From NCBI RefSeq assembly GCF_002127325.2, contig NC_035443.2, positions 147,636,415-147,700,414 of the forward strand: 64,000 bases of DNA, read 5' to 3'. Below, piece by piece: positions 1 through 64,000 of the stretch. Position 1 is the stretch's first letter; every line of letters begins with the position of its first letter. The DNA is from Helianthus annuus (lineage: Eukaryota; Streptophyta; Magnoliopsida; Asterales; Asteraceae). The notes below the pieces were generated by a model. It saw only the letters and a list, made by a program, of their open reading frames with translations, did not search any database and was not told the DNA's origin. Both the position numbers and the translations under genes were made by a program.

Positions 1-431
1 AGAGTTGAATAGTGCCAGATTACGATTTCTGGAAAATTGAATGTTCAAAACGTTGTTACTTATAAATGTTTAAGAATTGCAGATGTTATACCAGACTACA
101 ATCCCGAAAGCCGAGTCTAAGGGGGAGTCTGAAGACGAGCTCAACGCAAAAGGAAGCATGGATTCAAGAAGCCATGTAACTATTCTAAAGAAGCTTGTAT
201 ACGGAAAGCAAGGTGTCGATCCCAAAGCACGGAAGCTTGTCGAAAGGGGGAGCCTGATGAAGAAAAGAGTTTATAGAAAGGAGAAGCTGAAGTTGAAAAC
301 AGATCCACGGGGATTCTGTTCAAACAAGAGAGAGTCTACGTTGATGAAAACATGTTAAAGCTTCAAGAAGACTCAAAGAGAGAAAGACAAGACGCTACGA
401 GATTGACTGCGGCAATATCCAAGGGGGAGTC
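1..431 (+). other. T0 copia: 3' end of internal region with repeated polypurine tracts
   Basis: This noncoding tail of a copia element continues off the left edge. The purine motif AAGGGGGAGT(C)TG occurs at about 119-130, as a variant near 244-256, and at 421-431 directly before the LTR. The last copy is the natural plus-strand primer (PPT). The segment around 105-130 resembles the tail of T7 near 42108-42140, which suggests a related lineage. Repeated PPT copies are a known trait of Sireviruses. A 93-codon frame at 77-358 has no recognisable domain and I do not treat it as a gene. Confidence 0.7.
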
Positions 432-830
432 TGTTAGTACATTCATGTCTATAGCCTTCGTCAATCCGAGCCGTAGCGAGAAACAGAAGAAAACGAGATT
501 TATAATGTTATATTAGTGATAACTAGACAAAAAGGCAAGGTGGCATAATTGTAATTAATGAGAAATCTCATTAAAAGCCAAGGCCTATAAATATGAGACT
601 TTATGTTAGATTAGAAACTTTTCTCATTTGTGTTTTAGAGAACTCTAGATCTAGAGAGAGAACCTAGAGAGAGAAAGTGTTGTCATTGTGATTCAAGGTG
701 CTGTACGTTATCAAATCTTATATAGAATCACGTTTATATTACATCGTGTGTGTTAGGTCGCGTTCGTGTACGGATTCCGCACGTCATACGTTCGTTTCCC
801 AATCGTTTCGGAGTCAAAACCGGTCCTACA
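432..830 (+). repeat. T0 copia 3' LTR
   Basis: The 399-bp sequence starts TGTTAG and ends CCTACA, directly after a PPT. TATAAATA lies at 586-593, followed by a CTAGAGAGAGA-rich stretch that probably belongs to R/U5. The 5 bases after it (GGTAG, 831-835) should be one copy of the target duplication, but the other copy lies outside the window. The start and end match the T7 LTR ends (TGTTGG...CCTACA), which fits the same broad copia group. Confidence 0.8.
586..593 (+). promoter_or_regulatory. TATA box in T0 LTR
   Basis: TATAAATA sits 155 bp into the LTR, which is a usual place for the U3 promoter of a short copia LTR. Confidence 0.6.
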
Positions 831-1171
831 GGTAGAAGTAAGTTCCATGCTGGAATTGAGTGTTATCACAAAAATACATCTTCGACCGAGTGTTGAGTGA
901 TCTCCCTTGAGGTAAGTGAACTTATATATAAATAGAATTGTAAAGAGCCATGTTATGCCCAAATAAATAATTTTTCTTGACAAGTTGTTCTAAATAAATC
1001 ATGACGAATAGGATTGTAAATAAAATAAAAACAAACTTAAATAAAGATCTTAGCTTCCCGACACTCAAGATAAGCCACAAAATTTCTTCTCTACCTATTC
1101 CATTTGGGTGTGTAAGCCACATTTAAAGAGTTTTTCTTGAGGACAAGCAAAGATTCCAGTGTGGGGGCATT
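831..1171 (+). other. T1: AT-rich 3' untranslated end and PPT of an old Ty3-type element
   Basis: No gene is seen here. The stretch ends with a 'TTGAGGACAAGCAA...GTGTGGGGG' signature at about 1137-1166, which is typical of the 3' end and purine tract of Athila/Tat/Ogre-like Ty3 elements, and the LTR follows. T0 appears to be inserted just upstream. Where T0-adjacent DNA ends and T1 begins cannot be fixed from this window. Confidence 0.5.
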
Positions 1172-1764
1172 TGATGTATACAAAATGCAACATATAAATT
1201 ACATCAATAGATGCATAAAACCAACCTTTTTTAGTATTAATGTTGGAAAAAGCACGTTTCTTTCTTCCTTTTGAATTTACAGGACCAAATGAGCTTAAAA
1301 GAACAAAAGGAACAAATAAGCAGCTAAAAACCAACATAAATACAAGAAGAAGGAATAACGTGACATGCCCGACCCCTCAGCAGCACCTCCCAAGACAAAA
1401 ACAAGAAAACAGAAGCTGACCACGGGGCCGTGCCCAGCCAGGCATGGGTCGTGGTAAGACCTCACACATAAAGACAAGACCTGCAGAAGCTTCTACGCCC
1501 ACCACGAGGCCGTGCCCAGCTCACCATGGGGCGTGGTCAACTCTCAGATTCGCATAATCTTGATATTACAAGGAAGAGTTGACCACAGGGTTGTGTCAAG
1601 AAGCCACGGGGTTGTGTGGGGCCCTCTACTGACAGCTGCAATTAATGATGGAAGAGAAGAAGCTGGCCACAGGCCGTGCCCAATGGACACGGGGCCGTGG
1701 CCGGGGTACTGTTCTGACTATAAATAGGGGTGCTTGGTTCACTTCAAAGGCATCCCTTGGCAAA
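1172..1764 (+). repeat. T1 LTR, left part (U3 and start of R)
   Basis: The LTR begins TGATGTATAC just after the GTGGGGG purine tract. U3 holds four blocks at roughly 80-bp spacing (about 1418-1453, 1499-1538, 1580-1619, 1664-1704) of a dyad-like CCACGGGGCCGTG motif, in progressive decay. TATAAATA follows at 1719-1726. The LTR is cut at 1764 by T2 and resumes at 51746. The GCAAA at 1760-1764 is the left TSD of T2. The family is an Athila/Tat-like Ty3 element by inference. Confidence 0.65.
1719..1726 (+). promoter_or_regulatory. TATA box in T1 LTR
   Basis: TATAAATA is followed by GGGG. It lies immediately downstream of the CCACGGGGCCGTG array and about 40 bp before the T2 insertion point. Confidence 0.6.
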
Positions 1765-3977
1765 TGTAACAACCCGACTTTTCAGAAAGTCAAAGTACAA
1801 GTCAAAGTCAAAGTCAAAGTAAAAGTCACGTTGTTATTCAGATCTGTCTTTTCTTGCTTAATTATTACTTATACTCTCGATAATCGATAATTTGGTTAAT
1901 GCTATTTTAGACGACGATTTATTACATGTGAAGTAACAATGCGATTAACGCAACTAAATGCTAATCTACTAAATGCTAATCATGTCGCTATCACATCGTT
2001 ATCGCATCGCAGCTCGAGACGCAACTATCGGTATTGTTATGTGTGTTATTATGTGCTTTACTTGTGTTTGCCTTGTATATGTTTAAAGGCGTTATTTGTA
2101 AACGCAATCACAACCCTATCGCAACGCAATCCCATCGCAAACTCTAAACGCAAATTTACTTACTTTTATGCTTTATGTGTTAGTTATGTTATTTCTGTAA
2201 CTATTTTTTAATACTATCGCATCGCTTACTCGCAACTCGCTTAAACGCAATGCAACGCTCAACGTACGAAACGAAGGTCGGAAAACTAACTCACGCAAGC
2301 CAACCCGAACGACCATTCCATCGAATGGATATCCGACCGGATGACCATCCAATCGGATGGCCATCTGATCGAACGGCCGTCCGACCCACGTAACCCTACA
2401 CCACCTTCACCCTCTCACACTATAAATACCTCCCTGTCACATCATCTGTTCATTGATGTAACAGACCTATCCGACCAGCACGCTCCCAAGCTCTTTTCTC
2501 TCGATTTCTCGCGATTCTTGAAAGTTTTCACTCTAAATCTTGTACTTCCATCATCAGCACACACTTTCTCATCATCTTCTCCATCAAATCACTGCTTTTC
2601 ACCGTGAAATCACCTGATTTTTGGTTGTTCTAGGGTGACGTCACCTCGGGTTCTTATGAACACTGAAGTGTGACCTCATCTCACCAAGAACGGTTCGGAT
2701 CTAAAGGATTTCTACATACTTTTACACTATTTTCGACTAAATCTAAACGTTTATCAACTGATTCAAACTTTCTTTCAACTCTTTTACACTCTTCTATTCA
2801 AAACTGATGGAATCTAGGCTCGTTCAGGTTCTCCACTCATACTCTGCCCGAGAACCGGTCTGAGAACGGATTTCTACCGAAGAGAGGACTGATTCACGGG
2901 TTGAACATGAGACTTCACCTTGAACGTTGAGTCCGATCGAACGGGGTGATTCCCATCCGATCGACTGAGTTGGACTTGGCATGGTTTCCGTTGTTCAACA
3001 CACCATCATGCCGTCTCGATTAAACCGCAAAACTTTTAACTTAGAAAATTTTACAAGATTTTCAAAAACACAAGTTTGCCGATCAAATAGCCATCCGATC
3101 GGATGAACATCCGATCGTATGACTATTCAACCAGGTGTTGAACTTCAAAGTGTTGAACTTACTTAAACAATTTTTCAAAACTTCAAAGAATATCAGCTTC
3201 TCAATCGAATAGCCGTCCGATCGAACGGTCATCCGTCAGGATGACCATCCGATCGAATGACTATATTTATACTACAACTCAAACTTCAAAAGTTCAAACA
3301 TTTTACAAATACACTTCCTCAATCAAATGACCAACCGACCGAATGGTCATCCGTCCGGAGACCGTCCGTCCGGATGGTCATCCGATTGATCCACCATCCG
3401 ATCAATCATCTCACTCGACGCACCGTTATATGTTATTCAACGCTTACACTGTCATTCTACGCTCAGGCTAACTCTAAGCGCTCCCTTCAATCCAATACAG
3501 TCTGTGTTTGGCACTACCTACGCACTGTGAGTATACTCGATCCTTTTTTGCTTAACGCACTTTTGGGTGTTACATACGTTACCTATATCAAATCACTTCG
3601 ACACATGATGCAAACACTTTTATACGATAACCGCTCTGCGTGTTATACAATGAATGCTTGTATGTTATGTTTACACAGTGATTGTTGGTTAACACCATAG
3701 CAACGATAGTACTATAGTTTGGACTCAGTACCTGTCGTGGACAGGGGTTGTTAAGGGTTTTACTTCACATGGTCACAGTCGTGATAATGTGTTGCGCATT
3801 CTACAACTCGCAGTCATGTCGGTTGCATATTTCATTGTCGATAGCTTACTTGCTTCACATTTCTACGTGTTACTTGCTGGTTATGCGTAAATCGCTTTCG
3901 CTATACTTTATGCTATTAAACTTGTGTACTCACCATTACACTATGTGTATTGACTTTATTTTAACGAATGTGATAGG
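1765..3977 (+). repeat. T2 5' LTR, first part
   Basis: This is 2213 bp of a long LTR. TATAAATA is at 2421-2428. Blocks of a palindrome-like CCGATCGG/CCATCCGATCG motif lie before the TATA (about 2316-2385) and again in the transcribed half (about 2935-3410). The ORFs in it are chance frames. T3 splits it, with ATAGG at 3973-3977 as the left TSD. Confidence 0.8.
2421..2428 (+). promoter_or_regulatory. TATA box in T2 5' LTR
   Basis: TATAAATA lies 656 bp into the LTR, just downstream of the first CCGATCGG motif block. Confidence 0.55.
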
Positions 3978-4206
3978 TGTGACACCCCAGGAAAATCAGG
4001 AAAACAACGCAACTTAACTAGCTTCCTCAGTAACCGCGCACTAAATTTCGGGACGAAATTCTCTTAACAAGGGGAGAATGTGACAACCCTCAAAATCCCT
4101 TGTATTCCGTACAAATTATTAATGATAATTAAAGTGTCTGACGACTGTGTGGAATTACTTAACTTCTTTCTGATATCTGTGTTATGCTTACACGTATTTG
4201 TTAATA

Positions 4207-4266
4207 TGCTAAGGAATATCCTAAGGAATATGCTAGGAATATGCTAAGGAATATGCTAAGGAATAT
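4207..4266 (+). repeat. 12-bp tandem repeats just upstream of the T3 TATA box
   Basis: About five imperfect copies of ATGCTAAGGAAT end roughly 17 bp before TATAAATA. The position suggests a promoter enhancer array. The 3' LTR is truncated past this point, so no second copy can be compared. Confidence 0.75.
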
Positions 4267-4282
4267 GCTATATGGAAGACCT

Positions 4283-4290
4283 TATAAATA
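4283..4290 (+). promoter_or_regulatory. TATA box in T3 5' LTR
   Basis: TATAAATA follows the 12-bp repeat array and precedes a CT-rich stretch (TCTCTCCTCTCCTCCC) typical of a plant 5' leader. Confidence 0.6.
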
Positions 4291-5746
4291 CCACCATTCC
4301 ACCAAAACTCTCTTTCTCTCCTCTCCTCCCTAGCTCACGGCCGAGACCCCCCTTGAACACACCACCATTTTCGGCTCTTGATCTCCTCATTCCAAAGTTA
4401 TACAAGTGTTACAGGTCACGCATAAGGAGTCTTGGAGCTAACGGAAGGCGAAGGACCTCTCTATCTTGCTTTTATCCACCTCTTTTTTCGCATAGTTTCT
4501 TCCCTAGCCTTGAGCTAGTTGTAAGTGCTTCTAGTCAACTTCTTATTCATGTTTGATGTGGTTAATAAGAGATTAGTCGGTTAAAAATTTATGAACATGC
4601 AAGATCCAAATCTAAAAGTCTACTAAAATGATGAACAAGGTGGTTAATGAATGAATATTAGTGTAAAGCATGTAGATCTTGTGTGATTATGATTATTGGT
4701 TGATGATCTGAAGTATTGCTGGATAATATTAATGTTTGATGTTGTTGTGAATACTAAACTTGTTAACGGTATCGATCGAATACGATTTAGAAGGTTAAAC
4801 ACTAAAAATCAGAATCTGTCCAAGTTTTACAGCCAACTTCAGTTGGCTGTAAACAGGTCATAAACCTAACGAAAAACTGATATTTTAAGTCTAAAATGTG
4901 ATATTATGAAATACGGTTCTAATGGCACTGGAATCGTAATTTTTGGACTTCGTTTACTATTTTTAAAGTGTTAAATTGTAACAGCAACTTAAGCTGGATT
5001 TTGACAGCAATAAATGGGTGTCGTACTTTCAGTCATAACCTGAGTTTTGTGATGAATCGGACCATGAAATTTGTACAGTAGATGACAACCGATGCATGTG
5101 TAATTACCCCACTGGAATTTCGTAAATCGGACACTCGATGAATTTTTAATAAATTGTTCCGTGGACTGTGGTCAGAAATACATAAATCTGAGTTCAGTCC
5201 GGAATATAAATTTTTATAAAATATTGGTAGTGAACCGGACCCCGATATTTTTACACAATAAAATATGGAATGTTTATGACATCTTGTAAAAATTTGGGAA
5301 TTTTTGGAATAATTTAACTATTTTATTAAAATGACCGGTAACTGCCGGTTTTGAATATTAATGCTGAATTGATATAAGTTGTGACCTTGCGTGTCTAAAT
5401 GTCGAGTATGCTATCCGTTAATGATCTAATACGATATATATGTTATGTGCATTATCATATGTTTGATTTTGAGTGGGGAATGGATGGGAAACTTAGAGGG
5501 GCATGAACCGTTAAAACGATGCATGTTGTGTGATAAATACGTGTAGGAACTTTGTGTTCTATTTGAGAGCCACTAAATGACTAACTGGTAAATTATATTA
5601 GGACGTGATTGACCGACCTTGACTGTTAGCTATATTGAGAATCTAACCGAGCAAACCAAGGTGAGTTCACACACTTTCTAAGGCATGGGATTCCCGGTGG
5701 TTTGGGAATGGGTTAAAGAATTTAAAACTGAATCTACATATCCTCC

Positions 5747-5851
5747 TTGGGTAGGATATGTACGGCCATCCTCCTTGGGTAGGATGCCAATATTACTCCT
5801 GCGTATTCTCCTTGGGTAGAACTACGTACGTTCGTCCTCCTTGGGTAGGAC
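5747..5851 (+). repeat. T3 LTR: four hairpin-like TCCTCCTTGGGTAGGA units
   Basis: Four units with self-complementary ends (TCCT...AGGA; one is TTCTCCTTGGGTAGAA with a matching change on both arms) are spaced about 25-35 bp apart. The same array recurs in the 3' LTR at about 12185-12299. The paired change of both arms suggests selection or gene conversion for base pairing. Confidence 0.75.
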
Positions 5852-6629
5852 AACAACCTTAAAACTTACTAGACAAAACTCTATCATAAGTCCCTCATTT
5901 TATATCGACTTAATCGCCGAGGCCAATGGCGAGCGGGTCATTAGTTAATAGCGCTATTAGGTTTAACAAACCTCACACCGTGCCAGTCGGACGGGCGTGT
6001 TCTAATGGACTATGGCAAATCGTTAGTGATGATAGACACTGATGTAGGGCACAACTTACTTGCGTAGTAGTCGATATCATACGGTCTAGTGGTTCACACG
6101 GGGAAGCCCCCACTAATCATGGAAATGGTTTGGGTAATAAAGAATGAACTGGTTAATCTTATTTTCAACTACGGGGTAACCCCCACGGCAATTACGCCAA
6201 CGAAAGACAAACCACGTTTTCAGAAACAACTTAAAACTAAACAACTAAACGTGAACTCACTCAACTTTGTTGTTGACTCGTTGTTACATGCCTTACAGGT
6301 CGTTAAATGCTTGGAGCTTGCACGAGGAAGGAGTCGTTGTGGGATACGGACTGTCATGTTCCGTAATAAACACTTAATCCTTATGAACTTATTAAATCTA
6401 CATTTTGGATTTTAAACTTATGGACTTTGAACTTATATTTTGGTATCACGTATTGTGCTTCCGCTGTTTAATTTAAAACTTGGTTAACTGGCTTTTGGTC
6501 ACCAATTGTATTGTGGTTGGTTTTATTTACTTAAATACGTTGTTCAATATGATTGGTGGCTCGATCCTGGTCACGTCACGCCTCCAAGCGGTGGTACTCC
6601 GCATGGTGGATTTTGGGGGTGTGACAGAT

Positions 6630-6642
6630 TGGTATCAGACCC
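6630..6642 (+). other. T3 primer-binding site
   Basis: TGGTATCAGACCC lies 3 bases after the LTR end. It matches the usual tRNA-iMet-type PBS TGGTATCAGAGCC except near its 3' side. Confidence 0.75.
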
Positions 6643-6927
6643 ATTGGTTATAGTGAACTTGGTTTTAAAAAGGGAAAAGCTTTTCGATAAAACCAGACTA
6701 TAACCTGTACAGTGCTCAACGATCCACAACGACGCTTCGCTCCACGTGCAAGACTCGACACCATAAGTGGTATGATATATGCTATATTGTCGGTTAGATA
6801 GTTCTCACTGTGCATTAGTTAACATGATAATTGCTATTTGAACCTTGTATGCTTACTCTCTCCTGTCGTCCCACACTTACGCACTTTCGTGACACTTCCT
6901 CACTTACGTTGCTTCATTATGAGGATC

Positions 6928-7056
6928 ATGAGCGGACGCGGAGGACGTATCAACCTCACTCAAGCCCAGTTGACGGCTTTGATCAACGAACGAGTTGCTG
7001 AGGCACTCGCAGCTGTTCCTGCAGGAGGTATAACCTGCTACTTCAAACCATCTTAG
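6928..7056 (+). pseudogene. T3 gag, N-terminal stub
   Basis: An ATG at 6928 opens a frame starting MSGRGGRINLTQAQLTALIN, which resembles the N-terminus of Tekay-type Gag. After about 35 residues the frame runs into unrelated codons and a stop at 7054-7056. The capsid and zinc-knuckle regions are not recognisable downstream, so this is a remnant. Confidence 0.6.
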
Positions 7057-7905
7057 GACTTTTAGATCCTAACTTCGCGAACCGAATCTTGTGCTTAAAC
7101 TTGTCCTTTATCTTCGCGCCACAGGACAACATGCCCAACCTCTCGTTCCTTCGATCCGCAACCGACATAACAAAACGCTAACAACCACACCACGATTTCT
7201 ACCGATCACAAGATTACCCCCCCCCCCTCATTACCTTGTTGGGTAGCTAATTGATATCTTATTTTGATCTACACCCTCGTATACCCAACTTAGCAAGCGG
7301 ATGCCTCCTAATGATGGAGTAGTCTTCGGGACATTCGAGGACGGCGATACGGATTACTCAACCTATATACGGACACGATGAACTACACATTTACCTCACC
7401 CCTTTTCCCCCCTTACACTACAAGAGTCGCACTTTGATCCTACGATGGTTTATCGTACTTATGTGAAATCTTTTCGCTAGCCTTTGTACCGACCTATGCT
7501 TAATGCAATGCCTAATTTCTACTATTGACTTACACAGAACCATCATTCCTTTATCACAGTGACGCCAGACACTAATGCGAACTCACTCTAGATTAAAGGG
7601 TTTGGAAGGCTCGAATTTCTATCATTGGTGATCACCTTTTGAAACCTTGAGCGTGATGATGTGATTATACTCTCTCGAATGCGTTTTTGCGTCCTTTCTT
7701 TGGAACCTCACGATTACACAAACGTATTTTTAAATTCATTCACACGACCTAAGGAAACTCCTACGAACTTGATTGCTTACCGACTTGATAAATCGAAAAC
7801 TCATCTAAGTTCGTGGATCTAGGTGAATTATTCCTCCTTCGCATGTGGGTGATACAAGGAACGATCCCAACGTTGTGACGAGTAAGTTTCTTCTGGAGGA
7901 TTCCT
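7057..7905 (+). other. T3 degenerate region between gag stub and pol
   Basis: No gene is supported. The DNA is scrambled relative to what a Tekay gag should contain and includes a run of about ten C at 7217-7226. Protease homology appears only at the end. Confidence 0.5.
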
Positions 7906-10900
7906 TTGTTACTGTTTTATTTGATTCGAGTGCCGATACTAGTTAGTCAGATGATTAAGCGCACTCCAACACTTTTGAACACCAAGCACACGGTAGAAAT
8001 AGCAAACAGTAAAAGTCTTGAAGCCACACACATAGTTAAGGGCTGTAACCTCGTCCTAGCTGGTCAGACCTTCTCCATCGATCTTATTCCTATCGTTCTG
8101 GGTAGTTTCGACGTTGTCATTGGAGTGGATTGGTTATCTCGACACCAAGCGGAGATTATTTGCAAGGAAAGAAAAATCGTCCGTATCCCTCGTTCCGGTA
8201 AAGAACCTCTCATGATTCGTGGCGACAAGAGTGGTGCTGTCGAAGGCATCATCTCTTTCCTTAAGGCCCAGAAGTGTTTGCGAAAGGGCCACACTGCCAT
8301 TTTAGCACTCGTTACTGACACATCAACGGAAGAGAAGAGAATTGAAGACATTCCTATTGTACGCGACTTTCCCGAGGTATTTTCTGAGGAATTACCTGGC
8401 CTTCCGCCTCATCGACAAGTCGAGTTTCAAATCGAGCTAGCTCCTGGAGCAGCACCAATAGCTCGTGCGCCTTATCGACTTGCCCCATCAGAACTCGAAG
8501 AACTGTCTACGCAACTACAAGAACTTCTGGAAAAGGGTTTTACGTCCTAGCTCTTCGCCATGGGGAGCTCCAGTCTTGTTCATAAAGAAGAAAGACGGTA
8601 CCTTCAGGATGTGTATTGACTACCGCGAACTCAACAAGGTGACCGTGAAGAATCGTTATCCTCTTCCACGCATCGATGACTTATTCGATCAATTGCAAGG
8701 GTCGAGTTTCTATTCTAAGATTGACCTAAGGTCAGGCTACCATCAGCTGAGAGTCCGAGAGGAGGACGTCTCCAAAACAACATTCAGAACTAGTTACGGC
8801 CATTATGAGTTTCTGGTTATGCCTTTCGGATTGACGAATGCACCAGCGGTCTTCATGGATTTCATGAACCGAGTATGCAAGCCTTACCTAGATAAGTTCG
8901 TTATTGTGTTCATCGACGACATCCTGATCTATTCTAAGAGTCAGGAGGAACACGAGCAACACCTGAGACTTATTCTGGAACTACTTCGTAAAGAGCAGCT
9001 GTATGCCAAGTTTTTGAAATGTGACTTCTGGCTTCGCAAAGTCCATTTTCTGGGCCATGTGGTAAACAAGGATGGCATTCATGTTGATCCATCCAAGGTT
9101 GACTCGATCAAGAACTGGCCTGCACCCCGCACACCAACAGAGATCCGCCAATTCTTAGGTCTGGCAGGATATTACAGAAGGTTTATCAAAGATTTCTCCA
9201 AGATTGCGCAACCTCTCACTTCACTGACTCAGAAGGGTGTCACCTATCGTTGGGGTGATGCACATGAGTCCGCATTTCAGCACTTGAAAGATAGACTCTG
9301 TAGCGCACTTATCCTCTCATTGCCTGAAGGCACAGATGATTTTGTGGTTTATTGCGACGCTTCCATCCAAGGACTTGGTTGTGTGTTGATGCAACGTGAC
9401 AAGGTCATTGCCTACGCATCGCGCCAACTTAAAGTTCACGAAAGGAACTACACTACTCACGATCTGGAACTGGGAGCAGTTGTTTTCGCGCTTAAGATAT
9501 GGAGACATTACCTGTACGGTACCAAGTGCACCATTTACACCGACCACAGGAGTCTCGAGCATATCTTCAAGCAAAAGGAGTTAAACATGCGTCAACGTCG
9601 ATGGGTCGAACTCCTGAATGACTACAATTGCGCGATCAAGTATCATCCGGGCAAGGCCAATGTTGTGGCTGACGCCCTCAGTCGAAAGGATACTGTACCT
9701 AGGCGTGTACGTGCGTTACAGCTTACCATCCAATCTAACCTTCCCGCTCAGATTCGCGATGCTCAAGTTGAAGCATTGAAGGCAGAGAACATTAGGGCTG
9801 AGTCCTTACGAGGATCGAGGCAACGACTAGAACAAAAACAAAATGGCGCCTACTATGTTAACGGACGCATCTGGGTTCCGCTGTATGGAGACTTGCGCGA
9901 GCTTGTGATGGATGAAGCGCATAAGTCTCGTTACTCAGTACATCCTGGTTCGGACAAGATGTACCATGATCTCAAGACTACATACTGGTGGCCTGGTATG
10001 AAAGCCAGCATAGCAACCTACGTCGGTAAATGCTTGACTTGTGCCAGGGTCAAGGTCGAATACCAGAAACCATCAGGCCCACTTCAACAACCAGAGATAC
10101 CTAAATGGAAATGGGAGCAAATTTCCATGGACTTCGTTACTGGCCTGCCCAGATCTCAACGCGGAAATGATACCATTTGGGTGATCGTGGATCGACTGAC
10201 CAAGTCTGCACATTTTCTGCCTATCAAAGAAACGGATAAGTTTTCTACTCTAGCAGACATCTACCTAAAAGAAGTGGTATCAAGGCACGGAGTGCCAACC
10301 ACCATCATTTCTAATCGTGACGCTCGTTTTACCTCTGAACTATGGCAAGCTATGCATAAGTCTTTTGGCTCACGATTAGACATGAGCACCGCTTATCATC
10401 CACAGACGGATGGGCAATCTGAACGCACCATTCAGACTCTCGAAGACATGCTTAGGGCATGCGTGATCGACTTCGGCAACGGCTGGGAAAAGCATCTCCC
10501 GTTAGTGGAATTTTCGTATAACAACAGCTACCACACCAGCATCCAGGCCGCTCCGTTTGAGGCATTGTACGGACGTAAATGCCGATCACCTCTTTGTTGG
10601 GCAGAAGTTGGTGACAGTCAAATCACTGGCCCAGAACTAGTAGTAGATACAACAAAAAAGATTGCTTAGATACGACAGCAAATGGCGGCAGCTCGTGACC
10701 GTCAGAAAAGCTATGCCGATAAGCGAAGAAAACCACTCGAGTTCCAGGTTGGGGATCGAGTGCTGCTCAAAGTCTCACCTTGGAAAGGTGTAGTCCGCTT
10801 TGGCAAACGAGGCAAGCTCAACCCGTGTTATGTCGGACCGTTCGAGATCATTGAGAGAATTGGCAAAGTCGCTTACAGACTGAACCTAACGGAAGGCGAA

Positions 10901-10942
10901 GGACCTCTCTATCTTGCTTTTATCCACCTCTTTTTCGCATAG
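7906..10942 (+). pseudogene. T3 pol (protease, RT, RNase H, integrase), broken
   Basis: The protease active-site region (DSSA-like, about 7918-7935) is followed at once by a stop. The frame then reads protease C-terminus and the RT start to 8550, where a frameshift moves to the frame of the 734-codon ORF at 8465-10669. That ORF holds RT with FIDD near residue 149, RNase H (YCDAS near 296), the integrase zinc finger (about 485-530) and core. A nonsense codon ends it at 10667-10669. The integrase C-terminus resumes at 10682 and fuses near 10885 to LTR DNA. The second integrase catalytic Asp is Asn (SNRDARF, near residue 617), so the core is dead as well as truncated. Confidence 0.85.
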
Positions 10943-13073
10943 TTTCTTCCCTAGCCTTGAGCTAGTTGTAAGTGCTTCTAGTCAACTTCTTGTTCATGTT
11001 TGATGTGGTTAATAAGAGATTAGTCGGTTAAAAATTTATGAACATACAAGATCCAAATCTAAAAGTCTACTAAAATGATGAACAAGGTGGTTAATGAATG
11101 AATATTAGTGTAAAGCATGTAGATCTTGTGTGATTATGATTATTGGTTGATGATCTGAAGTATTGCTGGATAATATTAATGTTTGATGTTGTTGTGAATA
11201 CTAAACTTGTTAACGGTATCGATCGAACACGATTTAGAAGGTTAAACACTAAAAATCAGAATCTGTCCAAGTTTTACAGCCAACTTCAGTTGGCTGTAAA
11301 CAGGTCATAAACCTAACGAAAAACTGATATTTTAAGTCTAATATGTGATATTATGAAATACGGTTCTAATGGCACTGGAATCGTAATTTTTGGACTTCGT
11401 TTACTATTTTTAAAGTGTTAAATTGTAACAGCAACTTAAGCTGGATTTTGACAGCAATAAATGGGTGTCGTACTTTCAGTCATAACCTGAGTTTTGTGAT
11501 GAATCGGACCATGAAATTTGTACAGTGGATGACAACCGATGCTTGTGTAATTACCCCACTGGAATTTCGTAAATCGGACACTCGATGAATTTTTAATAAA
11601 TTGTTCCGTGGACTGTGGTCAGAAATACATAAATCTGAGTTCAGTCCGGAATATAAATTTTTATAAAATATTGGTAGTGAACCGGACCCCAATATTTTTA
11701 CACAATAAAATATGGAATGTTTACGACATCTTGTAAAAATTTGGGAATTTTTGGAATAATTTAACTATTTTATTAAAACGACCGAAAACTGCCGGTTTTG
11801 AATATTAATGCTGAATTGATATAAGTTGTGACCTTGCGTGTCTAAATGTCGAGTATGCTATCCGTGAATGATCTAACATGATATATATGTTATGTGCATT
11901 ATCATATGTTTGATTTTGAGTGGGGAATGGATGGGAAACTTAGAGGGGCATGAACCGTTAAAACGATGCATGTTGTGTGATAAATACGTGTAGGAACTTT
12001 GTGTTCTATTTGAGAGCCACTAAATGACTAACTGGTAAATTATATTAGGACGTGATTGACCGACCTTGACTGTTAGCTATATTGAGAATCTAACCGAGCA
12101 AACCAAGGTGAGTTCACACACTTTCTAAGGCATGGGATTCCCGGTGGTTTGGGAATGGGTTAAAGAATTTAAAACTGAATCTACATATCCTCCTTAGGTA
12201 GGATATGTACGGCCATCCTCCTTGGGTAGGATGCCAATATTACTCCTGCGTATTCTCCTTGGGTAGAACTACGTACGTTCGTCCTCCTTGGGTAGGACAA
12301 CAACCTTAAAACTTACTAGACAAAACTCTATCATAAGTCCCTCATTTTATATCGACTTAATCGCCGAGGCCAATGGCGAGCGGGTCATTAGTTAATAGCG
12401 CTATTAGGTTTAACAAACCTCACACCGTGCCAGTCGGACGGGCGTGTTCTAATGGACTATGGCAAACCGTCAGTGATGATAGACACTGATGTAGGGCACA
12501 ACTTACTTGCGTAGTAGTCGATATCATACGGTCTAGTGGTTCACATGGGGAAGCCCCCACTAATCATGGAAATGGTTTGGGTAATAAAGAATGAACTGGT
12601 TAATCTTACTTTCAACTACGGGGTAACCCCCACGGCAATTACGCCAACGAAAGACAAACCACGTTTTCAGAAACAACTTAAAACTAAACAACTAAACGTG
12701 AACTCACTCAACTTTGTTGTTGACTCGTTGTTACATGCCTTACAGGTCGTTAAATGCTTGGAGCTTGCACGAGGAAGGAGTCGTTGTGGGATACGGACTG
12801 TCATGTTCCGTAATAAACACTTAATCTTTATGAACTTATTAAATCTACGTTTTGGATTTTAAACTTATGGACTATGAACTTATATTTTGGTATCACGTAT
12901 TATGCTTCCGCTGTTTAATTTAAAACTTGGTTAACTGGCTTTTGGTCACCAATTGTATTGTGGTTGGTTTTATTTACTTAAATACCTTGTTCAATATGAT
13001 TGGTGGCTCGATCCTGGTCACGTCACGCCTCCAAGCGGTGGTACTCCGCATGGTGGATTTTGGGGGTGTGACA
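10885..13073 (+). repeat. T3 3' LTR, 5'-truncated
   Basis: It matches the 5' LTR from about 4439 to its end. The junction occurs inside CTAAC, shared by the pol side (...GAACCTAAC) and the LTR side (GGAGCTAAC). This suggests illegitimate recombination at a microhomology that removed the end of pol, the PPT and the LTR promoter. The ORF at 12536-12862 has a twin at 6089-6415 simply because both are LTR sequence. Confidence 0.85.
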
Positions 13074-13078
13074 ATAGG

Positions 13079-13337
13079 TGTCTAGGATACTATGATTCCT
13101 GATCGTTATGGAATCAAGTTAGGTGGTCTAGAAACCCACGAATAAAATCTGAGTTGTCAGAACAATTATTTATCTTTGAGAAAAAAATGTCTGTAATAAC
13201 TATTTATGCTTTATATGTTTATGCTATGGGACATGAACGTTAAATATGTTGTCACTAATAGTGTTATGGATTCTCTTGGACAATCTGTTTCGCTCAGTGC
13301 CTCAGCCCGATGTTTCCGCCATCGGTTAGGTGTGACA
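13079..13337 (+). repeat. T2 5' LTR, second part
   Basis: It continues the T2 LTR after T3 and ends GGTGTGACA at 13337. The same sequence ends the element at 51740. The TSD copy of T3 (ATAGG) occupies 13074-13078. Confidence 0.85.
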
Positions 13338-13340
13338 GAT

Positions 13341-13352
13341 TGGTATCAGAGC
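13341..13352 (+). other. T2 primer-binding site
   Basis: TGGTATCAGAGC follows 3 bases after the 5' LTR end and is complementary to the 3' end of initiator tRNA-Met by the usual plant LTR-element rule. Confidence 0.85.
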
Positions 13353-14050
13353 AATAACTATAGGGAATTAGGTAAGACACGACCTAGTCCGGGTTCGATG
13401 TCTTAGAATTGACCTAGTCTATAATCTAAGTTCAAACAGACCACCTTGTGCGAGCCCAGTAGGGGTTCTGCACGAGCTTATTTCTGTTACTCTCTCGACT
13501 CACGAATATACTACACTCTACCGGCTTTTCCTAAGGTCGAACACTACCACTTAGCCTTTCCTAAGGCTAGCGACACACACGATTTTCGAAAACACTCGCA
13601 TAACACAACAGAGTGATTTGGTCGAGATTAGGTGTGAAAACCAAGAACTCTCGATAAAATCGCTCACTCTACGCGCATTTTTACTATAAACACGAGAATT
13701 TGCGTTGAGTCAGGAGTGAAATCCATATGTTGATGAAATTCTCCCTATCTACCTCTCGTGGTTTACCACACAAACAGGAGCGGAGTTGTTAAGTTAGGGG
13801 TGAAACCCGCATCTTAATGACTTGTTCCGCTCTCTATTTTGGTTTTACAAAACCCTCACCAAAGTCTCAATGGATTCCAATGACCTGAGTTGCATAATAA
13901 TCGAATGGGATGAGTGCCATTCACCGTATGTCGGTGAAAGAGCACAGTCTACTAGGCCAAAGCGTGTACTCAAAGTCCTTGTGACTAGTCGAGTCTCTTT
14001 GGGTAGCCGATGTCTAACACCCAGGACAATCTATTTTCAGCGGCTTCGGG
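13353..14050 (+). other. T2 untranslated leader, first part
   Basis: This is noncoding leader between PBS and gag, interrupted by T4 at 14051. It holds degenerate internal repeats around GGTGTGAAAACC / GAGTGAAATCC / GGGGTGAAACCC at about 13630, 13715 and 13800. The 77-codon frame at 13822-14055 crosses the T4 border and is not a gene. Confidence 0.65.
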
Positions 14051-15405
14051 TGTAAGGACCTTCAAAAATGTCCCTAAACAACCCATAACTAAAAACCCGG
14101 ACCCCTGAAACCCTAATCCATATCAAAAACCAAGAAATCTAGAAAACTGGGTTTCAGGCGGGCCGCGTAAGGGTTAAGCATGTCCTTACGCGGGCCACGT
14201 CAACTCCAGTTTGACCGGATAAGCATCCGGGACCACGTGGTGACTACCTAGTGACCCTACTCGTGACCAACCAGACCTACGCATAGATTAGGCGGCCACG
14301 CGGGCCGCGTAAATGTTAACTATGGGTTTACGCGGGCCACGTAAAACCCAAATTCAGGCTATAAATAGCCTGTGCATGGGGCTTCATTCTGTTGTCGAAA
14401 ACATTCAATCAAAACGAAAGTATACTGTCCCAAACTCGAAATTACTTTCATAAATAGCGAGGTGCTGCTACGATACCAGGTATTAACTCGATCGCTGCTA
14501 CGATTCAATGTCCGATCGATTGAAACTATCCGATGAATGTTTAAGTGCTGCTCAAATTAGGGTTTATACTTTGTCATTCGTCGTGAATTCGATGGATGTT
14601 TAAGTATTGCACTTTGTCATTCGTCGTGAGGGTTTAATCTCGTGAGTTATCGTAAATGCAGTATTAGTTACTGACCTAGTTCGTGTGCATTGTTATTTAA
14701 ATTAGGTTAACAGGCTAATCAGTAGGCTAAACTCTGCCCGCATAAATCTGCAATGTGAGTCATTCTCTTTTTACCAAACTTGCTTTCAAAATCATGTTTG
14801 TTTTCAAAGTTATAATTACAGGGATTAAGTCTTTGTAGTCTTCAAATACAGCCGGTATGTGGGGTTTTGTATACATTACTTGATATCCGTCACCATTGGA
14901 CAATGGGTTAGCCAAGGGGTGATATGACCATAATCACAGACACCATTGGACAACGAGATAGCCAATAGGTGGTCGAGTGACAAATACCGTGGGTATATGG
15001 TTGACATATATAAACATTGTAATTTCTCTTAATACTGGAAATTATATCAATGTGTCATTTTTAGACAAAAAGAATGATTCACTTAGTAGTTCCCCGCTGA
15101 CAAAACATTTTTAAAACATGTTTCAGGTGATCTGTTGTGATCCAGTAAAAGTGCCATGAAGCACTACAAGCTTAAGGAAGTGGCTCAATATAAATAAAGA
15201 AACATGTTTTGTAAAATAAAGATTTCCCAGCGAAATCACTTTATTGTAAATTACGGGGTTTATCCTAAATTATGAAATAAACTAAACGGGCATTTCAAGC
15301 TTTAAAAGATCCTGTATAAAATCTTTCACTGTCGCATCAATTAAATACCACGGGGTTCCTGTCTCGCGGCTCTTGACCGGGTCAAACCGGGCTAGGGCCG
15401 TGACA
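14051..15405 (+). repeat. T4 5' LTR
   Basis: The U3 carries CpG-rich inverted repeats built on GCGGGCCGCGTAA / TTACGCGGGCCACG (about 14157-14210 and 14290-14345) and TATAAATA at 14360-14367. A 40-bp direct repeat around 14570-14625 (TTTGTCATTCGTCGTGA) is present here and single in the 3' LTR. The end is GGCCGTGACA. Confidence 0.85.
14360..14367 (+). promoter_or_regulatory. TATA box in T4 5' LTR
   Basis: TATAAATA lies about 15 bp after the last CpG-rich inverted repeat. It falls in the segment that is deleted from the 3' LTR. Confidence 0.6.
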
Positions 15406-15413
15406 CGAAAAGG

Positions 15414-15426
15414 TGGTATCAGAGCC
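15414..15426 (+). other. T4 primer-binding site
   Basis: TGGTATCAGAGCC begins 9 bases after the LTR end, a longer gap than in T2, T3 or T7. Confidence 0.8.
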
Positions 15427-16082
15427 ACTAATTTAAGCCAATTAAGTATTTAGAGATACTTAAATTTTTACTAATTACCATTTTGTGATTACATGTTTTA
15501 TGAGTTGAATATTTATTTACAGTATGGGTAAACAAAGACTTTCGGACATCTATGATAAATTAGATACTTCACCAAAAGAAAAAAGGAACTTCATCCTCGA
15601 AATACCTAGCAGATACTGAGGAAGGAATATTTGTTTGTAAAGCACAATTTGAAAAACCACTTTCTCCTAATAAAAGAAGTTTGATTATTAGGAAAAGTCA
15701 AGAGAAAATAAAGAAGCCACAACCAAAAAGGATGCCTAAAGAGACACAGGAAATAGGCAATAATCCACCCTGGGAAGATGAGTTAGATGAAAAATGGGCA
15801 GATCTCTATATGTTAGCCACCGTAGTAGTAAATACTAATCTTTAAACCACCAATACCCTGACCCAGTATTAGCACCCATATCATCTACAATCAAGAAACT
15901 CTAAAGAGAAAATTTTACCCAGTAAATAAATAAATTTACAATAAACCCTAGTGTGTTTTAAATTTTAGTTGTCCTTTGTATAAAAATTTGTCACACGGTA
16001 TGCAATAATACTTGAATGTTTATCTATGAACTTTTATTATTATAAAATTTTAACTTAGCATTTTGTGTGCATTTTTGCATAT
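15427..16082 (+). other. T4 leader with remnants of a short upstream reading frame
   Basis: An ATG near 15525 opens a lysine-rich frame that soon breaks. Fragments with similar composition follow until about 15845. No known domain is seen. The rest is AT-rich noncoding leader. Confidence 0.45.
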
Positions 16083-16492
16083 ATGCTAAACAGCATGAAT
16101 GAGTTATCTGATGCCCTAGAGAATCTCAATCTCTATCCTGTGAAAGTGGAAGTTTCCAACGACTTTGCTGGTAACTTTGCTGATATAGAGGAACCTATGG
16201 AATTTCAAGCTCCACCTCCGGAGAAATCAAAGCCTAAGAAAAGGAGAAGATTTGTAGGTTGGAGGAAAATACGTAGGAGGAAACCGGCAACTAGGAAAAT
16301 TCCCAAAATAGAAAACCCCATGGATAAAGGAAAAGGAATCGAGATCGGGGAAAGTTCTAGGCAAGCATGAATAGAAATCGGGCAAGGTTCTAGGCAAACA
16401 GGAATAGAAATTGGGGAAAGTTCTAAACAAATCGAGGAATTGCCACTACAGGAAGAATTAGATCGCATACTGGCAAGTTGTGATGTCATTAG
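16083..16492 (+). pseudogene. T4 accessory ORF upstream of gag, 5' part
   Basis: A frame with ATG at 16083 encodes a Pro/Lys/Arg-rich protein (KKRRRFVGWRKIRRRK is strongly basic and resembles a nuclear-localisation or nucleic-acid-binding stretch). A TGA at 16368-16370 interrupts it, after which the same frame continues to 16492, where T5 is inserted. A 36-bp unit encoding GIEIGESSRQ-like repeats occurs three times at about 16337-16434. I do not recognise the protein. Its place before gag in a chromovirus is unusual. Confidence 0.5.
16337..16434 (+). repeat. 36-bp coding minisatellite, three units
   Basis: Three consecutive variants of a unit encoding (G)IEIG(E/Q)(S/G)SRQ occur inside the T4 accessory ORF. 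The middle unit begins just after the TGA stop. Confidence 0.75.
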
Positions 16493-16924
16493 TGTAGGAT
16501 CGTGTGACGTCCTGATGAGTCGATCAGAAGAGCGCTTAGACAGAATCAGAGGCGGAATTCATTGATTCGGTCTTCGTTTAGCTTGTATTCACTATTAATT
16601 GTCTCTTGTATTGATTATAACGAATATACAGTCACGGAGACACTTCGACAGAGCTTCGCTGTCGGAAATCACAACTGTTACAACTAAAATCGTTTGAAGC
16701 CTATATATACTAGATAGCCTGACCGTTTGAACATGCTCAAACGGTCAGCAAACCTTCAAACGGTCAGCCTCTTCAAACGGACAACTTCAAACGGTCAGCC
16801 TCTTCAAACGACCAGGCTTCATTCAAACGGCCAGGCTTGTTTTTCCTTGATTTCTAGCCCAATCTGACCTCCAAAGAACCCAAGACTCGGCATAAGACGA
16901 AGACGACAGATGACTGCACCAACA
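16493..16924 (-). repeat. T5 3' LTR (left)
   Basis: The sense promoter TATATATAGG lies at about 16704-16712 on the complement. Sense-upstream of it is an array of CAAACGG-type motifs at about 16734-16835, with five to seven copies. Confidence 0.85.
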
Positions 16925-17826
16925 GACTCCCCCTCAGATGTTGACGAGTCTTAAGTGTCGAGTCTTCATAAACTTCAGTCTTTATTAGTCTCTAGGCTTC
17001 CCTATCTGTCTTTTCTTTCAAAACTTCAGACTCCCCCTTGCGATATGCTGGTATTTCTTCAGATCATCAGCATCATCAACTTTAGGATCGTTGTCTGTCT
17101 TTTCATTTTATCCAGGATCTTCTTCTCTTTGGCTCTAGCTTCGTCAGACTCCCCCTTTCATCATGATGGGATCGCTATCTGGAATTTGCTATTACCCGGA
17201 GATCAAATCCTAGCTTTATCTCTGTTAAGCTCATTTCCTGCACACTTCTCATCGAAACATAAGTTTTTACTTAAATCAATAAGTAAAACTTACTAGAAAT
17301 TGTTACACCAAGTTCAAATTAATGACCCTGATTAACTAATCAAATTTTTCTTTCTCAAAATAAATTTCTTCTGTTAAACTCACACTCCCAAACCTGTTCA
17401 TCATGTTCAGCACTTGAAATTTTGAATATCAGCTCTTCATCACCAGTTGTCAAAAATCTTTTTGGATTTTCAAAATATGAAACATAAATGCAAAACTTAA
17501 ATGCAGAAAAGAAATATGTACAAACATATTTTTGTGAATTTGCGAAAGAGGATCATATCAGTTTTTAGACACATCACATACACCGTTAAGCTTTTAATCA
17601 TTTTAAGCTCTAAATGATTCACGTAGATTGACGATATAGTTGTCCTCTTAAATTTTCATACAATTTTCAATCTATTCAGGATACTATTTAAGTGTTTTAT
17701 GAACTTAGTTCGATTCATGTGTCCCACCTCTTGAATATACTCCCGTATCCAGAATCCCAATATTCAGTCTTACAGGTATGAATACTACAATGATATCTGT
17801 ACATAAATTAGGGGAATAAATGCGAG

Positions 17827-17876
17827 AACTGAGAGATCTCAGGTCAGAACTTCCGTTCAGCAGAGAGATATCAGTT
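17827..17876 (-). ncRNA. Conserved hairpin, T5 copy 2 (sense order)
   Basis: The outer stem pairs AACTGA (17827-17832) with TCAGTT (17871-17876), and ATCTC (17836-17840) with GAGAT (17865-17869). The loop holds an inner stem GAAC/GTTC (17847-17850 / 17855-17858). In sense orientation it closes a GGAA tetraloop of GNRA type and is followed by CTGACCT. The call as a functional RNA element is inference; the pairing is seen in sequence. Confidence 0.6.
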
Positions 17877-17991
17877 TCGACTTAGCAGTGTGTCCCCTTT
17901 AGAGGATCTTTTCAGCTACAACCGATGATTATCAATTTTATTGTCTAATCAGCTGAGGGCTTTATGCTATGTTTCAAGCATTTTGCGGAAA

Positions 17992-18047
17992 GTATTAGCC
18001 AAGGACTAGGTCAGAACTACCGTTCAGCAGAAGTCCCAGAATAATAC
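17992..18047 (-). ncRNA. Conserved hairpin, T5 copy 1 (sense order)
   Basis: The outer stems are GTATTA (17992-17997) with TAATAC (18042-18047) and GGACT (18003-18007) with AGTCC (18032-18036). The inner stem GAAC/GTTC (18014-18017 / 18022-18025) carries a sense loop GGTA, not a strict GNRA. Both outer stems match those of T7 copy 1 in position and sequence. Confidence 0.6.
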
Positions 18048-18839
18048 CCCAGACATTATAGAGTATAAACACCTAGTATATCAGAATACGAAATCTTTCA
18101 AACGAGATTTCATGGGTTACCTATATATCCAAGTAGTGTTCCCCACGAATTTCACAAGTTTGAAATTTTAGGTTTATATCCCAAATAAATCTACTAAATG
18201 TATGAAAACCTATCGTCACATCATCAGTGAGACCATTTATCACATTTGACATTACATTTCTTTAGCGTGATGTGATAGTCCAACTGATTTACTATCATTT
18301 CCTCTTGTTTCGCAACAAAACTCATTTTTACAATTTTTCAATGTTTTTGACATTTTCAAATTTTCTAATTTTTTTAAAATTTTTCTCCCCCTAAAATCAA
18401 AATATGTTTCAATTTTGATTTTCTGGAAAATTTGAAACAAACTTTACAAACTTGACAACTTGATGAGAATCGCATCAGTTCTCCATCTACCTGGTATAAA
18501 CAATCAGAACTCCCCCTCACAACAAACTATTTTCCCATTGTGATTTCAAAACACTTAAGTTTGTTTTAATCAAAATGGTTTTTCCGAAAAAATAAGTTTG
18601 TTTACCACACATTTGTAGATTCGGGGTTACTTCATCACATTGTTTTCTTCAAACATTTTTAAAGATTTATCATTTCCAGTTTCAAAAACTCAAACATCAT
18701 TTGTAGAAAATCAAGTACAACTTAATGTCCTTGATTTACCACATGTAAGGCGAAAAATCACCAAAGTGAAATTTCTCAAGAAAGATGCCGATACATGTTC
18801 CACGCTTACCAACCTGGGAACTCCGGCAAGTCAGGTTTT

Positions 18840-21108
18840 TCATTTAAACAGATTCACCCAAGCCTGACGGTCCTTGGGTGATTTCGAATTCTTATTCAAC
18901 AATGGTGGAAAATTTGTATCATCCATTGTTAAATCTGAATTCTCCTTTTTTACCTCAACCAATGGCTCCTCTGGCTTCGACGAACCAGAATCATTGCCTG
19001 CAGGTGGCTTGTCTGACTTTGACCTGTCAGATTCATCGCCGACCTTTTTCTTCTTCTTATCTTCTTTCGTCCTCAGATTTGTATCTGATGAATCTGTATT
19101 GCTTGACTTTGCAATTGATGGGGTTGATTCACCAGAACTTTTATTCTTTCCAACGGATGAACCCGAGGACAATATCTTCTCCAGATATTCTCTTGCTTTC
19201 TTTCTTTTCTTCCTCAGTCTGTCTTTCTGCCCCTGTGAAAGCTTGACTTTCTTTTCTTGAATTTTCTGTTATTGAACTTTTGGTTTTAGAACCTTCTGTT
19301 CCTGGGGCTTGACTTTGACTGGAATCTTTGCCAATTTCTGAGAATTAACCCTCAATCTGTCATTCGATTTCCTTGGGCATTCTCTGGCAATGTGACATTT
19401 GATTTAGCAATTGTAGCATCTTCTGGTCTCATAACTCCAATTCCGGCAGTTAACAGCAATGTGTCCTTGATAACCGCATCGGTAACACACTCTGTTATCA
19501 TACTGTATACCACCTTCACACCAAACGCTCAAATCATAGCATTGTCTGGCTTGGTGATATTCTTTCCTCAAGTTTGCTGGATTTGGCTTTTGAGCACTGT
19601 GGTCCAACCTGCACCACTTATTACCAACAATTTTTGAGTTTTCATTTTTTACTTTTTGTAATTTTTCATTACGATTGGATGATCGATCTGATGAACTTTT
19701 ATTATGTTTTTGAAAATTTTTCTCATTCTTAATTTTTTGTTTCTGTTCCACTTTCTTCTTCAAAGGTTTTTGCTTAGAGCATTCTCCCTTTTCAGTCGAT
19801 TGTAGAACAGTTTTCTGAAAATTTTCTTTCAAATTTAAAAACAATTTTTGTTTTTCTAATTTTTCATTTTCATCATCAGATTTTTCATCGCAATCTTCAA
19901 CTTTGACATTGTCAAAGTTTGTGACATCGTCACTTATTGGAACAGAGTTGATTGGTTTTGGACACGGAAAATTCAACTTGTCAGATGAAGTCACAAAACC
20001 TTTCAACTTCTTTTCAAGTTCATCCATCTTGATTCTTGAATTCTCAACTTCTTTTTCAAGCTGAGAAATTCGTTCAAGATGAGACTTGATTGCTTTTTCA
20101 TTCTCAATCTTCTTGTTTTCAAGAACAGACTTTTCATTTTCCAAAACTTTTATCTGTTCTTGAAATTTCGTCTCGTTAGCTTTCAGATTTTTGTTCTCAA
20201 GCTTCATCCAGAAATCTTCATTTTCTGATGATTTCTGTTTGCTTTCAAAAACCTTTACATTTTCTTTCAAACTTTTGTTTTCAAATGTCAAACTGTTCAA
20301 CCCATCCAACAGTTTGTCATTTTCAGCTTTCAATTTCTCACAATTTTCCTGCAACATAAGAATCTGTTTAATATCAGCTTGCTTCTCGTCTTCCAACTTC
20401 TTGACTTTCGATGTCAAACTTTCCGCATCCTTCAAGAGTTTGTCATTATCAGTCTTGAAGTTGTCACATTCGAAGCATACTGTTTCAGAACATGAAGTTT
20501 CATTCTTCACAGATTCTTCAACCTTCGGCACATGTTCTTTCTCTATCTGATATGTACCTGCACCAAAGATTGTAACCGAGGATTTCTATTATCATCAATA
20601 TAACAACCTCTTTTCATATCATATACCAAATTTCTTTTTGCTGCCCAACAAACATTGATTCTTTTATTTATTTCAATTATCACATCTAAATTCAAATCAT
20701 CCAAATTCATTTTTATCTTATCCAATATTTCTCTCTTCTTTTGATAATTCTCATTATCGTGATTTTTAAGTTCGCTGATGAATTTATTCAGAGGTAATTT
20801 TGAAAAATTAGAATTTTCTTTCAAATTCTTCAAAAAATCATCCCATTCAGCTGATAAACCATTAGCAAACTTTGATATCTTATCAGCTTCTACTATCACT
20901 ATTTGATTTTCCTTCAAGTAGTCAATCAAACGATCAAAACGTTTCTCCAAATCATCCAATTTCTCATCTTTCTTACTCAGAAAACATTCGAAACGTTTAC
21001 TCCAAACATCTTTGGTAATTTCTGATAAGAACTACTAAAATATCCTCGATACCAATCATTCAATCTTTTAAGATCATTGTTTTCCTGCTCATCAAACTTC
21101 ATTGCCAT
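18840..21108 (-). pseudogene. T5 gag (coiled-coil, zinc-knuckle), frameshifted
   Basis: The start is set at the ATG on minus at 21108 (MAMKFDEQEN). The frame breaks near 20990 and again near 20540. Pieces at 20543-20959, 19404-20531 and 18840-19172 give a copia Gag: a partial capsid-like domain, a Lys/Glu-rich coiled coil, a zinc knuckle (CYRCGYQGHIAVNC) and a second knuckle whose codons are split by TAA at about 19401-19403. The last part is Ser/Lys/Asp-rich and ends RQAWVNLF. The closing AWV is shared with T7 (DAWVDI) and T8 (KAWVPI), which suggests a common Gag C-terminus. Confidence 0.75.
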
Positions 21109-22249
21109 TTTTCAACACAATCTGTTCAAATGAAAAACCAAGTTCAAACTATATCCTTCTTCAAACGGAACAGTTTCAAATGATAATGATCTTGTTCAAA
21201 CAGAAGTTGTTTCAAACGGTTAACTTGGACCTTTTTTTTTTAATATGGGCGGCAATCATAATGAATGTTAACAAGTGGGCGGTGGAACAACAAATTTGAA
21301 TTGGGCTATTTATTTTAGTGGGGCGGTGCGAGGATTTGGATTGGGCCGATTCAATTAACCAATCAATAAATGGGACGGTGCAATAGGATGGGATGGTTAT
21401 GAATCTTGGACGGTGATTAAATGGGCGGCAACTATTTTTGGGTTTCACATGTGAACATTTCCAACAACTTGAATATTACGGCAGGCTACAAAACACACGA
21501 TGGAAAATCCTATAGGACCTCACAAACCCACTACTTCCTTATTAATAATAAATCACCGACCCATCGTTTGAGATGTCAAAAGTGTTGTGAACCGTTTGAC
21601 TTTGTTTTAAACATTGATTGAGCTTATTGCTTTACCAATAACAGCACATGCAATCAATTTAATAAACTGATGACTTTGACAAACCGACACACATCACATG
21701 ATTCAATATAATTTTTCAAGCGGTCAGTATCAGATTTCAAACGGTGAAAAGTATTATATTTTTTTAAACGGTCGATGTATTTCAAACGATGGGATATGTT
21801 CAAACGATGGGAAGTATTTTTCAAACGACAGAACAACTTTTCAAACGGTTAGCCCAGTTTCAAACGATAGGAACCCTGTTTTCAAACGATGGATCCAAGT
21901 TTTCAAACGACCGGTTCAAACGGATGATGATCTTCAAACGATGGAACCAAATTTTCAAACGGAACCCATGATTTCAAACGATAGGATGTCAATTTCAAAC
22001 GATGGGATTGAAATTTCAAACGGTCAGACACTGTTCGTTCAAACGGACACCCTTTTTAAGCCATTTTTACCAATTTTACGTCGAGTTTTAAGCTGAGATT
22101 CTCAAGGCTTGATTAAAACACTGTTATGTATGTTATATGTGAAAATCAGCCATTTTTAACCGTGAAAAGTATCTAATTTTGAAAGAATGTGTAGAAAATC
22201 AGAATTTGCTAGCGAAAACGAGCTAAACGGTAAGAAGTCTTCCTCCTGA
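21109..22249 (-). repeat. T5 leader with a dense CAAACGG/CAAACGA array
   Basis: This is noncoding leader between PBS and gag. At about 21125-22050 the plus strand carries some two dozen copies of TTCAAACG(G/A)(T/C), at irregular 15-40 bp spacing and densest at 21715-22050. The same word forms the LTR array. The ORFs here (21212-21448, 21421-21621, 21654-21836, 21698-22096, 21789-21971) are chance frames through the repeats. Confidence 0.8.
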
Positions 22250-22261
22250 GCTCTGATACCA
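22250..22261 (-). other. T5 primer-binding site
   Basis: On the minus strand this reads TGGTATCAGAGC, 2 bases from the right LTR, which fixes the direction of the element. Confidence 0.85.
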
Positions 22262-22263
22262 AT

Positions 22264-22694
22264 TGTAGGATCGTGTGACGTCCTGATGAGTCGATCAGAA
22301 GAGCGCTTAGACAGAATCAGAGGCGGAATTCATTGATTCGGTCTTCTTTAGCTTGTATTCACTATTAATTGTTTCTTGTATTGATTATAACGAATATACA
22401 GTCACGGAGACACTTCGACAGAGCTTCGCTGTCGGAAATCACAACTGTTACAACTAAAATCGTTTGAAGCCTATATATACTAGATAGCCTGACCGTTTGA
22501 ACATGCTCAAACGGTTAGCAAACCTTCAAACGGTCAGCCTCTTCAAACGGACAGCTTCAAACGGTCAGCCTCTTCAAACGGCCAGGCTTCATTCAAACGG
22601 CCAGGCTTGTTTTTCCTTGATTTCAAGCCCAATCTGACCTCCAAAGAACCCAAGACTCGACATAAGACAAAGACGACAAATGAGTGCACCAACA
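22264..22694 (-). repeat. T5 5' LTR (right)
   Basis: It is the second copy of the 431-432 bp LTR with the same CAAACGG array (about 22495-22600) and ends next to the right ATTAG duplication. Confidence 0.85.
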
Positions 22695-23033
22695 ATTAGA
22701 CCTATTAACACCAACCTCTACCCTTATCCTGCTGAAACCCAACTTCCAATAAATTTAGAACCAACTATCCCAAAACCTTTAATCCACACCCAACCTTTAG
22801 GAGAAATGGACGAGTGGTGGACTAACGACTGGAAGTTTCAAAACCTCCTTAATAACCCTTATACCTTTTTCCCTCAGTTCGACCCAGAACCTATACCAAA
22901 CCCACCAATGAGCAATGAAAACTTAGCTGAACTCCGCCATTTTGGCGAGGAGCTGGTGAGTGCAGGGAATAGGATCTGGGAGGTGGGAGAACAAATCTCC
23001 TGGAAGTACGACGAGAGGGAACGTCGCTTCTAA
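22695..23033 (+). pseudogene. T4 accessory ORF, 3' part
   Basis: After T5 the frame resumes (the TSD ATTAG is the first 5 bases) with a Pro-rich sequence and a C-terminal acidic/aromatic stretch (MDEWWTNDWKF, then a helix-like ELRHFGEELVSAGNRIWEVG), ending at 23033. It has no catalytic motif. Joined conceptually to 16083-16492 it would be a protein of roughly 250 residues of unknown role. The 3' part alone is uninterrupted. Confidence 0.5.
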
Positions 23034-23307
23034 AAATACCAGCTGACGAGGGATAGTTGGGAGACTATGCTTGTATAATAACAATAATAATAAAAATATA
23101 ACTCTGTAAAATAACTTAAAAATAAAACTTCTGTAAAATAACAGTGTGTACGGATGCCCAATATAATCTACAAAAATGAAAGTCGAGAAATCGACAATTT
23201 TGGCTATACATGTCTGGTAAAATTTGCGTGATTGTGTACAATTGTTTTGTTATATTTGGTTATCAAATTATTTGTTACTAATTATTTATACATATATTAA
23301 TTACCAG
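23034..23307 (+). other. T4 spacer between accessory ORF and gag
   Basis: This is AT-rich noncoding spacer with a short ATA/AATA-rich tract at about 23080-23125. I see no gene or clear signal in it. Confidence 0.5.
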
Positions 23308-24472
23308 ATGGAAAATGCTGATAATGAACCAGTTAATGAGATTAATCAATCTGAGCATAACAATGAGGATCACTTCCTCAATAGGCAAGATATCGAGAAT
23401 ATCGTTGCTCAAGGGATAGCCAATGCTATTCCAGCAATCCTGGCTGCTGCTCAGAAACCTCTTGAACCTCAACAAATTATTCCTAGTAAACGTACAAGAA
23501 GATAACTGTAGTAATAGCATAAACGGAGGCGGCAACCATGCTAATCACGATAATGATCCACTGCAGGCCCCACTCCTTAAGAAAATGAAAGCTGAAACGC
23601 CTGATTGCACTTACAAAGAATTTCTTGTTTGTAAACTAGCTGAATTTGCAGGCAATGAAGGGGCGACTGTGACACTGCGTTGGTTAGAGAAAACCGAAGC
23701 AGTAATTATGATAAGTAAATGTGTTGAAGACGACAAAGTTATGTATGCGTCGCATCTTTTTAAAGAAGGGGCGCTAGAATGGTGGAATACGGTACTTCAA
23801 GCCAAAGGAAGAAATATGGCCTTTGCCATGAATTGGGAGGAATTTAAACAACTAATAGAAAGGAAATTTTGTCCTGAATATCAAAAAGAACAAATGACAA
23901 ATAAATTCCTAAACCATCGGATGATAGGTGTAGACTGTCGAGGATATACTTCGATATTCTTCGAATATGCTAGAGTGGTACCAACGCTGGCTTCGCCAGA
24001 ATCGGTACTCATTTATCGCTATATTTGGGGATTGATTGGCGAAATCCGTAATATCGTTAAAGCTGTGAGACCTCGCACTATTGACGATAGAGAAGAATTA
24101 GCTAACACCCTAACTGACGAGCTGGTACGCACAAGAGAAGAAAACCGGAAAAAGGAATTGGCTCAGAAAATTACCCAAGGATTTCGTATGGGTAATAATA
24201 GCAAGTTCAAGAAGAGAGGAACCGGGCAATCTTCCACTCCGCCTTTCTGCAAGAATTGCAGAAAGAAACATTTTAGAAAATGCAATGAAACCTGCAACTT
24301 TTGCAAAGCTATAGGACATCGTGAGGAAGATTGTAGGAAAAAGACCAGGATCTGCTATAACTGTGGAGAAACTGGGCATTTCAGAACCGAATGCCCCAAA
24401 TTGGTTAAACCAGCAGACAACAAAGCCAAGACGGCCAACGGAGCTACTAAGAAGAATGCCAACGCATTCTAG
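23308..24472 (+). pseudogene. T4 gag
   Basis: An ATG at 23308 begins MENADNEPVNE. A frameshift near 23490-23505 joins it to the frame of the ORF ending 24472. The capsid-like region includes the retrotrans_gag-type motif (ALEWWNTVL ... WEEFKQLIERKF). Two zinc knuckles follow: C-N-F-C...H...C near 24290 and CYNCGETGHFRTEC near 24353. The stop is TAG at 24470-24472, after which the frame stays open into protease, so the stop may be a point mutation in a gag-pol fusion. Confidence 0.75.
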
Positions 24473-27400
24473 TTGACCACCCAAGAAGCAGAACTTATTC
24501 CAGATGTGATAGCTGGTACGTTCCTAGTTCACAACGTGTATGCAAAAGTATTATTTGACTCTGGTGCAAACCAATTTTTTATTAATACTTCATTCTGCCA
24601 AGCTCTTTAATTACCTTTGACCAACCTTAGGCAGATTTTTACAGTCGAAACTGCAGATGGAAATTCTGTTAACATAGATACGGTTTTGCAAGAAGGAAAG
24701 ATAGAACTCTTAGGCCATAAATTTTCTCTAAACCTGTTACCTATGAAATTAGCCGGATTCGATGTCGTGTTAGGAATGGATTGGTTAGTAGCCAACCATG
24801 CTCGAATCCTTTGTGAAAAAAATTCTGTAGAAATTCATACCCCCACAGGAGAGGTAATCTCAATTATAGGAGATAAACCACGTAAACCACTGAAATTCAT
24901 TTCAGTAATGAAGTTGGCCAGTTATTCGAGAAAACAAGAAATGGTGTATATGATTTCAATAATCACTAACACTAAGGGTAAGAAACTCCAAGAAATTCCA
25001 ATAGTATCAGAATACCCAGATGTATTCCCAGAAGAATTACCTGGATTACCACCTGATAGGGAAGTAGAGTTTAGAATTCATCTAATTCTTAGAATTACAC
25101 CCATAGCCAAGGCCCCTTATCGGTTAGCACCCACAGAAATGCTGGAACTGAAAAAGCAATTAGATGAATTACTAAGTAAAGGTTTTATACAACCTAGTTC
25201 ATCCCCGTGGGGAGCGCTAGTATTGTTTGTGAAAAAGAAAGATGGGTCAATGAGAATGTGTACTGATTATAGGGAATTGAATAAGGTTACCATTAAGAGT
25301 CGATACCCATTACCTAGGATTGATGACCTTTTTGATCAACTTCAGGGAGCTAGGTATTTTTCTAAGATAGATTTGCGCTTCGGATACCATCAGTTGAAAG
25401 TACAAGAAGAAGACATACCTAAAACTGCTTTCAGAACTAGGTATGGTCATTATGAGTTTACAGTCATGCCCTTCGGACTAACGAATGCACCTGCAGCATT
25501 CATGGACATGATGAATCGGATCTGTAAACCGTACCTGGATAAATTCGTAATTGTCTTCATCGACGATATACTTATTTATTCCAAAAGTCAGGAAGAGCAT
25601 TGTGAACACCTGCATGCATTCTTCACCTTGTTAAGAAAGGAGAAGCTTTACGCCAAATTCTCGAAGTGTGAATTCTGGCTGCAAGAAGTGCAATTTTTTG
25701 GGCATATGGTGAATCACAAAGGTATTCACGTAGATCCCTCCAAAATAGAAGCAATTACCAAATGGAAAGTCCCGCAATCAGCTATGGAAGTTAGAAGTTT
25801 TCTAGGATTAGCCGGATATTATAGGCGATTCATTAAAATTTTTTCTAAGATAGTTGTGCCATTAACAAAGCTAACTTGTAAAGCAGTTAAGTTTGAATGG
25901 GGACCTAGGCAAGAAGAAGCTTTTAAGGTTTTAAAGCAAAAGTTAACAAACGCTCCAATTCTAGCCCTTCCAGAAGGAACAGAAGATTTTGAAGTCTACT
26001 GCGATGATTCTAAGTTAGGATTAGGATGTGTGTTAATGCAACGCAAAAAGGTAATTGCGTACGCCTCAAGACAATTAAAAAGTCATGAAGAAAATTATAC
26101 AACTCATGACTTAGAGTTGGGAGCCATAATTTTTGCCCTTAAATTTTGGAGACATTATCTGTACGGAAGTAAGTTTACTGTCTACACGGATCACAAAAGT
26201 TTAAAATATATATTTGGGCAAAAAGAATTAAACATGAGACAAAGAAGATGGATGAAAATTCTAAATGACTACGCCTGTGATATTCAGTATCACGAAGGGA
26301 AAGCAAATGTAGTCGCGGATGCCTTAAGTCGCAAGTATCATGAGAAACAACGACAAGTTCGTGCTCTTAGATTAAATATGCAATTAGATTTAATGGAACA
26401 TTTAAAGAAAGTTCAAGAAACAGCAATCGAAGACGATGCTGAAGGAATGAAAGGACGAATAAAAGAGTTAGAGCGAGGAAATGATAGAATTTGGAGACTT
26501 CATAAGAAGATAATTTGGGTACCTAAGCAAGGGAAATTAAGAAATAAGATTTTAGAAGAAGCTCATAAATCTAGGTATACCATGCATCCCGGTAACAATA
26601 AGATGTATCAAGATTTAAGAAATAATTTCAGGTGGATAGGTATGAAAAAGGACATAGCTAGATATGTTTCTAAGTGTCTTACTTGTTCACAAGTAAAAGA
26701 AGAACATCAGAAACCTTCGGGATTACTACAACAATTAGAAATGCCTGTATGGAAGTGGGAACTCATAACAATGGACTTTGTTACTAAGTTACCCAAAACC
26801 AGAAAAGGTAATGATGCGATTTGGGTAATTATAAACCGATTAACCAAATCAGCTCATTTTCTACCTATGAAGGAAACCTTTAGCATGGAAAGGTTAGCCA
26901 AATTGTATGTAGGCGAAGTAGTATCCTTACATGGAGTGCCACTCTCCATTGTATCGGATAGAGATAGTCGTTTCACTTCCCATTTCTGGACTAGTTTCCA
27001 GAAAGCAATGGGAACCCGACTAAATTTAAGTACTGCATATCATCAACAAACAGATGGACAAAGTGAAAGGACGATACAAACTTTGGAAGACATGCTCCGG
27101 GCATGTGTGATAGATTTTGGTGTAAACTGGGATGCTCACTTACCTTTAATCGAATTCTCCTATAACAATAATTATCATGCAAGCATCGAAGCTGCCCCAT
27201 TCGAAGCACTGTATGGACGAAAATGCAGAACCCCAGTTTGTTGGGCAGAAATAGGAGAAAGTCAATTATCAGGTCCTGAAATCGTGCAAGAAACCACCGA
27301 CAAGATCACTCAGATCATGGAAACACTGAAGACTGCTCGAGATCGCCAAAAGAACTATGCCGACAATCGACGTAAACCATTAGAGTTTCAAGTTGTAGAC

Positions 27401-27811
27401 AAGGTACTCTTGAAAGTTTCTCCTTGGAAAGGAGTAGTACGGTTCGGTAAGAAAGGAAAGCTGAGTCCAAGATACGTAGGACCATTTCCTGTGATTCAAC
27501 GAATAGGACCAGTTGCTTATCGTTTACAACTACCAGAAGAGTTAGCAGGAGTACATGATGTGTTTCATGTATCCAACCTCAAGAAATGCCTATCTGACGA
27601 ATCCCTGGTAGTACCTCTTCAAGATATAGAGGTAAATGAAAAGCTGAAATTCGTGGAAAAACCACTGCAGATAGAGAACAGAAAAATCAAGTTTCTCAAG
27701 CACAAGCGATTGGTACTAGTTAAAGTCAAGTGGGAGTCGAAAAGAGGACCCGAATACACCTGGGAGCTGGAATCAGAGATGAAGCGAAAATATCCTCACT
27801 TATTCCAATAA
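24473..27811 (+). CDS. T4 pol polyprotein (protease, RT, RNase H, integrase, chromodomain-like end)
   Basis: The protease active site LFDSGA lies near 24547-24564, and one TAA at 24608-24610 separates it from the 1064-codon open frame at 24617-27811. In that frame the protease C-terminus (GMDWLV) is near residue 55, RT FIDD near 314-317, RNase H YCDDS near 461, and the integrase zinc finger at about 640-690. The integrase D, D and E are near 718 (TMDFV), 779 (VSDRD) and 815 (QSERT), all kept. The C-terminus carries a [10 protein letters not shown] motif and a short chromodomain-like end (YTWELE). Apart from the stops before it, this is the most intact pol in the window. Confidence 0.9.
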
Positions 27812-27847
27812 ATCTCGAGGACGAGATTTCAATTAAGGTGGGGAGGA
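27812..27847 (+). other. T4 end of pol and polypurine tract
   Basis: The sequence TCGAGGACGAGATTTC, then AAGGTGGGGAGGA, directly precedes the 3' LTR. It is the usual chromovirus PPT context. Confidence 0.8.
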
Positions 27848-28845
27848 TGTAAGGACCTTCAAAAATGTCCCTAAACAACCCATAACTGAATCAAAACGAA
27901 AGTATACTGTCCCAAACTCAAAATTACTTTCATAAATAGCGAGGTGCTGCTACGATACCGGGTATTAACTCGATCGCTGCTACGATTCAATGTCCGATCG
28001 ATTGAAACTATCCGATGAATGTTTAAGTGTTGCTCAAATTAGGGTTTATACTTCGTCATTCGTCGTGAGGGTTTAATCTCGTGAGTTATCGTAAATGCTT
28101 TATTAGTTACTGACCTAGTTCGTGTGCGTTGTTATTTAAATTAGGTTAACAGGGTAATCAGTAGGCTAAACTCTGCCCGCATAAATCTGCAATGTGAGTC
28201 ATTCTCTTTTTACCAAACTTGCTTTCAAAATCATGTTTGTTTTCAAAGTTATAATTACAGGGATTAAGTCTTTGTAGTCTTCAAATACAGCCGGTATGTG
28301 GGGTTTTGTATACATTACTTGATATCCATCACCATTGGACAACGGGTTAGCCAAGGGGTGATATAACCATAGTCACAGACACCATTGGACAACGAGATAG
28401 CCAATAGGTGGTCGAGTGACAAATAGCGTGGGTATATGGTTGACATATATAAACATTGTAATCGCTCTTAATACTGGAAATTATAACAATCTGTCATTTT
28501 TAGACAAAAAGAATGATTCACTCAGTATTTCCCCGCTGACAAAACCTTTTTAAAACATGTTTTCAGGTGATCTGTTGTGATCCAGGAAAAGTGCGGTGAA
28601 GCACTACAAGCTTAAGGAAGTGGCTCAATATAAATAAAGAAACATGTTTTTTAAAATAAAGATTTCCCAGCGAAATCACTTTATTGTAAATTACGGGGTT
28701 TATCCTAAATTATGAAATAAACTAAACGGGCATTTCAAGCTTTAAAAGATCCTGTATAAAATCTTCCGCTGTCGCATCAATTAAATACCACGGGGTTCCT
28801 GTCTCGCGGCTCTTGACCGGGTCAAACCGGGCTAGGGCCATGACA
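27848..28845 (+). repeat. T4 3' LTR with promoter deletion
   Basis: Compared with the 5' LTR it lacks about 318 bp (equivalent to 14091-14408) containing the CpG inverted repeats and TATA box, and lacks one copy of a 40-bp repeat. The end CCATGACA and the flanking TCGAG fix its border. Confidence 0.85.
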
Positions 28846-29325
28846 TCGAGACAATCCCGCTGACTCTGTGAATGATCAATTTTATGTGTTTTATGTGGTT
28901 TTATGTGTTTATATATTTCGATTTTTGGAAACCTTACACTTTTCGCTTTACTAAACGCGCACAACTCGCACTGCACTATTATCTAAACACGCTAACAAAT
29001 CGCAGCCAATCTATGAACCCTCGCATGCTATGATACTCGCTTATATTACTCGTTATCGCTACTCGCACTTGCAACTCTCGAACGCGCTTCGTGAAATTGA
29101 AAGATAGGTGAATACGTGCAAAATATGTAGGTGAATACGTGCAAAATATAGTTGAATATGTGCTTACGTGGATTACGTGGATTACGTGCTTATGTGCTTA
29201 TGTGGATTATGTGCCTATGTGATAGATGTGTTCATGAGCTTTACACAAAGGAGTTTTTGGTGGTATGCAAAACTATACTCGATATGATTGAAACTCAAAC
29301 CATGTAACGATGTTTGCTGCAGACA
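28846..29325 (+). other. T2 leader, second part, with TACGTGGAT/TATGTGC repeats
   Basis: Noncoding leader just before T2 gag. At about 29105-29230 short degenerate units (GTGAATACGTGCAAAATA, then TACGTGGAT and TATGTGCT) are repeated in tandem. The frame at 28722-28976 on minus crosses the T4 border and is not a gene. Confidence 0.65.
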
Positions 29326-29910
29326 ATGTCATCATTTGGTTCCCACACTTCCCGCACTACTCTCCGCAACCACGCTGATAAACGCATCGCCTCTCTAGTC
29401 GCCAAGGAAATGGCTAAGGTCATTCCACAGATCGTCAGCGAGATCAACAAGGTGAAGAGCAGCTCCTCTGTTGATTCAAAGAGCGACTCGCCAAGGGCTT
29501 CTTTTAGCTTCAAGCAATTCAAGGCCTGTGGCCCTAAAGACTTAACTGGTGAAGACGGGCCCAGCGCCATGTTTCAGTGGTTTGACTCGATTGAAGTCAC
29601 TCTTCGTCAAAGCGGATGCCTAGACAACCTCCGCACTGTTAACGCAACTGGGGTCTTTCAGTCCAGGGCTCTGGACTAGTGGACTGCCGAATGAAACAGA
29701 CGAGGTAACGATGCAGCCTATTGACTTTTTTGGCAGGAATTGAAGGAAATCATGATGAAAGAATTATGTCCCCCACATGAGCTCTAGAAGTTAGAGAACG
29801 AGTTTTGGAATATCAAGCAAGAAGGTGGCGACAATGCTGGTCTTACTTCTCGCTTTAAGAAGCTCAGCATCATCTGTCCTAGACAAGTCTCGACTCTCGA
29901 CATCACAATA
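29326..29910 (+). pseudogene. T2 gag, N-terminal part
   Basis: An ATG at 29326 begins MSSFGSHTSRTTLRNHADK, followed by the Tekay-type capsid start (FKACGPKDLTGEDGPSAMFQWF). Stops at about 29677-29679 and later break the frame, and T6 cuts it at 29911. The coding sense continues at 48737. Confidence 0.75.
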
Positions 29911-30368
29911 TGTAGATCCCAAAACGTATCCGGATCACAGTGGTTGGTTGTTTTAACCCATAACACCTATTGATTAGGTGTTTGAGATATGAAAAGTTAA
30001 GAAAGATCAAAGATGAAGGTGAAGCTAATGGATTAATGAATACAACAAGTGTTGTATTGAATCCAAACAATAAGATATAACAATAAACCACCTTGGATAT
30101 CAGATTTGAGCACAAGATCAACACAAGAATGTAACAACACCAATATTCATTGAAGAGCCAAAAGCTTGAGTTTGTTACAAGGCATGAGCTATTTATAGTG
30201 TTCCTGATTAGCCAGCAAATTTATAAATTTGCTGGAATCTTATCTACACTAGGTCAGGAACAATACTATTAGAGAATTACAAAATAAGCCCTTGCACATT
30301 CTAATTAGCTACAAACTATGACTGAACTAATCCAGCACAAGTATCAACGATCTTCAAAAGTTCTAACA
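29911..30368 (-). repeat. T6 3' LTR (left)
   Basis: The sense TATA (CTATAAATAGC) is at 30189-30200 on the complement. Just sense-upstream is a perfect 24-bp palindrome at 30212-30235. Confidence 0.85.
30212..30235. promoter_or_regulatory. Perfect 24-bp palindrome in T6 LTR
   Basis: Two 12-base arms (CCAGCAAATTTA and its exact complement TAAATTTGCTGG) meet with no spacer, 12 bp sense-upstream of the TATA box. The twin in the other LTR is 48580-48603. It could bind a dimeric factor; this is inference from symmetry and position. Confidence 0.65.
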
Positions 30369-30401
30369 ATATCCCCCCTAGATCGTTGCATACTTGTCTT
30401 T

Positions 30402-33170
30402 TCATTCTTCAGTTATGGCGGCTGGATTCTCAGTAGCTTGCTTCTCGGGCTCTATTGGATTTTCTTCGTTAATTGTTGTTTCTGGTGGTGCCTCGGTCTC
30501 GGTTGGTGCTTCCGGAGTTTCTTGAGTAATTATAGCTTCACAAATTGGTTGGTCCTCCTTAGTGGCCTCATATGTGGATGAGGCCGGAGGTGGTGATGTG
30601 GTGGTGGGTTCAGTAGTAGAAGCAGAAGTTCCTTCTTTCTTTCGTTCGTGTTTCTTCTTCTTTCTTGCTTCCTTTTTCTTATCATCCTTTTCTTTCCTCT
30701 TCTCAATTTTATCAACCAAATCCAGCATATCTCTTTTCAACTTCCATGCTCGCTCCACCGCTCTCTGAAATAACGCAGCCTCTTCCAAATTTGTATTTCC
30801 GGCTCCTACATTTATACGGCTAGCGTTTAATATTGTCAGATCTGAGAGCCCAAACATAAAGACATCCATCAGATCCAGAATACGAATATCTTCATTTTCA
30901 TTGGATCTTATTACAGCTTCACCAGTCCTGCTGTCATAAAACCATTTCTTAAAATTAGTGAGAGCGACAGGAACTTCTTCTGGGAGCTTGATCCTCGTGA
31001 CAACTTTGGCTGGGTTGATTACCCACGTCACTTTACCCTTTCCAGTTACTGGATCGATGGTTGTTTTTGAAACTCTGCGTCTAGGACGCTGCAGAGCATG
31101 ATCTGGGAAACCCTTGTTACTTTCTTTGGCAATTATTCGCTCGAAATCCCTCCCGATTCCTCTTTCTTCATGGTTTAATATGTCTAGACGACCAAGTTCC
31201 CGTAGATCCCACCTAGGAAGTGTGAAAAGATCAAAGCCAGTTTGGAAATACTGGATTACTCCACCACGTCTCTTTACCACGAACATTCCACGAAGATTGT
31301 CATACATCCAGCTGATTATTTTATCCGTAGCTTCAGTCTTTTCCACTGTTATTACTTGATAGAAATCCGGGAGTCGTTCTCTCTCTTTCTTAAACCATTC
31401 AGGGTGCTCAGGAGAGAAGGTTTTTCCATTCTTTTGTTCATAGAGAACTTCGTCTTCAAGACCCCATTCAAGAAACTTTGCTGACATATCATCCCGATCC
31501 ACAACCTCTTCATCACTTTCGTTTCCTTCCGATACTTTGTCGACCGATTCCAAACGCTTTTTCTTTGCTTCTGCCTCCTTTTCTTTTCTAGTTGTTTCTT
31601 CTTCTATGAAAGCATCAAAGTCAAAGATTTCTTCAAAGGTGAACATTGGCTCGACTTTCATTTTCTCACACATGCTTCTCATCATTCTATACATTTTCTC
31701 CAACCCTGCTTGCAGGAATCTGATGAATTTGGACTGCTTAGCCATGTATGCAGTCATTTCTTTGTTTTTCTTCCTCTGATCCTTGATCTTTTCCCTCAGA
31801 AGGTTCGTGTCGTTTACTTGATTCTTTAGCAGACAGATTTCTTTGGCAACTGAAGGCCCAGTATCTTTGATCAGCTTGTCGTAGAGTTCTTGAAAGGGGC
31901 GAACCCTTTGTGGAGGTATTGGAGGCCTTGAAATCCTTGTTGGCTACATAGGGGACACTTTGGAGGGGCCTTGACTTGCTGGGACTTCAACAGGATCAAC
32001 AAGTAAGGTGTCAACAAATTCATTCATTCTTTGAACTTCCTCAGGCACCGTCTCTGGTCTTTCTGAGGATGATATCTCTTTTCTCTTCAACTTCTTTTCT
32101 CTTTTCTCCTTTTCTTGCAAGGCGTGAATTGCTTTCAAATCTTTAATGTGCTGGCGTTGTTCTTCTGACTCGCCCGCCCTTATGCCTGCCTCCATAAATC
32201 GTTCAGTGCTTTCCGACGCCCTATTCTTTTTGGGTGGAACGTCTTCAGCTGCCTGTTTTTCTTTCCTTTTTCCTTTAGCTCATTCTTCTTTTGTGGCTGC
32301 TTCGGCTTGAGCTTGAGCAGCTCGCTATTGTTTTTCTCGAACAACTTCTTTGTACCTTTTATAAGCCTCCTTGACTATTGGTAATCTCTCTGCTTGGTAC
32401 ATCCAATCATGCAACAGCACCCATTCATTGGTCTTTATCTCAGTGTACTGACGGCTAGTGGGTACGTGGAACTTGTAAACATTTCCATCGTTTGGCAGAT
32501 CCTTGTGTTGATCATTGATAAGCACCTGAATGAATCTTGGATACATCGCCCACGTAGCTCCACTTGCATTTTCAAGCATATAGTTGAATATTAATCCAGA
32601 GAGATTAAACTTCTGATTAAGACATAAATTCAGCATGGCTGCCGACCATTCCAAGTTCAAACCATCAAAGCCACCCTTTCTGTGAGCCAAACTCATAGAA
32701 ATAACATGAACAATGAATCTCCAGTCTCTGGTGAGTCCTCCTCTCTTGATCTCTTTCTTATGACTGAAATCTCCAGCGTAGCCCATTCCTTGAAAACCAT
32801 CAAGAATGTCATCTTTGCTCATGCTTAACGGATCTTGATCATTGTCTAGCAGCTTCAGAACCTGACGGATCCTGTCTTCAGTCACTTCTACTCTTTTGTT
32901 GCGAACCGTTGACACTATCCCTCTTTTGTTGTTGATGGTTTCTACTTTTGCGTTTTCCCAGAATTCTTGTATGTGAATGTTGTAAACCTAAACTGCTGTC
33001 TCCACAGCATAACCGATTCTGCTGGAACGTACCCATCTACTCACATCTTCAAAATCTAGAGGCACTTCGTCCAGGTTGATGCTTTGATTATGTTTCAACG
33101 TTTTATCCCACTCGAGAATCTTCACCATACGGCACATGGCACGTAAAACGAGGCAAGTTAGAACGAACAT
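30402..33170 (-). pseudogene. T6 extra ORF downstream of pol (env-like position)
   Basis: The minus-strand ATG at 33170 directly follows an in-frame TAA, which fixes the start. The frame runs about 920 codons to 30402 with nonsense codons near 32985, 32322, 32279 and 31941. The N-terminal third is globular (LTRDWRFIVHVISMSL ... MYPRFIQVLIND); the middle is Lys/Glu-rich and likely helical; the next domain (DFYQVITVEKTEATDKIISW) is followed by a basic then Pro/Thr/Glu-rich tail. I see no signal peptide or membrane segment, so it is not an obvious envelope. Similar ORFs accompany copia elements in Asteraceae, to my recollection. Function unknown. Confidence 0.65.
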
Positions 33171-33265
33171 TTACATGGGAAACTATGCACAAGAAACTAT
33201 ATACAAAAAATGAACAAGATTATATAAAATGTTAGATCAATTAAATTAATGAATTTTAAAAACAA

Positions 33266-33680
33266 AGTTAAAATCGCTGGCAAGACATGGTTGTCTTCGC
33301 TGGTGCTAGTTATCGAAATCCGGAGACCAGATCAGTCAACGAAGATGGTTCATCATTGCTGACTTCGCTGGCCGACTAGACACTGGTTACCGGTATCATC
33401 GCTACCGTCGCTCATGAACCGGACTCGTGTCTTCGCTGAGCTCGCTAGTTGTCCGATTAGCTTTGTCGATATCAAATCCTGATCAAGTTTTATTTCGCTA
33501 GCGAACTTAAACGAGGACAGAGTCTTGTCTCCAGAAATGATTTACCAGCGAAGGCAAGATACTACTTCGCTACACGAGCGAAATAGATCGTTAGCTGGTT
33601 GCTCGAACTCGCGTTCGAGACTTTTGAGATTCCTAGTAAATTCGCCATGTTCACTGTCATCATGGTAAGTTCGCTGGCAC
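33266..33680 (-). repeat. T6 TTCGCTGG-type motif array, 3' side
   Basis: Roughly ten copies of (C/T)TTCGCT(G/A)G or its variants lie on the plus strand at irregular spacing. A matching array lies in the leader (47580-48025), so the motif brackets the coding region. Confidence 0.65.
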
Positions 33681-34129
33681 CATAAATTTCTTATAAAACC
33701 CTTTTTGAAACCCTTTAACTGTTCATGTTCAACCGATCAATCATGAGTTTTGCACAAGTCTAAACTTATGCAGTCATTTAATGTCGGATTCAACTCGGTT
33801 TTTACACTTGTATCGTCAACAGATTTGCAATGCATCAAGAACAAACAAACCCCATATAATATCGAAACTCAAAACCCACACAAAGTATGAAGTATTAACC
33901 ATTAAACCCAACCGATCAAGAAGAGAAAGGAACGATCAACAACTGAAAACATCAATTTAGTGAAGAAGAGTACCTGATAATCTTGAATGGATTTGAATCT
34001 TGTGTCAATTTTATAATAAAGTTCGGTGACAAACAGGAGAGAAGACGAAGAAACCGTTTTGACTTGTTTGAAAAGTTTGAATATTTACAGACGGTTAAAA
34101 AAATTGTATATATATATGAATCTTGATAA

Positions 34130-34151
34130 CCAGCGAAATTAATTTCGCTGG
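34130..34151. promoter_or_regulatory. 22-bp perfect palindrome in T6 spacer
   Basis: CCAGCGAAATT is followed at once by its exact complement AATTTCGCTGG. It looks like a CpG-intact relative of the LTR palindrome, whose arms read CCAGCAAATTTA. Confidence 0.6.
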
Positions 34152-34686
34152 TATCTTAATTCAGCCGCCAAAGGTTAAATTTCAAACAGTTTTAATTTTG
34201 CTCGTTGGTTTCAAACTTTCTCGTAAAACGTGCCCATTTTTGTTTAAAATGCTGTTTATTTCGAAATATTTACAATATTGCTAAAAATTGGGCCATTTTG
34301 ACTCCGAACTTCAAATTTCTTGCTTTGGGAGGTTCCATTTAATGCAAATTTTCTTGAAATATCCGACGCTCATCGAACTTACCTGCAGAAGATCATCTTG
34401 CCAACACTCGCCAAATTCTTTATCTATTATTATTATTATTTACTAACCAGGGCACAAGAAAAACTGCCAGTATGTTTGCCCGCTTAAATCCATGCATCCT
34501 TCTTTCAACATGCCTTCGGAGAGCGCTATTATCATGTTTTGGTAATATTGACAAGTCTTCGACACAAGCTATTGAGAATAGAGTCATTATGCCCTCGTGA
34601 GTCCCACGTCAGGACATACCCCCGCGATCAAGGTATGCACAAAGATTCTTCATAACGGGTGAGTATATTGGTTTCATTCTCTTCAA

Positions 34687-34743
34687 CGATAGAACGGAGA
34701 TCAGGTCTGTACTTTCGTACAACAGAGATCCCAAGAGCTATCG
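34687..34743 (-). ncRNA. Conserved hairpin, T6 copy 2 (sense order)
   Basis: Stems pair CGATAG (34687-34692) with CTATCG (34738-34743), GG+GATC (34696-34702) with GATC+CC (34727-34732, one bulge), and CTGTAC (34707-34712) with GTAC (34717-34720) plus CAG (34723-34725). The sense tetraloop is GAAA, a classic GNRA loop. It lies 8 bp from the next hairpin. Confidence 0.6.
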
Positions 34744-34750
34744 AGGGCTA

Positions 34751-34813
34751 AGATAGATAGTTCGGTGAACAGGTCAGTACCACCGTATAGAAGAGTTACC
34801 AACTAATCTATCT
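34751..34813 (-). ncRNA. Conserved hairpin, T6 copy 1 (sense order)
   Basis: The outer stem is the longest in the window: AGATAGAT/ATCTATCT, AGTT/AACT, GGT/ACC and AAC/GTT in succession, about 18 pairs with small bulges. The loop has the shared TACTGACCTG context, but the inner stem is weaker (3 pairs) and the sense loop is GGTG. Confidence 0.6.
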
Positions 34814-35462
34814 AAGGATTTTGGCCAAAAATGGCGCTTATTATGGGTTTTGGCCAAAAATGGCGCTTATTAGAAAGGGTTTGGCCTTTTTTTTTGTTTT
34901 TTAAGGCACTTATTATTAAAAGAATATCATAGCGTCTAGGTCAGCATGTATCTGGATGCAACAGAAGAACAACTATGATATCCTCCGAATGAAATACCAA
35001 TATAAAGACCCGAAGTCTCAGACTTTGGCAATCTGTCAACGCAAGATTCAAGACCATTAAGCCATATGCCGCAACGTGTTACCCACTGAGATGCGTAATG
35101 CCTGAGAAAAGCAAGAATTCTTGTGTAGACATTATGTTTTGCTCCCTAACAGCAGTTTACTCGTCGGTGTTGCTGAATCTACCGACACGTCGTTGCTTGG
35201 CACCCTGATTTAATTTTGTATTCTGTTAAAAGAAATGACAAAGTTAGCAATTTTCTATCACTTCCTCTAGCAGGAGTCAGACATAAGCATTTGTTTTTGG
35301 ATTTTCTGAATATATCCTCCCTAAAATCTTTATTTTCGTGAGTCCATTTGCCCGAAAATAAAATTTTAATGAGAAAATCTTTTTGGTGGGCAACGTTTTC
35401 CGATACTTGTTTTATTTTTCAACAAACGTTTTTTTTTTTTTTACAAATTTTGATCACAAGAT

Positions 35463-35820
35463 TCATTTCCAGTCAAGGAAATTGACCATTTCCAACCAGG
35501 TTACCAACTGGTTGAATCGGGTTTTATCGAAGGCTTTCGTGAAGATATCGGCCCGTTGCTGTGTTGTATCCACTGGCACCACTTGAATATATCCCTTCTC
35601 GTAAGCATCTCGAATTGCGTGAATTCGAATTTCGATGTGCTTTGTTCTTGAGTGGTGTATGGGATTCTTCACAATTCCTAGACACGCTTCATTGTCGATG
35701 AATATAGGAGTCTTCATGATGTTGATTCCATAATCCAGCAACTGATTTTGTATCCAGAGAACTTGTGAACAGCAGCTGTAGGCCGCGGTGTATTCTGCTT
35801 GAGCGGTTGAGGTGGACACC
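35463..35820 (-). pseudogene. T6 pol, C-terminal RNase H end
   Basis: This frame resumes after T7 and encodes the copia RNase H end: AEYTAAYSCCSQVLWIQNQL, then FIDNEACLGIVKNPIHHSRTKHIEIR, and the closing RADIFTKAFDKTRF motif. It ends at 35463. The other half of RNase H lies at 42979-43113. Confidence 0.85.
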
Positions 35821-36503
35821 TGTTGGTGCAGTCATCTGTCGTCTTCGTCTAATGTCGAGTCCGGGTTGCGTTGCGAATCTGATTAAGCATGATGTCATCA
35901 TGTTTAATGATGACATCATACTTGTGACATCATCATAATATGAATATCATCAAGACATCAGTAAACGACAAAGTTCATTTGGACTTGAAAGTTAATTGTG
36001 ACAACTTGTTGTGATTGGACCATAGAAAGGTCCAATGATATGTCATCATGAAAAGGACCAATGAGAAGCATTGGTTTGAAGGTCCAATGAGGTTCATTTG
36101 ACGGCTCACATGGAGGTTTGAAGAATCAGTCAAATGAGGAGGTTCGCTTTTATTGCAAAGATTTGAATGGTTCGCTTATTTGGATTTAAGTGAGATCGCT
36201 TATACGGCAACATGGAAGGTTCGCTTTTAAGGTCATGCTCATGGTTCGCTTTTGTGTTCACTGTCATTGGAGCGGTCCAGAAATACTATAAATAGGTTCA
36301 TTGTCATTTCATTTGTAACATTGTTCAGATCTGATACCGAGGTATTGCCGGTTTTTCCTTGTAAACGTAAACGTTGTAAAATCAATATACAAGAGGATTA
36401 AAGTGTGATACAAGCTGTGTACACGTCCGTTTCCTTGTTTCCGCCTCTGAAACGGAGTTGAGCTCTTCCGAACGACTCGTTTAGGTGGAAATCCGATCCT
36501 ACA
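35821..36503 (+). repeat. T7 5' LTR
   Basis: TGTTGGTGCA...CCTACA. It contains an 11-bp inverted repeat (GATGTCATCAT 35891-35901 / ATGATGACATC 35907-35917), five to six GGTTCGCTT-type words at about 36130-36250, and TATAAATA at 36288-36295. Confidence 0.9.
36288..36295 (+). promoter_or_regulatory. TATA box in T7 5' LTR
   Basis: TATAAATA lies about 40 bp after the last GGTTCGCTT word and is conserved in the 3' LTR. Confidence 0.65.
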
Positions 36504-36505
36504 AT

Positions 36506-36518
36506 TGGTATCAGAGCC
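36506..36518 (+). other. T7 primer-binding site
   Basis: TGGTATCAGAGCC begins 2 bases after the 5' LTR end. It is an exact initiator tRNA-Met-type site. Confidence 0.9.
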
Positions 36519-37958
36519 AAGGAGGAGGAGATCTCGCATATACAACTCGTTTTCATCATTTTTTTTTGCTTCTACACCTTTCTTTTTCGAAAAAAACGGA
36601 ACTTTTTTACGGTCAGAATCGCTTCAAATTTACACAGTGTGTGCGTAATCATGAATTAACAAAACCTGGAAGATTTCAGAACTTAAATCGGCCTAAAATT
36701 GGTTCAAATTGTGCCTTCGCTTGCTTTCGGTTCGTACTTTGCTGACGTCACCGAGGTTCGCTTCAAAATATTGTTTTGGTTCGCTTTTTAGGACATTATT
36801 CTGCCAGGTTCGCTCAAAATTACATGCTTGGTCCGCTTTTTCTAACATCATTTGAGGATCGCTTATTCAGCAACATGACGGATCGCTTTTAGTGCAATAT
36901 GTGGTCCGCTTATAAGACATATTTTTGAGTCTCGATAATATGTCATACATACTTTTTGTGGATTTAGGCGGCCCAATCTTTGTTCAACAACAATTGATGT
37001 TGTAAGATAATAGGCCTGTCACGTGTGATACATTTAACGAGGATTGTTCAGTAGTAGTTGCATGTGCTTTTATTGGAAAAACAACTCAAATCCGATTTAG
37101 TAAACAACTCAAACAGCTCATAAATCACTACATCATATTATAAATGCCCAATTAACTGTTGCCGCCCATTAACCTTAGAGGCCCAATCGGATTTTTAAAG
37201 GAAATATAATATAGCCGCCCAAAATTTTAGTACTGCAGGAGATATTGATGTCACGTCAGTTCATTAAAGTGTTGTTATAGTGGCCGCCCAATAAGATCAA
37301 TTTTAGTTGCACCGACCCATCAAATACTACGGCCCTATCATTAATTGTGTAGTGGATGCATATAACTAGTTGAAATTGTGGCCCAATCCCATCACTAAAC
37401 AGGATCCATTATAATCGAACACCAAATGAAATTGATTTAGTGGTTGTAAACTGGTAATTTGTTGTGTCCATATATTCATTAAAAATTTGTTGCTTAGTGG
37501 GTTTATTGTCCAAGTTGTTGTTGATAATCAAGAGTGTTGGCCAAATCATAGTCTTCGGCCCATGCTTTGTTGTTTGCCATTTAAATTGTGATCATTTGAA
37601 TTTGCATTGAATATTGTTTTTGTCGATACATGTGATAAAGTCAAGTGTTTGTAGGTGTTTTTGATCGAAAACACATAACAAGTTCACTAGAAGTGGTTAA
37701 GTCCATTTGATTTCAAACTCGGTCAAGGTTGGTGTAGCAAGGTCATTAGAAAGTCAGTCAGTTTACACGAAAAAGGGTCACGTCATTCGTATTTGATCCA
37801 AGTCATAGCTGTCCGCACAGTGTGTCAACCTTCAGTCTGCACAGAATTTTCACCAATTCGAGTAACAGTTCGTTTCCATTAATTGATAAAACTTTAAACT
37901 GATTGTGTTGTTTGTGTGTTATCGGGTATTTCCCGAAGTATCATCTGATTTTTGAAAC
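36519..37958 (+). other. T7 untranslated leader
   Basis: This is 1.4 kb without a gene. GGTTCGCTT/GGATCGCTT/GGTCCGCTT words recur at about 36750-36915, continuing the LTR array across the PBS. Later, GCCCAAT-type words recur at about 36970-37400. The ORF at 36485-36745 is a chance frame. Confidence 0.7.
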
Positions 37959-40286
37959 ATGGAAGAGAAATTTTACAATGCTCTTGCTACCCCGGTTGAT
38001 ACAGTTTCAGCTGCATTATTGAAGAAATCATTTGATACGTTTGTGGCTTTTGAAGATGAAACAACAAAGCAGACAATTGATAGATATTGTCATCTGGTAT
38101 TGGAAATGGGTAGATTGGACATTAAGAAAGAGGATGATGAGTGGATCGATAAGCTAGCTGAGGCTTTACCCCAACAGAAGTGGGGAACTTATCTGTTGAT
38201 TGTAAAACACATGAGGAAGTCTCAAGTTATGAATCTGGCACAGTTTATTCAGAAAATTGAAGAGCATGAGTTGGATATCCAGAAAAAAGCAAAAGTTGAA
38301 GAAAGTTCAACAAAGGAAGCTGAAGGACAGAAAACTGAAAAAGAATCTGATGAACCAGTGACTGAGAAAGAAGTTGAAAAATTAGTGGATGTCGAGAAAC
38401 TTGTTGAAGTTGAAAAGATTGTCGAAATAGAAAAGATTGTCGAAATCGAGAAACTTGTAGAAGTTGAAAAGACTGTCGAAGTCGAAAAAATAGTTGAAAA
38501 GGTGATTGAAGTTACAAAGCCTTGTGAGAAATGTTCAGAATCTTGCAAAGAGTGTGATGAGAAAGACAAAAAGATTGCTGAGTTGGAGAAAATGAAGGAA
38601 GATTTACTGTCAGATGTGAAGTACGTTAAAGAGTCATACGACGTATTGAACAGGACAGTTGACAGTTTAAAAAGAGCAAATGCAGAATTTGAAAAAGCAA
38701 ATGACAAGATGAGTGCAACTTTAATGACAAAGCAAAGCGTCATCAATGATTATATCGAAGATTGTGCTAACTTGAAGAAGGAGTTGGAACTTGAGAAGAT
38801 CGAGAGTGAAAGGATCAACCGATTACTTTTGAGTTACACTACTTGTGATTATCTGATTGATCGTGTTTATCCTACTGTTGCAGGTCTTGAAGCGTTCAAG
38901 AAGAAAGAAAAAGATAAAGAAGAGGATACTGGTAAGAAACCAAGTGTCAAGTATAACAGATGTCCGCCTCCTATCTTTGAGAGTTATTCCCCCAGGAAAC
39001 CAAATGAGGAACAAGTAAACAAGGCTCTAAACATCAAATTAAAGTCTGAAATCACTGATGAATTACCAGACAATATTGATGTTACATTCACAGCGTCTGA
39101 CACTGATCATGAGTCCGAGTTAGTTAAAAAAGTTGTCGATCAGGTGTTGGATATGGATGAAGAGTCAAAGTCGGAGTCTAAGTTGGATAGTTCGAGTTCG
39201 TTTGAGAAAAGTCCGAGTTCGCTGGTTAAGAGGGTTTACAATAAAGAATTCCTGTTATCAAAATCTAATTTGAATGACGAATCAATCAGAATAGCTTATA
39301 CATTGAATGATTCAGACAAATTATATTCTGATGAGGAATTCCCAATAAGAAGTGTCAAAACTGAAATGATTAAACAGGTTTTCAAATTAACAGAAATTAA
39401 TATTTCTGAAATAAAAGATGTAAATCTTACTGAAAAACCTAAAAAATACACTTCAAGAGTTCAACAGAGATTGAACAAGAAAAAGGGTTATGATTATGGT
39501 TCAGGTTATCGAAAGAAACCAAACCATAATGGTAATCTCAAAAAGAAAGGTCTTGGTTTCAATTCTTCAGAAAATTATAAAAATCAGAAAACTTATAAAC
39601 CAAAAACAAAATTTGTTTCAGGAGGAAGTTCAGAGGATGAACAGAAGAAACCGTTCTGGAAGCAGTCGAATCAAGAGTTTCTTGCTAAAGTAAGGAAGAA
39701 TGTGATAAAATCTGCTCAAAGAGTTGATAGAAGAACCTGTTTCAAATGTCAAGAAATTGGTCATATAGCTTGGAATTGCCCCAAGACCAACTACCAAAAA
39801 CAGGGAGTTTCTTCTAACTCTGTTTTGAGAAAGAAATGTGTTGATAAATCGACTTTGGAAGTTGGTGAAACTTCAAAATGTTTTTACAAAAGACAAGTCG
39901 ATTTGAGTAAACAAAAGTGGGTGGTTAAATCCGAGGGTAATTCTGACAATGAATCTGATTCCATAAAATCAGAGGAGTCACTGGTTGAGAAAAAGATTGT
40001 GAATTCCGTTCCTGTGATGAACGATGGGAATTTTCCGAAACTGTCAAAGGAAAATTTGATGAAGAAAGTTGGAAAGACTGAGATTTCAAATCAATTCTTC
40101 GCTGATAAAGGAGAATTTGATGTTGAGAAGGCTTTCAACGGGAAAGTCAAACATATTTTTGGGAAGATGGTTGATAAGAAGGTAAAAGGTGCTAAAGAAT
40201 TTTATAAATCAAAATGTTGGTGGGACAGATGTGTTCCAAAGTCACCCAAGGCTGGTGACGCTTGGGTGGACATTATGTTTGAGTAA
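37959..40286 (+). CDS. T7 gag (775 aa), intact
   Basis: The N-terminal ~110 residues match the copia Gag capsid-like (UBN2-type) pattern (DRYCHLVLEMGRL). Residues about 131-185 are a near-perfect tandem of (V/I)E(V/I)EK(L/I) hexapeptides, followed by a long Lys/Glu coiled coil to about 300. A CPPP motif (YNRCPPPIFE) is shared with T8 Gag (YTKCPPPLMN). One zinc knuckle, CFKCQEIGHIAWNC, starts near residue 595. The C-terminus ends with the shared AWV motif. The start ATG at 37959 gives a full capsid domain. Gag probably assembles virus-like particles and binds the element RNA; without pol it would need a helper element for reverse transcription and integration. Confidence 0.85.
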   Translation: MEEKFYNALATPVDTVSAALLKKSFDTFVAFEDETTKQTIDRYCHLVLEMGRLDIKKEDDEWIDKLAEALPQQKWGTYLLIVKHMRKSQVMNLAQFIQKIEEHELDIQKKAKVEESSTKEAEGQKTEKESDEPVTEKEVEKLVDVEKLVEVEKIVEIEKIVEIEKLVEVEKTVEVEKIVEKVIEVTKPCEKCSESCKECDEKDKKIAELEKMKEDLLSDVKYVKESYDVLNRTVDSLKRANAEFEKANDKMSATLMTKQSVINDYIEDCANLKKELELEKIESERINRLLLSYTTCDYLIDRVYPTVAGLEAFKKKEKDKEEDTGKKPSVKYNRCPPPIFESYSPRKPNEEQVNKALNIKLKSEITDELPDNIDVTFTASDTDHESELVKKVVDQVLDMDEESKSESKLDSSSSFEKSPSSLVKRVYNKEFLLSKSNLNDESIRIAYTLNDSDKLYSDEEFPIRSVKTEMIKQVFKLTEINISEIKDVNLTEKPKKYTSRVQQRLNKKKGYDYGSGYRKKPNHNGNLKKKGLGFNSSENYKNQKTYKPKTKFVSGGSSEDEQKKPFWKQSNQEFLAKVRKNVIKSAQRVDRRTCFKCQEIGHIAWNCPKTNYQKQGVSSNSVLRKKCVDKSTLEVGETSKCFYKRQVDLSKQKWVVKSEGNSDNESDSIKSEESLVEKKIVNSVPVMNDGNFPKLSKENLMKKVGKTEISNQFFADKGEFDVEKAFNGKVKHIFGKMVDKKVKGAKEFYKSKCWWDRCVPKSPKAGDAWVDIMFE

Positions 40287-41217
40287 AACACCGGACTTGC
40301 CGGAGATCCCAAGTTTATATCGTGGATCAGGAATCGGCATCTTTCTTGTTTAATTAGGATGATTTGAAAATGTTTGAAATTGTCAAAATTTTACAGATTG
40401 AAGGACTATGCCGGAGCTTCCAGGTTGGTAAGCGAGGAGCAGGTATCGGCATCTTTCTTGAGGAATATACGGTAATGTCAATCATGCAAATGGGAAAAAG
40501 GTTTGTTTGTGTTTGTTTACAAGTGGTTAGTAGATTTGATTGTGCATAACTTGTGCATATGGTAAATCAAGGATATTAATTTGTACTTGCATTTTCCTAC
40601 AAGTGATTGAGAGACAAAATGTTGAACCACATCCCCGAACTTAGTATTGATATACTTACAAGTGGTAAAATCAACCAAACTTATTTTCTGGAAAAATCAT
40701 TTTGATTAAAACAAACTTAAGTGTTTTGAAATCTAAATGAGAAAATATTTTGTTGATAGGGGGAGTTCTGATTGTTTATGCCAAAAGTTAATGGCGAATT
40801 GAGGCGATTTAATATCAGTTGTCATGTTTCTGTACAGTTTGTTTTCAATTTTCGTTAATGTGTTTGCATTTTAGGGGGAGTAGAAATTTCAGAAAATCCA
40901 AAAACATTAGAAAATTTGAAAAAGACAAAAACATGATAAAACCAAAAATGAGTTTGTTGTGAAAAAGAGGAAATGATACAGCGGACTATCACAACATGCT
41001 AAAGATTTGGGAAGTTTAAAAGTGTTAAACAATCTTACTCTGGATATGTCAGTAGATTTTTACACATTTAATAAACTGTGTCGAGATATAAACTAAATTT
41101 CAAACTTGCTTGTTCTGTGGGTTAACACAAACTTGGATATATAGGTAACCCCTGAAATCTTGTTTGAAAGGTCCCTTATTCTGAGATACTAGGTCTTTAT
41201 GCTCAGTGATATCTGGG

Positions 41218-41273
41218 GTATTATCCCGGGACTTCTACTGTATGGAAGTACTGACCTAGTCCCCGGATAATAC
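41218..41273 (+). ncRNA. Conserved hairpin, T7 copy 1
   Basis: GTATTATCC (41218-41226) pairs with GGATAATAC (41265-41273). After a C/C mismatch, GGGACT (41228-41233) pairs with AGTCCC (41258-41263), giving 15 pairs in all. The loop contains an inner stem GTAT/GTAC (41240-41243 / 41248-41251; one G-U pair as RNA) with a GGAA tetraloop, then CTGACCT. Confidence 0.65.
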
Positions 41274-41386
41274 TTTCTGCAAATGCTTGAAAAAGCGCCG
41301 CCCTCAGCAAATCGATGAAACAATAAAATTGATAGTCATTGCTGTTGTAAAAAAGATCCTCTAAAGGGGACCCACCAAAAGTCGAG

Positions 41387-41432
41387 CCGTCATCTCTCTG
41401 CTGAACGGAAGTTCTGACCTGAGCTCTCACGG
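41387..41432 (+). ncRNA. Conserved hairpin, T7 copy 2
   Basis: The inner stem GAAC/GTTC (41403-41406 / 41411-41414) closes a GGAA loop and is followed by CTGACCT. The outer pairing is CCGT (41387-41390) with ACGG (41429-41432), plus CTC/GAG between. The core word CTGCTGAACGGAAGTTCTG is identical to that of T5 copy 2. Confidence 0.6.
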
Positions 41433-42290
41433 TTTCTCACCTAACCCCTTACAGATATCAGCTGTGGTATACTCACCTGTAAGACTGAATATTGGGATCT
41501 GGATACGGGAGTATATTCAAGTAGTGGGACACACGGATAAGTTTTAGTTTCTAAGACATTAATATCGTATCTCGGATTAGTTGAACTTTGTGTGAAAATT
41601 TAAGTGGACCAGTATACTGACAATCTAGGTAAATTGTTTAAAACTTAAAATGAAATGAAGCATAATGGTGTTGGTGATTTGTCTCATAAGCTGATATGAT
41701 CCTCTTACACAAACTCACAAAAATAATGTTTGTAAATATTTCTTTACAGTGTCTTATTTCTCTTATGTCAAAAATCCAAAAAGATTTTAGTGTGTTTTAG
41801 CTAATTTTTTTAAAAAATTCAAAAAGATTTTCGACAACTGATGTTGGAAAGCTGATTTTCAAAATTCCAAGTTCTAAACATGACGAACAGATGGTTTGGG
41901 AGAGTGTGTTGATTTTTGAAAACAAAAATGATGTATATCTCAAAGTGGTTCTTCAAATTGTAAAATCATTCTGTGATTGTATACTGTCTGCGAATGATTC
42001 ATTAGATCTTTACATGTTATCATCAGAAAATTTATATTTGGGTAGAGGATGTGCAGGTTTTGAAGACCAGGTTCCGATACTTGAAGTCTTTGTGATTTCA
42101 ACATGCCAGACTGCGATCCCAGCATATCGAAAGGGGGAGTCTGAAGACATCTGAGTAGAGATTGTGCATGGAGAGTCTGTTGATGATGATGAAATGAGAA
42201 GAGAAAGATTTGAGGATGCTTTCACTATGAGAAAGACTGAAGTCGTTGAAGACTCGACACTTTAGACTCGTCAACATCTGAGGGGGAGTC

Positions 42291-42973
42291 TGTTGGTGCA
42301 GTCATCTGTCGTCTTCGTCTAATGTCGAGTCCGGGTTGCGTTGCGAATCTGATTAAGCATGATGTCATCATGTTTAATGATGACATCATACTTGTGACAT
42401 CATCATAATATGAATATCATCAAGACATCAGTAAACGACAAAGTTCATTTGGACTTGAAAGTTAATTGTGACAACTTGTTGTGATTGGACCATAGAAAGG
42501 TCCAATGATATGTCATCATGAAATGGACCAATGAGAAGCATTGGTTTGAAGGTCCAATGAGGTTCATTTGACGGCTCACATGGAGGTTTGAAGAATCAGT
42601 CAAATGAGGAGGTTCGCTTTTATTGCAAAGATTTGAATGGTTCGCTTATTTGGATTTAAGTGAGATCGCTTATATGGCAACATGGAAGGTTCGCTTTTAA
42701 GGTCATGCTCATGGTTCGCTTTTGTGTTCACTGTCATTGGAGCGGTCTAGAAATACTATAAATAGGTTCATTGTCATTTCATTTGTAACATTGTTCAGAC
42801 CTGATACCGAGGTATTGCCGGTTTTTCCTTGTAAACGTAAACGTTGTAAAATCAATATACAAGAGGATTAAAGTGTGATACAAGCTGTGTACACGTCCGT
42901 TTCCTTGTTTCCGCCTCTGAAACGGAGTTGAGCTCTTTCGAACGACTCGTTTAGGTCGAAATCCGATCCTACA
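42291..42973 (+). repeat. T7 3' LTR
   Basis: It is the same length as the 5' LTR, with six substitutions and no gaps by eye. The PPT GAGGGGGAGTC precedes it directly. Confidence 0.92.
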
Positions 42974-42978
42974 ACACC

Positions 42979-43113
42979 GTTGTTTGCTTCTTGCTTTGCC
43001 ATGAGATCAAACGATTTCCCAAGAATTGACATCCTCCTGATACAGACCTGCGATCTACTTTACAACCTGCATGATCACTGTCAGAATATGCAATAAGATC
43101 AAAATTACTATCT
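42979..43113 (-). pseudogene. T6 pol, RNase H first half
   Basis: This stretch between T7 and the RT frame encodes the RNase H start (FDLIAYSDSDHAG-like) in a frame shifted against RT. The ACACC TSD of T7 occupies 42974-42978. Confidence 0.65.
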
Positions 43114-44379
43114 TTAGGATACCAAAAGACATAGTTTCGGAGTTCCTCTAAGATAGCGGAAGATGCGCTTTACAGCAATTTCATGGGATTCCTTGGGATT
43201 TGTCTGAAATCGAGCACAAAGACAGACTGCCCACGTAATGTCCGGTCTGCTAGCCGTCAAGTACATCAGAGAACCGATCATCGAGCGATAAAAGGATTTG
43301 TTTACTGGTTTTCCTTGAGAATCTAGAGTGAGCTCTGTCTGAGAGGCGAACGGGGTGCTTGCAACTTTACAATCGTTCATGTTGTACTTCGTGAGAATAT
43401 CCCGAATGTACTTTGCCTGATGAATGAGAATCCCATCCTCCTTTTGCTTCACTTCTAGCCCTAAGAAGAAATTCAGCTCTCCCATCATGCTCATTTCGAA
43501 TTTTGCCTTCATGACGGTCTCGAATTCTCTACACAACGCCTCGTTAGTTGACCCGAAGATAATATCATCGACATAGATTTGAACCAGCATTACATCCTCC
43601 CTGATCTTTTTGGTAAAAAGAGTTATGTCGATCTTTCCTCTAGTGTATCCACACTCTAACAGGTATGTGGACAAAGTCTCGTACCAAGCACGTGGAGCTT
43701 GGTGAAGACCATAGAGCGCTTTGTCCAACTTGAAGTATCGTCCTAGAAAATGAGGGTCTTTGAACCCTGGAGGCTGACATACATACACTTCTTCCTTCAC
43801 TTTCCCATAAAGAAAAGCACTCTTGACATCCATTTGAAAGACTTTGAAATTTCTATATGATGCATACGCCAGGAATATTCTGATTGCTTCCAGTCGTGCA
43901 ACTGGAGCAAATACTTCTTCGTAGTAAATTCCTTCTTCCTGACGAAAACCCTGTACCACCAATCGGGCCTTGTTCTTGATCACTACTCCACGATCATCCA
44001 TCTTGTTTCGAAAGACCCATTTAGTGCCAATTGGAAACTTTCCTTCAGGTAGATCTACTAGTTCCCAAACTTTAAGCTTCCTGAATTGAGATAGCTCTTC
44101 CTGCATCGCCTGGACCCAACTGGAGTCTTGAATAGCATCTTCAATGTCTCGTGGAACGGATTGCGAAAGGAAAGCTGCGAAGAGACCTTTGTTGATGCTT
44201 GACGACTGCCTGCGTGTACGTACTCCTTCTTCGACAGCCCCTATGACGTTTTCAAGAGGATGATTTTTATTTGTCTTGTATCCGGCATTTGTCATAGATT
44301 CAATCTGCTGCGGAAGGTTGGTGAAGTGCTCGTCCACGTAAATCACTGGTGGATCATCTTCTTGAGTTGGTTCATCCAC
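43114..44379 (-). pseudogene. T6 pol, reverse transcriptase part
   Basis: A copia [27 protein letters not shown], then [26 protein letters not shown] and the catalytic YVDDIIFGS. The frame differs from the integrase frame upstream and ends early at LCLLVS, so this is one exon-less ORF broken by frameshifts. RT residues look intact. Confidence 0.88.
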
Positions 44380-45743
44380 ATTCGCCTGTGAAGAAGAAGC
44401 ACCGTTGTTTGGGTGTTCTCAGGCAAAGTGTCACCAGTTGCTTCACTCACAGCCAGAATGGGGTCAGCAGATGATGGAGATAGACGGGTGGTAAATGGAG
44501 TTAAACCAATGTCAGATGAGTCAAACAGTGGTTCAACATGTGTGTCTTCAACAGGCTCAATTTCTGGAACTGCATCCGGAATTTCAAAGGTGTTAAAAAT
44601 CACACCTACATCATAGAACCAATCAGGAGTACTTCCGGTGTTGGTGTAGTTTCCTTCTTGAAAATCAACATAGTAGGATTCGATCACCATCTTTGTTCTT
44701 TTGTTGTAAACACGGTAGGCCTTCTGTGCGGATGAATACCCCATGAAGTAGCAGATATCACCCACTGCTTCAAATTTGATGAGATTTTCCTGAGTGTTAA
44801 GAAGGGTGCACGAACAGCCAAATGGTCTGAAGAAGTCAATGAGCGGCTTTCTTTTGAAGAGAAGTTCGTATGCAGTCTTTCCATGTGGTTTTACAATTAG
44901 TACCCTGTTTAGAACATAGCATGCAGTATTTACTGCTTCTGCCCAGAAGATGATTGGAAGCTTTGAGTCTACCAGCATGGTTCGTGCAGCTTCGATCAGC
45001 GTTCTATTCTTGCATTCAGCAACTCCATTTTGTTGAGGAGTTCTGGCCGCACTATACCGGAGATGAATTCCCTTTTCAGCACAGAAGGATATGAAGGTCT
45101 GATTTTTGAACTCGGACCCATTGTCGCTTCTGATCGACTTCACTTTCAATTTGGTCACATTTTCAATCAGCGGGATGAATGTTTTGAGGACTTCAGCTGT
45201 CTCGCTTTTAGCTTCAAGAAAATAGACCCAAGAGAAACGAGAGAAATCATCTGTGATCACCAAACAGTAAGAACTTTTAGCAAGACTTTTAACACTAATT
45301 GGACCAAAAAGATCCATGTGCATCAATTGAAGAGGCGCAGTGATCGTATTCACTGCTTTGGACTTGTGCGATTTCTTGTGTTGCTTTCCCTGGGCGCATG
45401 CTATACATTTTTCAGAAAATGGGAATTCTTTAACCGGAAGACCTCTTACTAAGTTTAACTTAGAGAGTTTATTCATATTTTTAAAATTTACATGCCCCAA
45501 TCGCCTATGCCAAAGCAGTGATTCCGATTCTGAAGCCTTTGAGATTAAGCAGGTCAGGTTGTCATTTGTCTTGGCATTTTTCATGTTGAGCACGTATGTG
45601 TTGTTTTGTCTTGGAGCAGTGAGCATGATTATTTCAGCAGGAACAACATAGCCGGGCTTCAGAAACAAGCATTCCATGTCATTGAAAAGCACCGATATTC
45701 CTTTATCACAGACTCGGGAGACACTCATAAGATTGTAGCACAT
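44343..45743 (-). pseudogene. T6 pol, integrase part
   Basis: The integrase zinc finger (LLWHRRLGHVN ... CIACAQGK), then the core D (MHMDLFGP), D (IRSDNGSEF) and E (QQNGVAECKNR) are all present. The C-terminal region carries the copia-type GYSSAQKAYRVYN motif. The ORF stop near 44343 is a frameshift relative to RT. Confidence 0.88.
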
Positions 45744-46120
45744 CTCCGGATGACATTCTCCAGCGTGAGAGCTTCAGACACCACATCTCCTACTCCAATA
45801 ATCTTTCCTCCCTTCTCGTCTCCAGCGAAAGATATGAAATCACCATCAATAAAGCGAAAGTTCTTCAGAAGTTCCCTCAATCCTGTCATGTGTCTTGAAC
45901 ATCCGCTGTCGACGTGCCAGATGTATTCCATAAGCATTCGGAGCCATTTCTGGAGTTTATTCAAGTCCTTGTCAGCCTTTTCCTTAGATGAATCCGCTTT
46001 CATGGCTGCTGCTGGGACCTTATCCTTGCCTTTCTCAGATGTCTCTTTCGAAACGTACTTCTCTGCTTGACCACACTTCTCTTCTTTTTCAGGCTCCACT
46101 GAAGTCAGAATGCTTTTCAA
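45725..46120 (-). pseudogene. T6 protease part
   Basis: The active site WHVDSGCSRHMTG is present. The frame is the same as gag with a single TAG between (46175-46177), so gag and protease were one reading frame. A frameshift near 45740 separates it from integrase. Confidence 0.85.
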
Positions 46121-46174
46121 TCCCTTGTCAGCAGTATTGTCTCCTTTTGGAATTCCAGCTGTCTGCTTCTCAAA

Positions 46175-47542
46175 CTACCTTGATGAGGAATCACCTGATA
46201 TCTTGGCCATCAGGGCTTTTTTGACTTGCTCCTTTGCTTCAGTAATTTCTTCACTCCAATCATAGTCTTCGACAACTAAAGCTTTTGGTGTGCTAGGAGA
46301 CACATTGTTCTTGTTCTCTTCGACTGTGATTTGCTTTACAGCAGGAGTGGTTTCACTGTTTCCTTCTTTCAGCAGAGGACAATCACGCTTGAAATGTCCT
46401 AGATTCTTGCAGTTGTAGCACCTAAGTTTAGATTTGTCAAAGCCAGCTTTTCCAAGACCCAAACGCTTTCCTGTCATGTCTTGAAATTTCTTTAGCCTCA
46501 AAGTAATCATGGCCATTTGCCATTTCAGATCCATTTCCTCCATATCATCTGGATCAACCTGATACATGTCTTCAGCAGTGAACATCTCCTTTCTTAGTTC
46601 CCCAGACATCAGTGCTTCATAGCTGATCAGGAATGTGTTAAAGAGTGCCATGTTTTCAGTGGACACTTTCAACGCTTGATTGTCAACAGTGATAGTCTTC
46701 TCAACAAGTTGTGGGGCTTTTGATGCGCTTGCGGAAGCGTTTGCGTAGATTAAGTCAAAAGCTTGTGGAGTAATGCCCCCTGAAGCAAGAAATGCCACAT
46801 TCTTCAATCCAGCTGAGGTTTGAGTTGACTTTGGTTGATATCCAGCAGTGTTCATTTCTCTTTTATTGACATCCATTTCAAAGGCTCTTAGGGTGTTGAC
46901 CAGATCAGACAGAGTGATAGGATTTGGATTGTTGAGAAAATCCTTCTTGATCATCATGCATTGTAGGCTCCATTCCTTGGGAAGTGAATCCAGTAGCTTC
47001 TCTATAGCAGCGCGATTTGTGATAGGATTTCCCGCCTTCTTCATTTTGGTCATCATGTTCAGAAAGCGACTGATGTGGTCAGAAAGACTTTCACCACGAA
47101 CTCCACAAAACATGTCGTATTGTTTCTGCACCATATCTCTCTTGCTTTCGATCAGCTCTTCGTTTCCTTCATAGTACTCAATCAATGCATTCCAGAGTGC
47201 ATTTGCAGTTCGGTGTTCCTCAAACATGTTGCAGTCGTTGGTTGATAGAGCCATGGTTAAAGCAGCGTGAGCACGACGATCACGTTGGATGAGAGCCTTG
47301 TCTTCATCAGTAAAGGTGGTAGCATCGTTGTTAGCAACAACTGCATCTCCTCGAACTACCGTTGGAATGTGGGGTCCAGCGGTGACAGAGAGCCACAGAT
47401 TGTAGTCCGTGTACTCGAAGAACGATTGAATGCGAGTTTTCCAAGTGCTAAAGTCTTCAGCACCTTTCAACTTTGGTGGACGAGTAGTGGTTCCAGTCTC
47501 AAGTTCCGCTTGAGCAATTGGACTTAGTTGATTCAACGACAT
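46175..47542 (-). CDS. T6 gag (455 aa)
   Basis: A standard copia Gag: an N-terminal domain with PKLKGAEDFSTWKTRIQSF, a capsid (UBN2-like) core (ALWNALIEYYEGNEELIESK ... LDSLPKEWSLQCMMI), and one zinc knuckle CYNCKNLGHFKRDC near residues 374-387. The start ATG at 47542 gives the full N-terminus. The TAG at its end reads on in frame into protease and is probably a mutation. T6 Gag lacks the long coiled coil of T5, T7 and T8. Confidence 0.85.
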   Translation of the reverse strand: MSLNQLSPIAQAELETGTTTRPPKLKGAEDFSTWKTRIQSFFEYTDYNLWLSVTAGPHIPTVVRGDAVVANNDATTFTDEDKALIQRDRRAHAALTMALSTNDCNMFEEHRTANALWNALIEYYEGNEELIESKRDMVQKQYDMFCGVRGESLSDHISRFLNMMTKMKKAGNPITNRAAIEKLLDSLPKEWSLQCMMIKKDFLNNPNPITLSDLVNTLRAFEMDVNKREMNTAGYQPKSTQTSAGLKNVAFLASGGITPQAFDLIYANASASASKAPQLVEKTITVDNQALKVSTENMALFNTFLISYEALMSGELRKEMFTAEDMYQVDPDDMEEMDLKWQMAMITLRLKKFQDMTGKRLGLGKAGFDKSKLRCYNCKNLGHFKRDCPLLKEGNSETTPAVKQITVEENKNNVSPSTPKALVVEDYDWSEEITEAKEQVKKALMAKISGDSSSR

Positions 47543-48263
47543 CTTGGCTTGTTTTAGACAAATTAGAGCTGATCAGACGTTAAATTCGCTGACAAGTCAG
47601 AGAAATCCGGTGTTGAACTTAATTTCGCAAATGACCGATGACACTTGAACAACTTCGCTAACAGATCCTCGACCTTCGCTAGTGTTTTGGGTAGTCCTGC
47701 ACGAGCGAGCACGGTAATTTCGCTGACAAAACACAACACATACAATAGTTAGGTTAATTCCGCCGATAACCGTGATAAGAACGCTGTGGTTCAGTATCAC
47801 AGTTCTCGAAGTCACCTTCGATAAGTTCGCTCAAGGGACACTGGACACTATTTTGCTAAAGATCAGTAATTTTGCTCGAATAATGATCGGCGAAATTAGT
47901 GATTCTGCGATGAGTTTCTCAACGATTTGATTTAATTCGCTGTATTCAAAATTATTTTCGCTATATTCAAAGAATAATTTCGCCACATTCAAAAATTGTT
48001 CGCTGACTTCAAGTTAACTTCGCTGGACAGAGGGTTTAACACGAACTAAAACCCTCTAATCACCCAAAAACAGCTCAAAAACCATGTTTTGATACATCAA
48101 AATGTCCAAAATGACTCCCTAATCATGTATTAACAACAACCTATCGATTAAACACACCAAATCAATACATTTGAAGTCCAAAAATTTGAAAACTTTGAAA
48201 CTTTTGAAAAACCTTCAAAACTATGAAAAATCTCAACAAAAACACAACAACCAAGAGCACTAA
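47543..48263 (-). repeat. T6 leader with TTCGCT-type motif array
   Basis: This is noncoding leader between PBS and gag. About twelve TTCGCT(G/A) words lie at 47580-48025 on plus. The 60- and 72-codon frames at 47563-47815 are chance. Confidence 0.7.
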
Positions 48264-48275
48264 GGCTCTGATACA
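48264..48275 (-). other. T6 primer-binding site
   Basis: It reads TGTATCAGAGCC on minus, 4 bases from the LTR. It differs from the common TGGTATCAGAGCC by T for G at position 3 (GTATC kept). Confidence 0.75.
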
Positions 48276-48279
48276 AAAT

Positions 48280-48736
48280 TGTAGATCCCAAAACATATCC
48301 GGATCACAGTGGTTGGTTGTTTTAACCCATAACCCTATTGATTAGGTGTTTGAGATATGAAAAGTTAAGAAAGATCAAAGATGAAGGTGAAGCTAATGGA
48401 TTAATGAATACAACAAGTGTTGTATTGAATCCAAACAATAAGATATAACAATAAACCACCTTGGATATCAGATTTGAGCACAAGATCAACACAAGAATGT
48501 AACAACACCAATATTCATTGAAGAGCCAAAAGCTTGAGTTTGTTACAAGGCATAAGCTATTTATAGTGTTCCTGATTAGCCAGCAAATTTATAAATTTGC
48601 TGGAATCTTATCTACACTATGTGAGGAACAATACTATTAGAGAATTACAAAATAAGCCCTTGCACATTCTAATTAGCTACAAACTATGACTAAACTAATC
48701 CAGCACAAGTATCAACGATCTTCAAAAGTTCTAACA
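48280..48736 (-). repeat. T6 5' LTR (right)
   Basis: It is the second LTR copy, with the same palindrome at 48580-48603. Next to it T2 gag resumes at the CAATC duplication. Confidence 0.88.
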
Positions 48737-49290
48737 CAATCAAGAAATACATTCGCGCTCTACCTGATTGTGTTGCCGATTTTGCTCAAGCAGCCGAGAC
48801 TACTACCATTGAAGAGACTTATCAACTCGCCGCTGAAATCATTGACAAGCGAGTTTTGGCTGGTTACTTCAAGAAAACCACCAAAAGTCTCCATCAAGTC
48901 ACCGCTACCCCCGCTTATGAAACTGCCGCATCTCTAGGATCGAAATCTTCACGCCGCAAGCGCAAGAGCAACAACAACAACAAGAACAGTGTTGTCACTG
49001 CTGCTCCTCTCAATGTTGTCCCTGCTCAACCAACCTCTGAACCTGAACCGCTAAGTAGCAGCACCAGTGACCAACGCACCGCCTGCTAAGCGTGCGTATA
49101 CTGGTCCTTACCCTCTGTGCCCTACTTGTACTTACCATCACCCAGTTGGGATCGCTTGCCGTTTCTGTGTCCACCGCAATCACTACGGACACTTTACAGC
49201 TAACTGTTGCACGGGTCCTCGACAGCAAGCTCAAGTTCAAGCCCCTCCTGCACTGCCCGCTCCACTTCCCACTCCTTAGGTTAACCAAGC
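48737..49290 (+). pseudogene. T2 gag, C-terminal part with zinc knuckle
   Basis: It continues 29326-29910: IRALPDCVADFAQAAETTTIEETY, then a basic KRKSNNNNK linker. After a frameshift near 49080 come the zinc-finger residues C-P-T-C-x-YHH...C-RFCVHRNHYGHFTANC. Poly-Gln-rich codons with stops follow to about 49460. Confidence 0.75.
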
Positions 49291-49479
49291 AGCTCCTGCT
49301 CCCGCTGCTCATGCACGAGCCTCCTTCGCACGTGATGATCCTAACCACTTCGCAAATGTCTAACCGAATCGAGTGGTGAAGCAAGAGCCGCATCAGCAAC
49401 CAGCGTAGCAACAACATCAATAGCAGCAACCTCAGCAGCAGCAGCAACAACCAGCTCAACAAGCAGCCCGCGGAAGAAC

Positions 49480-51177
49480 GTTCAACATCAACGTCTGCCA
49501 GGCTCAAACTGACAACAATGTTGTCAATGGTACATTTCTTGTCAACGGTATTTATGCTTCGTGTTTATTTGATACTGGAGCCGATAACTGTTTTGTGTCA
49601 TTTGAATTCAAAAAGCTCCTAAACCGTAAAAGCACTAATCTCCCAACGACGTTCGACGTAGAAATTGCCACCGGAAGAACCGTCACCGTTAGTTCGGTTC
49701 TCCATGATTGTACTCTTGAGCTCAACAATCATGTTTTCCCGATCGATCTTATCCCAATGCAGCTTGGTAGTTTCAATATCATAGTAGGCATGGATTTTCT
49801 TTGTTAAAATCGTGCTGAAGTTGTTTGTTTCGATAAAATGATTCGTTTCTCTCTTTCTAATGGCGATCAACTCTGTGTCTATGGCAAAGTGTCATCGAAG
49901 AAGGATCTGAAACTCATGTCATGTATTCAAGCAAGCAAGTATCTCCAAAAGGAATACAAAGCTTTCTTGCCACACATCATAGTAGCGTAGGAAAAGGAAA
50001 AGAAGCCGACGGAAAGGGTACCTGTGGTTCGTGATTTTCCTGCTGTGTTTCCTGATGATTTACCTAGTCTACCCCCGAGTCGTGATATTGATTTTCGTAT
50101 CGACCTCATTCCTGGAGCTAACCCTGTTGCTAAAGCCCCTTATAGCCTTGCCCCGTCTGAAATGCGTGAACTTTCGACTCAACTCCAGAAATTGCTTGAT
50201 AAAGGCTTCATACGCCCTAGCACCTCTCCTTGTGGCGCGCCTGTCCTTTTCGTCAAAAAGGAGGATGGATCGTTCCGAATGTGCATCGATTATATGGAGC
50301 TCAATAAGCTTACTATTAAGAATCGTTATCCCTTACCCCGAATAGACGATTTGTTTGATCAATTGCAAGGCGCTGCGTGTTTCTCGAAGATCGATTTGCG
50401 CTCTGGTTATCATCAGTTGCGAATTCAGGAGGAAGATATACCTAAAACCGCTTTACGTACCCGATACGGCCATTATGAATTCGTCGTTATGCCCTTTGGA
50501 CTTACCAACGCACCCGCGGTTTTCATGGATTTGATGAATCGCGTGTGAAAACCCTTTCTCGGCCGCTTCGTCATCGTGTTTATCGATGATATCCTTATCT
50601 ATTCGAAATCGAAAGCCGAACACGCGCAACATCTTCGTTTGGTTCTCGAGCTTCTCCAAGGGAATCGCCTCTACGCCAAGTTCTCCAAGTGCGAATTTTG
50701 TCTTCAATTCCTCGGTCACATCATCAAGAGTCAAGGTATTCACGTCGATCCCGCGAAGATTGAAGTAGTTAAGAGTTGGATTACACCAAAAACCCCATCC
50801 GAAGTTCGTTCTTTCCTTGGATTGGCGGGTTATTATCGTTGATTTATCGTTGATTTCTCTAAAATCTCCGTCCCGTTTACCTCTCTAACGCATAAAGACA
50901 AGCCTTTTGTTTCGGGAACTGAACAAGAGGAAGCCGTTCAAACTCTCAAGCGTATGCTCTGCAATGCTCCTATACTTGCGCTACCCGATGGAAACGACGA
51001 CTTTGTAGTCTACTGCGATGTCTCTAACCTTGGTCTTGGTTGTGTCCTTATGCAACGAGACAAGGTTATCGCGTACGCCTCTCGACAGCTCAAGATCCAC
51101 GAGAAGAACTACATAACCCACGACCTCGAACTAGGTGCAGTTGTTTTTGCGTTAAAGATTTGGCGACACTACCTTTA
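49480..51177 (+). pseudogene. T2 pol (protease, RT, RNase H), decayed and truncated
   Basis: The protease active site LFDTGADN lies near 49567-49590. Stops follow (for example 49804-49806 and 49987-49989). RT begins near 50100 and keeps [10 protein letters not shown] (about 50579). A stop interrupts RT at 50546-50548 and another lies near 50840 (GYYR then TGA). RNase H YCDVSN is near 51012. The frame ends within RNase H at LKIWRHYLY, where inverted LTR sequence begins. No integrase remains. Confidence 0.85.
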
Positions 51178-51457
51178 TGTCACACCCCAACCGATGGCGG
51201 AAACATTGGGATGAGGCACTGAGCGAAACAGATTGTCCAAGAGAATCCACAAAAACTATTAATGACAATATATTTAAGTGTTATACCATCAACATATAAT
51301 GTAAAAACAGTTATTACAGATATTATTCTCAAAGACAAATAATAGTTCCGACAACTCATATTTTTATTCGTGGGTTTCTAGACCACCTAACTTGATTCCA
51401 TACGATCAGCAACCATAGCATCCTAGACGCCTGTCACATACGTTAAAATAAGGTCAA
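51178..51457 (-). repeat. Inverted Tekay-type LTR end fragment
   Basis: It reads, on minus, as the last ~280 bp of a T2-like LTR, ending ...GGTGTGACA at 51178. It faces a direct copy on its right. It is not identical to that copy, so it probably derives from a different insertion. Confidence 0.75.
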
Positions 51458-51462
51458 AAATA

Positions 51463-51740
51463 GCTATTAAACTTGTGTACTCACCTTTACACTATGTGTA
51501 TTGACTTTATTTTATCGTATGTGATAGGTGTCTAGGATACTATGATTGCTGATCGTTGTGGAATCAAATTACTTGTCTTTGAGAAACAATGTCTGTAATA
51601 ACTATTTATGCTTTATATGTTTATGGTATGGGACATGAACGTTAAATATATTGTCACTAATAGTGTTATGGATTCTCTTGGATAATCTATTTCGCTCAGT
51701 GCCTCACCCTGATGTTTCCGCCATCGGTTGGGGTGTGACA
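51463..51740 (+). repeat. T2 3' LTR, only the last ~278 bp
   Basis: It matches T2 5' LTR from about 3911 on, ends GGTGTGACA, and abuts the GCAAA duplication. Together with 51178-51457 it forms a large imperfect inverted repeat with a spacer of only a few bases. Confidence 0.8.
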
Positions 51741-51745
51741 GCAAA

Positions 51746-52847
51746 CCACTTCTCTCTCACTTCGCCACCACTCCACCACCACTACAACACCAACACCCAC
51801 CACTATCATCCATCTTTCATCTTTAGAGTGTCTAGTAGTCTCGGGATCCAAGATTGATTGTAAGAGTTCTTGTTAATCAAAGGCCATGCTTGGCTAATCT
51901 CTTACATCACTTGGTGAAGACAAGTTTTTAATGTATTACTTTTGATTTTTAATCTTTCGGCACTTTTTAATTGGGTATGTATTAATGACTTTAATAACTA
52001 GTTTCATATGTTGGAAGTGAATTTTCTTTACCATTTCTTCATGATGTCATTGATTTGCTCATTCGTGTCTTTACGGTCTATATAAAGCACGTTAACTACT
52101 TGGAATGGGGTTAGAAGGGTGGTTTGGTAAAGTTCTTGTCTCGTTCAGTTTATAGATCCTGCAAGCACTTGGTTCAAGCTTACTAGGACCTCCTTCAGTG
52201 CCCTAAAGGTATTGGCTAGCGGGGGTGCGAATAGCTTGAACCCCTCATATGTAAACTACTATTAAAACATTAAACCGACTTCTTGGGATTGTATCCTTGC
52301 TGACTCAAACCACTTAGCCGAGGGTAACGTCACCTTCAAAAGAGGGGCCTACCACTTTTTGCATTAATAACTTATTTAATTATCTTTCAATATTCCGACG
52401 GTTTGGGATTGTATCCCTGCTGACTCAAACCACTTGGTTGAGGGAGACGTCACCTTCAAAAGAGGGGCCTACTACTATAACTAAGATAATATCTTAAAAA
52501 GTCTAAAAGTGCGAAAATCATCTAAGGGTAGATTAAAGAGGAGTTGGATCCAAGTGATTCTATCTTGTCTATCATTTTTATTTTTATTTTATTTTTATTT
52601 TCAGTTTTTATCTATTTTCAGTTTTAGAAACTTTTATCAAAAAATTTAGATCGATTAGACGTTGACAATAAACCGGTATTAAAAGCTCTTGTGTCCTTGG
52701 ACGACCTCGGTATCTTACCAACATTATACTACGCGATGGGTGCACTTGCCCTAGTGTGTGTTTAGTGTTAGTACAATATCGTGTTTTATAAATTTAAAAC
52801 TTAACTAATGCGTAAAACAAACTTCAAATATAAATAAAATCATATCA
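51746..52847 (+). repeat. T1 LTR, right part (R/U5)
   Basis: It continues the T1 LTR after T2 (left part ends ...CCCTTGGCAAA). It has a CT-rich start and then a 120-bp-period tandem duplication at 52281-52356 / 52401-52476. The right end is estimated at CATATCA 52841-52847; the true end may differ by tens of bases. TSD partner not in window. Confidence 0.55.
52281..52476 (+). repeat. 120-bp-period tandem duplication in T1 LTR
   Basis: Two ~76-bp highly similar blocks (TGGGATTGTATCC...GAGGGGCCTAC) are separated by a divergent 44-bp AT-rich spacer. They differ at roughly eight positions. Confidence 0.8.
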
Positions 52848-53379
52848 CGCCTCACGCACTCCACACACAATTTTAACGTTGTAACTTTTATTTAATTAAG
52901 TTTGATACTATTGTAAAAAAAAATTTATGCTTTAGACATATATTGTATTCCCGCCGTATAGGGCGGTGAAATTTCACGTTTGCTTTGGTGTTTCTAGACA
53001 CTCATCTCCATGAATATACAATTGCGACATCCTTAATTTTATTCTTTTTATTTGTTTACAATTTTAGCCGTTGCAAAGCATGAGTCTAACAAGCTATTTT
53101 TAAATATTTAGTATATGATATATACAGCTTCGGTACTAGTATAAGTACATTTAGAACCGGTACACGTATTCATTCTTTATAGTTTTCGAAAGATGTAAAA
53201 TACGTGTAGGCATCCTTTTAGCATATCATGACTTCAGAGTGTCAGTACCTTATCGATACCGTAATAGACAAAATCGAACTAATACCGGTGGAATTCCCGC
53301 CGCAACGCGTGAGGTAATTTAACTAGTTGTGTTTAAACAAAGGTGATTCATTTTTAATACTTCTTACTTTGACAAAAAC
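52848..53379. other. Intergenic DNA, no gene seen
   Basis: AT-rich sequence with no long frame, no LTR ends and no recognisable repeat family. It is probably host DNA between T1 and the duplicated gene region. Confidence 0.5.
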
Positions 53380-53449
53380 ATAATCTTACAACGACCAATT
53401 TTTCACTTGTTTAGTTAATGATTTTTAGCACATACCAGGTACATTTAAA

Positions 53450-53590
53450 GACCAATTATATTTTGTTATTTGTTGACAACGTTTGCTCCTACTTTATTAC
53501 ACTAATAATCTTAAATTAAACGTAGTTGCCTAAGTTTAAACCTAGGACCTCTCCTTTAATAGGCATATGCCTCTACCAATTATATAACAT
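53450..53590 (-). repeat. Possible tRNA-derived SINE fragment
   Basis: On minus it contains TTGGTAGAGGCAT, resembling a Pol III A box, and about 40 bp on AGGTTTAAACTTAGG, a weak B-box-like sequence. The segment is absent from the matching place of duplicate copy 2 (near 55350), which fits a later insertion. The B box is degenerate. Confidence 0.35.
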
Positions 53591-54115
53591 CTTGGAATCT
53601 CGCATTACAAGAAATAGCATCCAAACTACGTACTTGTTTAATTATCACATATGTAACAAGATAAAGAAAATGATGTATGTTTGAATCCAACACATAGCAT
53701 TTCACTTTTCTTGCCGGTAGAAAATGTTTGGAGAAATTAATTAAAGATGAGAGGAATTATAATTAATTTGTCATTTCTAAATAAATCTATCCCAATACGT
53801 TCACACAAAAATAAAAAAAGAAAATTCACATGGGAACTAATTTGACGTGCCCTTGAACCATGTAGCCTCTAATGTGACCCACATTAGCCCACATCCACCA
53901 CACAAAAAAAAAAAGATAGAAAAAAAAAAAATAAACCACACCTCTTTGCCATTTCATTTTGAAAAAAAAAAATAATCTTTTCTTAGAAAATTTGTAGGAA
54001 TTTCCGAAAACAAAAATATTTTATCAGAAAATTACATAGGAAAATTTGCCCTTTTCTAGTAGTTGTTGTTTGTAGCCTATAATGTAACACACGTTAGCAC
54101 ACACCCATGCACACC

Positions 54116-54195
54116 CATCTTTATACAATTGAAGTTCTACCTACATCAACCATGACATCTTTATACAATTGAAGTTCTACCTACATCAACCATGA
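54116..54195 (+). repeat. Perfect 40-bp tandem duplication
   Basis: Two adjacent identical 40-bp units (54116-54155 and 54156-54195) start CATCTTTATACAATTG. They lie about 200 bp upstream of the small gene's TATA box. Confidence 0.9.
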
Positions 54196-54398
54196 AATTT
54201 ATGATAAAGTTCCAGGATAATGAAAGATAAGTGCTCTCACACAACAATTATCAATATTTGAAACTTGAAAATCAAATACTAAGAAACACACAAACTATGT
54301 AAATTACCAAACAACAACAATGAAAATTATGTGCAAGTTCGAGGACATTGGTGGACTCGCACATATCATTTGTGGAGATGTGGGAACTCTACTACTTC

Positions 54399-54406
54399 TA
54401 TATAAA
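54399..54406 (+). promoter_or_regulatory. TATA box of small host gene
   Basis: TATATAAA lies about 108 bp before the ATG at 54514. The surrounding sequence (GAGATGTGGGAACTCTA before, ACATATCATCCTTTGTGAATTGC after) is conserved in copy 2, which supports a real promoter and 5' leader. Confidence 0.6.
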
Positions 54407-54513
54407 CACGACTAACATATCATCCTTTGTGAATTGCAAAGGTTATTTGGTTTGATATAAAGCAATAGAATAGTCTGCGTTGATCGGGAAAAGCTTTGCA
54501 TAAGAAATTAGCA

Positions 54514-54690
54514 ATGGCAGATAACAAGCAAAGCTACCATAAAACAAACACCAAGGAAGGAGGGACGTCAAAGGTGAAACCTGCATCCGTTATCCCTGAC
54601 AAAAAGAAGTATGTTTCCACAAGGATGGGTGAGTTTGTGGCAGGTTCCGTCACAAAAATGGTTAATAATGTGAAGGATAAAAAAAGATAA
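54514..54690 (+). CDS. Small basic Lys-rich protein (58 aa), host gene
   Basis: The ATG at 54514 is in good plant context (TTAGCAATGGC). An in-frame ATG at 54496 is upstream but in worse context, so 54514 is preferred. The product is hydrophilic and basic: an N-terminal Ser/Thr/Lys/Gly half, then a YVSTRMGEFVAGSVTKMV helix-like stretch, ending NNVKDKKR. It has no Cys, signal peptide or membrane segment. A TATA box and conserved upstream DNA, and a second copy of the promoter, support it as a real transcribed gene. It is the only non-transposon gene I can support. Family not recognised; a wound- or stress-type short plant peptide is possible but unproven. Confidence 0.55.
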   Translation: MADNKQSYHKTNTKEGGTSKVKPASVIPDKKKYVSTRMGEFVAGSVTKMVNNVKDKKR

Positions 54691-54730
54691 ATCCCAGGGA
54701 ACATCCTATTGATTAAAATGCTAATTATGA

Positions 54731-54762
<32 letters not shown>

Positions 54763-55286
54763 TATAACAATGTGTTGTGTTGTAAACTATGTAATGGAGT
54801 TTAGTAATTGTATCATGTTTCTGTAGCAAAAGTATGTTTCTATTGTTCTTAGTTACGATATGTTTAAATATATGAAATTAAATTCATATGATTTGAGACA
54901 TCTTATATTCTTTTAACGTTGAAAAAAAGTTGTACTCCTAGCAAAGACTTAATTATCTAAACCCATTAACCAACAACTGTGAATAATATATGTCCAATTT
55001 AAAGTATATATATTTTTTTCAGTAGCAAAAGTTTGTTTTTCAGTGTCTCATTATTATTATTCAATATTATGAGACTGGATTCTTATGGTTTAAGACATTT
55101 TGTCATCTTTAATTAAAAAATATTTACTCATAGAATAAGCATATAAAGACGTACTAGGACGTAAATCAAGAAAGAAAGAGGTAATTAATCACAAAAGGGG
55201 AAGAGTACCATATGATGAAATCCATAAATCATGCAATTATAATATTGTAATGTGTCATGTTTGGAGTGTTAAACAGGTTTTAAAGT
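54691..55286. other. Downstream of the small gene; (GT)n(TA)n microsatellite
   Basis: A GTGTGTGTGT...TATATATATA tract occurs at about 54730-54762. Two partly similar stretches (CAAAAGTATGTTTCTATTGTTC near 54828 and CAAAAGTTTGTTTTTCAGTG near 55027) suggest an older local duplication. No gene is seen. Confidence 0.55.
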
Positions 55287-56036
55287 TCATAAACATAATC
55301 CTACAGCGACCAATTTTTAGTATTTTATTAACGATTTTTTACAGAGAGAGCTTTGAAAACAAATTAAGTGGTATCTTGGAATCTTGCATTACATGAAATA
55401 GCACCAAATTAACCATGTATTTGTTTGATATTCACATGTTAAAATAATGATGATTTATATTTGAATCCAACACGTAGTAGTGCACTTTGTTTGGCCATAT
55501 AAATTGTTTGAGGAAACTAATTAAGGATAAGAGGAATTAAAATCTATCAGCCCTTAAAAAATCCATCTCGATCAATATATTTGCATAGAAAGGAAAACAA
55601 AATTCACATGGGAACTAATTAGAGGAGCATTAGCCCTACAACCATGTAGACTCTAATTTAACCCACAGTAGCCCACACCAATTGATTGCCATTTGATACT
55701 AGTTTTGCCCATTCACCCACACATTGAAATTAGGCTTACAACATCCATGAAGTTTTAGATTAAGTTCTAGGATATTGATGATAAGTGTTCCCACACAACA
55801 CTCCTTGATGGTTGAAACTTTAAAAAATCAAATACAACACCAAGACACCACAAAGTATGTAAATTACCCTAGCAACAAGTATGAAAAATATGTGTAACTT
55901 CGAGGACAATGGCTTACTCACATCATTTGCGGAGATGTGGGGAACTCTATCTCTATATATTATAACATATCATCCTTGGTGAATTGCTAAGGGTATTTGG
56001 TTTGATACACAAAGACTCTAAGGTGACTGGGAAAAG
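55287..56036 (+). pseudogene. Duplicate copy 2 of the small gene's upstream region, cut by T8
   Basis: It is colinear with 53380-54490 up to GGGAAAAG, which in copy 1 lies about 20 bp before the ATG. T8 begins directly after. A TATA-like TATATATTA is near 55954. If a coding copy exists it lies beyond T8, outside this window. The AAAAG at 56032-56036 is the expected left TSD of T8. Confidence 0.65.
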
Positions 56037-56668
56037 TGTAGGTCCCTTTCCGGAGGATGACGAACCTAAACCTTGTTAAACTAACTCACTAGCGAGTGCG
56101 GAATCCAAGCTAGCAAGCAAACCGGGATGAAGCAAGTATAAACACAACACACAAGGTTCACCGATTAACACCAATGTATTAATACGTATGAAGGTTTCGG
56201 TTACAAGCACAATGTTTACAAATCTAACTTGCCAACTCTCAAAGTGTGTGTGTGTGTTTCGGACAGAATGCTCTCAAGAATACTCTCTATCTTTCTGTGT
56301 GTCTCTCTAAGTGTCTGTCTAACACATACACTGCATGGGTATATATATACCCAGCCTAGGTTGTCTAGTCCGAAGGATCCGATAGATGGTCGAAGGATCA
56401 TCTATCGAACATCAAGTCATCGAAGGATTCACATGGACATCGAAGGATGATCTTTCGAGGTCAAACATTCGAAGCATATCTTTCGAGGAGATCGAAGGAT
56501 CCACATTATCCTTCGATCTCTTATCCTTCGAGACAGACAACCATCTTTCTAATTGTTGACTAAGTCAAACCAGGAGGACGGTTGACTTGGTCAACTTACA
56601 GGACTGACAAGGACATCGTTTACATCGTGACCGAATACAGACAAAGTACAGACACAAGTGCACCAACA
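56037..56668 (-). repeat. T8 3' LTR
   Basis: TGTAGG...CCAACA on plus, 632 bp. The sense TATA (TATATATA) lies at 56340-56350 on the complement. Sense-upstream (56378-56545) is an array of about nine to ten TCGAAGGAT-type words in both orientations. Confidence 0.82.
56378..56545 (-). repeat. T8 LTR: TCGAAGGAT motif array
   Basis: TCGAAGGAT or its complement ATCCTTCGA, with variants (TCGAAGCAT, TTCGAGG), occurs about ten times in 170 bp, some in inverted pairs (for example near 56490-56540). It lies upstream of the promoter, as the arrays in T5 and T7 do. Confidence 0.8.
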
Positions 56669-57915
56669 AACTCCCCCTTGGCTGTAGCTTTGTCTTTATC
56701 TTCTATAGATGTAGACTCGTCTCGAACTTCGATGGTCTTTGGTCTTCGAGTTCTCAAAACTCTGATGTCCTTTCAAGTCTTCAATGTCGGAGGATCTTCA
56801 AAGTCTTCACGTCTTGAAAGCAGAAAGTGTATCAACAAACTACCCGTATCAGGTAGGAAGTGTGTTGACAAACTCCCCCTTAACATAAGCTCCCCCTTGA
56901 GTTATGCTCGTGAAAAACTTGATCTTTATGAAGTGAGATCCTTGTGGTGTTGATGGTGGCCTGCGGCAACTCGATCATCTTCATCTTTTGAGCGCCTTCT
57001 CGTCGTGTCTTCATTCCAAAGCTTGTCATCGACCATGTTCTCCTAGCCTTTAGAATCTGCACATGCAAGAAATCTAAACGCGTAATGAGAACAACTGCTT
57101 GGAATAGTTAGTATAACCAAATGACACACGAATGACCATGTCATAATCAAACACCGTCCGACAGTTTGAAAGTTTAATAAATTTCTCAATTTTAGACTTA
57201 ACTTTCAAAACTTGCAAATTTCGACCGTTTATGAAGATTTAGTCAATTCGGTTTTCGTTCAGGTTTCAGGTAACGAAGACTCGAGCTCCAACATCGTACG
57301 ATCGAAGATAAAGTAGAAAGAAAATCTTTTTGGCTTTTATAAAGTTTATATTAAAACTCCCCTAAAATCTTTTTGGTATTTTTGAAATTAAAAGGCAACA
57401 ATTTTAATATCCTTTGAGTGTTATCAAACGACATCACCGCTAATGTCGTGCTGATATGCACCAAACGACGAAACTGTTTAAAAGAAAACAATAAAAGTTA
57501 AGCAGTAAATAAATATATACAGACATTCTTTTTGCGAGTTTCGAGGGTAAGAGAATCATATCAGTGTACGGTCATGCCAAAACACTCTTGTTGTTCAGTT
57601 AGTTAACATTAAGATAAGCATCCTATAACAATTATCGGTATTGTTATCCACTTAAGCTCAACTTATCAGATGTAATCATGGCGAGGGGATACGTTAAGGT
57701 ATAATTTATACTTACCGACCGGTGTTCATCCACATCACGACACATTCCCGTATCAAGGTATGCACGAGAATTCATCTTACCGGTGAGTATACAGATTATC
57801 ATCTGTTTGACCGTATAAGCTGTGAGATACTCACTTATTTTGATTTGAAAACAAGCCCTATGTGATATAATCACTTATTGATGAGGAACTTGATTTTCAT
57901 ATGCATGAGGGCACA

Positions 57916-57973
57916 GGTGCAAGTCCGTGAACAGGTCAGTACTTCCGTACAGCAGAGAGACGAACTTGACACC
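57916..57973 (-). ncRNA. Conserved hairpin, T8 copy 2 (sense order)
   Basis: Outer stems GGTG/CACC and CAAGT/ACTTG (with a one-base bulge) and CGT/ACG enclose the core. The inner stem GTAC/GTAC (57939-57942 / 57947-57950) closes a sense GGAA loop and is followed by CTGACCTG. The inner stem differs from T5 and T7 copy 2 at both paired positions. Confidence 0.62.
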
Positions 57974-58073
57974 CGGATAAATGTGATATTTTATCACTTA
58001 TTTGATTTGGACATGTGATTGTTTATCACTTATTGAGGTCGAATGCAGTATGTAATATGTACACGTATGTATA

Positions 58074-58136
58074 GTATCATGGAAGATCTAGACTTGCGTC
58101 CCCGTTATTTTTCGGTAAAAGATACAACCATGATAC
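58074..58136 (-). ncRNA. Long stem at the position of hairpin copy 1 in T8
   Basis: GTATCATGG (58074-58082) pairs perfectly with CCATGATAC (58128-58136). The outer stem corresponds to GTATTATCC/GGATAATAC of T7 copy 1, but the loop lacks the GNRA inner hairpin. It is probably a diverged homolog. Confidence 0.5.
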
Positions 58137-58545
58137 CCAGATGATAAGCAGCATAAAGACCGAATATCTCAGAACCTCGGCAATCTATCAAACGAAATTT
58201 CGGTACTAAGACCATATGCCAATGAATGGTTCCCACCTGGTCTTCAGTCGATTAAGATTTATATCACCCTGCACACTTTAAAATGATTGTGAGCCTACCG
58301 ATACATCTTATATAGAGCTGCTTATCGTTTTACATTTAAGGTTTAAAGAGGTTTGGATAGACCACTGATGTACTATCATTTTCTCTTTTGCTCGCCAGGA
58401 AACTCATTTTTGTTTTTCTATTGTTTTTGAAATTTTTTGATGTTTTTGGATTTTCAGATTTTCGGATTTACTCCCCCTAAAATCAATAAACTAAGACAAA
58501 TTTAAAACACAAAGGTATTTACAAAAATGATTTTCCGATGTTGGT

Positions 58546-58737
58546 TTACTCTTGCTTGACCTTAATGCCGTTTACCAATAATAAGAAGTCAAATCTAGAT
58601 TTGTCAAAAGCTTTGGTAAATAAGTCGGCACGTTGGTCATCGGTGTGGACCTTAACAACATCGATTAGCCTTTTCTCAAAGCAACCACGTATGAAGTGAT
58701 ATTTAATTTCGATGTGTTTGGTCTTTGAATGCTGCAC
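58546..58737 (-). pseudogene. T8 pol, RNase H C-terminal end
   Basis: It encodes HSKTKHIEIKYHFIR and the closing RADLFTKAFDKSRF motif in a frame shifted against the main pol ORF. A short deletion/frameshift near 58740-58775 removes residues of the RNase H core (the region with the second acidic residue). Confidence 0.78.
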
Positions 58738-58754
58738 AGGATTTTTAGTGATAT

Positions 58755-61700
58755 CTAAAGCAGCAGAATTATAGGAGTAGTTAGGAATTCAAAACCGTAG
58801 TCCCGCAATTGTTGTTGGATCCAAAGAACTTGGGAGCAACAACTTGAGGCAGCAATGTATTCAGCTTCGCATGTTGATGTAGCTACGCACGTCTGCTTCT
58901 TGCACTGCCATGTGACTAGGCGATTTCCTAAAAACTGACATCCAGCCGTTGTGGATTTGCCGTCGATTTTGCATCCGCCAAAATCAGAATCACTGAATGC
59001 GACCAAGTCAAAGTTATTATCCCTAGGATACCACAGACCGGTGTCGGGGTAAGCCTTCAAATAACGAAAAATCCTTTTGACAGCTGCAAGATGTGAGGCC
59101 TTCGGATTAACTTGATATCTGGCAAGCAGGCACGTTGGGTACATTATATCTGGCCTTGATACTGTGAGGTACATAAGGGATCCGATCATCGCGCGATAGT
59201 ATGAAGGGCTAACAGGTTCACCCTTCAAGTCAGGAGTAATTCCGTGATTAGTTGGCAATGGGGTACCAATGGGCGTTGCATCGGACATCTGGAACCGGCT
59301 CAAGATGTCCCCAACATATTTAGTCTGATGGATGAATATCCCAGACTCCGTTTGTTGTACTTGTGGGCCCAAGAAGAAATTCATTTCCCCCATAGCACTC
59401 ATCTCGAATTTATCCTGCATAATGCGCTCGCAATTCCTACACAAAACATCATTAGTAGAACCAAAGATAATATCATCAACGTATACCTGAACCAGAAGAA
59501 GATCTCCATCTTGTTCTTTGATGAAGAGAGTACAATCGATAAGACCTCTTCGAAAACCGTTCTCCAGCAGATATGTAGATAAGGTTGCATACCAAGCTCG
59601 TGGCGCTTGATGAAGACCATAGAGAGCTTTGTTGAGCAACCAAACCCGATCGGGATGGATAGGATCTTCAAAACCTGGAGGCTGTTCGACATATACCTCT
59701 TCTTCAACCACACCATGTAGAAATGCACCTCTGACGTCCATCTGGTAAACCTTGAATCCTTTGAATGAGGCATAAGCCAGAAAGATCCGAATAGCTTCCA
59801 GACGTGCAACTGGTGCATAGACTTCGTTGTAGTCGATCCCTTCTATCTGACGAAAACCTTGAACGACTAAACGAGCTTTGTGTCGAATAACCACTCCACG
59901 GTCGTCTTTCTTGCATTTGAAGACCCATCGAGTGCCAATCTTCTTGTAGTTCTCAGGTTTTTCAACAAGCTTCCAAACACCAAGCTTTTGAAATTGCTGC
60001 AATTCTTCCTGCATGGCTTCAACCCAAGCACTGTCTTTCAACGCTTCTTTCCACGACTTTGGTTCTTCTTGTGACACGTAACACGCGAAGGACCAGTCAT
60101 TTTGTTGGCCAGATTCTCTTATAGCTGAATACAAACCAGCATTCCGGTTGTTTCTCAGCTGATTACGCGTCTGCACACCGCGATGGACATCTCCTATTAT
60201 GTTCTGCTGGGGATGGGTATCGTGAATCCTCATTTCTGGATTATCTGGCACACGAGCATTGATACCCAAATTGGTAAGATTAAGATCAACAACCAACTCC
60301 ACACCAGGAATGTGGGTAGAGGTGGATGCATTCCCTTCAGCAGTATCTATATTCTGCGTATGAGGTGTATCACCAGAGGCACCTTGAACAGGAGCAGCTG
60401 GAGCTGAAGATCCTTCGGCTGCATCATGATATTCATCATCTTCAGAAGAATCATTATAATCAGCAGCATCTTCATAAACCTCATTTTGAACCATATTGTT
60501 GACAGACGAAGAAACTTGAGGATCAACAACAATAGGTCTAACCAAAGGCGAGTCAGCAGCGTTGTCACTTTCCAACAACATCCTAGCCGCTGGTGATTCT
60601 TCGTCAAAGGTTGGCAGATTGAAGGAGTCAAATAGTCCATCATAATCGAACATCCACGGATCACCCGGAGCCCTAACAGGACTCGTGTACCTTTGAACCC
60701 TAACTTCGCTCCAAAGCTCAATCTTTTTGGTAGCTAGATTCCAAACACGAAAATTTGGAGTAGCATATCCAAGGAAGAAACCCTCGATAGCTCTTGCACC
60801 AAACTTTCCATCCGGCTCAATCATAGTACATGGAGCACCAAACGGTTCAAGGTAAGAAAGATCCGGTTTCCTTTTCTGAAGGAGTTCGAAGCAAGTCTTG
60901 CCATGTCTCTTTACTGTAAGAACTCTGTTTAACGTGTAGCATGCAGCTGAGACAACCTCCCCCCAGAATTGAATAGGGAGTTCCGACTCTACTAACATTG
61001 TTCTTGCAGTTTCTATAATCGTTCGATTCTTCCTCTCCGCGACACCATTTTGTTGTGGAGTATAACGAGAACTGTACTCATGAAGAATGCCTTTAGAAGT
61101 ACAAAACTCATCCATAACTTGATTCTTGAATTCGGTTCCATTGTCGCTTCGGATCCTTTTTACTTTCAACGAATAGAGATTCTCCAACATTGTAAGAAGA
61201 TCCTTGAGGATGCCAGGAGTTGCACTTTTGTGTGCCATAAAGGATACCCAAGAAAATCTAGAATAATCATCAGTAACAACTAGACAATAGGCATCACCAA
61301 ACGTTGTCTTGTGCTTCATGGGTCCAAAAAGGTCCATATGAAGACGTTCGAGAGGCATGCTGACAGTGTTGATTTTCTTCAAAGGGTGAGACTTCTTTGT
61401 TTGCTTCCCCTTTTGGCACGAGACACAGATATCTTGTAGATAAAAACTTCTCACAGGCACACCATTCACAAGATTATTTTTCACCAAATGGTTCATCTTT
61501 CTCAAGTGAATGTGTCCCATTCTTCTGTGCCAAGATATAGACTCCTTTTCCGTGGCTTTTGAGACAAAGCAAGTGACTTGTGCAGATGTTGTAATCGCCT
61601 GGCTCATGTCGAGAATATAAAGATCATTAACTCTCGGAGCCGATAAGAGAATCCATTCTTGTGGAATTTTGAATCCAGGTTTCAGCACATAGCAGCCGGC

Positions 61701-61799
61701 ATCATCAAAATGCACGGTGAATTTCTTATCGCAGATTTGCGACACACTGAGAAGATTATGATCAATTTGCTTCACATAATTGATCTTGTCAAAGCACAC
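58755..61799 (-). CDS. T8 pol main frame (integrase, RT, most of RNase H)
   Basis: 1014 codons open. The integrase zinc finger is H91, H96, C125, C128; the core is D156 (MDLFGP), D219 (RSDNGTEF) and E255 (NGVAERKN). RT has FQ-like KVYQMDVRGAFLHG and catalytic YVDD near 771-774. RNase H has FSDSDFGG near 933 and CEAEYIAAS. It is the longest intact copia pol here. The first Met is only the first after the upstream stop; the frame in fact continues from the protease (see next). The end is a frameshift, not the true C-terminus. Confidence 0.88.
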   Translation of the reverse strand: MCFDKINYVKQIDHNLLSVSQICDKKFTVHFDDAGCYVLKPGFKIPQEWILLSAPRVNDLYILDMSQAITTSAQVTCFVSKATEKESISWHRRMGHIHLRKMNHLVKNNLVNGVPVRSFYLQDICVSCQKGKQTKKSHPLKKINTVSMPLERLHMDLFGPMKHKTTFGDAYCLVVTDDYSRFSWVSFMAHKSATPGILKDLLTMLENLYSLKVKRIRSDNGTEFKNQVMDEFCTSKGILHEYSSRYTPQQNGVAERKNRTIIETARTMLVESELPIQFWGEVVSAACYTLNRVLTVKRHGKTCFELLQKRKPDLSYLEPFGAPCTMIEPDGKFGARAIEGFFLGYATPNFRVWNLATKKIELWSEVRVQRYTSPVRAPGDPWMFDYDGLFDSFNLPTFDEESPAARMLLESDNAADSPLVRPIVVDPQVSSSVNNMVQNEVYEDAADYNDSSEDDEYHDAAEGSSAPAAPVQGASGDTPHTQNIDTAEGNASTSTHIPGVELVVDLNLTNLGINARVPDNPEMRIHDTHPQQNIIGDVHRGVQTRNQLRNNRNAGLYSAIRESGQQNDWSFACYVSQEEPKSWKEALKDSAWVEAMQEELQQFQKLGVWKLVEKPENYKKIGTRWVFKCKKDDRGVVIRHKARLVVQGFRQIEGIDYNEVYAPVARLEAIRIFLAYASFKGFKVYQMDVRGAFLHGVVEEEVYVEQPPGFEDPIHPDRVWLLNKALYGLHQAPRAWYATLSTYLLENGFRRGLIDCTLFIKEQDGDLLLVQVYVDDIIFGSTNDVLCRNCERIMQDKFEMSAMGEMNFFLGPQVQQTESGIFIHQTKYVGDILSRFQMSDATPIGTPLPTNHGITPDLKGEPVSPSYYRAMIGSLMYLTVSRPDIMYPTCLLARYQVNPKASHLAAVKRIFRYLKAYPDTGLWYPRDNNFDLVAFSDSDFGGCKIDGKSTTAGCQFLGNRLVTWQCKKQTCVATSTCEAEYIAASSCCSQVLWIQQQLRDYGFEFLTTPIILLL

Positions 61800-61998
61800 G
61801 ATGCCATTGGAGATACTTCCCTCTCAAGTGATAAAACTGCCTTTGTCACCCGCAAAAGCAACATACCCTCCTCTAATGTTTCTCACGTCGTATAGGAGCC
61901 GTAAGTCGCCAGTCATGTGCCTGGATGCTCCACTATCAACAATCCAATGACTATTAATAGTTCCTCCTAGAACATCCTGCACATGTCATTTAAACACA
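61800..61998 (-). pseudogene. T8 protease with one stop
   Basis: In the pol frame this encodes HWIVDSGASRHMTGDLR, the copia protease active site, and then a TGA near 61823-61825 before pol continues. Protease lies in a different frame from gag, whose stop is at 61999-62001, so gag-pol expression would need frameshifting or the break is a mutation. Confidence 0.78.
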
Positions 61999-63936
61999 TC
62001 AGTTGAGAATGGGGACCCAAGCCTTAGTGGTCTTGGGTCGTCCCTTAGCATCACGAAACGTGAGCTCGATCTCTTGATGGTTTTTAGGAACAATTTCTCC
62101 CCCTGAATTGTCACCCGACTTAGGTAACCAAGTTCGTTTTTGCCTACCAGTTTTTGAAGATTCTGGTTTTACAGGTTGTGACACACTTGGTTCCTTTTGA
62201 ACTGTTTTAACTTCAGATTTTAAAGCTTTTTCAACAGTTTTCATGTTCTTACGTCGTTGTTTAGTTTCTTGTTCTTTTACAGTTCGTTTATCATGTTTAG
62301 GTGAAACTGACCGACGTTGAGGGTGAACTGTTTCAGGTGGAGCTTTCTCAACAAATTTCTTCTTTGGAGCATTTGGGCAGTTTCTGATGATGTGCCCAAT
62401 TTCTCCACATTTGAAACAAGTTCTCCTTTCAACAGACTTAGGAGAACTTGATCGACTAGCAGATGTTGAACCTGTAGAACCTGAGGTACTTGCTCTTTCA
62501 TCACACCCGTTTGTGTGTTGGGTGTAATTGTTATCACTGTTACGTTTCAAAATCTTGACTTGTTGTACAAAATCAGTGTTTGATTTGTTTTCGATAGTCT
62601 CAATTTTATCTGTACCTTTTGATGCTACAAATTTAACATCTTTTGCTTTCTTCTTGTAACGAGCTCCTTTTGATTCAACCTTAGCCTTTGGCTTTGGAGC
62701 TCGTTGTTGTTGTTTACCCTTAGAAGCAGTAGGTTGTTGAGTGGTTGGAGATTTTTGATTACCAAACTGTTTTCTAATCTCAGCCTTAGGAATTGGATCA
62801 CATTGTGTTACAACAATTCCCGGAAGTGTTTTTCCCAAAAACATGTTTGTGTTGTCTTCAAAGACTTTATCAATCAAGGATTTGTTTACATTTTTAATTG
62901 GGAAAACGTGATCTGAGTAGATTTTATTATCTCCAACCAAGGTATACAACACATTACTGCTTTTAACAGTAGACACACATGTTTCATCAACTTTGACAGA
63001 ATCAATCACTTGTTTCTTAACAGATGAGACCTCAGGAGTATCAGGATCACAAAGAATGTGATTCTCGCGAGGAATAACTACTCCTTTCATCTTTTTAAGT
63101 GATTTATCCCGTTCACCTACATCCACTTCTGATTCATCATCCGATGTCTCATAGTCCTCGATAATTGGAGGACTTAGCTTCACGGATGATGAAGTTTCTT
63201 GTTGCTTAGAGGATGAATTTTCCGGTTTGAACCCTAGGCCAGTAGCAAACTCCTCAACATCTAGAGGCACACTGGGTTCATACCGAGGCATTTCCTCCTC
63301 ATCAGGCATCTTGGTATAATTGTTCATCAAAGGGGGCGGACATTTCGTGTACCCTATGCCTTTCTGATTTCCTTTCGGTTGTTGAACATCGATGATGTGA
63401 TCAAGCACAAATTGGGAGTTAGAGTAACTATCCAATTTCTGTTTGATCGCATCATGCTCGCATTGGGCAATGGCTAATTGCTTTTTAGTTTCTTCCACAA
63501 TGTTAATATATTCATTTATACTTACTTGCTTGTGGTAAACTACTTTGTTAACCTCGGACACATTTTTCTTTAATGTTTCTATTACAGATTTAAATTCTTT
63601 TTCATTCCGAGTTAAAGCCATGTTTGCCTCTTTGCATTTTGACAATTCAATAACCAAATTCTGATTATGACTATGAAGCTTTTCTGATTCAAGCTTCATA
63701 TCAGCACATGATTTACACACACTAGGAGCAGGAGGTTCAGAATTTACCTGACTAGAAGAGGCTGAGCCGTTTGCCATAAAGGCAGTTTGAAAAGAAAAAG
63801 CTCCATCTTCAGAAAACAGCTTCTCCATTTCCTTTGATGCAGTAGCAACCTTCCTAATCAGAATCGATTTCTGACATTTAAGCTCATCAGCTTCATTCAG
63901 AAGATCCTGAATATCTTCACCTCCTTCCTCCTTCAC
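61999..63936 (-). CDS. T8 gag, partial at the N-terminus
   Basis: At least 645 codons are open, and the same frame stays open to the window edge without a stop (acidic Ser/Glu-rich codons), so the true start is outside. Features are a long coiled coil (residues about 70-190), a CPPP motif (YTKCPPPLMN), a basic Lys/Arg-rich region, and a zinc knuckle CFKCGEIGHIIRNC near residues 507-520. The C-terminus ends KAWVPILN. It resembles the T7 and T5 Gags in order of parts. Likely role: particle assembly and RNA packaging. Confidence 0.82.
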   Translation of the reverse strand: MKEEGGEDIQDLLNEADELKCQKSILIRKVATASKEMEKLFSEDGAFSFQTAFMANGSASSSQVNSEPPAPSVCKSCADMKLESEKLHSHNQNLVIELSKCKEANMALTRNEKEFKSVIETLKKNVSEVNKVVYHKQVSINEYINIVEETKKQLAIAQCEHDAIKQKLDSYSNSQFVLDHIIDVQQPKGNQKGIGYTKCPPPLMNNYTKMPDEEEMPRYEPSVPLDVEEFATGLGFKPENSSSKQQETSSSVKLSPPIIEDYETSDDESEVDVGERDKSLKKMKGVVIPRENHILCDPDTPEVSSVKKQVIDSVKVDETCVSTVKSSNVLYTLVGDNKIYSDHVFPIKNVNKSLIDKVFEDNTNMFLGKTLPGIVVTQCDPIPKAEIRKQFGNQKSPTTQQPTASKGKQQQRAPKPKAKVESKGARYKKKAKDVKFVASKGTDKIETIENKSNTDFVQQVKILKRNSDNNYTQHTNGCDERASTSGSTGSTSASRSSSPKSVERRTCFKCGEIGHIIRNCPNAPKKKFVEKAPPETVHPQRRSVSPKHDKRTVKEQETKQRRKNMKTVEKALKSEVKTVQKEPSVSQPVKPESSKTGRQKRTWLPKSGDNSGGEIVPKNHQEIELTFRDAKGRPKTTKAWVPILN

Positions 63937-64000
63937 ATCAGACTCTGAGTGATTATCCCCAGAAACAGAGCCTTCTTCATCAGAACTTCCAGAATAACCA

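What the first reader, a model, noticed from the sequence alone, without database searches (positions are those of the whole stretch)
41218..41432. A hairpin module is shared by four different copia elements (T5, T6, T7, T8)
Seen: in each element, between the last core gene and the 3' LTR, lies a long stem whose loop contains a small inner hairpin and the word CTGACCT. Coordinates: T7 41218-41273 and 41387-41432; T5 17992-18047 and 17827-17876; T6 34751-34813 and 34687-34743; T8 57916-57973, with a diverged partner at 58074-58136. The LTRs of these elements differ in sequence, so the module is conserved beyond the family level. Known: Sireviruses have conserved noncoding motifs, but I do not know whether this one has been described. 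Inferred: a selected cis-acting RNA structure, possibly for packaging, dimerisation, nuclear export or translation control.
Basis: partly seen in the sequence, partly recalled or inferred. Interest (0 to 1): 0.88.

Follow-up and report, generated by a model that had tools for sequence, protein, structure and literature searches.

The report
Conserved RNA domain in sunflower retrotransposons
Thousands of copies of one group of sunflower jumping genes share a large folded RNA region, built around a repeated hairpin with a nearly unchanging internal loop, which probably steers the element's RNA and which we did not find described.

Summary
Four copia elements (T5-T8) carry hairpins whose stems differ in sequence but mostly stay paired, around a near-invariant internal loop, 5'-UCUNYU / WGACCU-3'. 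The hairpins sit inside a ~600-nt RNA domain with long-range helices P1, P2 and P3. In 32 copies the consensus fold scores -46.3 kcal/mol, against -6.5 +/- 2.7 for column shuffles, -3.1 +/- 2.4 for tree simulations and -21.5 for the antisense strand. It survives removal of six loci fetched with a bias. The host genome (3.0 Gb, by inference sunflower) holds 34,302 copies of the core against 95 of the reversed pattern. All of the first 30 have Sirevirus-type polypurine tracts on the same strand, 25 on both sides. The module is absent from 10 of 10 other copia 3' regions sampled from that genome. Selected structured RNA: about 0.95. Mechanism unproven: an export/RNA-fate element working like a retroviral CTE is my best guess (0.4), with packaging and RNA stability as rivals.

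The parts
41027..41639 (+). whole structured RNA domain of T7: P1 41027-41060 with 41595-41639, P2 41135-41142 with 41511-41518, P3 41190-41203 with 41466-41479, enclosing H1 and H2
   Evidence: RNAalifold on 32 copies mapped to T7; T7 folded alone holds 43 of these 45 P1-P3 pairs
41216..41274 (+). T7 hairpin H1; core loop and cap 41234-41257
   Evidence: (z -4.30)
41387..41432 (+). T7 hairpin H2; core 41397-41420
   Evidence: folding energy alone not unusual
41190..41203 (+). T7 P3 5' strand, with CUU of a 3x3 internal loop
41466..41479 (+). T7 P3 3' strand, with CUC of the 3x3 loop
17610..18262 (-). same domain in T5 (limits approximate)
   Evidence: T5 alone folds P2, P3 and the inner part of P1
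17992..18047 (-). T5 hairpin H1; core 18008-18031
17827..17876 (-). T5 hairpin H2; core 17841-17864
34606..35078 (-). P2-P3 part of the domain in T6, limits approximate (P3 strands about 34996-35012 and 34656-34672); P1 not seen in T6
34914..34984 (-).
34751..34813 (-). T6 extra hairpin between H1 and H2; core 34771-34794
34687..34743 (-). T6 hairpin H2; core 34703-34726 (AGACCT variant)
57616..58323 (-). same domain in T8: P1 58290-58323 with 57616-57660, P3 58150-58163 with 57780-57793
   Evidence: T8 folded alone gives P1 but not P2 or P3
57916..57973 (-). T8 hairpin H2; core 57933-57956
58073..58137 (-). T8 H1 place: outer stem kept, conserved loop lost
40873..40880 (+). AGGGGGAG polypurine-tract copy upstream of the T7 domain (others in T7 40758, 42132, 42281; T5 18510, 18385, 17149, 17031, 16927; T8 58471, 56890, 56873, 56671)
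35821..42973 (+). element T7 (LTRs about 35821-36503 and 42291-42973, probable site duplication ACACC); gag-like ORF 37959-40286, no pol found; lies inside the end of T6 pol

Best explanation
Supported by computation: in one Sirevirus lineage of this Asteraceae genome the sense RNA carries, between the last core gene and the 3' LTR, a ~600-nt folded domain. It is a long rod (P1-P2-P3) whose top presents hairpins that hold the same pyrimidine-rich internal loop (UCUN / ACCU, closed by a C-G or U-G pair and a short cap hairpin). Inferred: the loop is a protein-docking site, often offered in several copies, on stems whose sequence does not matter. Inferred, and my commitment: it works like a retroviral constitutive transport element. 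A host RNA-binding/export factor (or element Gag) binds the loops and carries the genomic RNA to its cytoplasmic fate, so RNA that is to replicate must keep the domain in cis, including gag-only elements that borrow pol.
For: Loop constant, stems free: among 7 window copies 9 of 12 loop columns are invariant and 0 of 14 outer-stem columns, yet 6 of 7 outer pairs show changes on both sides. Caps are exchangeable too: GUAC-GGAA-GUAC, GAAC-GGAA-GUUC, GCAU-CCAGAUAC-AUGC (the 8-nt-loop pattern has 5,378 copies against 68 control), UUGU-GUGA-GCAA in L105. Folding and compensation of the domain. Sense strand favoured (-46.3 vs -21.5). Kept by elements in which no pol was found (T5, T7; tblastn with T8 and T6 pol) and with (T6) or without (T8) a downstream ORF. 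Position fits a known kind: the CTE is a 2-fold symmetric element of ~130 nt near the RNA's 3' end whose two lobes each bind NXF1:NXT1 (PMC4330390, passages); mouse IAP and MusD have such elements, and direct studies of LTR-element RNA export in plants had not been done (PMC12786077, passages).
Against: No protein-binding, export or expression data. No Rfam relation to CTE, RTE or RRE (none at gathering level; none; only a snoRNA family at E 3.9). No splicing in the region was shown, so the need for a special export route is not shown. T8 has lost the loop in H1, so two copies are not essential. T8 folded alone lacks P2 and P3, and T6 alone lacks P1. The covariation test over all column pairs finds none at E 0.05.
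Confidence: 0.4

Rival explanations
1. Packaging or dimerisation signal: element Gag (CCHC zinc knuckle) binds the hairpins and selects genomic RNA for virus-like particles, as paired hairpins do in murine leukaemia virus (recalled, not looked up).
For: Kept by gag-only elements T5 and T7; repeated similar hairpins; caps often expose GGAA or GAAA. T7 and T8 Gag-like proteins are related (E 8e-20) and both carry a CCHC knuckle above the Pfam cut-off.
Against: The 3' position is unusual for retroelement packaging signals (recalled). The most constant part is the pyrimidine internal loop, not the cap loop; cap loops vary. The two Gags are only 23% identical over the aligned part while the loop is unchanged.
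Confidence: 0.25
2. Stability element: shields RNAs with a very long 3' untranslated part from nonsense-mediated decay or deadenylation, like the Rous sarcoma virus RSE (PTBP1) or, by position, the ENE of Arabidopsis Evade.
For: The region lies in about 1.9-2.0 kb of RNA between the last core gene and the 3' LTR in T7 and T8. Loops are pyrimidine-rich. RSE and ENE precedents (PMC5580461, passages; PMC12501189, passages).
Against: RSE sits directly after the stop codon; here the domain starts 741 nt after the T7 gag stop and 223 nt after the homologous end of T8 pol. No U-rich internal loops as an ENE needs.
Confidence: 0.2
3. Shared descent without function: the linkers are simply homologous and fold by chance.
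For: The four linkers align with one another over most of their length.
Against: Sixty alignments simulated on a tree of the same data without structure never reach the real fold (best -11.3 against -46.3) or its compensated pairs (at most 13 against 33); antisense is weaker.
Confidence: 0.03
4. Translation control (internal entry or recoding) of a downstream envelope-like ORF.
For: T6 has two ORFs between the hairpins and its 3' LTR, one with weak Transposase_32 similarity below that family's cut-off.
Against: T5, T7 and T8 keep the module with no ORF of 150 aa or more there.
Confidence: 0.04
5. Small-RNA precursor hairpins or targets of host silencing, as proposed for palindromes in maize Sirevirus LTRs.
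For: Small RNAs map in excess to structured regions of maize Sireviruses (PMC10760457, passages).
Against: Here the loop is conserved and the arms vary, the opposite of a microRNA precursor; selection to be silenced is implausible for the element.
Confidence: 0.03

Closest known systems
Constitutive transport element (CTE) of type-D retroviruses
   Same: cis-acting structured RNA near the 3' end; the same binding site offered twice; helps unspliced genomic RNA out of the nucleus (PMC4330390, passages)
   Different: CTE is ~130 nt and one symmetric stem; here ~600 nt, several hairpins on a rod; no Rfam match; binding partner unknown
RTE of mouse IAP and MTE of MusD
   Same: export elements of LTR retrotransposons, MTE with complex intramolecular structure (PMC12786077, passages)
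   Different: animal elements; no Rfam match found here; function here untested
ENE of Arabidopsis Copia93/Evade
   Same: structured element in a long spacer between ORF and 3' LTR of a plant copia element (PMC12501189, passages)
   Different: ENE needs U-rich internal loops that clasp poly(A); the loop here is UCUN/ACCU
[quoted passage not shown]
   Same: ~400-nt RNA element after a retroelement ORF; binds polypyrimidine tract binding protein 1 (PMC5580461, passages)
   Different: RSE lies immediately after the gag stop; here 223-741 nt away; no decay data
Known Sirevirus non-coding motifs: multiple PPT, PPT/LTR inverted repeat, CGG-CCG repeated motifs (RM)
   Same: same kind of elements, same linker; conserved non-coding (PMC2829016, first of seven parts, section 9 and passages)
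   Different: the IR spans the PPT/LTR border and RMs are short palindromes in LTRs or before env; neither is this hairpin or this domain

Membership tests
Sirevirus (host elements T5-T8) | multiple polypurine tracts upstream of the 3' LTR (the letters AGGGGGAG are recalled) | tested here: met
   4 in T7, 5 in T5, 4 in the T8 linker; T6 only a diverged one
Sirevirus (host elements T5-T8) | RT in the Sirevirus branch | tested here: inconclusive
   T6 and T8 group with Asteraceae copia proteins (100/99); no named Sirevirus reference was in the tree; no RT found in T5 and T7
Sirevirus (host elements T5-T8) | large Gag with CCHC knuckle and coiled coil | tested here: inconclusive
   zf-CCHC above cut-off in T6, T7, T8 and below it in T5; coiled coil not tested
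CTE/RTE-like export element | structured RNA near the 3' end that offers the same site at least twice | tested here: met
   T5, T6, T7 two or more intact loops, T8 only one
CTE/RTE-like export element | binds NXF1:NXT1 or an adaptor and exports unspliced RNA | not testable with these tools
   needs bench work
CTE/RTE-like export element | sequence/structure match to described families | tested here: not met
   no Rfam match at gathering level in the window; none up to E 5 for the T7 domain and only SNORD82 at E 3.9 for T8; T5 and T6 not searched permissively
ENE | U-rich internal loop flanked by G-C pairs | tested here: not met
   loop is UCUN/ACCU
[quoted passage not shown]
   starts 741 nt (T7) and 223 nt (T8) after it
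Sirevirus RM box | short CGG-CCG palindrome, at least 8 copies, clustered in LTR | tested here: not met
   8 model matches in the window, none in an LTR; core is not a palindrome
microRNA precursor | conserved arm, variable loop, small RNA from the arm | tested here: not met
   arms vary and loop is constant; small RNAs not tested

The most novel reading that the evidence does not exclude
The first RNA export/fate element of a plant LTR retrotransposon: a modular docking loop (UCUN/ACCU) that can be placed on any stem, capped by any hairpin and multiplied, within a ~600-nt rod that gag-only elements must keep in order to use their partners' machinery.
Probability: 0.35. Interest if true: 0.85.

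Novelty: new variant of a known kind. Interest (0 to 1): 0.72.

Why it matters
How plant LTR-retrotransposon RNA leaves the nucleus, escapes decay and is chosen for particles is little studied; a 2025 review states that direct studies of export in plants had not been conducted (PMC12786077, passages). Here is a compact motif with tens of thousands of copies in one crop-like genome, with clear near-invariant positions and clear freely varying ones, so the supposed docking site can be tested with short RNAs. If a host protein binds it, it would show which cellular pathway a very abundant group of plant elements depends on, and might explain how gag-only relatives persist.

Tried and rejected
Tried without result: exact core pattern in viral contigs (0); RT query in viral contigs (3 stretches, no relative); Rfam at gathering level on the window and permissive on the T7 and T8 domains. 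The scan of bacterial/archaeal contigs with an RT alignment gave 18 copia-like loci; the 38-nt model found nothing in any of them up to E 10 (0 of 18). Three (L063, L064, L068) look to me like plant Sirevirus contamination; L068 shows pol end and an env-like frame with no module between.

Rejected: hairpins as constant GNRA or kissing loops (cap loops vary: GGAA, GAAA, GGUA, GGUG, CCAGAUAC, GUGA); a splice site at GUAAGA downstream of P3 (not kept in T6 or L032); control of a downstream ORF (none of 150 aa or more in T5, T7, T8); microRNA precursor (conservation pattern reversed).

Results against my reading: the all-pairs covariation test gives 0 pairs at E 0.05. T8 folded alone has 0 of 11 P3 and 0 of 8 P2 pairs, T6 alone no P1 pair, T5 alone none of outer P1. 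In 32 single folds the mean pair probability exceeds 0.5 for inner P1 (P1b) in 25, for P2 in 20 and for P3 in 27 (my count); helix S2 is near 0 in all 32 and RNAalifold pairs only the cap of H2, not its outer stem. H2 of T7 is not unusually stable. The outer stem of the seven window hairpins pairs in 69.4% of cells, not all. Of 30 loci from the pattern only 8 lie among polypurine tracts; of their 8 changed closing pairs 5 are complementary and 3 are not. Six loci in alignment A5 came from that pattern, which demands a change at both closing bases, so covariation at that pair was inflated; the repeat without them is. In L111 the fold pairs UCUGC with GCAGA, so the bracketing loop there is not open in the prediction. 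A5 holds 4 window elements and 28 of the 40 distinct domains; I left out ten near-identical T8-type and two short ones (L088, L089), and itself passed over duplicates and loci that did not span the domain. The 30 loci are the first 30 places on contig 1, not a random sample, and include two elements counted twice. The 10 module-less regions (L119-L128, about 1.3 kb each) are 10 of 150 scored matches out of 31,493 candidates, picked for closeness to L068; a module further downstream would be missed.

Full report
What was checked. The window is plant DNA. The RT relatives of highest identity are from Helianthus annuus (93% over 69% of the T6 RT), the others listed mostly from other Asteraceae. 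The whole genome in which it lies is held, unnamed, as G000, 3.01 Gb, window on contig 11; that it is sunflower is my inference. T5, T7 and T8 have clusters of AGGGGGAG polypurine tracts before the 3' LTR, the multiple-PPT mark of Sireviruses in Bousios et al. (PMC2829016; I read the first of seven parts, section 9 and passages; the letters of the tract are recalled). T6 falls in the same clade as T8 by RT. T7 lies inside the end of T6 pol, with a probable 5-base site duplication. T5 and T7 carry Gag-like frames but nothing that matches T8 or T6 pol. T6 has two further ORFs (32325-32915 with weak Transposase_32 similarity, below that family's cut-off, and 30402-31757) between the hairpins and its 3' LTR.

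The hairpin. The window copies consist of an outer stem, an internal loop 5'-UCUNYU / WGACCU-3', a 4-bp cap stem and a small loop. In seven of them 9 of 12 loop columns are invariant and none of the 14 outer-stem columns is, while 79.2% of stem cells pair (outer stem 69.4%, cap 96.4%; 28.6-41.4% when the partner strand is slid) and 6 of 7 outer pairs change on both sides. The core pattern occurs 8 times in the window against 0.03 expected. A covariance model of the seven copies finds all seven and one new copy in T6 (34931-34972, E 0.0023) and nothing else up to E 5.

Genome-wide. TCTNYTNNNNGNNRNNNNTGACCT occurs 34,302 times in G000 against 95 for the pattern read backwards; the shorter GGAAGTWCTGACCT 24,259 against 115; the 8-nt-cap form 5,378 against 68, often as two copies 51 nt apart; the form with a changed closing pair only 80 against 21. 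Of the first 30 places, 30 have [A/G]GGGGGAG tracts on the same strand within 1.5 kb (28 upstream, 27 downstream, 25 both, none on the other strand). So the module belongs to Sirevirus-type linkers.

Variants show what matters. The outer stem is free: GGGACU/AGUCCC, ACCUCC/GGAGGU and ACAGCU/AGCUGU all occur. The cap is free: GUAC-GGAA-GUAC, GAAC-GGAA-GUUC, GAAU-GGAA-AUUC and GCAU-CCAGAUAC-AUGC, and UUGU-GUGA-GCAA in L105. The position next to the cap can be U.U, U-A (T6 AGACCT form) or G-C (UCUGCGU...CGACCU form). In L111-type copies two complete modules stand in tandem; in L111 they lie in a ~540-nt stretch bracketed by UCUGCU and AGACCU on a long predicted stem, though there the fold pairs UCUGC with GCAGA. 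What changes least is UCUN on one side and ACCU on the other.

The larger domain. RNAalifold on the four window linkers found long-range helices enclosing both hairpins. Folded alone, T7 gives P1, P2 and P3; T5 gives P2, P3 and inner P1; T6 gives P2 and P3 but no P1; T8 gives P1 but neither P2 nor P3. Over 32 single folds the mean pair probability exceeds 0.5 for inner P1 in 25, P2 in 20, P3 in 27 (my count). On the 32 copies the consensus has 83 pairs, 33 with changes on both sides; a 3x3 loop in P3, CUU / CUC, is kept in 28 of 32, and both P3 strands also occur in L111 and L118. Energy -46.3 kcal/mol against -6.5 +/- 2.7 for 60 column shuffles and -21.5 for the antisense strand, and -3.1 +/- 2.4 for 60 alignments simulated on a tree (mean identity 0.66-0.67 in the three checked, against 0.69 real). 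The structure of T7 alone, laid on the alignment, pairs 80.7% of cells against 36.4-43.6% when slid, with 86 pairs changed on both sides against 40-51. Without six loci fetched with a bias the result stands: -55.8, 42 compensated pairs, 50 shuffles -6.7 +/- 2.8, antisense -22.6. A stricter covariation test in the manner of R-scape, with the simulations as null, gives no pair at E 0.05 among all column pairs, but 7 of 83 when only structure pairs are asked, and 6, 5, 5 and 2 for the structures predicted from T7, T5, T8 and T6 alone; without the biased loci 3, 2, 3 and 1. The survivors are three P1 pairs and the second pair of the H2 cap.

Lineage. T6 and T8 RTs (57.7% identical) fall in a supported clade (100/99) whose named members are Asteraceae and which leaves out an element of the same genome without the module (L129), Centaurea and Trifolium proteins and the plant-like contigs L063, L064 and L068. 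Ten 3' regions of elements of this genome whose RNase H is close to L068 contain no module within about 1.3 kb (0 of 10). Twelve ORFs from short ENA contigs of unknown host, 48-96% identical to an antisense frame of the T7 linker, show that close copies exist in other data. Presence elsewhere in Asteraceae is likely but not shown.

Function. That this is a selected, sense-strand, cis-acting RNA structure I put at about 0.95; that P1-P3 form in every family is less sure, as T8 and T6 show. The near-invariant loop on exchangeable stems and caps speaks for a docking site read by a protein (inference). Position near the 3' end, repetition of the same loop, and retention by gag-only elements fit an export or RNA-fate element that works like the CTE of type-D retroviruses or the RTE/MTE of mouse elements (PMC4330390 and PMC12786077, passages). 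Packaging and stability are live rivals. Nothing here measures export, packaging or decay. It is not a member of the ENE or RSE families by the features I could test, and it has no Rfam match that would make it a CTE or RTE.

Novelty. Listings from open-access full-text searches for Sirevirus with conserved motifs, stem-loops, secondary structure or hairpins, and for plant retrotransposon packaging or export structures, showed no description of this hairpin or domain. They show at most 20 papers each (20 of 1,589; 20 of 3,431; all 8), I read only the passages named above, and most subscription papers are not in that library.

Noticed in passing
window 35697-42975: T7 is inserted within the RNase H end of T6 pol: T8 pol residues 898-972 match 43190-42975 and residues 972-1012 match 35819-35697.
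   Followed up: yes
window 36504-42290 and 16925-22263: T7 and T5 look like gag-only elements: Gag-like frames (zinc knuckle above cut-off in T7, below it in T5), no pol found, long leader and linker.
   Followed up: partly
window 62097-62104 (-): An AGGGGGAG polypurine-tract copy lies inside the T8 gag frame, a possible central tract.
   Followed up: no
window 120-429: Three AGGGGGAG tracts and what looks like an LTR start mark the 3' end of a further Sirevirus-type element at the left edge.
   Followed up: no
L068 (Eubacterium MAG contig JAILAS010000055.1); L063 and L064 (Labilibacter sediminis contigs): Bacterial genome records hold plant-like Sirevirus pieces, probably contamination; L068 has repeated GGGTCGACCC palindromes between pol and an env-like frame, reminiscent of the RM boxes of Bousios 2010.
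   Followed up: partly
L111-L118: A further family carries two tandem modules inside what looks like an enlarged H1 (about 540 nt between the two halves in L111).
   Followed up: partly
window 21820-22022: Direct repeat of ~90 nt in the T5 leader.
   Followed up: no
window 58755: The T8 pol frame of this copy stops here, about 200 nt before the homologous end of pol.
   Followed up: no
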